The notes beneath the pieces are model-generated. The model saw only the letters and a program-made list of their open reading frames with translations. It did no database searches and was not told the DNA's origin. From Gibbula magus (Eukaryota; Mollusca; Gastropoda; Trochida; Trochidae): a stretch of 64,000 nucleotides of DNA. Both the position numbers and the translations under genes were made by a program. The stretch spans positions 13,160,895 to 13,224,894 of the forward strand of contig OW388298.1 in the NCBI GenBank assembly GCA_936450465.1, written 5' to 3'. Of this stretch, positions 1 through 64,000 are shown one piece after another. Numbering within the stretch: the first letter of the stretch is position 1; the number at the start of each line of letters is the position of its first letter.

Positions 1-11
1 TGTGGTCTTAA

Positions 12-353
12 AGGGGCCGTAGCACGTTTTTTTCGGTGAAATAAGTCGATGAAATGTATTTGAAAAATAATGTCACCAATAGTAAAACGCCCTTACCTCG
101 AAGGAAATCAAGTTAAAATATGATTTTACATGATTCCGTAAAGCCATGGGAATCGTTTTTGTCATTCGAAATAATAAAATGTGTTCACAATAAAATGGCC
201 GCCATGCAATTATTGCTTTATACGCAAGACCGTTTTTATTATCACTACTGAAAATTGGTTTGTCTAATAAGATAAAAAATAAATATAAATGACATAAACT
301 ATCGTTAAAAATTGAAAATAAACTAAAATTTGCAAAAAAACGTGCTACTGCCC
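12..353. repeat. MITE-like inverted-repeat element
   Basis: The sequence GTAGCACGTTTTTTT near position 19 recurs as its reverse complement at 334-348, with GGGGC and GCCC extensions outside it. The interior is AT-rich and non-coding. No convincing target-site duplication was found. A partial sequence match (TTTCGG-GAAATAAGTCGA) recurs near 29465. Confidence 0.4.
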
Positions 354-779
354 TTGTTGCATGTTCCAGATGAGTGAAGATTACTAAAGAATGACAAAAA
401 AAAGAATTCGTGGTGTGTTCAGCGTGATATACATAACTTATTAGACCGAAACCAATGCTATCCTATTGGGTTGCAGGTAGAGCCTCTCGTCCTTCTTATA
501 ACTATTCTCATTATCATTGTACAGCAAGTATTAATATCGTTTTGTTCTTTTTCAGGTGCTGATCCCATGATGATTTCTGCTGCCATGTTGACGCTAACGA
601 TACTGTACTCAGTAACCTCCCTTTGAATCCATGTAATGGGAAATACTAAATATCGCTGGACAAATGTCAAATCCGTATCATACGTCATTTCAGATCTAAC
701 CGATATTCTTATCACGAAACGTCAAAGTTTGATGTCAGATTTGGGAAATCACTTTAACACTAACATTTGGTTTACCATA

Positions 780-1170
780 GGGAGAGTAATGTTCCTGCCG
801 AGTTTTGTGACCTTGACTTTCATTTCAAGGTCACAACGACACTTTGTCATGCTACCTTTGTCAGCGCGATATCTCAAGAACCGTTGCCTGGATTCACATC
901 ATATCTTACACACAGCTTCTCCTAAGAATGACAAACGGCTGACTTTAGTTTCAAGGTCACAGCAGAACTTTGAATATTTCGGCATGCTACGTGCATGTTA
1001 AGCTTGTCAGCGGGATATCTCACGAAATGTTCATTGGATTCTCTTCACATCTTACGAACTTTAAGCTGTCAGTGGGCTATCACAAGAACTGTCTATTGGA
1101 TTCTCATCATTATCTCACACCAATGAAAGATTCAGGACCCAGTCGATTTTGTGATCTTGACATTATTTTG
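780..1170. repeat. Dispersed 'AAGGTCAC' repeat
   Basis: Degenerate repeated phrases occur here: TGACCTTGAC, TTTCAAGGTCACA, 'GATATCTCA-GAA-C-GTT' and 'ATTGGATTCTCATCA'. The same phrases recur at 29235-29335. The open frames here (636-1001 and 970-1179) read through repeat copies and look non-coding. Confidence 0.45.
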
Positions 1171-1179
1171 AAGTATTAA

Positions 1180-3580
1180 TTTTCGGCAAAGTTTGAATTT
1201 ACAAGAAATTGATTTTATAATAAGTTCAAGTCAATCTCATTAACGTCATATCGTAATTGTACATTAATACGTAAGTCTAATATACTTGATATTATTAAGA
1301 GCAGTAAAATAAATATATGATTTTAATGAGATTAAAGTTTCAAGTTAAACTGTTATTTGAATGCCATCGACAGGCTCCGGCATTTATAGGATAGACATTT
1401 CAGACGGTTCATAAGTCAGAGAACAAACACATGAAAATGTTTCTTCGAATGAGGATGCAATTCATGTTTAATGTCATGTCCTTGCTGAAGTAAAAAACTA
1501 TCCGATATGATATATCTGAAATCTCTCATACTTATCCAAATACAAATGCCAAGTACCTAGTTTGCATGTTAAAGAGGGTTTTTTGTATATTAATGGAATA
1601 TTCATAAATAACAGATAATTTATCGTGAGACTGATCAACGATGTATTGTTATAACAAAGCTGGCCTCACTTCTCATTGGATGGTTAATTTTAATTGATTT
1701 ACCGCTAGTCTTTATCAAATTGTCACTCATGAAAATATTACCCTCAGTAATATTTTTCAACTTGATTGTGTTATAATAATGAAATAATTACATATATGTG
1801 TAAATGTTTACCTCGGTAAAGCCCTCTCTTTAATGCAGATGCATCTTCACAACGTCACAGGCGTAACGAAAAGATTTCCATATATTCTCCTTCCGATCTC
1901 GATACATTTTCACCTTGCCGTGGGAGGATGATGCAGATGGTGATAAATAACCTTTTACTTAATATTTTGTATACATCGTTTATTTATTTGACCACACTTA
2001 AGAATGTACGTACTTTCATAATATTTTACTTAAAGGAAAGTTTTACTTTGATTTGAAAAAAGAAAATCTTCAAGAATGTTGACTTTGAAAATAGAAGCGA
2101 TTTTATATCATTTGCTGAAATAAATAAAATAATTCACCCAACACCTTTCTTCGACGGCCTGTTTCAGTAACGTCACGGTAAACTGTTTTATTCCAGCAAA
2201 TAATATTACTATTACTTTCAAAAAAATCAAAATAACATCAACCTATTTTTTGTTGTAAATCCAAGTACAACAGTCAATCAAAGTAAGTAATTACTCTAAG
2301 GAAATGTGGATTTTGATGAAAAAATAAATCTGATATAATAAAAAGACTTTGATTACAATGTTTACTTTTATTTCTGGTTGGGGTATTTTCATATTCTGGA
2401 GAAATCTTCGAAAGCCATATTGACGTGTCTCATAAAATCAGTTCTGGTATAAAAAAAAACAACAACAACCTCTAGTCCTTTTCTGTTTATAAGAGTATGC
2501 TTGTACATTTTAAAAAAAAAGATCACAAATTCAAATAGCATATTAAGAATCACATTTTAAAATAGAAAACATTTATTCAACGTTTCTGTTTCCCACAGAA
2601 AAATGGCATTTTAGCTAGTCATTAGTAAATAATCGTCTTTAAAAAGACATCTCTGATTGCACAACTAACGTATTGCAACTGGATTGAAGATTCCCAAGCT
2701 TATAGTCAAGAGAAACGCCCAACTTGTAGTAGAGGTGACGTGGGAAGAAATGACTTGATTCATATCTTTGTCTTTTGGAGAGAATGGGTGTATCATTGCA
2801 CGTCCACTTTTCAAAGAAAACAATGTCTATACCAAACATACATGGAGAAAGGACAATTCTCGCGGCATGTGCCGCACGTTGAAATGTACATGCTTGGCAA
2901 CTAACGTTATAGAAAGTCTGACTGGAGCGACTTTAGAGTTGACATAAAACACAACGCAATTCTATGTGTTTAGACATATGTTTACACACGTTCAAGATTA
3001 ACAATTTAACATCATAAAACATTATAATATTATTAACAAGTCAGTGAAACCAAAAGTTGTTTAATCAATTAGCGATATTCAACTAATATCAGCAGCTTTT
3101 TTAGTGGAAACAACTAGAGCTGAAAAGTGTTGCTATGAATGTATGTTTACATCTGGTTAAACTTCTGAATTTGAGAATCTTCATTTGAAGTGTTTTCTTA
3201 TAAAGTTGATTTTTTATCAATCCAATCTGAATAATTTTAGATCGACTGTTCTATATTATGTACATACAGTCGACAATATAACATTTTAAAACTATGTCGA
3301 TCTATTATTTAGATTGTTATCAATCAGACCTTTCAACAAAACTGTCTGATATGACCCAATGCGCCATGTCACTAACTGATTATATAACGAACCTTGCTTG
3401 TATATGCATGTCTCTGGAAACAAAGCACAATCTTTGCGCATCTGTGAACAAAGTAGACTAGCTAGGCCTGCCTTGAAAATCAAAGTCACAATGTAATGGC
3501 CAGCCTCACGGACACATACTGTCTTTATATTGTTCGTAACATCTCGGAAACTGTGGTAGTAACTATTGCATACTTAGAGG
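1180..3580. other. Intergenic AT-rich DNA, nothing recognised
   Basis: No open frame resembles a known protein, and no splice-framed exon, RNA gene or clear repeat structure was seen. Short frames at 2639-2839 and 3292-3489 have no recognisable composition. Confidence 0.5.
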
Positions 3581-3585
3581 ATATC

Positions 3586-3730
3586 TGTCTTTTCTTGACT
3601 AATACCATGTTTATCTCATCGAGTGAGGTAGAAAGGTTATAGTTTCACGAGTGGCGCAGTCACGAGTGAAAATATATAACTTTTCTACCTCACGAGATGA
3701 GATAAACATGGTATTTGTCAAGAAAAGACA
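3586..3730. repeat. Foldback (near-perfect palindromic) element
   Basis: The arms starting TGTCTTTTCTTGAC at 3586 and ending GTCAAGAAAAGACA at 3730 are almost perfect inverted copies of about 60 bp around a short spacer. The class resembles the foldbacks at 37636, 43248, 45059, 47851 and 48340. A partial relative of this arm (ATGGTATTT-TCAAGAAA) lies near 48990. Confidence 0.8.
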
Positions 3731-3924
3731 AATTTTCTATTTTTATATGATCAAATCCTTGCATAGTCACCGAAATCGTCACCTGCAATCATATAATAAA
3801 ATAGTCTACCTAACTCCATACAAAAGTTAATCATGAGGAATATATTTGCCTTTTAGGCCTACTATCTTCATTTCTTCAGAACTTTATTTTTTAAATATGA
3901 GAACGTGACTGTACATAGTAACTG

Positions 3925-4275
3925 TGAGAAGAAATTCGCCAAAATCATTTCTCAAAGCTAGTTTCAAAGCATCCTCGGTTACCCAGGGTTTTATATATGT
4001 TCCGTTTCTCTCCACTATATCACCCATGGGAAATTTCATCAGAGAAATCTGTACTCAAATTACCCGCCCTTGGATATAGATCTATATGGAACTGAAAATC
4101 GAAAGCTTATTAGGAGAAATTCGCCAAAAGCATTTCTCCAAGCTAGTTTCAAAGCAGCATTGCCATATATCCCTGTGTAAAAACATAAAGAGGCTTTAAT
4201 TCAGTCTAGCGTCCTTATTCAGCAAATCTAGATATACTGAATATAGATCTATATGGAACTGAACATCGAAAGCTG
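3925..4275. repeat. Degenerate local duplication, about 165-180 bp
   Basis: The phrases GAAATTCGCCAAAA-CATTTCTC-AAGCTAGTTTCAAAGCA (near 3930 and 4113) and ATATAGATCTATATGGAACTG (near 4075 and 4239) each occur twice with about the same offset. This indicates an old tandem duplication. Confidence 0.6.
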
Positions 4276-4323
4276 TTAGACATAAAAAATCACATGTATG
4301 AAGGTAGTGTACGTGGTTATTAC

Positions 4324-4766
4324 ACTGTAAAAGTGATGCTTATAATATAAACACAATCCTAAACAGGTTTTGTGTCCCATAATTTTAATACGTTTAGTTT
4401 AAAGGGACACCGTGTCGAGAATAAAAATCAGATCATGTGTATCTACCTATGCTGATTAACATGCCTGCTAACAAGTCACAGACACCGAATTTCAGATAAT
4501 TGATGTAATTGGTAATAAAAACTGCTGCATGTAGACAGTGAAGTGAAGCGTAACTCGTTAGCAGACACTCTAATCAGCTTAGTGAGATAAAGATGACTCA
4601 TTTTTATCCTCGACGCAGTGTCCCTTTAACGCGTTTAGGATTGTATTTAGAATCTAAACATGTAGGCAAAATGACGCGTTTAGGATCTATGACTAAACGC
4701 GTTAAAATTATGGGTCACAAAACCTGTTTAGGATTGTGTTTATAATCTAAGCATCACTTTTACAGT
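4324..4766. mobile_element. Inverted-repeat DNA element with TTAC target duplication
   Basis: Terminal inverted repeats of about 75 bp begin ACTGTAAAAGTGATGCTTA at 4324 and end as the reverse complement at 4766. Both sides are flanked by TTAC (4320-4323 and 4767-4770). There is no coding capacity, so it is a MITE or foldback element. It is split by a second element at 4403-4625. Confidence 0.75.
4403..4625. mobile_element. TTAA-flanked MITE nested in the 4324-4766 element
   Basis: Its ends AGGGACAC and GTGTCCCT continue as inverted repeats (AGGGACACCGTGTCGAG against CTCGACGCAGTGTCCCT). They are flanked by TTAA at 4399-4402 and 4626-4629. The TTAA duplication and AGGG-type end suggest a Kolobok- or piggyBac-type non-autonomous element. 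The superfamily call is inference. Confidence 0.7.
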
Positions 4767-4932
4767 TTACTTTTTCAATGTAGGTTTTTAAATTTCCAAA
4801 TTTGAAGCACAAGTAAAATATAAAAAAGCAATCCAATCATGGTGGGTTTATAATGGGTAAGGGCTGCCTGTGATACACATGATCATCATATTATTTTGCA
4901 AAATTCATTCCTCAGAACAAGGTCGATTTTAA

Positions 4933-5440
4933 AGGTACATCCATTGTGTTGAAAGGGGTCACGTATTCCAAACGTTATAAATGGTGTTACTTTATCGAAA
5001 AGTAGCCTACCGACTGTTACCGAAAACTACCATTTTGATGATAGCCGACTTAGTATATTGACGATATGAAGGTAAAAGTAATGATTTCTGATTGAAAACC
5101 GGACAATGCTCCGCGTTTGGCGCGCGCCAATCAGTCAAAAGTAATTTTAGAATCTTAAATTATGTATTACAGATAAAATAACAAAGTTTGGTTGACAACG
5201 TTTAATATGTCATATAACTACTTTGCATGTAAATGGGACGTGCAGTTTCGGTTTCTGCACATGCATACTGATGTTACTTGATTTTAATGGGAAACTAGTA
5301 ATTATGATCAATATATTTGGAGATAGGCGATGAATATGCAAGCTGAATGATTTTTTTGGTATTGTAAACAGAACATATGGTTAGTTGGAACGTATTAGAG
5401 CCAAATAAAATGTTATGAAACACAATGCATGGATGCACCT
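4933..5440. mobile_element. TTAA-flanked MITE (AGGTACATCCATTGTGTT family)
   Basis: It starts AGGTACATCCATTGTGTT and ends AACACAATGCATGGATGCACCT as the inverted copy. TTAA lies on both sides (4929-4932 and 5441-5444). A shorter member of the same family is at 29031-29154. The interior is non-coding. Confidence 0.7.
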
Positions 5441-5834
5441 TTAATTGAATGTTTTGTTAACTAAGAGAGCAGTCTTCGCTAATGTTTTTTTTTCATCAAA
5501 GTTTACAAAACAGCAGCTCATCCCAAATACGAACCAACCAAAAGTTACGCCTACGAAGCGGTTTGTTCAATGAAAACACCTATAGGCCTACATCCGTTCA
5601 TTTGGATTTTTCATTCACTGTAGGCATTCACAAAGTATTGGAACATTCCAGTTGTTAAATCAAAAACAACTGGTGCATAAAGTTGTTTGTTTAAGACTGT
5701 AGGCGTTAGTAGACACCACCGTTCATTTCAAATAATAAAGAAACAGCTTGGCCTCCTTGTCGACCAACCCCGTGATAAATTTTAGTAAGCGGTACGCATA
5801 AAACTAATTATTCTATTACCTCCCCTGAACGGAT

Positions 5835-5920
5835 GTGTAATGCATTCTGGGACAGCTTGAAATCAACACACGAACACACGTGGTCTGAAACCGTAACTTG
5901 AAAAACACAAATAAGAAAAG
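5835..5920 (+). promoter_or_regulatory. Putative fibrillarin proximal promoter and 5'UTR
   Basis: Just upstream of the start codon, the minus strand of 5837-5855 reads TGTCCCAGAATGCATTACA. This resembles the ZNF143/Staf binding consensus (TYCCAGAATGC). CACGTG, a Myc/Max-type E-box, is at 5877-5882. Both fit a ribosome-biogenesis gene, but the role is inferred from motif likeness alone. No TATA box is evident. Confidence 0.35.
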
Positions 5921-8900
5921 ATGGGTAGACCTGGTAAGTATTTTAAGTGTTTTATATATTTGCTTTAAGACTGTGTAAATTACTCAGTTGGATATTTTAG
6001 GACGTCAAACACTGTTTTAACTCGTGTCGCCATGGCTGAGAACCGAGGCGATAAAAATCCACATGTTGCCCACATGTTGCAAAATTAAATGACAAGGGAA
6101 TTTCGTTTAATTAAATGCGACGGCCAAAAGATATGCATACGTGAGGCTTCCGTATTTTTAAACAAGCTCTTTTCAAAATATAACAGTAACTTCTTTTGTT
6201 GCATAATGTTTTGAAACTGAATAGACCACATGTGTCGAGAAAGATAAGCGTACAGTAGCTGCAAAGCAAATATGAATTCGACTACCCAGAGCCTTTTACT
6301 ATAAAGTAATGTCATGTCAGTTTGAAATTATATTTCAGAATGTTGTCATCATATTATTCTTCGATATTTTATATACTACCTCAAAGCCAATACATATTTT
6401 TTAAAAAACCAACCCATAATTAAACATCAGAATCGATCTGATATTTTAATTACAACGATTTGTTTTGCATATTTATAATTACTAAACTAAGTCGTAGCAT
6501 TAACGCAGCCCAGCTAATTGTTTTTAAGTGAACCGTTCAAATCCTCAGAAGTTAGTGCAAAGGGGGAATAGTAAAAATCACCATGTGGTCAAAATTGTTC
6601 ATGTAATAAAGACATATGCAAACTCGTATACCAGCCAAGGGCTTTATTTTAGCTGCATAATTATAGTCTAGTTATGTACTGGACTAGTAATCATTAGTGA
6701 AATCACATTGATCTAGATTAACATGTTGGTGATGTTGAACTATTGCAAGTATAAATTTTATGGAGTTTTCCCCAAATTGGTTTCCATAGGTCTCTACAAA
6801 TTTATAAACATCTTGGCTACATATGAGTAATTTCAATTATATTTTTGATGATTAAGAAAACTGAATTTATTGAAACGACACTTATATACAACATACATGC
6901 AGTGTTGTTCCTAGGGATATAGCTGATGTTGCTTTTGATCAATTAAAAAAAAGTTAAAGTATCCTAATTTCCGGTATTTCAAAGGACATCAACAAACCAA
7001 GAGGATATGGTGGGCAAATATCACTAGGAACAACATTGTACATGTACTTATATATCCGATTCAACATGGCGGTCTAAGGGTCCATGGCTTAGAAAGCTGT
7101 ACATTTGACGCTTAATCAAGTGTCATTTAAAATGTCCTGCATTGCAACCATGGTAAATCTGATAAATATCATGCATAGTTGTGTAATGTCGCATGATGTC
7201 TTGAAAGTTTTTAAATGTTTAACAACCACAACAAAACATGGCCACTGTTTTAACATTACTCAAATGATTTGTAACTCTTAAAATTTTTCCAAAGTTTGAT
7301 AATTTTATTAAACATACAATAAATATTATGTCCATCTTGTGTTGCAGGTTTCAGTCCAAGGGGAGACTTCAGAGGAGGAAGAGGGGGTGGAGGAAGAGGG
7401 GGTGGATTCCGAGGGGGGAGGGGTGGTGACCGCGGGGGTCGGGGAGGGTTCAGAGGGGGGCGTGGAGGAGACAGAGGGGGACGGGGAGGGTTCCGAGGAG
7501 GGAGAGGGGGAGACCGAGGTGGTGGCTTCAGAGGTGAGTGTCATTTCAATCTTTTATACCTCAAAGAATTACTCTTCTAACTAGCTGTCTTGTTACATCA
7601 AATGTTTCTCGCAGGCCTACAGATAACATTTTAATTGGTTATGCACATACATGTTTTCATCTCATTTTGGTAATATGAACTTTCTTTGTCGGGAAATCAA
7701 CTAATATAATTCCAATGTAAGTTGGATATTTTCCATGAGGTTTTGAATTAGATTTACTGTCTAAAACCTGTTATACTTCTGTTTTAATTAACAAGCAAGA
7801 TGAAAAGCTTTTGAGAAGCTATTTTAAAAAAAAATATATTTTTTTTATAATAGCTATTTCAACAATACATACAAGTGAATAGATAATTTACTAGTTATTT
7901 AACTGCATTTAATCAGAAGTTTTATTTCATAGTGCCAAAATAATCTTAAACAATAAACATAGTGTCCTTTTCATTAAATTTTCCAAGTACTATACATGAA
8001 ATCAGCTGTAAAATCTATTAGATGTGTCAGAAAAATGTCGATTGAGATAATAATTCTTGACATTTCCTTCAATCTACTTTCAGGTGGCAGAGGAGGAAGA
8101 GGTAGGCAGATGACATTGAATACTGTATGAAATGACATATAAAAAAAACTTAAATTACGCTTTTTGTCCTAATTGGCATAAATGAAAGTGAAACAAATTT
8201 CTGAAACAATGCTTTGTTTTTTGCATTGTTGATTTGAATTTCTTTATCAGTTGTTGGGTTTTAGCAAATTGTTTTGAGTGTAAATATTCCAGAATGATAA
8301 TGATACAAAATAACAGAAATTATTTAGATATCATCTTAAGTGGTAGTTAGACAGATTGAGATTGAGCGGTTTTCACAAAGATCGTTCAATGAGCTCTTCT
8401 GTCATCAATCACAATGAGTTTCTTCTCTCCACACTGATAGATTCTCCTCCATAGGGTCTTATGACATTCTTTTGCAAATATATATCCCTAGCGATACATT
8501 TCATATCGTGGGAGATGCATTCCTGATATTGCAGAAACAGAAAAAGTCTGGCTGTATATAGTTACTTGAGAGAATTAGTTTGAAGCCTTGTGATCGGCTA
8601 TATTCCTTGTGTCAGAACATGTAACTATACATACAGTCATAAGATCATGTGGAGAGGATAAACCCCTAGCGATGCGTGTTCATATCGCGGGACATGCAGT
8701 GCTTTACAACTTTTATTCTCGAGAACAGGATCAATGCAAGCTCATTTTAACCGACACCTTGGCAGAAATGCTTTTTTCATAAATAAGATGTCTTAATGAA
8801 TTTTTCCTTATCTAAGCACATTTTGAGACTGACAGTATGTAATTGCAACTTTTGCAGGTGGCCGTGGTGGAATGAGGGGGGGCAGACAGGTGATGGTGGA

Positions 8901-11900
8901 GGGACATCGTCACAAAGGTGGGTCAACTAGTTGTTTGTGGTGGTACACTACATGGCGCAATATATAGGGTTGCATTGCACAGAGCACAGTTGGGCTGGGA
9001 CTGTAACCTGTATACCAGGACGTTTGGCTATTCAACTACCATTGCATTATTTGGAACCGCAGGGTATTTGAAGATTCCAACACAATATAAAGTCTATTCA
9101 TAATGAATTTTTTTTATTGAAAGAGAGTGGTCTTTGCTTTAGCTCTCTAGCTGCATTCTTTATCCTACCAGTTATTTAAATCATTACATCACCGCTAATG
9201 GCTGCGATACTGCCGAAGCGGCGGTAAACAATAACTCGCTCACTCACTAAGTCATTACAAATCATTAATCTTGATGTCTGGGATGAAGTAAAACTAGTAT
9301 CACGAAGGGTAGGGTAAGGTAATAGTGGGTCGGGTAACTGGGACTCGCGTTTTGGCAATACAAAAAGTCAACACTTGTTATGTTTACAGTAAGTAAATGA
9401 CAAACTTCTTAGCTGATATCTCCTATATTATGATGCCAGTAGATACATGTATTAATTGAATTGACCAAACATGAATTTTGACCAGGTGATCAAATTAATT
9501 ATGGTATGCAGGTGTTTTCATCGCCCGAGGGAAGGAGGATGCGCTCGTGACCTTGAACTTGGTTCCTGGTGAGACCGTCTACGGAGAGAAGAAAATCAGT
9601 GTTGAGGTAATTGCGAATTGTCATTTAGTGACTGTATCTAAACTTTCATCTATCAATAAGGAGAGCTGTAAACAAGATGAAAGTACATGCCATTTAGTAG
9701 GGATGTGTATTGCCTCAATTTCTGTATTGCGATATGTATTGCTAAACTGCAATGTATTGCAATACGTACCACAATATATTGCGAGATTCTCTGACAATGA
9801 GATAGTTCTCTAGAAACCATTTTAACTAGTGCCAATGATATTGCAAAATGCTAAATGAATCCACATTCAACTTTTATACTTCTTTTTGCAGTTTAAACAT
9901 GACACATTTGATAAAATTACTTTCAGATCTTCAAAAAGATCGTTTGTAATACAGCCCAATTAACATTCTAGCACTTCAAAATAATTTTCTCAATAAAAGT
10001 TAAGCTAGTAAATGTGCCTTTTACTAGATAAATGAATAAATTTGACCTAATATTTGTTGGTGCAATATATTGCGATATGAAAATCGTATTGCAATACGTG
10101 TATTGCACAACTCTGTATTGCAATATATTGGTATTGCAATAATATTGCACTGCCTTACCATTTAGATATTTAACAAATTTACAATTATTTAAAGGGTAAA
10201 ATCTTGATGGTTATGCTGTTGGTGCTAAGTGCTTGGTTTAATGGACTCGTCTAAAAAAAAGTATGATAATTGCAGACAGTGTGATCCCAGATATAACGGT
10301 CTTAATAACTGGATGTCCTTGAACCCGATGGGTTCAGCATTCTGACTATACTGACAGCAAAATCTCAACATGCCCAAAATGGTAAAATCAGTTTGAAATT
10401 CTCCCTCCTTTTGTGTCGAAGGTGCATGATCTATGATTGCAGACTTGGTTAAGGAGGAATATTATAGCCAAGACGTGCTTGTTGCCTATAGTGCTTGTGT
10501 GTGCTTGACACAAACATGTCTTGGTACATGACGAACATCATAAGGAAATATACATAGATTTGCTAATGTTAGTAATTTATAAAACTCCAGCCAGAATTTT
10601 ATTCTCAAGAGATAAAAAATAGTTTGAGGGACTCCAGGATAACTTTTGTGGTCCTTTTGTGATATACATCAAGCTATCTCCTTACAACTAACTCTCATCG
10701 GGGAAAATGTACAAGGCAATAAGATAAATTATTCCCCAATCTTCTTGGAAGTTTTCTTGAGGTGATTTTCCACACTCTTGGATTAGAATATTCATTTATC
10801 TTCCTTCAACTTCCAAACGCAAGGCATAACTCTTGCCAGTCTCCATTAATGGCTGATTTAAGCCTTGCAGTATTTCTCTTGGTTTGTTGTGCCTAGATAG
10901 TGGATCGTTTAGTGACTGGGTGTCCTTGAACCTGACGGTTTCAGCATTCTGACTATACTGACAGCAAAATCTCAATGGTAAAAAATCAATCGTAAAATCA
11001 GTTTTTCCCTCCTTTTGTGTCGAAGGTGCATGATCTATGATTGCAGACTTGGTTAAGGAGGAATATTATAGCCAGGATGTGCTGTTGCATATAGTGCTTG
11101 TGTGTGCTTGACGCAAACATGTCTTGGTACATGACGAACATCGTAAGGAAGTTACATATGGTCAGAAAAATAGGGAATATGAGCATGCACTTGCTAATGT
11201 TGGTATTCTTCTCAACTCCAACCAGAATTTTTCCCAAGTGATAAAAAATAGTTTGAGAGACTCATGATCATTTTTGTGATATTTACCTTTTGATAATCTA
11301 GATATTTCCTTACAAACTAACACATTGGAAATTGTACAAAGCAATGAAATAAATTATCTCACAATCTTCTTGGAAGTTTTCGTGAGGTTATTTTCTACAG
11401 TTTTAGATTACAATTCAGTTTTCTTGTTTTCCTTTTTTTATGTCCAAGGGATTTATTTAATAGGTTATAACACTAAAGCCATTGATTTCAGTAGCGTCAA
11501 ACCATTCTATGTGGGCAAATTACAGGAATCTCAGCTTGTTTACAAAGGAAATACATAATACATGTTTAGCTGACCAATACAACCATGTGTTATATTTAAT
11601 AATTTACCAGGAGGGTGAAACCAAGGTTGAGTACAGAGCATGGAACCCCTTCAGATCAAAGTTAGCGGCGGCCATCTTGGGCGGAGTAGAGAAGATCCAC
11701 ATGGAGCCTGGTTCTAAAGTTCTTTACCTCGGAGCAGCTTCGGGCACGACCGTCAGTCACGTGTCGGACATCGTCGGGCCGGTGAGTTATCATCAAATCT
11801 CTTGCAGTTCATCAATTTATCTTGGCTGTCATTTAGCAAAGTTTTCATAGGCAGATTCAGGAATTTTCAAACATACAGATCATAGATGATTGCTATAACA

Positions 11901-14900
11901 ATCAAAGGAGCTACGTGACAAATTCTTAAATAAGCAACGTCAGAATTTCAATAATGGCTGCTGTGGCAGATCCAGACATTATTGACTTACTGAAGTGAAA
12001 GATTTTTCAACCCCTGTAAAAGATATTTCCATTTCCAGGAAGGTTTGGTGTACGCAGTCGAGTTCTCACACAGGAGCGGAAGAGATCTGATCAATGTTGC
12101 CAAGAAGAGACCTAACATCATCCCCATCATCGAAGACGCCAGGCATCCTCACAAGTACAGAATGTTGGTTGGTGAGTAAAATCTTTCAAAATAGCAAAAT
12201 AGATGTTAGAAATATTTAGATTTAAGAATTTTTCAAGACAATGGTTTAGCCCTCGAATCAAGATTTCGGGGTATCGATATATTGTCTTTCACCTGTCAGT
12301 TGGTCAGTCTTTCCATTTATCAAAACCTTATTTATTAAACCATGGCCATAACATTTGATATTAAACATGTACATCCATTGTGATAGCCCTTTCAGATGAG
12401 CTCATAATGTTTGACCTTGCTCTTGGCGTAGGAACTATTTTCGAAAACCTTAGGCCCCTAACTCTTGATCGGAGATTGGTTGCCTTTTCAAACTTGACCT
12501 GCATATCTGTGAGATGAGATAATGTTTGACCTTGTGAACTCGATGACCTTGCTGCACCTTGCGTTATCCCAAAACTCTGCATTGGTCAGTAATATACACA
12601 GTTGATACCTAACATTAATTCATTAACATGGGATAACCACAAGGATGTAAAATAAGTACAAATGCAGCAATTCTCATTGTACTTAATGGACTAAATGAAA
12701 TGGTACATACAGCGAACCCTTCCTTTAAACTGATTTGTTACAGGTATGGTAGACACAATCTTCGCCGACGTTGCACAGCCCGACCAGGCCAGAATCGTGG
12801 CCATCAACGCTCACATGTTCCTCAAGAACGGCGGTCACGTTGTCATCAGTGTCAAGGTTAGCTTTCATTCCCTTTTGACTTTCAAGACAATGCAGGTTAC
12901 TTTGTCTCGTCCAACTGCCTCCAAGTAAAGGCCAAAGACCAAATATGCTCTTGTTCTAAATTTGTATCTTTAGTTGAGAGATGTTTTATGCAACTAAGAA
13001 ACTTAGCTATAATATTTAATCATCTTCCCATCCATTAAGTCAATCAAAAAATCAACTTTACTTGGTAATTCTATTAAAACTAACAGGTGATACACTTGAA
13101 TTATTTCTGACTGACTTTCCCCCCTCAATATCACCTTTGTTAAAGTGAAAAAAAGGTAAAGAAGTTCATCTTATTTAATAAACAGCAATCCTTATGCCAT
13201 TTTTAAGCTGTAGGTCAGTATTATTTATAAAATCTCACGACCGAAACTTTCAAGAATGTCTTTCATACCATTTTTGAATCCCTTTTCCCTCCTTTTGTGT
13301 CGAAGTTGCATGATCTATGATTGCAGACTTGGTTAAGGAGGAATATTATAGCCAGGACGTGTGTTGTGCATAAAGTGCTTGTGTGTTCTTGACGCAAACA
13401 TGTCCTGGGACATTACAAACATCAAAGTTAGAAAGTAATTATTTTAGCATCCAACTACATCAGTGTATTTGTATCCGCTAGCCAACTACAATACCCTGGT
13501 TCCCTGAGCTCAATAACTCTTGTATGGTTATAGATAATCAGCCAATGAAAAACCTTAAAGCGCAACTCCCGGATAAAATGGACCAAAATTCGTTTGACTA
13601 AACCAAGCTAAATTGTACACTAATGTGCATCTGTATGCATAGTATCTAGCTAAATATGATTTTTCGTAAGGTCATACAATTTTTAAAACAATAGATTATT
13701 TTATTATTTGCGATTATAAAAAATAGCGTCATTTACTTGCCGCGATCGTTTTGTTCCGGTGATGTAACCGGATGTGACGTCAACTGGGGCAAACAAACGT
13801 GACGTAACAGCCACGTGACAATGTAAACAACACAGCGCTTCACTTCGGTGATCGCGTTTTGACGATTTTGGTCACAAATAAAGTTAAACTGAGAGTGAAA
13901 TTCGAATATGTGCTGTATGAAAGTATAATGGCAACGAGGAATTAGCTAAATATTTGTTTTGGTACATAATTATGAGAAGAATTCATGATCCGAAGGACAA
14001 GTCAAATTCTGTAGCCTAGTGAAGCAGTCGTTGTCCTCTGTCGACACGGAATGATTTCGGTAAGTGGGTCTTTGATGTCTTTCTTCTAACGATGCATAAT
14101 TTGTTATGTGAATGGACATGTTCTTTCGAAAATATAAATATTACTTGAATTTTCAATCTGAGTCGAGGAAAACAACATTATCAGTCTGTCAAATCGTGGC
14201 TCTCGTCGAGTGTGTTTTGCAGATCCTATTTTCGATACGCGCTCACAATCTTCCAAAGTGATTTTTTAAAGAAATTTGTCTGGCCCACAGGGATGGCAGT
14301 ATCCAAATTTTGATATCCATAGTAATTTTTACTAGCCTCGGTCTGAATGACTGGTGTTAATTTTAGCCCAGAGATTCATTAACATTTCAATTATGAGAAC
14401 TTATACTTGTAATTAATTTGAACCATTTCTTTGGTAAACTGTTAATGTGTGCATGACTCGCCTTTTTAAAAAACGTTTATAATTGATTTGTCATCAACTT
14501 CAGGACATTATTTTTTAAATATCGACATTTGCTTTCAATTAAATATATTAGACAGATATCAAATTCAAAACCATATAACAATGTAGTAGAAATTACTACT
14601 GGTATTTAAAAATTACAAATTAAAAGCCATCTTAGTTAGTGATCTTGGTTTAAACATATTTGTATTTCATAAAATGAAATAAGGATTGGTGAACAAGCCA
14701 CAAGGCTTATTTGAACAACGTTCCTTTTTAGTGATCATGAATGTATATGCATATTTAAATTTTCAAAGAAATGGCTTTCCATAAAAGATTTCAATAATTT
14801 GTTTGATAACTATTCATTTGTTTGTGATGAAATTAGACTGAGGCTGTAGATGTTTAGAATTATTTCACTTGCCTGACATAAAAATATCAAAGGTCCTATA

Positions 14901-17900
14901 CCAAATACCAAAACAAAAACATGTTTTGAATTAATCATGTGTAAACATATGCAGCATCAAGAAAGATTTATTATTGTTGTTACAGGTGATGGGAGTCCCT
15001 AATACAAGAGAACACATCAACAAAAAAAACCCATTAGGAATGGACTGTATGTGCAGTAAAATATTGGTGCTGAAGGTCTTTGATATCAGGAAATGATATA
15101 TATAAACATTGTCATAAGAAGTGATATATATGCTGATTGTGTGAACTGATATCCAAATCATTATCTTCTCTTGGATATGAGAATGTGCCAATGTTTTAGA
15201 AATATTGTATTCAACTTTGCAGCAAACTTGAGCAAGACTACACAAAATAGTGTAATAGTAAATCAAATTAAAATTCAATTTAATTATGAGAGTAAATAAA
15301 ATCAAATATTTCCCAAATTATTTAAAAATAAATTTTATGATAAAAATTAATTTCATGTGCACTGTTCCTTTGTAATTCCTAAAATGCAAACACTTAAACA
15401 AAATAATGTACACAAAATAATGTTCAATACATGTATATACTTAGTTGAATAAATTTGGCTCTTATATTTGTTGTTTTATTCATGATTAAAAAGTGGAAAT
15501 GCAATATTGCATCTTAAGTGACTTTAATGTCACAATAAAAATAGAAAACTTGAACATAATTTCTTTTCAGAATTCTTAGGTCTGTTTCAAGGTAAGTTTA
15601 TTTGATATGCAGGTAGGTGTAGGCAAATGTAAAAAAACAAGTCATGCTTACATAGGTATTTACACACTGTTACAAATCTATTTTATATAAATACATATCT
15701 TTGTCCCTTTGGATTATGCTATTTACAAAATTAATCATATGCATTGTGATGAAGTATATTTTTTATTTTGTATATATATCTGTAACTGAAAATACAGGTT
15801 AGTTAAAATTGCAGATTATATCAATAAATGTCTGAATTTTCCATTTGATCAGATAATATATAGTTGACAAATATACTCATAAAATATTATGTAAACTTTG
15901 AAATGAATAATGATTATCTTATCATTTAAATGAGATATCAATCACCAAAAATTCCATTATTCTTATTTATTTTATCCACTAAAATACAGATAAGTTAGAT
16001 AAAATAGTTTCATTCTTTCTTTCAATGTCTTTCAAAATTTATGAAACAATATCACTACAATTAAATTATTTCTATTGCAATACACTATTCATCCTAAAAC
16101 AAAATTGGGTACGAGTTCAGCGAAACGTGTGGATATGCATTGGAGTTCACTGCATCCCGAGAAGATATCACGTGACCATGCAGGTACGGTAAAGTTATTT
16201 CGCCAAAAATGAAATAACCTTTATATTATAGTCACCAAATTACAAAATATTTAACTACATTCGTACACTATTAATGATGTATCTAAAATACGTAAGTTTG
16301 CCAGATATATCAGCACTGAAACACGTATGATATCAGCTGTTCGGTTAATTATTTGGGAATTTACTTCCGGGTTTAGTAAGAACCATTTTAAAAACTTTAT
16401 CGCTGATATTGAGTATATTCCTTTTCTGATTCTCTTCAAGTTGTCATATGCAAATATATGGCAAGTTTTTACATTAAATGGTCGACTGGTTTGATTCCTA
16501 TTGCCCGCGCAGTTTACTAGTCTGATAGTGTTAATACTACGGCGGCCGCCATTTGCATTGGTTTGTGTTCTCCAGTTGACGTCATACATTCCTTCGGGGA
16601 AAATCGAGATTTTTCCGGTGTTCTCCGTAAAACAAGATGGCCGACACGTCAAAAAGCGACGTAAACAGACAGTTTTCTGACTTCTTTTACGATTTGCTAA
16701 AGTCACACATGATTTCAATGGTAATGGGATGCGAGAATTTGTTGTTTATAAACCGATTCACATAATTTCCATGTCTTTGCAATGTGCATGTAAACCATAG
16801 GCAGTTACTTGAAAGAAATTGGAGCAAAATCATCCGGGAGTTGCTCTTTAAATTCAAGAAGTGCCCTTATGAGAGAACCAATGAGCAGTCATCAAGGTTG
16901 AAAGCGCGGTATTTCATTGGCTGACAAATAACATGCTATATATAGTGATGGGAAACTAGGCTAAACAAGCTATTAAAGTTATTGGGCTCAGGGAATCAGA
17001 GAATTAAAATGGTAAATTTGGTAAAAGTCTCGTATTGCTCGATAACATAACACAATGCTTGTTAACGGTATAAGGATCTAGACCGAAACGTCACTATTGT
17101 TAAAAAAGAAGTTGATCATCCATAAATATTTGTCTTCTTCATCACACCAATTTCTAGAATGCCTCTCAAACAGTTTAGAACATAACACAAGTTATGAATT
17201 TTGGCATGTGTGACTCCCAACAACAGACTTGAAAAGTTGCGTGTTTTTAAAAAATGAAGTATTGAGTGGTCTAACTTTTAGGATTTATATAAGTGATTTA
17301 ATTAGCTGACAAGGTCTAAAGAGACACTCTATTTGGCCAAATGTTTCAACAAATTATATATTTCTTGTTCTGTCTCCCCCAGGCAAACTGCATTGACTCA
17401 ACGGCGGAACCAGAGGCAGTGTTTGCAAGTGAGGTGAACAAACTGAAAGCAGAGAAAATCAAGCCCCAGGAACAGCTCACACTGGAGCCCTACGAGAGGG
17501 ACCATGCTGTCGTCGTCGGCTGCTACAGGTCTGTCTTCTAGAATTTCACAAACCCCACTCATTGCTATGGAAGCCCTTAACCCGTAGTTGCAGGTGTTAT
17601 TATTAAACATCAGTCTAAATAAAACACTGTTCAATACTTGTATTACACTACTGCCTAGGTCCTAATTTCATGAAGCCCCCTCATTGCGGTAGGAAGCCCT
17701 TAGTCCATAGTTTCAACAGGTGTTAATATTTTACATCAGTCCGTGTTTGAGATGAAACACTGCTCAATACTTGTAGTACACAATTGCCTAGGTCCTTATT
17801 TATCAAAGTCCCTTCTGTACTAACGTTATTATAACCGTTATAACAGTTATTACAAGTGTTATGATCGCTTTAGCCTACATGAGCTCTGTTCATTGACTGA

Positions 17901-18009
17901 ATTATTTACCATTCTTCATCAAAACCTGCTGACACATATAATTATATGCACACATGATATATACGAGTACATCACCCTTTCTTTCTTTAACAGGGCGGCA
18001 AAGAAATAG
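5921..18009 (+). CDS. FBL: Fibrillarin, rRNA 2'-O-methyltransferase (10 exons)
   Basis: Exons: 5921-5933, 7348-7533, 8084-8101, 8858-8917, 9512-9606, 11611-11781, 12039-12171, 12744-12856, 17383-17528 and 17994-18009. All introns are GT-AG, every phase joins, and the total is 951 nt (316 aa plus stop). Human fibrillarin is 321 aa. Residues 1 to about 85 form a Gly/Arg-rich GAR domain (repeated RGG, GGDRGG and GGFRGG units). It is followed by [33 protein letters not shown], then the SAM-binding segment [20 protein letters not shown]. Further blocks are [27 protein letters not shown], the [10 protein letters not shown] block and the C-terminal [13 protein letters not shown]. The product is the nucleolar methyltransferase of C/D-box snoRNPs, acting on rRNA with SAM. 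Exon 1 encodes only MGRP plus one base. The protein ends RAAKK, shorter than the human tail. No disabling change was seen. Four introns carry snoRNA candidates or mobile elements. Confidence 0.97.
8440..8525 (+). other. Degenerate relative of the 3' hairpin of the 8583-8697 RNA
   Basis: CCCTAGCGATACATTTCAT followed by ATCGTGGGAGATGC (8487-8520) matches 8663-8697 closely. It keeps the same small hairpin through a G-U pair, but has AGA where the other copy has ACA, and no clear H box upstream. It may be a decayed paralogue or only a duplicated hairpin. Confidence 0.35.
8583..8697 (+). ncRNA. Candidate H/ACA box snoRNA in fibrillarin intron 3
   Basis: The first hairpin is closed by CCTTGTGATC (8586-8595) pairing with GATCATGTGG (8643-8652), with one U-U mismatch and two wobbles. 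It is followed directly by an H box AGAGGA (ANANNA; 8653-8658). The second hairpin pairs CCC and GCGAT with ATCGC and GGG (8664-8691). It is followed immediately by ACA (8692-8694) plus three bases, the expected 3' end. The second hairpin is only about 30 nt, short for a guide pocket. Location in an intron of a nucleolar-protein gene supports the call. The target is unknown. Confidence 0.5.
9190..9250 (+). repeat. SINE-like 3' tail
   Basis: The segment CCGCTAATGGCTGC-ATACTGCCGAAGCGGCG-TAAACAATAA ends in a CTCACTCACT run. It closely matches 35242-35314. This tail type is a dispersed element; only the 3' part is recognisable here, within fibrillarin intron 4. Confidence 0.6.
9698..10157. mobile_element. 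hAT-type MITE in fibrillarin intron 5
   Basis: An 8-bp target duplication CCATTTAG flanks the element at 9690-9697 and 10158-10165. The ends TAGGGATGTG and (reverse complement of the right end) TAAGGCAGTG are imperfect inverted repeats of the hAT kind. Subterminal regions are packed with degenerate ATTGCAATA palindromes (9706-9785 and 10060-10150). No transposase is present. Confidence 0.7.
10402..10531 (+). ncRNA. H/ACA box snoRNA, copy 1 (fibrillarin intron 5)
   Basis: Hairpin 1 is closed by CCTCCTT (10404-10410) with AAGGAGG (10451-10457). The H box is ATATTA (ANANNA) at 10459-10464. Hairpin 2 is closed by CCAAGACGTG (10468-10477) with CATGTCTTGG (10515-10524). The ACA box is at 10526-10528, three bases from the inferred 3' end. 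Size (about 130 nt), box order and intronic placement are those of H/ACA pseudouridylation guides bound by dyskerin. Two paralogues (11006 and 13286) retain the fold with compensatory changes. The target uridine was not determined. Confidence 0.85.
10811..10910. repeat. Dispersed ~100-bp repeat, also flanking the Penelope-like remnant
   Basis: The segment AACGCAAGGCATAACTCTTG through TGTGCCTAGATAGTG recurs at 47172-47275, and partly at 45945-45990 on either side of the Penelope-like remnant. It may be a stray piece of that element's terminal repeat. GCAAGGC and GCCTTGC within it can pair. Confidence 0.55.
11006..11134 (+). ncRNA. H/ACA box snoRNA, copy 2 (fibrillarin intron 5)
   Basis: It has the same architecture as the copy at 10402, about 600 bp downstream. 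CCTCCTT and AAGGAGG close hairpin 1, the H box is ATATTA, and ACA (11129-11131) precedes TGA. The hairpin 2 stem reads CCAGGATGTG against CATGTCTTGG. The two A-to-G and C-to-T changes relative to copy 1 are all kept paired as G-U wobbles, so the helix is preserved. Confidence 0.85.
13286..13415 (+). ncRNA. H/ACA box snoRNA, copy 3 (fibrillarin intron 8)
   Basis: This is a third paralogue, in a different intron. CCTCCTT/AAGGAGG and the H box ATATTA are unchanged. The hairpin 2 stem is CCAGGACGTG against CATGTCCTGG. The A-U pair of copy 1 has become G-C through changes on both strands, a true compensatory substitution. The ACA box is at 13410-13412, followed by TTA. The internal loop region has diverged from copies 1 and 2, so its guide specificity may differ. 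Confidence 0.85.
13559..16847. mobile_element. 3.3 kb TTAA-flanked DNA element in fibrillarin intron 8
   Basis: The ends AGCGCAACTCCCGGAT (13559) and ATCCGGGAGTTGCTCT (to 16847) are inverted repeats flanked by TTAA on both sides (13555-13558 and 16848-16851). Subterminal regions mirror each other (for example TGACGTCAACTGG near 13777 and CCAGTTGACGTCA near 16573). The interior is AT-rich. Minus-strand frames at 14931-15305 and 16251-16718 resemble no transposase I know. It is therefore a large non-autonomous element or carries an unrecognised protein. It accounts for most of the 4.5 kb intron. Confidence 0.75.
17536..17800. repeat. Tandem duplication, about 125 bp, in fibrillarin intron 9
   Basis: Two diverged units share 'CACTCATTGC-ATGGAAGCCCTTA', CAGGTGTTA, ACATCAGTC, 'AAACACTG-TCAATACTTGTA' and 'TGCCTAGGTCCT'. 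The first starts near 17555 and the second near 17685. They are non-coding. Confidence 0.65.
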
Positions 18010-18308
18010 ACGAGGACTTGCTGAGAATGGAAGATAAATCATGAATTACCTCCCCTTGGGTCAGGGACATGGAAGGTCGCCATGGCAATGGAATAGTGCT
18101 CTGAAAGATTGGGTCCACTTTCTACAGTGTACATATCTTGTAGAGCTTCTTACAGTAGTGGCAAATGATGACAATTTCTATACCTCTTGAGAATGAAGGG
18201 GGTTTATATTTGAAATCATTCTTTGTTTAATGATCGACTCAAAAAGACAGCATGACCAAGGCATTTGTGAAAAGTTCAAACCACCCAATTCATTAATTGA
18301 ATTGTTTC

Positions 18309-18314
18309 AATAAA
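18309..18314 (+). terminator. Fibrillarin polyadenylation signal
   Basis: AATAAA lies 300 bp after the fibrillarin stop codon, in a region with no other feature. It is the first canonical hexamer downstream. Confidence 0.6.
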
Positions 18315-18319
18315 ATCTG

Positions 18320-19430
18320 TTTTTCACTAAGATGAAAACATTTTATCTCAAGTTTATCTTTTTTTCATTGTATAAAAAATAAGCCTGAAGTAATACCATC
18401 TAGGCACCATGATTTTGTATATTAAGAAAAAACATAAAATATTGCCATTTCGGACCAAAAGAATCAAAACCTTAGAAATGAGGTTAAACTTAGCCTTATT
18501 AAAAATAGTGCAATGTTCCAGAATGACCATCTTAAAAATTGAATTAGGAGCACCTGAGTGCCCAGAAAGGAGGCCCAGGTACCTGCTCCACAAAGCAATC
18601 ATAGAATTAAAGTCAATTGTAGCCCATTCTCTTAACATTGATTACAATTAATTGCAGTGCTACCATAAATTTTTGAAGAACGGCTTCCTGTTCGCATTTA
18701 GGTAGTGTAAGTGGATTTTAACATTGTACAACGGTCATCTTGGGATTCTGTGTGAGGGGGGAACCATGTTGTGTATTCATTTTCATATTTTATAAGTGAA
18801 GTTTTGTTAAGAAAAACGTGACAAGTTATCTTTTTACCTAGTTTTGTTATGGTTACAAGTACAACTTTGTATATGAAAGTTAACATTTATTTAGCATTTG
18901 TCACAAGTCATAAGTCTCTACATCATAATGGAGAAGAATTATTTTACTGAAATTGAAAAGATTTTCATCTGTCTAGTTTCATTGTCTCCATTTTCTCATT
19001 CATGCAACTTGTTTTAAAATTATTGGCCTGCTCCTTTCGATTTACCAAAGTTTGTTCTGAATGTCCGGTACATGTGCGAAGTGATAGGAATGGCTCCAAA
19101 CACTGTTCTGGGTGTGTGGAACATGTTCCAATGCTGTACAGCTTGCACCTGCTATTTCAAGGGAACGTGTTCCGGACGTCGAGAAAATTGGTCGGAGACC
19201 CTCCTTTCACCTCGCTCATGTACCCGACTTTCAGAAATCGAAAGAAGTTGGCCTCGTGTTAACAAAGAAAACGGTTCAGAAGATCATTTAACTAACATAA
19301 GGTATTGAACTTTGTAAATATCATTTATATTGAATGTTGCAAATGTACTGTCAGATTCAATATATTCACATAAAAATATAATGAAATAAAACTTCAAAAA
19401 TGAAATTTGAGTGTGTCATTCTTCCGCCAC
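18320..19430. other. Intergenic region, nothing recognised
   Basis: Several short frames exist on both strands (for example 18409-18651 and 19002-19308), but none shows known motifs or splice-consistent neighbours. I see no gene here. Confidence 0.5.
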
Positions 19431-19435
19431 AGAGG

Positions 19436-19605
19436 TTAGGGGGCAGGATAGTGCATTGGTTAGCATTTTCGTCTTTGATCATAATTTCAGGGGTTCAAAT
19501 CCCACTAGGGGCTCTGCAGATTTGTTTGCTGTAGAGAACTGTTCTACATGCAGTAAGGTTTGGGCACAATGCTAAACTGAATTTCAGTGCAGTACCACCA
19601 TGGTT
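19436..19605 (+). repeat. tRNA-derived SINE
   Basis: An A-box-like stretch (TAGTGCATTGGTTAGC at 19450) is followed by a perfect B box GGTTCAAATCC (19493-19503), spaced as in a tRNA-type pol III promoter. The tRNA-like fold is degraded and non-tRNA sequence follows, so this is a SINE head rather than a tRNA gene. Confidence 0.65.
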
Positions 19606-19609
19606 GCAC

Positions 19610-19768
19610 AGGGACTTGTATTGTCGAAACTAGCTATTACAAAGAATATGAAGTAGACATCCAGCCCCATATACTATGAAAAAGTATTTATAGTTAATGG
19701 GGCTGGATCGTCGACTTCATATTCTTTGTAATCGGTAGTTTCGACATTACAAGCCCCTGTGCATGGAT
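19610..19768. mobile_element. Foldback MITE (CACAGGGGCTTGTA family)
   Basis: The outer ends GCACAGGGACTTGTA and TACAAGCCCCTGTGC enclose long inner arms (TACAAAGAATATGAAGT-GAC and CCAGCCCC with inverted copies) around ACTATGAAAAAGTA. A relative at 36000-37097 is interrupted by a tandem-repeat element. The inner arms recur at 20637-20781 in the second tandem unit. Confidence 0.7.
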
Positions 19769-21649
19769 GGCTAATTCTAATTTACTCAGTCTGATTAAAA
19801 TCGACGTTTTTTCGAGGAATAAAACTTGCAAAATAGTGCATCTACCGGGATACGAACTCATATTAGTCGTAGGTTCCACGCCAAACCGTCTGATTACAGC
19901 CCGTAGACTCGCGTGTTCGAGCGCAATTCAGGTAGCCAATCAAAAGATGCCCAACAAATGCTTTCGGTGCGAGAAGCTAGGGGCAGATAACTCCAAACAG
20001 CTATCCTTTTGTCTGTTCCGAATGCTTTCAAAACAGCGACCGTTTAAATACTATGATGTGATTGGTCAGCTATTTGACTGGGCTTTGGCTGCGCTAAACT
20101 GGTTCGGAACACACGCCTATACGGGTTGTTCTCAGACCTTGTGGCGAGGAATCTACAGAACCTGTTCGTATCCCGGTAGATATATTATTTTGCAAATTTT
20201 TTTCCTCGGAACAAGGTCGATTTTAATCAGACTGCTAATTTACTGTAATGCAATGCCACAGTGGTGTTGTGGACTTTCTCGCTGCAGTAATACTAGCAGC
20301 CATGATTTAAGTGAAATACTCTTGAAGGAGTGTTGAACCCTAAATTACCTCACCTCACCACAGATTATTCTGTTACTCCTTCCCAAGTAACATTGCAAGT
20401 GGGTCATATTTTATGATAATCACCAGATCCCCGAACTTGCACACTATGAAGTTCAGGTGTAGCACACCACTACACTAGCACAGGAAAGCAAGGGAAATAC
20501 ACAAGAATTATCTCTACCCCTTTTTGCTTAGTACTGTGGAGAGATAACAAAAATGGAGACTGGCACGAGCTCTGCCTCGTGGAGAAGTTGCAAATGTCGA
20601 GTGGTGAACGTTTGCAACGTCCTTATTTCTATCGAATCGAAACTAGCTATTACAAAGAATATGAAGTCGACATCCAGCCCCATATACTATGAAAAAGTAT
20701 TTATAGTTAATGGGGCTGGATCGTCGACTTCATATTCTTTGTAATCGGTAGTTTCGACATTACAAGCCCCTGTGCATGGATGGCTAATTCTAATTTACTC
20801 AGTCTGATTAAAATCGACGTTTTTTCGAGGAATAAAACTTGCAAAATAGTGCATCTACCGGGATACGAACTCATATTAGTCGTAGGTTCCACGCCAAACC
20901 GTCTGATTACAGCCCGTAGACTCGCGTGTTCGAGCGCAATTCAGGTAGCCAATCAAAAGATGCCCAACAAATGCTTTCGGTGCGAGAAGCTAGGGGCAGA
21001 TAACTCCAAACAGCTATCCTTTTGTCTGTTCCGAATGCTTTCAAAACAGCGACCGTTTAAATACTATGATGTGATTGGTCAGCTATTTGACTGGGCTTTG
21101 GCTGCGCTAAACTGGTTCGGAACACACGCCTATACGGGTTGTTCTCAGACCTTGTGGCGAGGAATCTACAGAACCTGTTCGTATCCCGGTAGATATATTA
21201 TTTTGCAAATTTTTTTCCTCGGAACAAGGTCGATTTTAATCAGACTGCTAATTTACTGTAATGCAATGCCACAGTGGTGTTGTGGACTTTCTCGCTGCAG
21301 TAATACTAGCAGCCATGATTTAAGTGAAATACTCTTGAAGGAGTGTTGAACCCTAAATTACCTCACCTCACCACAGATTATTCTGTTACTCCTTCCCAAG
21401 TAACATTGCAAGTGGGTCATATTTTATGATAATCACCAGATCCCCGAACTTGCACACTATGAAGTTCAGGTGTAGCACACCACTACACTAGCACAGGAAA
21501 GCAAGGGAAATACACAAGAATTATCTCTACCCCTTTTTGCTTAGTACTGTGGAGAGATAACAAAAATGGAGACTGGCACGAGCTCTGCCTCGTGGAGAAG
21601 TTGCAAATGTCGAGTGGTGAACGTTTGCAACGTCCTTATTTCTATCGAA
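19624..21649. repeat. Near-identical 1013-bp tandem duplication
   Basis: 19624-20636 and 20637-21649 are direct copies with essentially one visible mismatch (AAGTAGACAT against AAGTCGACAT). Each unit holds most of a foldback MITE, a second foldback with arms TCTGATTAAAATCGAC...CATCTACCGGGATACGAAC (19788-19860 and 20163-20235 in copy 1) and a SINE-like tail. A 189-codon frame in each copy simply spans the inverted repeats and is not a gene candidate. Confidence 0.9.
20275..20375 (+). repeat. SINE-like 3' tail
   Basis: GCAGTAATACTAGCAGCC, then AGTGAAATACTCTTGAA and a CTCACCTCACC-type end, matches 58890-58965. It recurs at 21288-21388 as part of the tandem duplication. A reverse-oriented relative is at 54320-54362. 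Confidence 0.6.
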
Positions 21650-21831
21650 TCGAACACTTTACATCTCCGATTCACTTGAAAATTTTCGTTCTGTAAAATG
21701 TGTGAGCAATGCACTGAAGTAATTCTATTCTTTTTCATCTTACTGAAACAAATACAAAGCTTTTTGTCCTCCGCTGCAACGCGGAACGGGGGACTACCGG
21801 TATATTCAGCGGCGTCCGTACGTCCTATGTT

Positions 21832-21948
21832 TAGGAGAAAGTCCTCAAACTTGAGATTATTTTTGCAAGAGGAGCGGGTTGGAGGCCGTTAGGCCGACAA
21901 CCCACTCCGCGTGCGAAAATAATCTCCAGTTTGAGGACTTTCTCCTAC
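21832..21948. repeat. Foldback element
   Basis: TAGGAGAAAGTCCTCAAACT at the left and AGTTTGAGGACTTTCTCCTA at the right are perfect inverted arms. The inner arms continue (GAGATTATTTT, GAGCGGGTTG) around a short GCCGTTAGGC centre. Confidence 0.85.
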
Positions 21949-22664
21949 TTAAAACAAAGTTCGACCTCGCAGTACACCGGGATGCATTAATAATGTTGAG
22001 TTGTTTCAATAAACGCGAACGCGGGACGCTGTGCACAAACACAACTTTACACCTGCACGTGCCTAACTATGGGAGAGTTGTTGGTATAAAAGGCAGTGAC
22101 GGAGAAGATTTCGTACATTTCGATTGTCCGCTGCAAACAAGAATGTCTTCAGATTCCGACGATATTTTTATCACCCAAAGTAGCTTTTCCATTTCCAATG
22201 TTAATGTTAATTCAGACTTCAGAAAAATTGATCAATGAATCGTCAGAAGAAAACTTTAATTCCAATTTTGACCTTGACTCAAATGAATTCTCTGACTCTG
22301 ATTCAGCTTTAATCAAAGAGAATCAGAAAGTAGAAATAGAACTTTACTCTTAAACCATATCTGAACAGAGAGATTTCGAAAGAAAGAAAACAAACTCCCG
22401 TGATGAAGACTCGAGGTTTGGTGCACCTCCGTCACCTTGAGAATTGCAAAATCTTTGCAACTTTGCATTTTCCGTGAACACAGAAAACAAAAGTCGATGG
22501 GCGTATCGTCTTTACAAGGCATGGGTTGAGGAGAGGAGCAGAAAAAAGTCTGTTTGTAATTTCGAATTAAATGATGATATTTTGACACTAGCAAGGGACG
22601 AGGCAAAATTAAATAAAACTTTGGTTTCCTTCATCGCGGAGGTGAGAAATCAGAAGGGGGAGGA

Positions 22665-23995
22665 ATACCACTGGGTCTAGGTAGCTGCAATTTTGTATAC
22701 AGACTCCTTGGGCAATGGGAATTCTAAAGTGTAGATTTAGTGATCCAGTGACCCCAAATAAGGGCCTCACAGGCCATAACCTAAAAACCTATTTTCATCT
22801 TCTTCTCCAGAATGAAAAGACCTAGAAGACTGAAATGTTGTGTACAGACTCTTTAGCAAATGGAGATTCTAAATTGTAGATTTGGTGACCCTGTGGCCCC
22901 AAATAAGGGCCTCACAGGCCATTACCTAAAATCCTATTTTAATCTTCTTCTCCAGAACGAAAAGACCTAGAAGGCTGTCATGTTGTGTAAAGAATCTTTA
23001 GCCAATGGAGATTATAAATTGTAGATTGGGTGACCCTGTGGCCCCAAATAAGGGCCTCACAGGCCATTACCTAAAATCATGTTTTTATCTGTTTCTCCGG
23101 AACAAATAGACCTAGAAGGCTGTAATATTGGGTGCAAACTCTTTAGTCAATAGGGATTCTAACTTGTAAATTTGGTGACCCTGTGACCCCAAATATAGAC
23201 CACAGCCTAAAAAAACCCTTTGAAATTGAATTTTGAACTGATATTTTATGGCACTTCAACCAGTCTTCAATTTATCCCTAATAAAATGCCTGAGGAAGAG
23301 ACATCTCATCTTTTAGATATGTGAGTCCTAACTTGGGTTTGAGAAATGCAGAATTGAGAAAAAATAGTAACTTTGCAGTTAATCTTATTCAGTAGGAATG
23401 TGAAATATATTTTGAAGATCAAGTCTCCATTATGGACATGTTTGTCAAATTGATGTAATCAATGTGAATTAAGAACTGTTAAATAGCCTCTGAACTGAAC
23501 GTTGTGGATATTATAAAAAAAAGGCCCTCACAGGTCAAAACATAAAAATATATTTTCATCTTCTTCTCCAGAACAAACTAGAAACAATATTGCGTTCAGA
23601 ATGTTTAGATGTTTAGATGAAAAGGCTTAGAACCGTTAACATTGTGCAAAGATTATTTAGACAAGGTGGTCTTAAATTGTACTATGTACCATGAGATTCA
23701 TCACATTGCCTGTTCTCTCTAAGCGTTATACAGTTAGATCAGTGCTGCCAGAGTTTAGTGCAAGGCAGAGGCTATTACATAATTTGGCTGCCTCGTAACT
23801 AGAGCCAAGGGGTCAGCATATTGCATAATCTCCTGTGTGTTGACCTTGCTGAGTGCTTTCTCTCAATTTCAAGACTAAGATTTCTCAGGGCTAACTGCTA
23901 AGGATTGTGCATTATATTGAGACAATATTATTTCTGTCTTCATCATCAAACAATATAAACCCTGATGAGCTACAGAGCCCATGGCTCTGTTTTTA
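22665..23995 (+). mobile_element. Tandem-repeat-cored (pearl-like) element 1
   Basis: Four units of the 145-bp core (CCAAATAAGGGCCTCACAGG spaced 145 bp at about 22751, 22896 and 23041) are followed by a decayed region. The conserved right end has 'CTGATGAGC-ACAGAGCCCATGGCTCTG'. The left end starts inside the core directly against recombinase-gene coding sequence, so the copy is left-truncated or the join is a rearrangement. Confidence 0.65.
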
Positions 23996-24179
23996 TTTGA
24001 AATAGTCAATGTTTCCAACTTTAATAAATTTCAACGTAACTTTGAAATCATACTTTCTCTGTTAAAATAATATATATCAGTTAACTATATACACGTACTG
24101 TATAATGTTATACGTACAGCACACGTCATTTCAACAGGAAAATGTTTAGAATAATTTTACAAAGCCAGTGTATAAAATG

Positions 24180-24337
24180 TATATAGTGTGTATTTAATGT
24201 ATTTAACCCTTCGAGTTCATATATTTTAACTTGTCATATGTCTGTAAACAATTTTATTTATTAAATATGGAGAACTGTAATTGTATGTGAAACAAATTTC
24301 CTTCGGGATAATAACGACGTATCTTATCTTATCTTAC
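24180..24337 (+). repeat. LINE/SINE-like 3' tail
   Basis: TATGTGAAACAAATTTCCTT then CGGGATAATAA and a TCTTA repeat (24318-24337) has the look of a non-LTR retroelement 3' end. It abuts the recombinase-gene exon without an acceptor site, which suggests insertion at the exon edge. Confidence 0.5.
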
Positions 24338-24664
24338 ACTTGACTGCGTAATAAAACTATTTGTGTTCAACCTGATAGGACTCAACTGCGCTCTGAGAGC
24401 TGGCGATGAACACCGCAACCTGAGTTTCAACTGGCCGACACCCAACACGGCAAGAAACAATTGCAATACACAGCGGATGTCTCCAAGACGAACAGAGGGG
24501 GGCTCAAGCATCGCAAACTGGACAGAAAAACGTTAATTATTCATCCAAACGAAGAACGCCGTGAACGATGTCTTGTCAGACTGTACCAGAAGTACATGTC
24601 ATTGTGGTGAGTGAACGAAATGAAATAGCAAGAATTTAAATTGAATAATAGATTACTCATCTTT

Positions 24665-26600
24665 ATTAGCTCATCAGGCCTGAAAGGCCCGATGGGCTTA
24701 TGGCATGGCATGGTGTCCGGCGTCCGTCCGTCCGTCCGTCCATCCGTAAACTTTTCGCTTTTTCGACTTCTTCTCCAGAACCAATGACCCCACAGAGCTG
24801 AAATTTTATGTGCAGACTCCTTGGCCAATGGGGATTCTAAATTGTAGATTTCGTGACCCCATGACCCCAAATGGGGTCACAGGGGTCACATCCTTAAAAA
24901 CCTATTTTCATCTTCTTCTCCAGTTCCAAAAGGTCTAGAGAGCTGAAAAGTTGTGTGCAGACTCCTTGACCAATGGGGATACTAAATTGTAGATTTCGTG
25001 ACCCCATGACCCCAAATGGGGTCACAGAGGTCACATCCTTAAAAACCTATTTTCATCTTCTTCTCCAGTTCTAAAAGGTCTAGAGAGCTGAAAAATTGTG
25101 TGCAGACTCCTTGGCCCATGGGGATTCTAAATTGTAGATCTCGTGACCCCATGACCCCAAATGGGGTCACAGGGGTCACATCCTTAGAAACCTATTTTCA
25201 TCTTCTTCTCCAGTTCCAAAAGTTCTAGAGAGCTTAAAAGTTGTGTGCAGACTCCTTGGGCAATGGGGATTCTAAATTGATGATTTCGTGACCCAATGAC
25301 CTCAAATGGGGTCACAGGGGTCACATCCTTAAAAACCTATTTTCATCTTCTTCTCCAGTTCCAAAAGGTCTAGAGAGCTGAACAGTTGTGTGCATACTCC
25401 TTGACCAATGGGGATCCTAAATTGTAGATTTCGTGACCCCATGACCCCAAATGGGGTTACAGGGGTCACATCCTTAACAACCTATTTTCATCTTCTTCTC
25501 CAGTTCCAAAAGGTCTAGAGAGCTGAAAAGTTGTGTGCATACTCCTTGGCCAATGGAGATTCTAAATTGTAGATTTCGTGACCCTGTGACCCCAAAAGGG
25601 GTCAATGGGGTCACATCCTTAAAAACCTATTTTCATCTTCTTCTCCAATTCCAAAAGGTCTAGAGAGCTGAAAAGTTGTGTGCAGACTCCTTGGCCCATG
25701 GGGATTCTAAATTGTAGATTTCGTGACCCCATGACCCCAAATGGGGTCACAGGTGTCACATCCTTAAAAACCTATTATCATCTTCTTCTCAAGTTCCAAA
25801 AGGTCTAGAGAGCTGAAAAATTGTGTGCAGACTCCTTGGGCAATGGAGATTCTAAATTGTAGATTTCGTGACCCCGTGACCCCAAATGGGGTCACAGAGG
25901 TCACAACCCCAAAAACCTATTGTCGTCTTCTTCTCCAGTTCCAAAAGTTCTAGAGAGCTGAAAAGTTGTGTGCATACTCCTTGGCCAATAGGGATTCTTA
26001 ATTGTAGATTTCGTGACCCCGTGACCCCAAATGGGGTCACAGGGGTCACATGCTTAAAAACCTATTTTCATCTTCTTCTCCAGTTCCAAAAGGTCAAGAT
26101 AGCTGAAAAGTTGTGTGCAGACTCCTTGGCCAATGGGGATTCTAAATTGTAGATTTCGTGACCCCATGACCCCAAATGGGGTCACAGGGGTCACATCCTT
26201 AAAAACCTATTATCATCTTCTTCTCAAGTTCCAAAAGGTCTAGAGAGCTGAAAAGTTGTGTGCAGACTCCTTGGGCAATGGGGATTCTAAATTGTAGATT
26301 TCGTGACCCCGTGACCCCAAATGGGGTCACAGAGGTCACAACCCCAAAAACCTATTTTCGTCTTCTTCTCCAGTTCCAAAAGGTCTAGAGAGCTGAAAAG
26401 TTGTGTAGAGACTCTTTGGTCAAAGGTGATTCTTAATTGTAGGATTGGTGACCCTGTGACTCCAAATACAGGTCACAGGGGTCATGATCTAAAAACCTAT
26501 TTTTTGCTTGTTAACAATGTATTACTTGAGATAACTTAGATATTCAACCTTAGATAATAAATCAAATCCTGAAGAGCTACAGAGCCCATGGCTCTATTTT
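24665..26600 (+). mobile_element. Tandem-repeat-cored (pearl-like) element 2
   Basis: The left end is AGCTCATCAGGCCTGAAAGG with GGGCTTATGGCATGGC, then a CCGT tetranucleotide run (24720-24747). Next come 12 core units and a right end with GAGCTACAGAGCCCATGGCT. The marker ATGGGGTCAC lies at 24871, 25016, 25161, 25306, 25451, 25596, 25741, 25886, 26031, 26176 and 26321 (some with point changes), exactly 145 bp apart each time. Flanks, core repeats and tetranucleotide microsatellite resemble the bivalve pearl/Helentron-associated elements. The name is inference, and no Rep/helicase is present. Confidence 0.75.
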
Positions 26601-27054
26601 TTATATTTTGCTGACAATTAATACTTGCATTATAACAGTATATATTTTTAATGTTAAATGTACTAGTTTGTATCATGGTATCAGAAAAATTGCCTTTAAT
26701 TTACAAAAATAGATTATTTCTATGTTTGTTAATGGAATGTATATTTTTGACTGAACTTCATTTTTAAAGAATGTCATTTCTTACTCCAGACCGAAGAATG
26801 GTAAATGTACCGCATTTTACCTCCGGCCTATGAGATACGTCAGTGCCGACAGGTGGTTTTCCGACTGTGCTATCGGCACCCATCCACTGAGGGGTACTAT
26901 CGGACGTCTGTGTAAGCAAGCCAGCTTCCCCGGCTTCTTCAGCAACCACTCACTCCGCGCTACTACAGCTACCCGGCTCTACGATAGTGGAATAGATGAA
27001 CAGCTCATCGCAGAAAGGACGGGACACAAGTCTGTAGCAATCCGAGGCTACAAG

Positions 27055-28381
27055 GTGAGTTTGAAGAGACTGTTTAGTGTTTATATCTACTAATTGATCC
27101 AGTAGGCTTACAGTATGATGTTGATAACGATCGAAAACCGGACAATGAGACCCAACAGCAGCGCATCAGATTGATAAAGCATAAATTTGTAAACAAATTC
27201 ATAAATGAGCAGATGAATATCAGTGCACATAGTATTTCTAGACTTATTTTTGATAAGAGACAACCCCTCCCAAGCTTTCAAAATTCTCAAAATTGGATAC
27301 TCACTTCGTCTAACTAATATCCAGTTTCAAATATAGTAAAGTTAATTACGTTCTTCGTTATATTTGCATAATTATTGTACCTACAATCGTGTTCTGGAAT
27401 TCTTAAATCTTATCTCGACTTATTACGTGCTGTGTATATTAAGATTACCTAAACTCAGATTTACATCGCATCTTATTTATGTTAACAGAATACTGTTTGA
27501 GTTGATTGAAGTCCACTCGACAATCATTTTCATCCCTATTAATCCCCGAGTGTCAACTATATGCAATTTACATGTACATTTTCAAAGAAAACCGATCAAA
27601 CTTCATATTTGTGGGACCAAGCCAAGATTTTGCATTAGAATTTAGTATCAGCGGGGTCATAACACCTATTACACCTATTGAATGATATTAAACTGAATTT
27701 ATCTCCCTAACTGCTTTAGTAAAAGTTCTAAAATTACGTTTTCTCAAAGCACATTGTCGGGTTTTCGATAATAATTTGACGCATATATTTCTGCTTCATT
27801 GAATCTGACCCCAAAATTGTTATTTCTGTTTCAGTTAGTCTTTTTCGGTGAAATAGCACAAATTATGAAATTTGACTGTGACCCTAACACAAATCTTTAA
27901 GATAAAACAATACCGTTATGAAAAATGTATAAATCTTGTCAACTGAATTAACTAGTATACAAAGTCTACTTATAATTTTGCGCAAGATGAATTCCATGTT
28001 TACTTGTCTGAAAACGTGAATGTAGAAACTTGTTTTTATGTTACCAGATAGTTTATGTCCATATATGACACGTGAGAACTCGAAATTGTTAAAGGCTACA
28101 ACGAATATTGAATACTAGCAAAAAACTAGCAATATTTTTAATAAAGAAATCTATCCATGTGATATCTTCAATCATTATGAGTATTACATTTTGTATACAA
28201 TATTATAATTTTGGCCATGTTTCTTTCAAATTCGGAAGTTTATTTGAATGACACCCAACACATCTCCTAGCCTATGAGCTCTAAGTAGTAATAAACGTAC
28301 TCTCTCTATTACCTAATGCTTTCTACGGTGATGGTCACTTTATTGTTGCTTATTGTCTCATATTTTCTGTAGTCATTACAG
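27055..28381 (+). other. Last intron of the recombinase pseudogene
   Basis: It runs from GTGAGT to TTACAG. The contents are AT-rich with no recognised repeat or frame. Confidence 0.55.
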
Positions 28382-28577
28382 AGAACAGTAAATGGTAAAA
28401 CAGTTGATGCGATTATCCAAAGAAAGGCGCCATCCGCATCGACCTTTGCGGCATCGACATCTACGTCATCGACAGAATCTACATCGACAAAAGAACAACT
28501 GCCTCCTGCTGATCCCCGAGACTTGAAACTCGTCTTGAAAGATGGCGTGACGCTGTCTCTTAAATTCTGAACTAAAC

Positions 28578-28583
28578 AATAAA
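28578..28583 (+). terminator. Polyadenylation signal of the recombinase-like gene
   Basis: AATAAA lies 8 bases after the stop codon of the terminal exon (28568-28570). This supports the idea that the exon was part of a real transcription unit. Confidence 0.55.
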
Positions 28584-29030
28584 GTGTGAATTTGGATTTG
28601 TTGTGTTCTTTTTCTTGCCACAGTATAATGAAAACATTGCTTTTATTTTCAATAAAAGTTGTTTTTCATGTTTAATCTGATTAAAATCATTTCTTTGATT
28701 GGTTTTCTTAGCTAGACCTATCCAAATAGTTCAACGTCAAGCACAATTATACATTTAGTCTCCGGAACGAATCAAAGATATGATTTAATGAGATTGATTT
28801 ACGACACATGGTTGCGTTTTGTTGACATCCCTGGAGATAATAGCTAACCATGAGTCATACCCAAAAGCTTATAACTATGGGAGGATACCATGAACTATGG
28901 GAGGATGAACCTTAGTTGAAAACTATGGGACACCTAATTTGATTTCGTAAAAATATAGGTCATTTCGCATATCATCATACTTTTAAGAGTAAAACTAATG
29001 TTCACAAAACTTTGTTTTAATTCTTGTTAA

Positions 29031-29154
29031 AGATACATCCATTGTGTTGATGGGGGTCACATATTTCCAAATGTTCTGCATGTAAACAGCACATATGGTG
29101 AGTTGGAACGTATTAAAGCCAAAGACAATTTTATGAAACACAATGGATGCATCT
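29031..29154. mobile_element. Short TTAA-flanked MITE, same family as 4933-5440
   Basis: AGATACATCCATTGTGTTGA at the left and AACACAATGGATGCATCT at the right are inverted ends with TTAA on both sides. The interior phrase GTGAGTTGGAACGTATTA-AGCCAAA also matches the larger copy. Confidence 0.7.
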
Positions 29155-29234
29155 TTAACGCGATATCTCATGATCCAAAATTAACTTTTGTGTCGGCCTA
29201 CATTATGCCTTAAAATTATGGGAAGACGCAGTTA

Positions 29235-29335
29235 CCAGACATTTTGGTAACCTTGACCATATTTTCAAGGTCACAGTGACACTTTGTGACTACTTTTCGA
29301 ACTCTTGTTAAAGTGATATATCATGACCAGATGGA
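29235..29335. repeat. Dispersed 'AAGGTCAC' repeat
   Basis: TTTTCAAGGTCACAGTGACA and ACTTTGTGAC-ACTTTT match the family seen at 780-1170. Confidence 0.45.
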
Positions 29336-30352
29336 CTCAAAGTGTTCAAATTTGATGCCAGCCTATTATGGCGGATTACGTAAACACCAGTCGATTCTGG
29401 TGCCCTTTACTTACTATATACTGAGCGTAACTAGAAACCTGACACTCATATTTTTTATGTTAATTTTTTTCGGGGAAGAAATAAGTCGAATCTTGTGTTA
29501 TGTAATTTATGATAGAGGTGTACCCGATGATGCTGCACGGACGGGGCGGGTGGCAACGCGTAAATTAACGTATTACACGTCAAGGACGTAAAACATGATA
29601 TCCACGTGCACAGGGTCACGTGATCAACACAGGTAACGCGTATGCCCTCAAATCAAATCGCAGGTGTAGGGGAGAGCGGGGCAAAGCGCACCCCTTAAGG
29701 GTTTTTTGCCATTTCTCCTTAAATGATAATATATAAGTTTACACTTGATATGCATTATTAATCTCTAATATATTCCCGATAATAAAACCACAAAACATCT
29801 AGCCCAAATTGATTAGCTTTCTTGTAATACTGAAAACATGTTTTCATTTTACTGTCTCACTTTGCCCCGTGTAATGTATTGAGAATTGGTTCCTTGCCTC
29901 AACTGCCTGCTATGTCCTTAAATACATCGAATGAATATTACTAAAAAAATCAACTAGCTATATAGAAGACAGTAAGTCAGAAACAACCTTTCAATACCAT
30001 GAAATACATTGCATTTATTCCATGATTGCAGAACATACAATTAGAATCATTCAAATATTAACGTTTGCTGAATAATGTAACTTGCACTGCCTAGCCCTGC
30101 TTACCAGCATTATGAAGTAACGATAAACAGTCTTCGAATTAAAAGAGAACGAATTTGAACAAATAAAATACATGAATACAATAATTCTTGATAGCCATGC
30201 TACATTCGACATGTAAGAATACTATCTAACTTTAATACTGAACAATTTGAACTAATATTCAAACCATGAAGTTGTGTTAAGGATCAAACACGGGGTTGTT
30301 ATCAATGAAATGCAGCTTGGTGTTTTACATTTACTCATAAGTGAGTACTCAT

Positions 30353-31249
30353 TTAGTCAGTACATAAGTCACAGACATCCCGTTCATCCCCACATTCAGC
30401 ATGGTACCACATACGGCACGTGATGCATTGCAGCCAATCTTCTGTGGGTGGATCAGTATACATTTCATTGCAATAAAGACAGTTGGTTTCTGTTTCCTCT
30501 GTTTTACTTTGGGATTTGCTGACCTTCGATTGTTTGCTTCCTTTGACTTTTACCCTCTCACGATGTTTTTGAACCGGACGTTTGTTCATTGCTGCTTGCT
30601 TCTCTTCTAACATGTTCTTATATGGTGATGAAGTAGCAACGACTGTTGTTTCACTTTTTCGTTTTCGCTTCCGTTTGTTTTTTGCGACTGGGGTAGGAGA
30701 AAAAGCGCGTATCTGATCTCTGATACTTTCTCCTGATAGAGATTGATTGACAGATAGGATATTTTCATCACCAGGTAGACTTTCTGTGTCCGATTCATTG
30801 CTACAAGCAGAGTCGATGTTGTTGAAACTTTTGTCCATGTCTGAACATTGTGGAACAGCATCGCCTGTTATTTCTGGAGTATCATGTGAAAGACTAGCAT
30901 GGACTTCTACTGTGACTGCCATCGATGTTGAAGCGGGGGTTTGTTGAGTAACAACAGCTGTTGCTACAAGATCAGCAGGTTGAGCAGGACCAACAGGTTC
31001 AGCAGGTTCAGCAGGATCACCAGGATCACCAGGAGCAACAGACTCAACATCCTGTACGGGCTCGGGTTCCTCTGTGACGCTTGCGGTGACAAACTCTTCT
31101 TCAGCAAATATATGGCGGTTGAAAGGCCAGATACCAGTACAAAGGAAGCCATTTGTTGCTTTCATCATGGTGGCATTCCGCCTGTATGCATCTCCAAACA
31201 GTTGCCCAATTTCAAAACAGGAAATCCTACATGCTGGGTTTGTCAACAT
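30353..31249 (-). CDS. pogo-like transposase, C-terminal part with PHD-like zinc finger
   Basis: This frame (298 aa) begins MLTNPACRISCFEIG and NATMMKATNGFLCTGIWPFN, the part that normally follows the DDE catalytic domain in pogo/Jerky-like transposases. It then has a Pro/Glu/Ala-rich linker, a basic stretch (NKRKRKRKSE) and a C-terminal Cys/His cluster. CLYCNEMY, WLQCITCRMWYHAECG and CDLC have PHD-finger-like spacing. It overlaps the preceding frame (31243-32274) by a few bases in a different phase. A single missing base near 31260 would separate the two, so one protein of about 640 aa is likely in the active ancestor. Confidence 0.75.
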   Translation of the reverse strand: MLTNPACRISCFEIGQLFGDAYRRNATMMKATNGFLCTGIWPFNRHIFAEEEFVTASVTEEPEPVQDVESVAPGDPGDPAEPAEPVGPAQPADLVATAVVTQQTPASTSMAVTVEVHASLSHDTPEITGDAVPQCSDMDKSFNNIDSACSNESDTESLPGDENILSVNQSLSGESIRDQIRAFSPTPVAKNKRKRKRKSETTVVATSSPYKNMLEEKQAAMNKRPVQKHRERVKVKGSKQSKVSKSQSKTEETETNCLYCNEMYTDPPTEDWLQCITCRMWYHAECGDERDVCDLCTD

Positions 31250-32274
31250 CCATCTGTCGGCTCGGTGTTGAAGTTTGTTTTCAGTGGACCGAAGAATGTT
31301 CTGTCTAGCGGCTGTAGTTTATGAGTGGTGTGAGGTGGCAGAATGATCAGCACTATCCCATTCTCCCTGGCGTACTTCACTGCATCCAGTGATTTGTGGG
31401 ACGAGTGTCCATCAAGGATAAGAATGCAGGGCTTTTGTTTTGATGGTTTTGCAAACTTACAAAAGTGTTTAAGCCAGTCCAGAAACAGGTCATGGTTTAT
31501 CCAGCCGTTGTCGCTGCAGCGACCAATGCAATCAGCAGGTGCGCCTTTCAGAAGCGCAGGTGGGAGTCGTTTTCTTGGGAAAATCATCATAGGGGGGACA
31601 TATGTACCTGCAGCACTATAGCAGCACAAAACTGTCACATTTCTACCTCGTTCTGCACTTGTTAACTTGCCAACTTGTTTTTCGCCACGTTTCGCAAGAA
31701 TCTTTGAAGGTTTATGCACAACTGTTAGTCCGCGTTCGTCGACGTTCCATATTGAGCTGGCAGTTATTGCATTTGTTTTGATTTCTTGTTCAAGCAAGTT
31801 AAAAAACTTTTCAACTGCTACTTTGTTGAAGCCTATAGCTCTAGCTAAACTAGTAGCTTCTGGTTTTCTGATTGAAAGTTCAGGATGTCGTTTTAAGAAA
31901 CTTTTGAGCCAGTCTCGTCCAGCTTGTTGATGGTCTTTATTGAAGGGATGATCTATGTTATTCGAATCCGCTAACTCGAAAGCCGGCCTACGCACATCAT
32001 TAGGTTGAAGTCCGTAGAAAAGTTGCTGCATCTGTACTATGTGCACCACAAGTTGATCTTCGTACTCTTTGTCAAAGATATTACTAAATCTCCCAAGTTT
32101 TCCTGGGGATTTGACCTGACCTTTCACATGTCGATACAACGTTTTGCGTGGAACTTGATACAAACGTGACGCTTCCCGCACAGATGTCCCAGATGTAATT
32201 GCATCCAACGCCTTGAGTAAGGCATCCTTGCCGTAGCTGGCTTGTGTAGTCTTTCTTTTGTAGTTGCGAACCAT
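31243..32274 (-). CDS. pogo-like transposase, helix-turn-helix and DDE catalytic part
   Basis: The 343 aa frame has a psq-type helix-turn-helix near residues 15-55 (ALDAITSGTSVREASRLYQV, then PRKTLYRHV). A second DNA-binding region follows, then the catalytic core. The three acidic residues lie in IWNVDERGL, CILILDGHSSHK and PPHTTHKLQPLD, with 35 residues between the second and third (DD35D, as in the pogo branch of Tc1/mariner). The frame ends in a short aberrant tail (TEPTDGC) where the next frame (30353-31249) takes over. The only visible lesion is this frameshift, so the copy is young or the shift is a sequencing error. Host genomes often misname such proteins as transporters (clz9-like). 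Confidence 0.85.
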   Translation of the reverse strand: MVRNYKRKTTQASYGKDALLKALDAITSGTSVREASRLYQVPRKTLYRHVKGQVKSPGKLGRFSNIFDKEYEDQLVVHIVQMQQLFYGLQPNDVRRPAFELADSNNIDHPFNKDHQQAGRDWLKSFLKRHPELSIRKPEATSLARAIGFNKVAVEKFFNLLEQEIKTNAITASSIWNVDERGLTVVHKPSKILAKRGEKQVGKLTSAERGRNVTVLCCYSAAGTYVPPMMIFPRKRLPPALLKGAPADCIGRCSDNGWINHDLFLDWLKHFCKFAKPSKQKPCILILDGHSSHKSLDAVKYARENGIVLIILPPHTTHKLQPLDRTFFGPLKTNFNTEPTDGC

Positions 32275-32276
32275 GT

Positions 32277-32735
32277 TTAAAAGTCTTGCATTCGAAGATT
32301 GTCATAATCAGAAGCAATGAGATAGAAGTCTTGACAAACATACACCTCAGGTGAATCCAATAGTCTCTGAATTCTCTGATTACGGAGATACCTGTTCGTT
32401 AAACTAATCACCGACAAAGGATATTCGTCTGGGCCAAATGAACTTGAATGGAATATGTCTATGAGAACATATGTTGATTCAACAGCAAAGAATAAATTGC
32501 TGTATACCAGGTTGACGAAAAGGAAGACTATCTGCATTTGACTGTCATCATCTGGTTCTGAGAAAAACAGCTGTGTAAGGGATTGACAAAGAGAATTGGT
32601 TTCTATTCTTCTTCTTGATAGAGAATTGAAACTCTGACCAATTTCACGAGAATAAAGTTGTCGAACAATACTGCCGCCACTAACTTGCCAATCTAATCCA
32701 TCGACCAACATTATCCTGAAACAAAGATATAACAT
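32277..32735 (-). CDS. Unrecognised 152-aa frame inside the pogo-like element
   Basis: An open frame of 152 codons ends two bases before the transposase start codon on the same strand. It contains IVRQLYSREIGQSFNS, FSEPDDDSQMQIVFLFVNL and RNQRIQRLLDSPEVYVCQDF. Composition looks protein-like (mixed acidic and hydrophobic, few low-complexity runs), but I recognise no family. It may be an accessory protein or upstream exon of the transposon, or a chance frame. Position within the element and strand agreement are the only support. Confidence 0.35.
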   Translation of the reverse strand: MLYLCFRIMLVDGLDWQVSGGSIVRQLYSREIGQSFNSLSRRRIETNSLCQSLTQLFFSEPDDDSQMQIVFLFVNLVYSNLFFAVESTYVLIDIFHSSSFGPDEYPLSVISLTNRYLRNQRIQRLLDSPEVYVCQDFYLIASDYDNLRMQDF

Positions 32736-33488
32736 GGTTTAGACACGGATAGTGTTATTATCTCATTTACATGCTACTTTTAGTTATTATATTTAGACTC
32801 GGAATACCCTATATGCCAACGACAACATCATGTTTATTGGAGTTAACATTTTAGAATTTTTAGACATTAAAACTATTATTTATCATAATTTCACAATCGA
32901 CAAGATCATTACTTAACAAACTATCATAAATCAAAGCTTATTTACAACTCAACCACTTATAATATCAGTTCATATATATAAACAATAATTGGAATTTAAG
33001 GGGACAGGGCGCCACCATGGCGCGCTTTGCCCCATTTAATATTTGTAACAATTTCAGCCACAGTGTAACTGTGCAAACGACGAACGATACTTCATAACTG
33101 TTTTTGTTAACCTCGGTAGACATGCTTTTAAGCAACATATGGATAGATTAATTCCGCCCTATCTATGTATAACAACATTGCCTTTCATTTCACAGAACTC
33201 TTACAGTAATATAGTCAAGTTTCGTTTTTTGCTGCTCTTACCTGTATGCGGCGTGATAATGGCGGCAACGTCGGCTAGCGTGATATGCAACGCTATTGTC
33301 TATTGGCTGAACGTCGCGTGCAGCGTCTCCTAACGGCTACTTTAGAGTAAAATGCGCTTCTCGCTTTGCCCCCATGGCGCGCTTTGCCCCGCTCTCCCCT
33401 ACTGTGTAACAGGAAAACACATTAAAATTAACGGAAAAACATTACTGACTGAAGGTCACGCCTCACGAATACAGAACGTGAGCGTGAT

Positions 33489-34979
33489 ATGGGTAGGCTG
33501 CACGCCGGACAATCCGTTGCGGAAGTTGCGATCGCATTTCGATGCAGCCGACAGACAATTCATGAGCTCAGAACCCGTGTGTCAGGACGTCCGCGTGTGA
33601 TGTCACGCCGAGAGGATGGACAAATCAGGTTACGTCATCTCCGTAATCGTTTCGAGACGGCTGCGTCCATGACCAGACACTTGTTCAGAGGTCGGGTGTC
33701 ACCATCCACTATCAGGAATCGACTGCGGGCTGCTGGTCTGCGAGCCAGGAGGCTCTACACAGGACCCATTTTGACGTCATTTCACCGTCACCAACGTCTG
33801 ATATGGACCCGACAACACGCAAGATGGAATCAGAATCGCTGGAATAACGTTGTTTGTATTGACGAGTCACATTACACACTTAGGTTTGCTGATGGCAGGG
33901 TACGAGTGTGGCGTAGAACACGAGAACGATATGCACACTGTTGTGTTCGAGAGGTGGACAGATTTGGCGGCGTCAGCAGCGTCATGGTTTGGGGTCCTTC
34001 TGTTCCAATTGTCGTTCCCGATTGGTTGTCGTGCAGGGCAACCTTACTGTCGCACAATACAGGGAACAAGTTTTGACACCGGTCCTGATACCGTTCATGC
34101 AACAACATGGTCCAGGGCTGAGTTTTCAACATGATAATGCCACACGCGCAATTTCTTGCGTAACGCCGGTATCGACGTCATGGAGTGGCCATCTCGTTCA
34201 CCAGACCTCAATCCCATAGAACACATCTGGGATGAATTGGGAAGACGACATCCTCGATAATCCAGCGCTATTGTTCCGATAAATCTACACACAAGCGCTG
34301 GAAAACAGTAAGGGTATTTATCCTTAACCTAGTTACCTCCCTTCGCAATGACTCAGCGAAACGCTTGCTTTCTAACAACCAATGAGATCACTTGAAATCA
34401 AGGGTGAAATAACAAGCACTCTCGTGTCAGGATCTTGGCTTTCGCAGTACAGGGATTTTAATCATTTACCTCCACCCGTTTTGATGGACATGAATACACC
34501 GTTCTTCTCGTACAGACTTCTTAAAACTTTCTTTTGAGTTTTGTCAGGTTTTCTACGCTGAATGTGTTACAAACTTTATCGTAATAATCGAGTGAGTCGG
34601 CAGCTGCTATGTTTTTTTCTATAAACAACGGTAGTGATGCGTTTTGATTGGTCGAGTTGTTTACGCAGATAGTGTCTGCGTTTCGTTTCTGATTGGATAA
34701 CGTGGACCCAAGAGGAGGTAACTAGGTTAGGGATAAATACCCTTACTGTTTTCCAGCGCTTGTGTGTAGATTTATCGGAACAATAGCGCTGGATTATCGA
34801 GGATGGGAAGACGATTGAGGCAGCAAATCAACCCACCCCAGACTCTGCAAGCTCTTGGACAGGAACTGGTCAACCAATGGCGGCGACTTCCGGTGCAGGT
34901 CTTCAGGGGAGTTGTGCGGTCGAAGAGACGACGTTGTGTGGCTGTGGTGGCTGTACGAGGCGGTCACACGCGTTATTGA
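33489..34979 (+). pseudogene. Tc1-like transposase, frameshifted and split by a MITE
   Basis: Coding likeness starts slightly upstream (LTNTERERD) and runs MGRLHAGQSVAEVAIAF (helix-turn-helix), SRREDGQIRLRHL, a second HTH (SPSTIRNRLRAAGLRARR), then CIDESHYTLRFADGRVRVWR with the first catalytic Asp. The frame shifts near 34030. QGNLTVAQYREQVL and QHDNA (second Asp) follow, and another shift precedes [20 protein letters not shown] (the catalytic Glu). The coding sequence is then cut at 34248 by a 557-bp MITE and resumes at 34815 with LRQQINPPQTLQALGQELVN, ending at TGA 34977-34979. It is clearly inactive. Confidence 0.88.
34249..34805. mobile_element. MULE-like MITE with 9-bp target duplication
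   Basis: The inverted repeats are about 91 bp with one visible mismatch (CATCCTCGATAATCCAGCGC outermost). GGAAGACGA is duplicated on both sides (34240-34248 and 34806-34814). Long TIRs with a 9-bp duplication are the Mutator-like pattern. The interior (about 370 bp) is non-coding. Confidence 0.85.
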
Positions 34980-35241
34980 CTTCAGAATGTGCCATGATCT
35001 GATGATGTGAAGTTCGTTTTGTGGTGTCACGTGACATCAAGCGGTATTACACAATAAAGTGATCCAGAAATCTACTCGTGTCAATCTGTATTCTCAAATG
35101 ATTTCCCTATCCTTACATACCAGGTTTATAGCCATGCACCCAGTATTCAATTTGTAAGGTCAAATTTGAACAGTGTCAGGTTTCTAGTTACGCTCAGTAT
35201 ATTTTCAACGTACGAATTAAAATTAGATCGTATATATTTTG

Positions 35242-35314
35242 TCGCCGCTAATGGCTGCAATACTGCCGAAGCGGCGTTAAACAATAATTAACTCACTCAC
35301 TCACTCACTCACTT
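35242..35314 (+). repeat. SINE-like 3' tail with CTCA run
   Basis: CGCCGCTAATGGCTGCAATA, CTGCCGAAGCGGCGTTAAAC and a (CTCA)n run. It matches the segment at 9190-9250. Confidence 0.65.
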
Positions 35315-35995
35315 ATATATTTACACTAGCAATACAAATACTTCGAAAAAAGTTAGAGCAACGAATACTCATTCTATTTTGATATTTAAGCAATCGCTTT
35401 TCCAACATATGAAACTGTATCAAGTAATGTTTCTTCAAATACTCTAATCGACGACCTTAAGTGCCAATATCATGAGATACATTTGAAATTTATAATAATG
35501 ACGTTTTTTGATTAAATCTAACACGCCACGTTGTCTGTCTAGTCTGATAGTTATTCTTTCAAGAAACTTTATGAGGTATTACTACATTTATGAACACTCA
35601 GGGGCAAAGGAAACGATACCAACACAATGCACGATGGTTTAATCCATGAGTTATAGATACCACTAACACATCACGTATCCAGAAGCCAACTAAATGTAAT
35701 TTCTAAATGTTCATCTGTTTATGTTTCTGACAAAATCTCTTTATAAATAAATCTAAATAAAATAAATAGTCGTTTTATAATCTCATTAACAAGTCGAGAT
35801 AGAAGAGTGAAATACGACTTTTTGCTTGTTGTATGACGCCCTACAGCAATATTTACCAACAAATAAAAATCAAAGAATGTACATCAATTCGTTTTATTAA
35901 CTTTACCTTCATATTCTATAAAGTGGTTACTTCAATGCAAAACATACTGTCAAAGATCAATTTGAAAAAAAAGAGTTAAGCACTCCATGTGTGTT
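35315..35995. other. AT-rich spacer, nothing recognised
   Basis: No frame, repeat or RNA structure was recognised. Confidence 0.5.
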
Positions 35996-35999
35996 TGGA

Positions 36000-37097
36000 A
36001 ACACAGGGGCTTGTATTGTTAAAAATTAGAAATCATATGAAGTCGACGATCCAGCCCCTTATACTATAAAAAATAGAGCCATGGGCTCTGTAGCTCATCA
36101 GGATTTTATTGATTTATTATCTAAGGTTGAATATCTAAGTTATCTCAAGTAATACATTGTTAACAAGCAAAATAATATTGGTTTTAGATCATGATCCCTG
36201 TGACCCACATTTGGAGTCACAGGGTCACCAATCCTACAATTAAGAATGACCTTTGACCAAAGAATCTCTATACAACATTTCACCTTTCTAGAGATTTACA
36301 TATAAACTGGAGAAGAAGATGAAAATAGGTTTTTGGGTCATGACCCGTGACAAAGATTGGGGTCACAGGGTCACAAAATCTACAATTTAGAATCCCCATT
36401 GGCCAAGGAGTCTGCACACAACTTTTCAGCTCTCTAGACCTTTCAGAACTGGAGAAGAAGATGAAAATAGGTTTTTAAGGATGTGACCCCTGTGACCTCA
36501 TTTGGGGTCACGGGGTTAGAAATCTATAGTTTAGAATCCCCATTGGCCAATGAGTCTGCACACAACTTTTCACCTCTCTAGACCTTTTGGAACTGGAGAA
36601 GAAGATGAAAATAGGTTTTTAAGGATGTGACCCCTGTGATCCCATTTGGGGTCACGGGTTCACACAATCTACAATTTAGAATCCCCATTGGCCAATGAGT
36701 CTGCACACAACTTTTTAGCTCTGTAGAACTTTTGGAACTGGAGAAGAAGATGAAAATAGGTTTTTAAGGATGTGACCCCTGTGACCCTAATTGGGGTCAC
36801 GGATTCACGAAATCTACAATTTAGAATCCCCATTGGCCAAGGAGTCTGCACATAAAATTTCAGCTCTCTAGAGTCATTGGTTCTGGAGAAGAAGTCGAAA
36901 AAGCGAAAAGTTTACAGACGGATGGACGGAAGGACGGACGGACGCCGAACGCCATGCCATGCCATAAGCCCATCGGGCCTTTCAGGCCTGATGAGCTAAA
37001 AAGTATAGTATAAGGGGCTGGATCGTCGACTTCATATAGTATAAGGGGCTGGATCGTCGACTTCATATGCTTTCTAATTTCTACAAGCCCCTGTGTT
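36000..37097. mobile_element. Foldback MITE (CACAGGGGCTTGTA family) split by a pearl-like element
   Basis: The ends AACACAGGGGCTTGTA and TACAAGCCCCTGTGTT are flanked by TGGA on both sides (35996-35999 and 37098-37101). The inner arms GAAGTCGACGATCCAGCCCC and TATACTATAAAAAA are the same family as 19610-19768. The right arm is partly duplicated (two copies of GGGGCTGGATCGTCGACTTC at 37015-37067). The centre holds the element at 36067-37000. Confidence 0.75.
36067..37000 (-). mobile_element. Tandem-repeat-cored (pearl-like) element 3, reverse strand
   Basis: Read on the minus strand it has the same left end (AGCTCATCAGGCCTGAAAGG), CCGT run (near 36925), about five core units of 144-145 bp and right end (CCATGGGCTCTGTAGCTCAT on the plus strand at 36079) as element 2. 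It sits in the loop of a foldback MITE. Confidence 0.75.
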
Positions 37098-37351
37098 TGG
37101 ACAGACATGAACATTTAAAGTTTCATACCACAATGAATGGAATCGTGTAAATACGTTAATTTACAAAGCACATGTTTATCAGTAACAGTCACAAACGATT
37201 TTATTAAGCAGCAACATCTTAAGTTTGACTCTTGAAAATTCGGTATAGTTTCTTTTGCCTCATAGTGTAGATATCAGGCAGCTTAAACGTTTATAAAACG
37301 TCGGTTTAAAATTTTTTTCTCCAGTATCGCATCATCTTTACTTACCCAAGG

Positions 37352-40300
37352 ATGGTTTTGTTTTGCTGCTCCTTCACGCTATGGAATGTAATGAAGACTA
37401 TGATTAATGTGATTAATATAAGTCCACTAGCTACAGGAGAGGTGGCCAAGTTTGGTGTGTTACAGTGTGGAGACCTGTGTCTGTATCGGTTCGGATGTCA
37501 TTCAGTCAATTTCAGTCTATCGACTCTGTCCTGTCAGCCGATCTATTCTGATAACACGGAGAGCATGGGATCAGTCAACATCAGAATTACAGAGGACAAT
37601 TCCGTGGTAACAATGAACAAGGTATTTACAAATTTAAGAAATCGAAGACGAGTTGGCGTGCTTTATCGTTGATTAAAACACAGCAGGGAGCACAAAACAT
37701 GAATGGCGCAGCCTCAGTTATTTATGCTCCCTGCTATGTTTTATTCAGCGATAAAGCACAATAACGAGTCTTCTATTTCTTTTATCAGATGCGCTTAAAC
37801 ACTTACTCACTTTTATATAAAATCCGTTGAGATATTATGTTATTTGTATAAACTATATTTTGAAAATATCAAAACCTCCCGTCGAATAACAAATTCACTA
37901 GCAATTGAACACGCAAAGTGGCGTAAAATATGACGTCATTTGCTGAACGACACTCTAATTAACGTCCTATATCACGAGTATGTTATATTGTCTCATAAAC
38001 CCATTGACCGCCTGTGTTTTACTGCCTTTGATATGTTATATATTGCATTATATTTTAAATAACTTAAGATAGGGACAAGTAAAATATCAAATAATGTTAA
38101 TACGGTATCTAATGGTAAGTTGAGATTACGAGCTTTCTTCAGTAATGCATACATTGCTTTTTGTGCATTATCACACAGTGCTTTTAGTCCGATTTTAAAT
38201 AGTCTATTCCTATGAATAAATTATCCCAAGTATAGACTATTTCTAAGTTTGTATTACCATATAAGAATGTTAATAAGAGAATTCACCAGGTCCTCTTCGA
38301 ACAATAAGAATTTTGATTTTTATCTGTATTCATTTTAATTTCATCGAAAATGAATATTTACCAAACGTAGTGAAAGATTTTTGTAAGCCCTCCGGTGAAA
38401 CATAAAACATAACGGTGTCATCAGCGTTTAGTAATATAATTAATTGGATAAACACAACAACATCAGAATCGTTTGGGCACTTGATATTGGCATATATTCC
38501 TTCGCAGCCTTTTGATAACAATTATGGTTCCAAATCACTTAAAATTATTGAAACCCGTTACCCCTTTTATCTGATAAATGCCCATAACCAAAGATCGGGA
38601 TAACACTTACTTATCTTTAATAGAAATAGGATGATCATTTTAAAGGAACTTTACAGTATATGCGGTGGTGGGGTTTCAATAAGAGAGATACAATATTGAA
38701 TTGAGAATTGGTTTAATCTATTTAGAAAAAGGAATAGAAAATAATTTAGACATTCCGACGTCAAATAGATACCCTAAATGCTTAACAATTGTCTATAGAT
38801 TTCAGATAAATGATGGCCTATGCAATGTTCTTGTTGTAATAAGATATACAATCGAATAAACATATTGATATAGTTGTAGTTTTTTTTATTGAAGGGAATA
38901 AAGAATAATACTAACAATATAAGAACTAATTTCATTTAATAACTGTTTGTGTTCGACGAATGTAAATTTGATCAAATATGTTCTTATCAATGAAAATGAT
39001 TATTATTATTTATAAGGTGACCTTTATTGAAAAAATGATGCTTTTAATTATTACCATTATGTAAATATTTCTATTATTTTCTCAGGTCACAGACCCGGTC
39101 AAAAGTGATGCCCCATGTGCTGAGAGATTTGAAATATTCCAGACTCACAAAGGAAAACCTCTGTGTCGTTCATGTAGGTGTTTTTTCTTTCTTTCTGTTC
39201 TATAGATGAAATACGAACTGAAGTTCTCCGGGATATTGGTATACAAAGGGTATATTGTAGTATCCTAATGTAGAATTTTGCCAAATTAATCGGACTAGTC
39301 CATTCTTACTTGATGTTATGAGCATGTGCAGTGGACGCCAAAGTATGTTGTTTAAGTTGTAGAAGTTTTGGCATGTAGAAGTTTAGGGAGGTCACCTGCG
39401 GGAGATAGCAGATAACATAGTAATAAGGCATCGACTAGATCAAACGTATTTGTACAATTTTATGAATACTAGTATTTTTGTATCGAATGAGATATTACAA
39501 ATACGAAAAATACGTATTGTTGCTTACCTTTCAGATGAGGAACGAAAAGGGATCCATGTCACTCCCCGTATTTTTATCTTCTCCCCGCCCAGACAAGGTC
39601 AGCCGCCCTCACCCGTGGTTCAGTTGTTCGTTAAAAACAAAACTGTTAGCGTCTATCCATATATAAATATAAGGTACCCGGTAGCAGCTGCTTACATTGC
39701 TACTAATCAAGTACTGGTGATTGCTAAATCAGTAAGAGAATCACCTTTTTCAAAAAACGTAAAACCACAAAATTGTAAACTTCAATTCTTTCGCATGGAC
39801 AGCTCAGAGTGTTTTCACACAGAGGAAATCTGTGCGGGGAACAACATGGCTGTGGATGAATCGAAGGGGTTAGTTTTTTTACGAAGCAAATACCCATTCA
39901 ATGGTATCATGGTTATGACTAAAGAAGGGAAAGATATAAAGCTAGTTGTAAAGACCAAGTCAGGACAAGGCAGCATTGCCGTGGATCAGTCAAGATCTTT
40001 GGTTTTCCTTTCTTGTCCAAATAGTCGAGGTAAACGTAATAAAATAGTACAATACAACTATACTGGTAGCAGAGTAAAGAACGTTCTCGTCACTCGCAAA
40101 CAACTTCAAACATGGATGAGCTTTGATCCTAACTGGAACGCATTATACTATCATCTTGAAATGGAAATTCTGATGTACTTTCCCAGTAATACCTCGAGAA
40201 AAAGTTTTAAGGACATACACAATTTCGCAATATTCTTTCACGTTATTGGAGATGAGATGTACTTCATGCAATATCAATATCAACATTCCCTAATAGTATT

Positions 40301-40379
40301 AAAGAAGAATGGACATCGAGAAAAAGTGAACATAAAAAATCAAAACCTTTATGGCATAACATCATGTCTTGTGATGTAA
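37352..40379 (+). CDS. Predicted protein with PAN/apple-like region and YWTD-like repeats (3 exons)
   Basis: Exons: 37352-37621, 39086-39173 and 39535-40379; phases 0 and 1 join cleanly, and the donors are GTATTT and GTAGGT. Exon 1 encodes GVLQCGDLCLYRFGCHSVNF and LSTLSCQPIYSD, a Cys pattern like a PAN/apple domain (a carbohydrate- or protein-binding fold). Exon 3 has repeated strands NMAVDESKGLVFLRSKYPF and SIAVDQSRSLVFLSC with IVQYNYTGSRVKNVLV, resembling LDL-receptor class B (YWTD) propeller blades. It ends CLVM-stop at 40377-40379. The N-terminus is uncertain. The ATG at 37352 gives a weakly hydrophobic start, and an acceptor-like TCTCCAG at 37319-37325 leaves room for an upstream exon. 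Intron 1 contains a foldback and a LINE remnant. The domain calls come from pattern reading, not a search. Confidence 0.6.
37636..37783. repeat. Foldback element, copy 1
   Basis: Arms GAAGACGAGTTGGCGTGCTT and ATAAAGCAC-AACGAGTCTTC (with GCAGGGAGCA inside) are inverted copies. A second copy is at 43248-43373. This one starts 14 bp after the exon 1 donor of the PAN/YWTD gene. Confidence 0.85.
38000..38620 (-). pseudogene. LINE reverse-transcriptase remnant
   Basis: Minus-strand conceptual fragments include LLNADDTVMFYVSPEGLQKS (from the YADD catalytic box with Y changed to N). Further along are MNTDKN, NAQKAMYALLKKARNLNLPL and FDILLVPILSYL across frameshifts. These are the palm/thumb features of a CR1/Jockey-like non-LTR element. 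It is fully degraded and lies in intron 1 of the PAN/YWTD gene. Confidence 0.7.
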
Positions 40380-41685
40380 ATTTAATGAAATATGAAAAAC
40401 ATTTTGAAAAAAAAAGAGATTTATTTCAATTAATGTGTTTTGAGAGAGAGAAGTTTTTTTGGTACTATTGTCGGGGTTAAATGTTGTTACCACAAAGCAT
40501 GAATATTAAGTAATGTTTATACTTCCTGAAATTTTAAAAACTATTCCTTTCTCAAATGTATTACAAATTTTGCATTCCGCATCAACTTTAGTTTTGTTGT
40601 TGTAGTACTGCATCACCTCTGTAACTTTATAAGGGCTGACAAGTTTGTTTAAACATTGTTTTGTTGTAGTACTGAATTCATATCAACTCTGTGATCCATA
40701 TAAAGTAACTTGTTAAACGGCTGAGTTATACCCTCTCAGCTCCTATATATGTTCTACTCTTCACCTCTCATTTGTTCTTGCAGGGACTGTCATATCGACA
40801 AAATCCGCCATCTTGTTTTTTATTGTTTTACGCGAATTAAAAACACGCTATAATTTACCTATTTTTAAAACTTTAAGAATAAAATATATGCAAATAGTAA
40901 CACATAACGTATAATAAAACTTATAAACAATATGCTGTTATGTTGTGGCGAAGGTTTGTCCTACACGCACGCCGATGAATGGCTTCAGTTTCACCAAATG
41001 TGCACGTGTCTTTATCAAATTATGAAATTTCAAATCACCAATATTACTGCTGCCATTAACATATTTCAAATTGACTGTGTTTTGTCTAAACGAGAATATC
41101 CTATCGAATTTTGTTTCCTTAAAAAGTATCCCGATAGAACGCTCCTTTTAAAATGAATTCTAGTTTTTCTAGTTTGATTCAAATTCAAATTTGTAAAAGT
41201 TATCCCAATCTTATGTAAAGTTTCTTTTTCAGGTCAGATTCTTATCCGTTGTCATAAAGGAAGATGATTTTATACAATCCATTTTTACTTTAGACACTAA
41301 TTAAATAAACACAAAACTAAACTCTTCAAGGAATTAAACACTAAACAAACATTTGATGTTAAGTTGCAGATTAAAAAAAGTGTAACATAACAGTAAATCT
41401 GAAGTTTAAACATTTGAGAGAAACATCGACACATGGAGAAGTTGAATCATTGATATGTCAGTGCTGGGTCCGAAACCAACAAAGAAATCTACCCTGAAAA
41501 TGCACGAGAATGTTTACTATTGCAGATAGCGTGATGCCAAATATATACATTTTATTTGATATCACTTCACTCATTGTGATGATATTCTGAATTTCGGTAT
41601 AGTTCTGACAACTCTGGGCTGAGGTTCAGAAAATAACAAATTTGTGTAACACTCTCCCAATTGTCTCTACAAACTTATTATAGCT
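40380..41685. other. Intergenic region, nothing recognised
   Basis: A 74-codon frame at 40932-41156 has no recognisable motif. No other structure was seen. Confidence 0.45.
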
Positions 41686-41689
41686 GACA

Positions 41690-41830
41690 TTTTCTTGAAA
41701 GTTTGGATTGGCCGATGAAACTGATATGCCAAGATATGATAACTATTGTCATGGTAACCATCTGATGTCATGACAACTATCTGATGTCATCACAACCATC
41801 TGATATCATCACAAACCTCTGCTGTCATCA
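41690..41830. repeat. Degenerate ~19-bp TGATGTCAT repeats
   Basis: Units like ATCTGATGTCATCACAACC occur four to five times. Related units are at 44105-44170 and 45710-45760. The preceding phrase TCTTGAAAGTTTGGATTG also recurs at 45652, so a larger duplicated segment is involved. Confidence 0.6.
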
Positions 41831-42339
41831 CTGAGTTACAGCAAAGCATTCACTGTTTTGCTTCGATTTGCTGTTTTATGTCACTTGGCATCTGATTTGT
41901 TCCTTTCTCTAGAGTTGACAATAGTTTGTTTATCGTTGTTTTTTTAAAGTTATATAGTAAACTTTTGGTGTCATTATCATGTTTAACATTTACGCAATCA
42001 CATGATGTCACCGTTGTTTTCAACAATTCATTTTGTTTTCACCTATATGTCCTGGTTATTTCCCTATGGAATCTGCATGTTTTGTTGTCTCTTCCATTCT
42101 ATGATTTATTCATATCCATCAATACATATTAGCATACCTTTATCAGGCTGTTTTATGTATCTCATTTCATTGTAATAAAGGAGTTGAAAATCCGAAAGCT
42201 TTTCTGATACTTTCTTCGCGACAATAATGTTTTTGTTAATGTATTGTACTTTTCATACACATGTATGCATGATATGTCTGGGGATGTTTGATTCTCTGAT
42301 CATATCTCTGTGTCTACGCCTGTCTATGTATCTCTGTGT

Positions 42340-42446
42340 ATTTAGCTGTCTGTCTGTCTGTCTCTCTGTCTCTTTGTTTCTGTCTGTCTCTATTTCTGTG
42401 TCTCTGTGTATCTAGCTGTCTGGCTGTGTGTATGTCTGTCTGTCTG

Positions 42447-42543
<97 letters not shown>

Positions 42544-42594
42544 CTCTCTCTCTCTCTCTCTCTGTGTCTCTCTCTGTCTCTCTCTCTCACTCTG

Positions 42595-42693
<99 letters not shown>

Positions 42694-42930
42694 GTCTCTC
42701 TGTCTCCCTCTCCATCTCTCTCTATCTCGAACACACGTCTATAGGACTGGCAATTAAAGACAAAGAAATATCAATTTGTCTGTCTGTCTGTGACTGTCTG
42801 TCTGTCTGTCTGTGTTTCGGTTTATCTCTATCTATGTTTCTATCTGCCTCTCCTATTTCTATGTCTGTGTCTGCCTGTCTCTATGTGTCTGTCTCCGTGT
42901 TTAAGTCTGTCTGTCTGTCTGTCTCCCTTT
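42340..42930. repeat. Large TC / TCTG microsatellite
   Basis: GTCT and TC dinucleotide runs occupy about 400 bp, with a second GTCT tract at 42775-42925. A short unit (TCGAACACACGTC-ATAG-A-TGGCAAT-AAAGACAAA) occurs at 42726 and 42947, showing duplication of the tract. All frames here are low-complexity artefacts. Confidence 0.95.
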
Positions 42931-43247
42931 CTCCATATATCTCTATCTCGAACACACGTCCATAGAATTGGCAATGAAAGACAAAACATATCAATTTGAT
43001 AAATTCATAGTGAGATGTCAATGTTCTCAGATAGGTCGTATGAGCAACACTCTACATGTACTAACCTTTAATTACCTAGACATGGGCAGGTAATGTAATT
43101 AAACACTTATCTTGAATCAGTGTAATAGAATTAATGTTTCAATGGCAAAGGCTAATCATACACTATTTTGTCATCTTTTTTTTATGAACTATAAGTTATA
43201 GAGTTTTAAGAAGGTTACCCATCTAAATCACATAGGACGACCATATT

Positions 43248-43373
43248 TAAGAAATAGAAGACGAGTTGGCGTGCTTTATCGTTGAATAAAACATAGCAGG
43301 GAGCATAAAACACGAAGGGCGCTCTCTGCTATGTTTTATTCTACGATAAAGCACAACAACGAGTCTTCTATTT
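43248..43373. repeat. Foldback element, copy 2
   Basis: Same family as 37636-37783 (GAAGACGAGTTGGCGTGCTT arm, GCAGGGAGCATAAAA inner arm). It lies in intergenic DNA. Confidence 0.85.
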
Positions 43374-44734
43374 TTTATATGAGATGCCCTTAAACAGTTA
43401 CTCGCTTTTATATTAAAAAAACGTGGACATATTATTTTGTTTGTAAAACTTTTTTGTGAAAATAATGTCTCCCGTCGTAGAACACATTCTCTAGCATTGG
43501 ACAAACAAAGTGACGTAAAATATGACCTCATTTGCTAAGCGACGCTCTAACTGTCGTCTAAAATCACGAGCATGTTTTATTGTCTCATATCTATCGGTTT
43601 TAGTGATTGCACCAGTCAATGTCTCATATACAGTATGTGATGTATACATATACATGTTCTTAATGCGTATTGAAAGTGTTCACTGAAGTGTTTATGAAAT
43701 GTTTAAACGTTAATACCATTCACATTGTAAGTATTTCTGCAATCATTCTGGTAGTGGAGGTTTGGACGTTTGGATTTGTTTAATGAAAATATTTTACAAT
43801 ATTTTGTAATAAAACATAAACATAATTTATGAATGAAATGTATTTTGCTAGTTTGATTAACTTCTGAAGTTGGTCTACAGACAGAAAATTAAAATGTTCA
43901 TTTATTACTTATTTATTACTTTCTTACTAAAAGTTTTAATAGTTTTTACAACGAATGTGTTCGTGAAATTGTCAATTTATTTTAGAAAATGATTTTTGAA
44001 TCCCACTCTGCCGTGCTGAAAGTTAACTAGCATTAAAGAATACATTGTGTTAATATAACATATATAACATTAAACTTCACAAAATACACGTGACATGACT
44101 GTTTTCATGTCACCACAAGTATCTGATGTCATCACAACCAAGTAATGTCATTGCAACCATCCGAAAACATAACATGCCGTCACAATCGGAGCTAGCTATG
44201 TCCGTTCAACTACAGAAAAACTATTTAACTCATCCGTTTCAAATTAGCACATCGCTTCTTTACCACTAGGAGATGTGCAGAGCGAAATTAAACATGATTT
44301 GGTGAATTTTTTAATTTGGGACTAAAATTTCTCATGTAACTTTCATGTGTTCTTGTTGATTTCACTCTTTTATTTTTCAAATGGTTATATTTTGGAAAAA
44401 GTTAAATTTTCTTTCCTTTCAGTCATATACCGCTGTATATCCCTCACTGTGTCCCAGTGGTGTGCTTCTATGTACATGTTGTTTCTAGTCGAATGAATCA
44501 TTATAATGAATTAATTTCAAAAATAAAGTTGAAATCGTAAGTAATGGCAGTAGTGTATTATGTTACCCCTACCGTTTCAAGTTTTCCTACTCCTACTTTT
44601 TACATAAAGAGACTTGTCCTAACCTTTTCACTAACTCTTTAATTTTACGAGTAGCAATTACATTTCATAGCTTATCATTCGTTAGGTGTGCAGTCCATAA
44701 TTATGTATTTAATGCAAAAACGAAAGACGAAAAT

Positions 44735-45475
44735 GTCATTTGGTGTGAACAGCTGGGACTACGGTCAAATGACGTCATGGTAACAATAGCATGACGTCAT
44801 GCAACAATCGTTTGACGTCACTCAAGTCAATACAGCTTTTGGTCGGACTCGGGCTGGAGTCAATATGCTTTTCTGTCGACGGCCACGTGATCGCCTCTCG
44901 CTGGAAAAATATGCTCACATACTATTTCGCAATGTCCTTTCATCCAGTATAGAAATCAGCGTTTCTTCAGAGTATTAAAAAGGGGATAAGGGGATCGAAA
45001 AAAGTATATACTATCATGTACATGTATATTGTCAAGGTCAAACATTGATACAACACTATACAATTATAGACTGGTGATGAGGTCAATACCTGTTTTTATG
45101 GACCCGAGAAAACAATATTGACCAAGGACGAAGTCCGCGGTCAATATTGTTTTCTCGGGTCCATAAAAACAGGTATTGACCTCATCACCAGTCCATAATT
45201 GTTTTATTACGTATTTGACATAGGAACGAAAAGAAAACAATGAAATACAGTAAAAAATGTAATTCGATTTGAACAGCTGGAACTACGGTCAGATGACGTC
45301 ACGGTTACAATAGCATGACGTCATGCAACAATCGTTTGACGTCATGCAACAATCGTTTGACGTCACTCAAGTCAATATTGCTTTTGGTCGGACTCGGGCT
45401 GGAGTCAATATGCTTTTCTGTCGACGGTCACGTGATGGCCTCTCGACCAATCAGATCGCTGGAAAAATATGCTCA
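44735..45475. repeat. Direct-repeat unit pair around a foldback
   Basis: 44748-44925 and 45272-45475 are direct copies. Shared parts include CATGACGTCATGCAACAATC, GTTTGACGTCACTCAAGTCA, GGTCGGACTCGGGCTGGAGT and TGGAAAAATATGCTCACATA. The second copy has an extra CAACAATCGTTTGACGTCA unit. A near-perfect foldback (45059-45202) lies between them. It is probably one composite DNA element. Confidence 0.7.
45059..45202. repeat. Foldback element
   Basis: CAATTATAGACTGGTGATGA, then GGTCAATACCTGTTTTTATG and GACCCGAGAAAACAATATTG, are followed by the complete inverted set around CCAAGGACGAAGTCCGCG. Arms are about 68 bp with one visible mismatch. Confidence 0.9.
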
Positions 45476-45872
45476 CATAATAAAACGTGATATTTAAGAA
45501 ATTTTCAACTTCATGAAATAAAAACTTTAACTTCATATCTTCCTTTTATTATTTTACTCTTCTAGCAAGAAAGATCGGTTGCAAAAGGGAATTTGGGTCA
45601 TAATGATAATCAAAAAGTGCATGGGTAATGATATGCTATTTTAAAATTGTCTTGAAAGTTTGGATTGACCGACTGCACAGATCGGGAAGAACATGCATAT
45701 ATTTGGATGTCATGGCAACCCTCTGATGTCACCGTTTGATGTCATTTCTGATTTAAATTGTTCTGTAACGTCATAGCATGATGATCAGTAAACCGGTTGG
45801 GGATTCAAAACGTGTCCAGACTTTTGTTGTTCATTTATCTATCATTTGAGTTATGAAGACGTTGTTTGTGTA

Positions 45873-45873
45873 T

Positions 45874-45925
<52 letters not shown>
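45873..45925. repeat. (ATACAT)n microsatellite
   Basis: About eight tandem ATACAT hexamers lie next to the Penelope-like remnant. Confidence 0.95.
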
Positions 45926-45944
45926 TCCATTTATTCCAACTTCC

Positions 45945-47284
45945 CAATGCAAGGCAAGGCATAACTCTTGCCAGTCTCCATTACTAACTACATCAAAACT
46001 GACTATAGTAGAATCTTTGGCCACTTGTGTTGGTAGATTACATAGGAAATCTATATCATCAACTTTTGACATGTTTACACAAAGGTTTAAGAATTATATC
46101 TAAATAATTGCTAAGACGTTGTGTACAGATTTCGGGTCCCCCAACTATCGGCCTAAACTAGCCCATAAAAGTTAGCAGTTTTGGATTCAAAATTGGTTAA
46201 GTAATCCTTTTCCTTATCTAAAAATTCATAAGAGTAATTTTCAATTAATTTCTTAACTTTGTTACAAACAGCCTTTTCTTTAGTTGCAGATGATTTTTGA
46301 TAATATTCTGTATTATTCAAAATGGACAATAATAAGAACTGTTCATTATAACTATAGCCCCTCCTTTATCCGCTTCCTTAATTATAATATCCGTATTATT
46401 AAAGAGGTCGCGGAGAGCTTTCAATTCCCCTTTAGTTAAATTAGAATTCTTTTTGTTAACATGAACAGGATTGTTTTCAATCCTTTGACAAAATTCATCT
46501 AGATATTTATCTTTGTTGTAAGGCGGTTTGAATTTAGATTTATTTCTGACTAAAATTTCATCCCTTATATTGCAATCTTACTCACCATCCCCTTCTATGT
46601 CACTTTCGTCAGTAGCAAAACATTCTGATAGTCGTACTTTCTTGAAAAAGCTTTCATATCTAATTCAGTATCATTTATATTTGGTTTGGGAGTTGGGGTA
46701 AATTTAAGACCCCTTTTCAAAAGTTTAATTTCATTATCAGAAAGGGGATGGTGAGAAAGATTAATGATTTTTGGGTCTACCCTTTTGGAGGTTTCCAGTT
46801 CCTCGGATAACCGTTTTTTTCTCTGGGAGCGTCCTCTTTCTAAAAAATACTTATTAACTGCTCTACCTACAAAGGTTACATTGTTATTGTCATTCTCATT
46901 TACAGGTTTACAGTCTTTCTTTTCAACAGTCTTTTGTTTTCTCACTGGTACTGGTGTCCGTACTGTGCGCTTGTTGTCTCGGTTTAATCGGGCGTTAATC
47001 CGGCGCTGGATTGTCAGTGTGGGCATCATTCACCTGATGAGACCCGTCATGGTCGAAAGCATGCTTGTGAATTATGAATAAATCATCGTGATTTCTTCGA
47101 CAATTGTATTTCCTATATGAGACCTGAGGGTTGGACAAGTTTGAACTGAATTGTGTTGAATAAAATCAATTCCCAAACGCAAGGCATAACTCTTGCCAGT
47201 CTGCATTACTGGCTGCTTTAAGCCTTGGGGTATATCCCTCGCTTTGTTGTGCCTAGATAGTGAATCGCTGCACAAGAAATTCAT
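45945..47284 (-). pseudogene. Penelope-like retroelement remnant
   Basis: On the minus strand from 47029 the frame gives a basic N-terminus. IINLSHHPLSDNEIKLLKRG and LKFTPTPKPN follow, then YNKDKYLDEFCQRIENNP, LTKGELKALRDLFNNTDIII, KEADKGGAIVIMN and EKDYLTNFESKTANFYGL. After a shift come IVGGPEICTQRLSNYLDIIL, KPLCKHV and DDIDFLCNLPTQVAKDSTIV with SFDVVS. These are consecutive N-terminal and early-RT motifs of Penelope-like elements. The copy is frameshifted and ends before the RT catalytic box. There its sequence runs into a ~50-bp piece of a ~100-bp repeat that is also present upstream at 47172-47275. These may be the element's terminal repeats. A hammerhead motif lies just upstream of the frame at 47024-47076. 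Confidence 0.8.
47024..47076 (+). ncRNA. Hammerhead ribozyme motif (type I, short stem III)
   Basis: Stem I: ATTCAC (47028-47033) pairs with GTGAAT (47067-47072), extended by CAT/ATG across one mismatch. Then come the core CTGATGA (47034-47040), stem II GACC/GGTC with a six-base loop, and the core GAAA (47055-47058). A minimal stem III follows inside the palindrome AGCATGCT, with U at 47065 and 47066 before stem I. Every invariant core position is present, and cleavage is predicted after 47066. Short-stem-III hammerheads are known from Penelope-like elements. Here the motif is on the strand opposite the adjacent coding remnant. Confidence 0.8.
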
Positions 47285-47850
47285 AGTGGGCTTGGATTTC
47301 TAAACACACATTTCTTAAGGAAATACTTCAAGGCCTAAATCAGCCAGTACATATATATATATATATTTCTAAGATGCCTAGCGGCTAGAACAATCGAAAT
47401 AAAAGTATTTTATCAGACGATAAAGGTATAGTTTTTTGTGATGACGTAACAATTGAATGACGTTTCCGCTCCCCTCGTAGTCACGTGTGCCCATGGTAAC
47501 CCAACGAAAGAGGGCAGTTGAAAAGACCGTGTTTTTCTGGAAATGATAATGTCCTAAAACATCGGTAGCGTTGTTATAACAATTATTGAAGGAATGTGTT
47601 CTTTTGTATCCGAATTAATCTTAAATTTTAAGCTACATTTGTACTTGAACAAAAACGACGAAATCCGCATTAGGCAACCTCAGGAACCACTATGACGTCA
47701 CAACAGAACAATGACGTCATAGTCGCTGTTGTCGCACGGCTCGTCAGTTGGCCCTGATCATGGATTAATAATATTAAGGAAGTAAACTCTATTTTTATTG
47801 CAAAATTACTCAAAGTAGAATGTTGTGTTATGGGTTATCTTAGAAAAGTA

Positions 47851-48014
47851 ATAAAGTTCGCTGTACCCCAATGTGTTTTGTAATAAAGTATAGTTTTGCC
47901 CTGAACTATTATAACGTCAAAGTACTCGGACTACCGTCCTCGTACTTTAACTATAATAGTTCAGGGCAAAACTATACTTTATTACAAAACACATTGGGGT
48001 ACAGCGAACTTTAT
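47851..48014. repeat. Long near-perfect foldback
   Basis: ATAAAGTTCGCTGTACCCCA and following sequence (AATGTGTTTTGTAATAAAGT, ATAGTTTTGCCCTGAACTAT) is repeated in inverted order to 48014. Arms are about 75 bp around a short GGACTACCGTCC centre. Confidence 0.9.
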
Positions 48015-48082
48015 CATCCAAAACTGGCATCCACAGTAGATATCGCTTGTGTGAGATCAAGCGATATCTACAAGCGATATCT

Positions 48083-48935
48083 ACATTGTAGATATCGCTA
48101 CAATCAAATCGTCATAATGTTATTACATCATCAGTTAATGACATCACAAGGTTTTGACATCACTGAGAACACTGCTGACAATGTTATGACGTCACAAAGT
48201 TGATGACGTAACAATGCTATGAGGCCACAATGCTGATGACGTCACAATGCTATGACATCACTGAGCTCACTGCTGAAGTAGCAACATGGCAGTTTTGTGT
48301 TGCAGATATGTTCATTATTTTGCTAATAATTGTTGAAGAATGATTTTGAATGATAAATAAAATCTCACCCTCGTGTCTTCTGATATCAAATATATCAACA
48401 CTCGTTGATTAAAGTAAAAATAACCTCGGCAAGCCTCGGATATTTGTAACTTTAATCAACTCGTGTTGATATATTTGATATCAGAAGACACTTGGGTGAG
48501 ATTCTCTATTTATTTCTTAAATATATACATTGTAGATATCGCTACAATCAAATCGTCACAATCATATTATTTCATCAGTTAATGACATCACAAAGCTTTT
48601 GCATCACTGAGAACACTGGTGACAATGCTTTGACGACACAATGGTGATGACGTAACACTGCTATGACGTCACAATGCTATGACATCACTGAGATCACTGC
48701 TGAAGAAGCAAAATGGCTGTTTTGTGTTTCAGCTATGTCATTCTTGGGATAATTATTGTTGAAGAATGATTTTGAATGATAAATAAAATCTCACCCTCAT
48801 GTCTTCTGATATGAAATGATCAACACTCGTTGATGAAAGTAAACATATCCTCGGCGAGCCTCGGATATTTGCAACTGTAATCAACTCGTGTTGATATATT
48901 TGATATCAGAAGACACTTGGGCGAGATTCTCTATA
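48083..48935. repeat. Tandem duplication (~440 bp) with foldbacks and CRE-like motifs
   Basis: Copies at 48083-48510 and 48528-48935 begin ACATTGTAGATATCGCTACA. Each contains a block of TGACGTCACAATGCTATGAC-like units, then a foldback with arms CTTCTGATATCAAATATATC and TCAACACTCGTTGAT. The second copy carries several substitutions. Confidence 0.8.
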
Positions 48936-48939
48936 TCTT

Positions 48940-49985
48940 TACATTTTCGTGAGGTTGATGAGTTTCGATTTTCTCACTCACTGATACAGACATGGTATTT
49001 TTCAAGAAATGACACATACCCTCTATATATCTTACAAAGAATGTTACCTTTCAGATTGTTTTAGGTTATATTAAAGTGGCATGTGTCAGACTTCCATTCG
49101 TTTAGTTATGCTATCATGCTATATTTTCATTAGCTTTAACTATTTATTCATGATTTTAAACGTTCTGCATTTCTATACTAATCTCCTGACAAACATGAAA
49201 AAAACTGGACTGAGAACAGATTATTAGCATAGTTTCATACATGTAACTTGATAAACTTCATGTACGTCTCCTTACATACATTTATTACACATATTTCAAT
49301 TCTTTAAAACACTATGAATATAAAATCATATAACAGTTGTTTATTAAAAAAATAATTGAAAATGTAGGTCTTAATATATGGAGAATAAAATGGAATTCTG
49401 AAATTATTTATTGAAATTTCGTGCAGACATTTTTCGTATTGAATCAGCTTGTTCAAGTAAGCAACTAAAGCACAAAGCACCGAAGGATATGAAAACACTT
49501 ATTTGAGTTTGATTAAATTAGAATTACCATATTTGTTACAAACTATAATTTGGGATGAAACGCCCTCTTGAATAAAACTGATTCAATAATGCAGTATATG
49601 TTTTTATAGAACGTTTCGCTACAGTGTCTACATATATAAGCATTATTACTATATACATTTTTGACACGTACATTCACTTTTTAATAAAGTAAAAACAGCC
49701 TATATTGATAACTTCGTATACGAATTATAGAATATGAAAACCCGCCAATTCTGTAATGAACATTGTTGAACATGTTGATTGAAGCATACAATCTAAACAA
49801 AACCGATGCTATTACCTAAAACTGTAACTTCAAGCTGTTACCATAACCTCAATATATTTAACAAAATTTTATTTTTCTTGAACGTAGTGTGAACAGATGT
49901 GAACAATGAAATATGAATATTTAAATTTTGTGAAGTGAAGTGAATTAAAAAGCGGGTCAACCTTACTTTGAGCCACTGTTGCTGA
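48940..49985. other. AT-rich spacer, nothing recognised
   Basis: No gene or clear repeat apart from a short relative of the 3586 foldback arm near 48990. Confidence 0.45.
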
Positions 49986-49989
49986 AGAT

Positions 49990-52511
49990 ATGATTTCTAA
50001 CGTCCTCCTCGTTGTACTCGTTGTCTACTTGACGCTGGTTTACATTCAGGTAAGTACTAGTGAGCTCCCTGACGCTGGTTTACATTCAGGTAAGTACTAG
50101 TGAGCTCCCTGACGCTGGTTTACATTCAGGTAAGTACTTGTTGGCTCCTTGACGCTGGTTTACATTCAGGTAAGTGCTTGTGGGCTCCCTGATGCTGGTT
50201 TACATTCATGTAAGTACTTGTGGGTTCATTGACGCTGGTTTACATTCAGGTAAGTGCTTGTAGGCTCCCTGACGCTGGTTTACAATCAGGTAAGTACCTG
50301 TGGGCTCCCTGACGCTGATGTACAGTTAGGTAAGTACCTGTGGGCTCCCTGACGCTGATGTACAGTTAGGTAAGTACTTGTGGGTTCATTGACGCTGGTT
50401 TACAATCAGGTAAGTACTTGTGGGTTCATTGACGCTGGTTTATATTCAGGTAAGTACTTGTGGGTTCATTGACGTTGGTTTACAATGAGGTAAGTACTTG
50501 TGGGCTCCCTGACGCTGGTTTACATTCAGGTAAGTACTTGTGGGTTCATTGACGCTAGTTTACAATCAGGTAAGTACTTGTGGGTTCATTGACGCTGGTT
50601 TACAATCAGGTAAGTACTTGTTGGTTCATTGACGCTGGTTTACATTCAGGTAAGTACTTGTGGGTTCATTGACGCTGGTTTACAATCAGGTAAGTACTTA
50701 TGGGCTTCCTGACGCTGTTTTACATTCAGGTAAGTACTTATGGGCTCCCTGGCGCTGGTTTACATTCAGGTAAGTACTTGTTGGCTCCCTGACGCATGTT
50801 GTACATTCAGGTAAGTTCTTGTGGGTTCCCTGACGCTGGTTTACATTCAGGTAAGTACTTGTGGGCTCCCTGACGCTGGTTTACATTCAGGTAAGTGCTT
50901 GTGGGCTCCCTGATGCTGGTTTACATTCAGGTAAGTGCTTGTAGGCTCCCTGATGCTGGTTTACATTCAGGTAAGTACTTGTTGGCTCCCTGACGCATGT
51001 TGTACATTCAGGTAAGTTCTTGTGGGTTCCCTGACGCTGGTTTACATTCAGGTAAGTACTTGTGGGCTCCCTGACGCATGTTGTACATTCAGGTAAGTGC
51101 TTGTAGGCTCCCTGACGCTGGTGTTCATTCAGGTAAGTACTTATTGTTCACAATGTTTCTCTTTTCATCCAGCAATACAAAAGGGTACCTGGTAAATGTT
51201 GTATTGAGACAGGACCAGGGTGATAGTGTCGGTAGCGCATTGAGCATGCACTAGTGGGTGGAAAAGTGCGCCATATAGATATCAATTATATATCTGCTGA
51301 GGTCTATGGATTTTTATTCGCAAAAAAACGATAAGAACACGATGGTAATTCACGACGTAAATTAAATGTTAACTGTTTAAATTCACAGGCAGGAGGTATA
51401 CCGTATGGCCATGTTGAACAGCACCCAGGATCAGGTAAGTCTTCTGAATGTATGATCAACCCTTAATGCGGTAATTTAGCAATAATTCCCAAATCAAGAA
51501 ATTGATATCATTAAAGGCAACAATCAGCATTTATCTTAATCACTAGCTTTGCTATATATGAGACATGGGGTGAAATTGAGTATATCAAACAAAGAAATTC
51601 CTACAAATTTATTTCACAGAATGAACGCATATCAACATATAATGACAATACGGCTTCAGGAGCGTTGGTAATATCTTTTCTGAAATAATGAAAGATACAA
51701 GAGATTTCTAAATCAGCTCTTGAGGTGGAGATTCAGCAGTTTGTGTGTAGATATAGTATGATAAGTTTTAGCCCTTCAAACAATGATTGTTTCACCAATA
51801 TACTATTGGCACCTGTATTATTACACTTACACTTTTTCTTTCATGACACGATCACAGGAAGGAGGAACACTGACTTTAAAGGGCGATCGCGATTCATTGA
51901 AACTGTAAGTTGTATGAATAATAATAACAATAAAATGTTTGATCTCTAATTTAAGATGCACACATTTACTTTTCACCTGGTCACAATGCATCACGTGCAT
52001 TTCCTAACAACTACAGATTAGTAAAAGGTCCTTCTGTAAGTTTTGATTTACAAATAACGTATTCGAGATTTTATTAAGGACACCCAGAAAATGAAGGTTA
52101 AACAACTGAAGAAGAAACATTCATAAAGCGTCAGTACAAGCTAAGCATTTTGAAATGTTTACTTCAACAAGCTAGCGTACACAACTCTCGTGCCACTATT
52201 ACCATTCCATCGAGCATACGACGCCATTGCGACCTCACTGCTCGCAAAAGTTACCTCTCTCACTCGCCATCGGTCGCATATTGTCGCAGAGAGGTTCGCT
52301 TGGTGCCATTTGTATTGTACATGTTGGTCATGTTTGTCTACAGGAGGGTCACGAGAAGGTTGCAGCCCACTCTGAGGAAGGAGAGAGAGGGGGGGAGGGT
52401 GAAGAGGAATACAACGGGACGGATGGGGGGCGTGATGGAGGCCTGGTTGGTAGAAGAGCTGTTATGCTGGGACGAATGAGTACTGCTGTCCAAGGACGAT
52501 CTCTAGCCAAG
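49990..52511 (+). CDS. 5' part of a secreted (prepropeptide-like) protein gene, 4 exons seen
   Basis: Exons: 49990-50049, 51389-51434, 51858-51904 and 52344-52511. All are flanked by AG and GTAAGT/GTAATT, and phases 0, 1 and 0 join. Exon 1 is a signal peptide (MISNVLLVVLVVYLTLVYIQ). Exons 2-3 give AGGIPYGHVEQHPGSGRR and NTDFKGRSRFIET. Exon 4 gives an acidic Gly-rich stretch (EEGERGGEGEEEYNGTDGG) and GLVGRRAVMLGRMSTAVQ. The GSGRR and VGRR sites look like amidating or dibasic processing sites, so a neuropeptide or hormone precursor is possible. I recognise no family, so this is inference. No stop codon or last exon is found before a LINE remnant in the following intron, and the gene probably continues beyond. 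The exon 1 donor has been amplified into the minisatellite at 50050-51140. Confidence 0.55.
50050..51140 (+). repeat. 40-bp minisatellite made of exon 1 end plus splice donor
   Basis: About 28 units of 40 bp (41 bp where GACGCATGTTG occurs) carry GTAAGTACTTGTGGGCTCCC followed by TGACGCTGGTTTACATTCAG. The last 20 bases of each unit copy the end of coding exon 1 (49990-50049). Nearly every unit has CAG|GTAAGT at the same place. Variants include TTAG|GTAAGT and one with CATGTAAGT near 50210. Confidence 0.9.
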
Positions 52512-52654
52512 GTAATTTGTGTGAATTTTTGGGTCTTCAAGATCAGAGGTTAGGATCTAAAATCTCAAGGGAGTAACATCTGTGGGAAGAGAATGAGGCT
52601 TGGTCAGTGGGGATAATTGTGCCAATACATATTCTAGGTGATCTTAACACAAAC

Positions 52655-54180
52655 AATGTGAACAATTATAGAGGTATCTCACTGCTAACATATTTGGTAA
52701 ATTATTTACATATATAATTAATAAAAGGTTAGTTTTAGCTGGTTTTAGAGTGGGCTGTCAACTGTTGACAACATATCATCCTAAAAGCTTTAGTTAACAG
52801 ATACCTCAATATCAAATGGCTTTTTACTCTGTACAAAGGGAAAAATTATGGAACCTTTTAAAATCCCATGGCCTTAGCACAAAAATGAATAAACTTTTGG
52901 GTAGCATTTATTTGAACGTAGCGGTATGTGTACGTAATAATAATGAAATATCAAACACTTTCATTAGTTAGTTAGGGGTGAGCTAGACAAGGGTACATTT
53001 TAAGTCCATTTCTCTTTACCGTTTTCATAAATGAACTATCTGCACAACAGAAAAACGACTGTGATACTCAGTTTCATCCGGATATTACCCAGATATGTTT
53101 ACTATTGTTTGCGGATGATATTATCCTATTCTCGCCAACAATCAAAGGCTTACAGAGTCAAATTAATGAACGTGATTGTTACTGTGATAACTGGAAATTG
53201 ACAGTAAACATGACAAAAGTTCTTGTTTTTAAAAATGGATGCAAGTTATTAAGTAATGAAAATTGGTCCTTTAAAAGTTTTAGGAAACAGTTCATACCAA
53301 TCTTAAGGTACTCCCAATTTTAATATATATGGTCAGAATTATGGGGCGTACACCACTTTGATGCCATAGAAAAGATTCATTTATATGCATGGAAAACGTA
53401 TTTGGGCATAAAGATAAACACATCTAGTCTGATGGTGTATGGGGAATGTGGAAGATTTCCTCTGTATCTATATTTGAATCTGAAAGTTATTAAATATTGG
53501 CTGAGACTTATTGACATGCCCTCGGACAGGTTACCAACAAAACTTTATAACATGATTATAGTTTATGATAAATTTGGTAAAATTGGGTGACTGGTGTAAG
53601 AAAACTAGCTACTTTTCAATTGTGGTTTTGGTCTTACTTGGAACAACCAAAATGTGATTTCCAAATCTACTTTTATGCTTTCATTAACCAAGAATATATA
53701 TATAAATCATGTGATGAACATCTTAATCTACTCAACGCTATAATAAACTTCGGTATGAACAAAGATTTAAATCTCTCCTGGAGAGACCTGCAAATGCATA
53801 TGTTACTTTTCACCTTCCTATGATTTATTTCACAGTACATGATTTTTGCAATGAGATGTACAAGAAGATGACAAATGATTTCCTAATATACTCGAGGTAT
53901 ATTTAACAAATTAGCAAATTAACAAATAAATCCGTGAATAAGTCCATGGTAAGAGTGGGGCTTTATCAAAAGGAATACCATGGAAATTTTTTAGAGTTAC
54001 TTTCGGGTTGCAATTATAAAATAAGTATGATCTACTTAAAGTGCCATAACCTTGACAAGAATGAGTTAATTGGATATAAAGCAATTGTTGACATCTGGTA
54101 TCCGTATTTCAGACATCCGGTCCTGAGGGAGGACAGGGGAGGGCGAGAGAGATGGTTCGAATGGATGTCCTCTCAATAGA
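52655..54180 (+). pseudogene. Non-LTR retrotransposon (LINE) reverse-transcriptase remnant
   Basis: Fragments in order across frameshifts and stops: NNYRGISLL (52660), YQMAFYSVQREKLWN, then FLFTVFINELSAQQ and the catalytic box LLFADDIILFSPTIKGLQSQ (53095). WKLTVNMTK, YGECGRFPLYLYLNLKVIKY and WLRLIDMPSDRLPTK follow. The order and motifs are those of a CR1/Jockey-type RT with its C-terminal region. It is inactive and lies downstream of exon 4 of the secreted-protein gene. Confidence 0.8.
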
Positions 54181-54319
54181 GATATTTATTGAGGAGTACA
54201 AACAAAGACAGAAAAGAAATATCATTCACTGAACTCGAATTCGAATAAAAAATTGCATAACAAAGCTGTAGATTACTCAATAAAAGGTTCAATCAAATTT
54301 AGTTTTATTGCGTTCAAAT

Positions 54320-54362
54320 AGTGAGTGAGGTGAGGTGGTTTTGGGTTTAACGTCGCTTTCAG
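54320..54362 (-). repeat. SINE-like tail, reverse orientation
   Basis: GTGAGTGAGGTGAGGTGGTT followed by GGGTTTAACGTCGCTTTCA is the reverse complement of the tail type seen at 20275-20375 and 58890-58965. Confidence 0.5.
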
Positions 54363-54605
54363 AATTATTCAGATAGATGTTTGTACTTTTGAAAAAAAAT
54401 ATAAGAAAAGCCTTTATATAATATAGTAAAATAATGTATTAAAATGCTCTTGAACGTTTCTTGATAATTCTGCGTATAGCTTCCACATATAGGTAATTGC
54501 TATGTGCTAGTGGTTTTTAGTTTTATGTGCAATAACGTTAACATGCAAAATGTTTGAAGCGCACTGTATTCTATCAACGCATCTACTCTACGCATCTACA
54601 ATGTA

Positions 54606-55089
54606 CAGAGTCGTGCAAAAAGTATTCGGACGGTGACGCCATTTCCATAGACTTACATGTTAATTAAGTCTGGGATAAATAATTTTCATAGATAGGATAT
54701 TTGTCACACCCTATTCACATTTATCACGTTTGTGAGGAATCATCTTGGCTACAACCTCATAATTTATGTTTAATTTTCCGTTTTATATATATAGGAAATG
54801 ACAGTAAGTTCATCAACATATAAACATAGTTGTGAAAACATTTAACATGGCGATCTATGGGACCCGTTTTTATTTAATGTACACACGTAGGTAAATCGGA
54901 TGACATTTGTCGTCAGAAAATTTAATCCAAATTATGTACTTCAAGCTGAGATGTTTTTCAATCAAGCTGGGAAAATTTGACATTGATCCAACCAGAATTT
55001 ATTTCATGAAAATTATTTATCCAAGACTAAATAAACATGCAAGTCTATGGAAATAACGTCACCGTCCGAATACTTTTTGCATCACTCTG
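54606..55089. mobile_element. Tc1/mariner-type MITE
   Basis: The ends CAGAGTCGTGCAAAAAGTAT (then TCGGACGGTGACG) and the inverted copy ending GCATCACTCTG are flanked by TA (54604-54605 and 55090-55091). The inner arms (CCATAGACTTACATGTT-A-TTAAGTC) are also inverted. It is 484 bp with no coding capacity. Its right end merges into the minisatellite that follows. Confidence 0.85.
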
Positions 55090-55370
55090 TAGTCGCAGCA
55101 ACGCATCACTCTGTAGTCGCAGCAACGCATCACTCTGTAGTCGCAGCAACGCATCACTCTGTAGTCGCAGCAACGCATCACTCTGTAATCGCAGCAACGC
55201 ATCGATCTGTAGTCGCAGCAACGCATCACTCTGTAGTCGCAGCAACGCATCACTCTGTAGTCGCAGCAACGCATCTACAATGTAGTCGCAGCAACGCATC
55301 ACTCTGTAGTCGCAGCAACGCATCACTCTGTAGTCGCAGCAACGCATCTACAATGTAGTCGCAGCAACGG
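55076..55370. repeat. 24-bp minisatellite seeded at a transposon end
   Basis: Units of GTAGTCGCAGCAACGCATCA plus CTCT repeat about ten times. Two units instead read CATCTACAATGTAGTCGCAG, the form without the transposon terminus. The frames through the array on both strands are repeat artefacts. Confidence 0.9.
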
Positions 55371-55479
55371 ATCACATAGAATGTTTACCAGATATTTGAC
55401 CAACTGTAAAACACGGATATTTGACGAACTGCGAAACACGTAATAAAACCATGTTGCGAGTATAGCCTTTCTTTTGCCC

Positions 55480-56330
55480 TTGCATCTACAAAACGTATTT
55501 ACATTGCGTCGTTAGAAATCCCACTGGTCCCGCTAAAAAGTAAAATCTATGTCCAAAATCCTGTCAAATTATCTTCTGCAACGAAGCCAACATTTCAGTT
55601 TAGATATAACACCATTATCAAGCGAAAGCGCGTAGAATTGACACAAGGAGAGTATATACATGGCTGTAGTGAGTATATACAATTAACAAGCATTATGTAC
55701 ATCTCGCCTAGCTATGGTCTATCAAAGGCATTTCCTTACACGAAGCGAGTGCATTTCTCCTACCTAACAGAAACTTGAAATTAGCAAAAGCCACATATAT
55801 ACACTTGGAAATTGATTAAGCAACACCCATTTAAAAAAAAAAACCAAAATCGTTCTGATTTGAAAGAAGAAATATGCCAGGAAAACGGTTAGTGATTTTA
55901 GGTAGAACAATAATTTAACAGTGTTGAAACTCAAATAACGGTTCACTGTCTTTTTGATAATTGCTGTTATCACAGGGGCGTGTATCGCTTAGAAACAGCT
56001 TTTGAAAGACCCTACCCTATTACTATATAAAAGGAAAGGGATGTAACGACGAAACCACACCAACCTCATTCAAAGTCATATTTCGCATCAAAAACAAGTT
56101 TAATGGCACAGTCGATGACTACGATACGAAAGCTAAATGATTTTCCTACAAACTGAGCTATAAATGGTCACAACCGGATCATTATTCCAAAAGGTATGCG
56201 ACAAGTCTGTATATCGCTACCTCCAAACCAATTTCCCTACTCACGAAAATCAGCGAAAACTCACCTTTTAAAATCGTTGACAGCACCTATGAATCGGCAG
56301 ATTCGAACCGCAGAGTGAAACTACAGCTGT
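55480..56330. other. Intergenic region, nothing recognised
   Basis: Only short AT-rich frames and no identifiable structure. Confidence 0.45.
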
Positions 56331-56335
56331 CAAAA

Positions 56336-56560
56336 AAATAGAGCCTAGGGGCTCTGTAGCTCCTTGGGACTTAATTGATTTATCATCTAAGGTTGAATAT
56401 CTAAGTTATCTCATGTAATACATTTACAAAATTTACAATTTAGAATCTCCTTTAGCAATGGAGTCTGCACACAACATTTCAGCTTTGTAGAGCGTTTCAT
56501 ACTTTAGAAGAATATGAAAATATCTTTTTAGGTCATGACTCCTGTGATGACCCCCAAATG
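56336..56560 (-). mobile_element. Truncated pearl-like element, reverse strand
   Basis: AGAGCC-AGGGGCTCTGTAGCTC, then TTATCATCTAAGGTTGAATA and TCTAAGTTATCTCATGTAATAC, matches the right end of the 145-bp-repeat elements. About one and a half degenerate core units follow. Confidence 0.65.
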
Positions 56561-56599
56561 TGGTTCCAGGTCCTTCGTTCTCGCTAAAGGCCCTGGAAC

Positions 56600-57850
56600 C
56601 TGGATGTGGGCTACCCCGGGTCAACTGAATGTCAAGGTCATGAATGGCTGACTAGCGAACTGCATGTGAAATTTCTACTTCCTCTGGTAAAAGAAGTTGG
56701 TCGACATCAAGGAAATCTTATTGAACGTAGACTGTGTATTATTCAGATGCAAGATTTGAAATGCATGTAAATGTGAATTTTTCTAAAAATCCTTTGACAA
56801 TTTACACTATCTTCTTTGATTTTTAAAAAAATACATTTTGCTGTATTTATATTAAATTTAAACCTGAAATGTCACAAAAATATCATCAACCCCTCCCGTG
56901 AAAAAAACTAAGTGTATTAAATCTGAATCAAAAGGTGAAAATGTCAATAAAGAAATATTTATTTGACTGCTATTTCAGTATTTTCACTGTAACGCATTTT
57001 CCAACGGGAGTTTTACCTCCTACGTATATTATTGTTACGCGTCCAAATGTACGAGTTCTAAATTGATTACATGCCCTCTTTTGGTATTTTTAACAAAATA
57101 ATTTAATTTGCTAAAACGTGTTGCGACTGCGTATTTTTAGAAAACAATTAGACCATTTGAGAACCGGTGAATTTAAGCGCAAATAGATTGGGACAGATTG
57201 GGAACAGTGGGATTAAACGAACTGTCTGTTACAGTGTTCCCTATTTACAAAGGAAGCTCACCTGTGATTAGAGATATATCAGTTCGGTGTGTGTGTAATA
57301 TAATAGAAACTAAATCCGTTTATGGGTGATTAACGTTACTGATCAACAATCACAATCTGAGGTTCAAGACAATTAGCATCCAGATGCGATGCCATGAAGC
57401 TTCCATCTCATGTCCACCAATACCATAAGTCCACATATAATCCCCCGATTTGTTAATAAGGTTTAACACCGAGGGCATATTTTACTTTCTTAGCACATGG
57501 ATATCAATCACGATCAATCCCATCTGTGAAGACAAGATAAAAGGTAGGTAGACCATAGTTCTCCCATTACTATCTACATATACGTTTATATGTAACTGAG
57601 CAGGTTTGTAACTGTGATATTCGAAACTTAAACTATTTCAACAACTCGGGTTTTGATGAAGGGAAAACTGAAATTACAATATGACAGAAACATATAAATA
57701 GTGTAATTTTACTGTTACATCCTGTTTCCCACAAAAGCGCATAAGTGTCAGGATGAATTCGAAACAAGAATTCTGTGAAACTCTCTCCGGGGATATGGTA
57801 GAGTTACTGATCCCTCCTTTTCATTGATATGTAATGAAGAGATTAAGCAT
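56600..57850. other. Intergenic region, nothing recognised
   Basis: No gene-like frame, RNA or repeat structure was recognised. Confidence 0.45.
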
Positions 57851-57853
57851 CTG

Positions 57854-57879
57854 CCCCCCCCCCCCCCCCCCCCCCCCCC
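57854..57879. repeat. Poly-C run of 26
   Basis: An uninterrupted C homopolymer in otherwise AT-rich sequence. The exact length is likely to be unreliable in any assembly. Confidence 0.95.
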
Positions 57880-57899
57880 TTTCACAACACACTAAGGTG

Positions 57900-58850
57900 A
57901 TTGTAAGTTACTACGGTAACCTTAGTGCAATGTTTACGAATGGAAGTTAAGGTTTACCAGGAGGCCCTGGATTTTGTCTTAGTCTGAATAAACACCAACT
58001 TCACTCGCAAGTCATTAACTGGCACCAGACTCTATCACTGTCTGAGTTAAGCTTTGCTGCATTTCGTTAACTTTTCTGTGTTGGTATAGCAGCGCGCTTC
58101 ACCCGATCATCACAGTGCGCGTTGCACAGAGACTGGCACGAGGGGTCTTTCGGTGGAAGTTGAATAAACAAATGTTACTGGGAATTATCTGTGTAAGTTC
58201 TAGTTGTAATCTAGATAATATTCAATCACAAATGATAAATATGTGACAATGAAAATCTAGCAACCACCTTAGTCGGTGTGCCTGTGTGGCTTGCTCCCAA
58301 GCTCTTTCGATCCGTCAGTGTATGTGCGACACCAGTCGTGCCAGTTGTCCTGTATGTATTTAGCGTTGTGTTTTGGCTTGTATTGGATTTTGTTTGTTGA
58401 TGAGTTTTGTGAGATGTAGGTTGATGTTACCTACACCCGAAGTGGCTCTGTTTACAGGAATATTTTAGTACGAGTTCTGTTTTGATTACGAATTCCCGAT
58501 TGAGATGAGTTCGCTTTTGATACGAATTTGCCGACAACCGTCTATAGTCTGTTTGTCGTGAAAACGTACCGATTAATTTCATGTTTAACAGCAAGGTGGA
58601 TTTAATATAATAAACTGAAATTTGAGAATCCTCATAGTTTTTCCTCGCAGATTAGACATTTAATTTAGGAAAAAAGTTCTTTAAGAAACCATCAAAGTTT
58701 GAAGTGACTGTTATTGGGTTGGGGACATGCACTGTGTTTGGAAGAGTTCACAAATACAAGTGAATTGTAACATACACTACCGTAGTCTTCACATTAACTT
58801 GATCATCGCTATACTGTTTGACGAGAGAACATATAGGCTACTAAGCTTCC
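57900..58850. other. Intergenic region, nothing recognised
   Basis: No supported feature. Short frames lack known motifs. Confidence 0.45.
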
Positions 58851-58854
58851 GAGT

Positions 58855-58965
58855 TTGTTTATATGGCGATGCGGGCTTTCTCCCTGCCATAATACTAGCA
58901 GCCGCGATATAAGTGAAATACTCTTGAAAGCAGCTTTAAACCCCAACTCACTCACTCACTCATAC
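58855..58965 (+). repeat. SINE-like 3' tail with CTCA run
   Basis: ATAATACTAGCAGCCGCGAT, AGTGAAATACTCTTGAAAGC, then CCCCAACTCACTCACTCACTC. Same family as 20275-20375. Confidence 0.6.
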
Positions 58966-59353
58966 GCATTATGCAATGCAAGAAGGGGTCCTCTCAAAAC
59001 CAAGAAAGTTTGGAATATGGACGGCTGTGAAATCAAATCTGCATGAAACCGTGTTATAAATTACTTTTGATTAATATTTGCATCAATTTATTTAGAGACA
59101 AGGATATTTATGAATTATCAACTTCTTTATTTAACTTCATTATTTAATTGAGACTGCGATCATATATGAAAAAAGAAAATTCGTTGAAGGTGATTTTAAA
59201 AATACTTTTTTAATCTGTATTGTGTGGTCCAAGTATGTAACACGTATGTCTAAAAAACATTTTTTGACAGAAAACATTTGAAAAATAGATGTTGTTTAAT
59301 AAAGGATAACTTATTATTGATTTAATACAAACAAAACAAACGTGATAACTGGC

Positions 59354-62300
59354 TTCTGAAACTAAATGACACATGGGCGAGAACCAGTCATACTCATGTT
59401 AGTTGTTGTTGTCATCTGAACCTAAATGACACATGGGCGAGTACCAGTCATACTGCATGTTAGGAGTTGTTGTCATCTGAACCTAAATGACACATGGGCG
59501 AGTACCAGTCATACTGCATGTTAGTTGTTGTTGTCATCTGAACCTAAATGACACATGGGAGAGTACCAGTCATACTGCATGTTAGTTGTTGTTGTCATCT
59601 GAACCTAAATGACACATGGGCGAGTACCAGTCATACTGCATGTTAGTTGTTGTTGTCATCTGAACCTAAATGACACATGGGCGAGTACCAGTCATACTGC
59701 ATGTTAGGAGTTGTTGTCATCTGAACCTAAATGACACATGGGCGAGTACCAGTCATACTGCATGTTAGTTGTTGTTGTCATCTGAACCTAAATGACACAT
59801 GGGAGAGTACCAGTCATACTGCATGTTAGGAGTGGTTGTCATCTGAACCTAAATGACACATGGGAGAGTACCGGTCATACTGCATTTTAGGAGTTGTTGT
59901 CATCTGAACCTAAATGACACATGGGCGAGTACCAATCATACTGCATGTTAGTTGTTGTTGTCATCTGAACCTAAATGACACATGGGCGAGTACCAGTCAT
60001 ACTGCATGTTAGGAGTTGTTGTCATCTGAACCTAAATGACACATGGGAGAGTACCAGTCATACTGCATTTTAGGAGTTGTTGTCATCTGAACCTAAATGA
60101 CACATGGGAGAGTACCAGTCATACTGCATGTTAGTTGTTGTTGTCATCTGAACCTAAATGACACATGGGCGAGTACCAGTCATACTGCATGTTAGGAGTT
60201 GTTGTCATCTGAACCAAAATGACACATGGGAGAGTACCAGTCATACTGCATTTTAGGCGTTGTTGTCATCTGAAACTAAATGACACATGGGCGAGTACCA
60301 GTCATACTGCATGTTAGTTGTTGTTGTCATCTGAACCTAAATGACACATGGGAGAGTACCAGTCATACTGCATTTTAGGAGTTGTTGTCATCTGAACCTA
60401 AATGACACATGGGCGAGAACCAGTCATAGTGCATGTTAGTTGTTGTTGTCATCTGAACCTAAATGACACATGGGCGAGTACCAGTCATACTACATGTTAG
60501 GAGTTGTTGTCATCTGAACCTAAATGACACGTGGGCGAGTACCAGTCATACTGCATGTTAGTTGTTGTTGTCATCTGAACCTAAATGACACATGGGCGAG
60601 TACCAGTCATACTGCATGTTAGTTGTTGTTGTCATCTGAACCTAAATGACACATGGGCGAGTACCAGTCATACTGCATGTTAGTTGTTGTTGTCATCTGA
60701 ACCTAAATGACACATGGGCGAGAACCAGTCATACTGCATGTTAGGAGTTGTTGTCATCTGAACCTAAATGACACGTGGGCGAGTACAAGTCATACTACAT
60801 GTTAGGAGTTGTTGTCATCTGAACCTAAATGACACGTGGGCGAGTACCAGTTATACTGCATGTTAGTTGTTGTTGTCACCTGAACCTAAATGACACATGG
60901 GCGAGTACCAGTCATACTGCATGTTAGGAGTTGTTGTCATCTGAACCTAAATGACACATGGGCGAGTACCAGTCATACTGCATGTTAGGAGTTGTTGTCA
61001 TCTGAACCTAAATGACACATGGGCGAGTACCAGTCATACTGCATGTTAGGAGTGGTTGTCATCTGAACCTAAATGACACATGGGCGAGTAACAGTCATAC
61101 TGCATTTAAGGAGTTGTTGTCATCTGAACCTAAATGACACATGGGCGAGTACCAGTCATACTGCATTTTAGGAGTGGTTGTCATCTGAACCTAAATGACA
61201 CATGGGCGAGTACCAATCATACTGCATGTTAGTTGTTGTTGTCATCTGAACCTAAATGACACATGGGCGAGTACCAGTCATACTGCATGTTAGGAGTTGT
61301 TGTCATCTGAACCTAAATGACACATGGGCGAGTTCCAGTCATACTGCATGTTAGGAGTTGTTGTCATCTGAACCTAAATGACACATGGGAGAGTACCAGT
61401 CATACTGCATTTTAGGAGTTGTTGTCATCTGAAACTAAATGACACATGGGCGAGTACCAGTCATACTGCATGTTAGTTGTTGTTGTCATCTGAACCTAAA
61501 TGACACATGGGAGAGTACCAGTCATACTGCATTTTAGGAGTTGTTGTCATCTGAAACTAAATGACACATGGGCGAGTACCAGTCATACTGCATGTTAGTT
61601 GTTGTTGTCATCTGAACCTAAATGACACATGGGAGAGTACCAGTCATACTGCATTTTAGGAGTTGTTGTCATCTGAACCTAAATGACACATGGGCGAGAA
61701 CCAGTCATACTGCATGTTAGTTGTTGTTGTCATCTGAACCTAAATGACACATGGGCGAGTACCAGTCATACTGCATGTTAGGAGTTGTTGTCATCTGAAC
61801 CTAAATGACACATGGGCGAGTACCAGTCATACTGCATGTTAGGAGTTGTTGTCATCTGAACCTAAATGACACATGGGCGAGTACCAGTCATACTGCATGT
61901 TAGGAGTGGTTGTCATCTGAACCTAAATGACACATGGGCGAGTAACAGTCATACTGCATTTTAGGAGTGGTTGTCATCTGAACCTAAATGACACATGGGC
62001 GAGTACCAGTCATACTGCATGTTAGGAGTTGTTGTCATCTGAACCTAAATGACACATGGGCGAGTTCCAGTCATACTGCATGTTAGGAGTTGTTGTCATC
62101 TGAACCTAAATGACACATGGGAGAGTACCAGTCATACTGCATTTTAGGAGTTGTTGTCATCTGAAACTAAATGACACATGGGCGAGTACCAGTCATACTG
62201 CATGTTAGTTGTTGTTGTCATCTGAACCTAAATGACACATGGGAGAGTACCAGTCATACTGCATTTTAGGAGTTGTTGTCATCTGAAACTAAATGACACA

Positions 62301-64000
62301 TGGGCGAGTACCAGTCATACTGCATGTTAGTTGTTGTTGTCATCTGAACCTAAATGACACATGGGAGAGTACCAGTCATACTGCATTTTAGGAGTTGTTG
62401 TCATCTGAACCTAAATGACACATGGGCGAGAACCAGTCATACTGCATGTTAGTTGTTGTTGTCATCTGAACCTAAATGACACATGGGAGAGTACCAGTCA
62501 TACTGCATGTTAGGAGTTGTTGTCATCTGAACCTAAATGACACATGGGCGAGTACCAGTCATACTGCATGTTAGGAGTTGTTGTCATCTGAACCTAAATG
62601 ACACATGGGCGAGTACCAGTCATACTGCATGTTAGGAGTTGTTGTCATCTGAACCTAAATGACACATGGGCGAGTACCAGTCATACTGCATGTTAGGAGT
62701 TGTTGTCATCTGAACCTAAATGACACATGGGCGAGTACCAGTCATACTGCATGTTAGTTGTTGTTGTCATCTGAACCTAAATGACACATGGGCGAGTACC
62801 AGTCATACTGCATGTTAGGAGTTGTTGTCATCTGAACCTAAATGACACATGGGCGAGTACCAGTCATACTGCATGTTAGTTGTTGTTGTCATCTGAACCT
62901 AAATGACACATGGGAGAGTACCAGTCATACTGCATGTTAGGAGTGGTTGTCATCTGAACCTAAATGACACATGGGAGAGTACCGGTCATACTGCATTTTA
63001 GGAGTTGTTGTCATCTGAACCTAAATGATACATGGGCGAGTACCAATCATACTGCATGTTAGTTGTTGTTGTCATCTGAACCTAAATGACACATGGGCGA
63101 GTACCAGTCATACTGCATGTTAGGAGTTGTTGTCATCTGAACCTAAATGACACATGGGAGAGTACCAGTCATACTGCATTTTAGGAGTTGTTGTCATCTG
63201 AACCTAAATGACACATGGGAGAGTACCAGTCATACTGCATGTTAGTTGTTGTTGTCATCTGAACCTAAATGACACATGGGCGAGTACCAGTCATACTGCA
63301 TGTTAGGAGTTGTTGTCATCTGAACCAAAATGACACATGGGAGAGTACCAGTCATACTGCATTTTAGGCGTTGTTGTCATCTGAAACTAAATGACACATG
63401 GGCGAGTACCAGTCATACTGCATGTTAGTTGTTGTTGTCATCTGAACCTAAATGACACATGGGAGAGTACCAGTCATACTGCATTTTAGGAGTTGTTGTC
63501 ATCTGAACCTAAATGACACATGGGCGAGAACCAGTCATACTACATGTTAGGAGTTGTTGTCACCTGAACCTAAATGACACATGGGAGAGTACCAGTCATA
63601 CTGCATGTTAGTTGTTGTTGTCATCTGAACCTAAATGACACATGGGAGAGTACCAGTCATACTGCATTTTAGGAGTTGTTGTCATCTGAACCTAAATGAC
63701 ACATGGGCGAGTACCAGTCATACTACATGTTAGGAGTTGTTGTCATCTGAACCTAAATGACACGTGGGCGAGTACCAGTCATACTGCATGTTAGTTGTTG
63801 TTGTCATCTGAACCTAAATGACACATGGGCGAGTACCAGTCATACTGCATGTTAGTTGTTGTTGTCATCTGAACCTAAATGACACATGGGCGAGTACCAG
63901 TCATACTGCATGTTAGTTGTTGTTGTCATCTGAACCTAAATGACACATGGGCGAGAACCAGTCATACTGCATGTTAGGAGTTGTTGTCATCTGAACCTGA
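59354..64000. repeat. 61-bp satellite array with higher-order structure, running off the window
   Basis: About 76 head-to-tail units of 61 bp contain GTTGTCATCTGAACCTAAAT, GACACATGGGCGAGTACCAG and TCATACTGCATGTTAG. Two main variant sites (GTTAGTTGTTG against GTTAGGAGTTG, and GGGCGAG against GGGAGAG) mark unit types. Rare variants repeat at 3111 bp (51 units; for example ACCGGTCAT at 59870 and 62981, GAACCAAAAT at 60211 and 63322). Others repeat at 732-854 bp (12-14 units). Unit length is not a multiple of three, and no frame is kept. Confidence 0.95.

Follow-up and report, generated by a model that had tools for sequence, protein, structure and literature searches.

A 28-copy minisatellite with a splice donor in every unit, probably lying across a predicted exon-intron boundary

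The DNA analysed here, a 64-kb stretch referred to as the window, contains a tandem array of 28 units that is probably a minisatellite spanning a predicted exon-intron boundary, a tolerated repeat of the kind named 'mirage' in amphioxus that has grown on an existing junction. A 40-bp piece consisting of 20 nt of predicted exon and 20 nt of intron was multiplied to 28 copies, each carrying a GTAAGT donor (Table 1). The acceptor likeness of the units is a by-product of copying a CAG/GT junction and not a purpose-built ratchet; since the duplication of any such junction yields juxtaposed AG/GT sites automatically, the juxtaposition is not evidence of design. The 28 near-identical donors at one boundary constitute a natural test of splice-site choice in which, if the gene model is right, nearly every wrong choice of donor carries a coding penalty. 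RNA reads from the locus would be informative about outermost-donor preference, clean-up by re-splicing and the tolerance of a minisatellite that takes in coding sequence.

Table 1. Features of the array and of the predicted gene (positions in the window)
Feature	Position	Strand	Basis
Predicted exon 1, coding, 60 nt (20 codons), resembling a signal peptide; its final 20 nt form the first half of unit 1	49990..50049	+	Open frame from ATG at 49990
Minisatellite, 27.8 units of 40 bp, probably seeded on the predicted exon 1/intron 1 junction	50030..51142	+	TRF, unit listing
Donor 1 (CAG/GTAAGT), the only donor whose direct use would preserve the predicted protein	50050..50055	+	Frame analysis of 28 donors
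Acceptor-like half of each of units 2-28, with a branch-like yTNAy, a short run of pyrimidines and AG (the unit at 50210 has CAT)	50072..51132	+	Acceptor scoring
Donors 2-28, GTAAGT in 27/27	50090..51138	+	Unit listing
Higher-order duplication, 123 identical bases 201 bp apart (starts 50754 and 50955)	50754..51077	+	Array self-comparison
Intron directly after the array with strong acceptor TTTCTCTTTTCATCCAG; possible alternative 3' splice site	51143..51172	+	Acceptor score, translation
Predicted exon 2, 46 nt, with a weak acceptor (0.71) and the donor CAG/GTAAGT	51389..51434	+	Acceptor score, frame
Predicted exon 3, 47 nt	51858..51904	+	Splice scores, frame
Predicted exon 4, 168 nt	52344..52511	+	Frame

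Anatomy and composition of the array

TRF detected a 40-bp period with 89% matches (score 1625), and splitting the array at its donors gave 28 GTAAGT motifs from 50050 to 51133, spaced by 40 nt in 24 steps and by 41 nt in three. Together with the TRF copy number of 27.8, these values bear out the original prediction of about 28 tandem sites every 40 bp over 1.1 kb. The triplet preceding GTAAGT was CAG in 24 of the 28 units, TAG in two, GAG in one and CAT in one; AG thus directly preceded the donor in 27 units. The motif CAGGTAAGT was found 25 times in the 64-kb window (25 on the plus strand, 0 on the minus strand) and 24 of these copies lie within the array, a concentration that far exceeds chance. 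The sole copy beyond the array, at 51432-51440, is the predicted donor of exon 2, which counts in favor of a minisatellite grown on an exon-intron boundary.

The array is real, and since its 28 rows comprise 23 distinct sequences it is not a single unit stuttered by the assembler. Units 1 and 2 were identical and a 123-base exact repeat was found near the 3' end, indicating that blocks of the array were turned over in the past. Among the 26 internal units 20 of the 40 columns varied, and GTAAGT was unvarying (hypergeometric P 0.010, with equal conservation in 1 of 40 circular windows). When the preceding AG was included the P value was 0.022 and 2 of 40 circular windows were as conserved. The invariance of GTAAGT weakly hints at constraint over pure neutrality and to that extent counts against a purely neutral minisatellite, a hint weaker still because the units share descent.

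We do not claim a degenerate 29th unit with its end at the acceptor at 51172; the alignment was better than those of shuffled sequences (P 0.011), but the acceptor consensus at its end accounts for part of this. The possibility that the minus strand of the array is coding was rejected, as its open stretches of 50 aa or more measure 60 and 86 aa. A search for RNA families in the window gave 0 matches at gathering score.

The predicted host gene

Unit 1 begins 20 nt upstream of the first GTAAGT, and those 20 nt end an ATG-started frame of 20 codons (MISNVLLVVLVVYLTLVYIQ). The hydrophobicity of this predicted exon 1 was reached by 3 of the 925 ATG-started 20-codon open segments on both strands of the window, itself counted. 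That the units start 20 nt before the donor closing a hydrophobic ATG frame points to the predicted junction as the seed of the array and supports a minisatellite on the boundary. Joined together, predicted exons 1-4 keep the frame open through 107 codons, and a stop-bearing last exon was not identified after them. A Pfam scan of the predicted protein gave no match, and a search for homologues of the 107-aa product returned 7 candidates, none with E <= 1. For another frame of the window (39387-40376) 460 candidates were returned, none with E <= 0.01. The missing homologue means little, because the database may hold few relatives of the animal. A gene is probably present at the array as predicted. 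That this gene is a prediction, with neither homologue, Pfam match nor last exon, nevertheless counts against the boundary-spanning minisatellite.

Intron 1 would be 1,339 nt long if it ends at 51388, or 1,123 nt if it ends at 51172. The acceptor at 51172 scored 6.71, within the top 0.7% of the 3367 AGs of the window, and would leave an intron made up almost wholly of the array, but a stop follows 16 codons on. The weakness of the predicted exon 2 acceptor, and the stop that soon follows the strong acceptor at 51172, count against the boundary-spanning minisatellite as well.

With the predicted exons, direct use of any of donors 3-28 (26 of the 27 later donors) would retain an in-frame stop at 50098, and direct use of donor 2 would cause a frameshift and a stop in later predicted exons. 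The predicted protein would be obtained only through donor 1 or through re-splicing that removes the retained units. The original prediction had held that any upstream donor could be used without changing the protein if the unit exons are not included; for direct use this is contradicted at all 27 later donors, each of which would shift or stop the predicted frame.

Splice signals of the units

Splice sites were scored with approximate matrices, and acceptors were ranked against the 3367 AGs of the window, those of the array included. The donor score was 8.69 in 24 of the 28 units and 4.32 at its minimum. Unit acceptors had a median score of 1.53 over the 28 units, and 22 of the 27 AG-bearing units ranked between the top 3.9% and the top 13.6%. 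Three unit acceptors were poor (-4.61 twice and -7.08) and one unit had no AG; the acceptor of the last unit (2.45) was the second best in the array. Pyrimidines occupied 9-11 of the 17 scored positions in 26 units and 8 in the other two. In 27 of the 28 units (unit 1 counted) there was a branch-like yTNAy whose A lies 18-19 nt upstream, and 17 units had the stricter CTRAY.

Six fibrillarin acceptors of the same window scored 11.28, 5.68, 1.66, 1.61, -1.67 and -3.80. Similarity to human fibrillarin served to locate five of these exons, and the acceptor scoring 5.68 was placed by eye from the flanks of a Gly/Arg-rich exon; the exact boundary for the -3.80 acceptor is uncertain. By these scores, most units resemble middling native acceptors of the window. 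The earlier description of each unit as an acceptor-like CAG followed by a perfect donor was right for GTAAGT in every unit and for the CAG in most, but the acceptor half is moderate in strength and is lacking its AG in one unit. The middling strength of the acceptors, together with the internal turnover of the array, counts in favor of a minisatellite on the boundary.

Masking of the later donors by RNA structure was also considered and rejected. A 641-nt piece of the array RNA (50050-50690) was less stable in its fold than 20 shuffled versions of it (z +3.4), and donor 1 was no more accessible than the other donors. The self-complementary AAGTACTT was found in 17 exact copies within the array and in none elsewhere in the window.

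Comparison with other repeats at exon-intron boundaries

The closest known kind, which was missed by the original prediction, is the amphioxus mirage. Mirages are tandem repeats spanning exon-intron boundaries that were named in amphioxus Adh3 and found also in globin genes (PMC3087553), and PGBD5 and troponin C were later added to the genes that carry them (PMC3902484). According to the available text of the first of these reports, many of their copies carry AG/GT signals, their units in Adh3 are of 10-72 bp and their length is unstable, the globin BflGb6 having haplotypes of 6 and 3 units; the RNA data for Adh3 and the globins suggest that regular splicing is not disturbed by them (PMC3087553). 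The present array likewise covers the 3' end of predicted exon 1, and its copies carry splice signals, with GTAAGT in 28/28, AG/GTAAGT in 27/28 and CAG/GTAAGT in 24/28. As in the mirages of Adh3, the globins BflGb6 and BflGb9, PGBD5 and troponin C, these are AG/GT-carrying copies, and the unit of 40 bp falls inside the Adh3 range. The internal 201-bp duplication is a trace of past turnover within the single sequence at hand. On the other hand, the array differs from the described mirages in having 28 copies with an unvarying GTAAGT, where only 6 and 3 units are given for BflGb6, and its splice signals are identified from sequence.

Internal tandem repeats have also been described in human genes in segmental duplications, with units of 30 bp on average, 4 units on average and 160 bp in total; some lie at exon-intron boundaries and may form novel introns (PMC2812944). 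These too are minisatellites able to sit at such a boundary, but a run of identical donors is absent from their description as far as it was available (PMC2812944). A minisatellite in intron 3 of an abalone TSSK1-like gene (27-bp unit) resembles the present array in being long and intronic, but in the text available its unit is not described as spanning a splice site. The intronic minisatellites of an earthworm metallothionein are, within the available account, likewise not described at a splice site. In the portions of the literature that were accessible, the name mirage was met for amphioxus only and related boundary repeats were found in human genes. If the host is not an amphioxus, the array would add a long case to the mirage kind.

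Origin of the array and alternative explanations

If the array is a minisatellite grown on the predicted junction, it most likely expanded by slippage or unequal exchange, and by analogy with amphioxus it would be tolerated since the spliceosome would normally pick the outermost donor. If a later donor were used first, its AG would come to abut the next exon behind a branch-like motif with donor 1 retained, and a second splice from donor 1 to this junction AG could restore the correct mRNA, which would also help the array to be tolerated. A stronger form of this idea is a self-correcting cassette, in which any of the 28 donors may be used first, re-splicing from donor 1 restores the mRNA, and selection keeps GTAAGT while the copy number drifts freely. 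Self-correction is conceivable because nearly every choice of donor would leave a junction AG behind a branch-like motif, but the step is weakened by the report that the fly exon junction complex represses re-splicing (PMC8184009, as far as available), and we consider such a cassette unlikely.

True recursive splicing was put forward in the original prediction, alongside a decoy role and neutrality. In this reading exon 1 would first be spliced to a unit's AG and then again from the donor of that unit, once or repeatedly, with the 40-nt recursive exons recognized and skipped. The array shares features with the sites known from Drosophila and vertebrates. In the accessible text on flies, a ratchet point is an AG/GT pair, and a donor downstream of it delimits a short recursive exon of about 50 nt (PMC8605326). 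Here AG/GT is juxtaposed in 27/28 units and a further donor lies 40 or 41 nt away in 27/27 steps, which is the layout of a recursive exon. The juxtaposed acceptor-donor score, computed in the manner of PMC6110457 (partly available) with approximate values, had a unit median of 0.79 that was matched by just 7 of the 450 AGGT sites beyond the array on both strands, although with this matrix only 2 of the 28 units reached at least 0.8. The array departs from the known sites in that 28 of them stand in tandem in a short intron with like donors. Fly recursive splicing is apparently restricted to very long introns (PMC6110457), whereas the predicted intron measures 1,339 nt at most. The fly ratchet donor is generally stronger than that of the recursive exon, whereas here the competing donors are alike, with GTAAGT in every unit; the rule is not absolute, as strength alone does not explain all reporters (PMC8605326, available text).

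Spacing also bears on the probability of recursion. A donor and the branch-like A that follows it are 22 nt apart, so that adjacent units are probably too close to be spliced to each other. This is below the minimum of 46 nt reported for one human intron in the available part of a study in which lengths of more than 60 nt are called low risk (PMC11291888), and human introns of 43, 49 and 56 nt have been reported to be spliced (PMC4463651, available portion). A 40-nt step from unit to unit is thus improbable, not impossible, since human introns down to 43 nt are spliced; when one unit is skipped the distance from donor to branch-like A is 62 nt, above the low-risk mark, and such a splice should be possible. 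The recursive reading is in this sense partly supported by the juxtaposed sites and the donor spacing, but the short intron, the like donors and the close spacing do not agree with it. We hold recursive splicing at this locus to be improbable and do not assign the array to the recursive splice site family.

The array could also act as a poison or decoy. Later donors would then be used in part, and the resulting RNAs, with a frameshift or a stop, would reduce or adjust output, the copy number serving as a dial. The stop or frameshift that would follow from every later donor in the predicted exons and the equally high score of most donors agree with this role; mirages, however, are said in the accessible amphioxus reports not to disturb the mRNA (PMC3087553, PMC3902484), and a poison array appears quite unlikely. 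The probabilities given to recursion and to a poison array overlap with that of the boundary-spanning minisatellite, because the same anatomy is common to all three. Alternatively, the intron may have been born here by tandem duplication of an AGGT-bearing exonic piece, with the first GT and the last AG as its two ends, as in the Rogers model. AGGT is present in 27/28 of the tandem copies, as in the cases of AGGT-duplication described for fission yeast and ATP2A1, and in fission yeast introns that extend over several copies of a 24-bp AGGT segment have been described (PMC4974935, available text); the good acceptor of the last unit would suit such an origin. The seed of the array, however, looks like an existing exon-intron junction, and with a separate strong acceptor at 51172 and the predicted one at 51388 the intron need not end within the array, which makes birth of the intron at this site very unlikely. 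There may, finally, be no gene, the array being a satellite whose unit holds CAGGTAAGT by chance. Tandem repeats abound in the window (33 TRF rows, with some overlap among them) and no homologue of the predicted protein was found, but from base composition CAGGTAAGT is roughly estimated to occur in a given 40-bp unit in only 1 of about 7,000 cases per strand. Here, moreover, it stands at the end of a frame that resembles a signal peptide and is followed downstream by predicted exons in frame. A chance satellite therefore has a low probability, and the boundary-spanning minisatellite remains the preferred explanation.

Other features of the window

A palindrome, TGACGTCA, which we take to be CRE-like, occurs 16 times in the window against 0.74 expected from base composition. 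The copies cluster at 44769-48688, upstream of the predicted gene of the array, 12 of the 16 lying between 44770 and 48664 and partly in short tandem repeats. A fibrillarin gene occupies 7348-17529, with five exon matches 72-89% identical to human (exons 9505-17529); the Gly/Arg-rich frame upstream of these matches has short tandem repeats of its own at 7374-7523. At 19698-21349 there are two copies of one 212-aa open frame, 1,013 bp apart, which represent a recent tandem duplication; a Pfam scan of one of the copies gave no match.

Mobile-element remnants were detected with Pfam at 31243-32301 (minus strand), 33453-34076, 26755-27093 and 52982-53323, with domains of a DDE/Psq transposase, a Tc3-type transposase, a tyrosine recombinase (phage integrase family) and a reverse transcriptase; the reverse transcriptase piece lies shortly 3' of predicted exon 4. 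The host appears to be an animal, to judge by its gene structure and its mobile elements. A SINE-like piece was seen near 54317, and a search with an approximate SINE consensus found no match at E 1e-3; the Nin domain is described as conserved in metazoans in the available text of PMC11121367. Further tandem repeats comprise three arrays of a 145-bp unit (22684-23195, 24794-26503 and 36192-36901), the consensus of the third being opposite in orientation to that of the second, a 24-bp minisatellite of 12.3 copies at 55079-55375 (TRF) and a 61-bp satellite of 76 copies at 59355-63998 (TRF), which reaches the end of the window.
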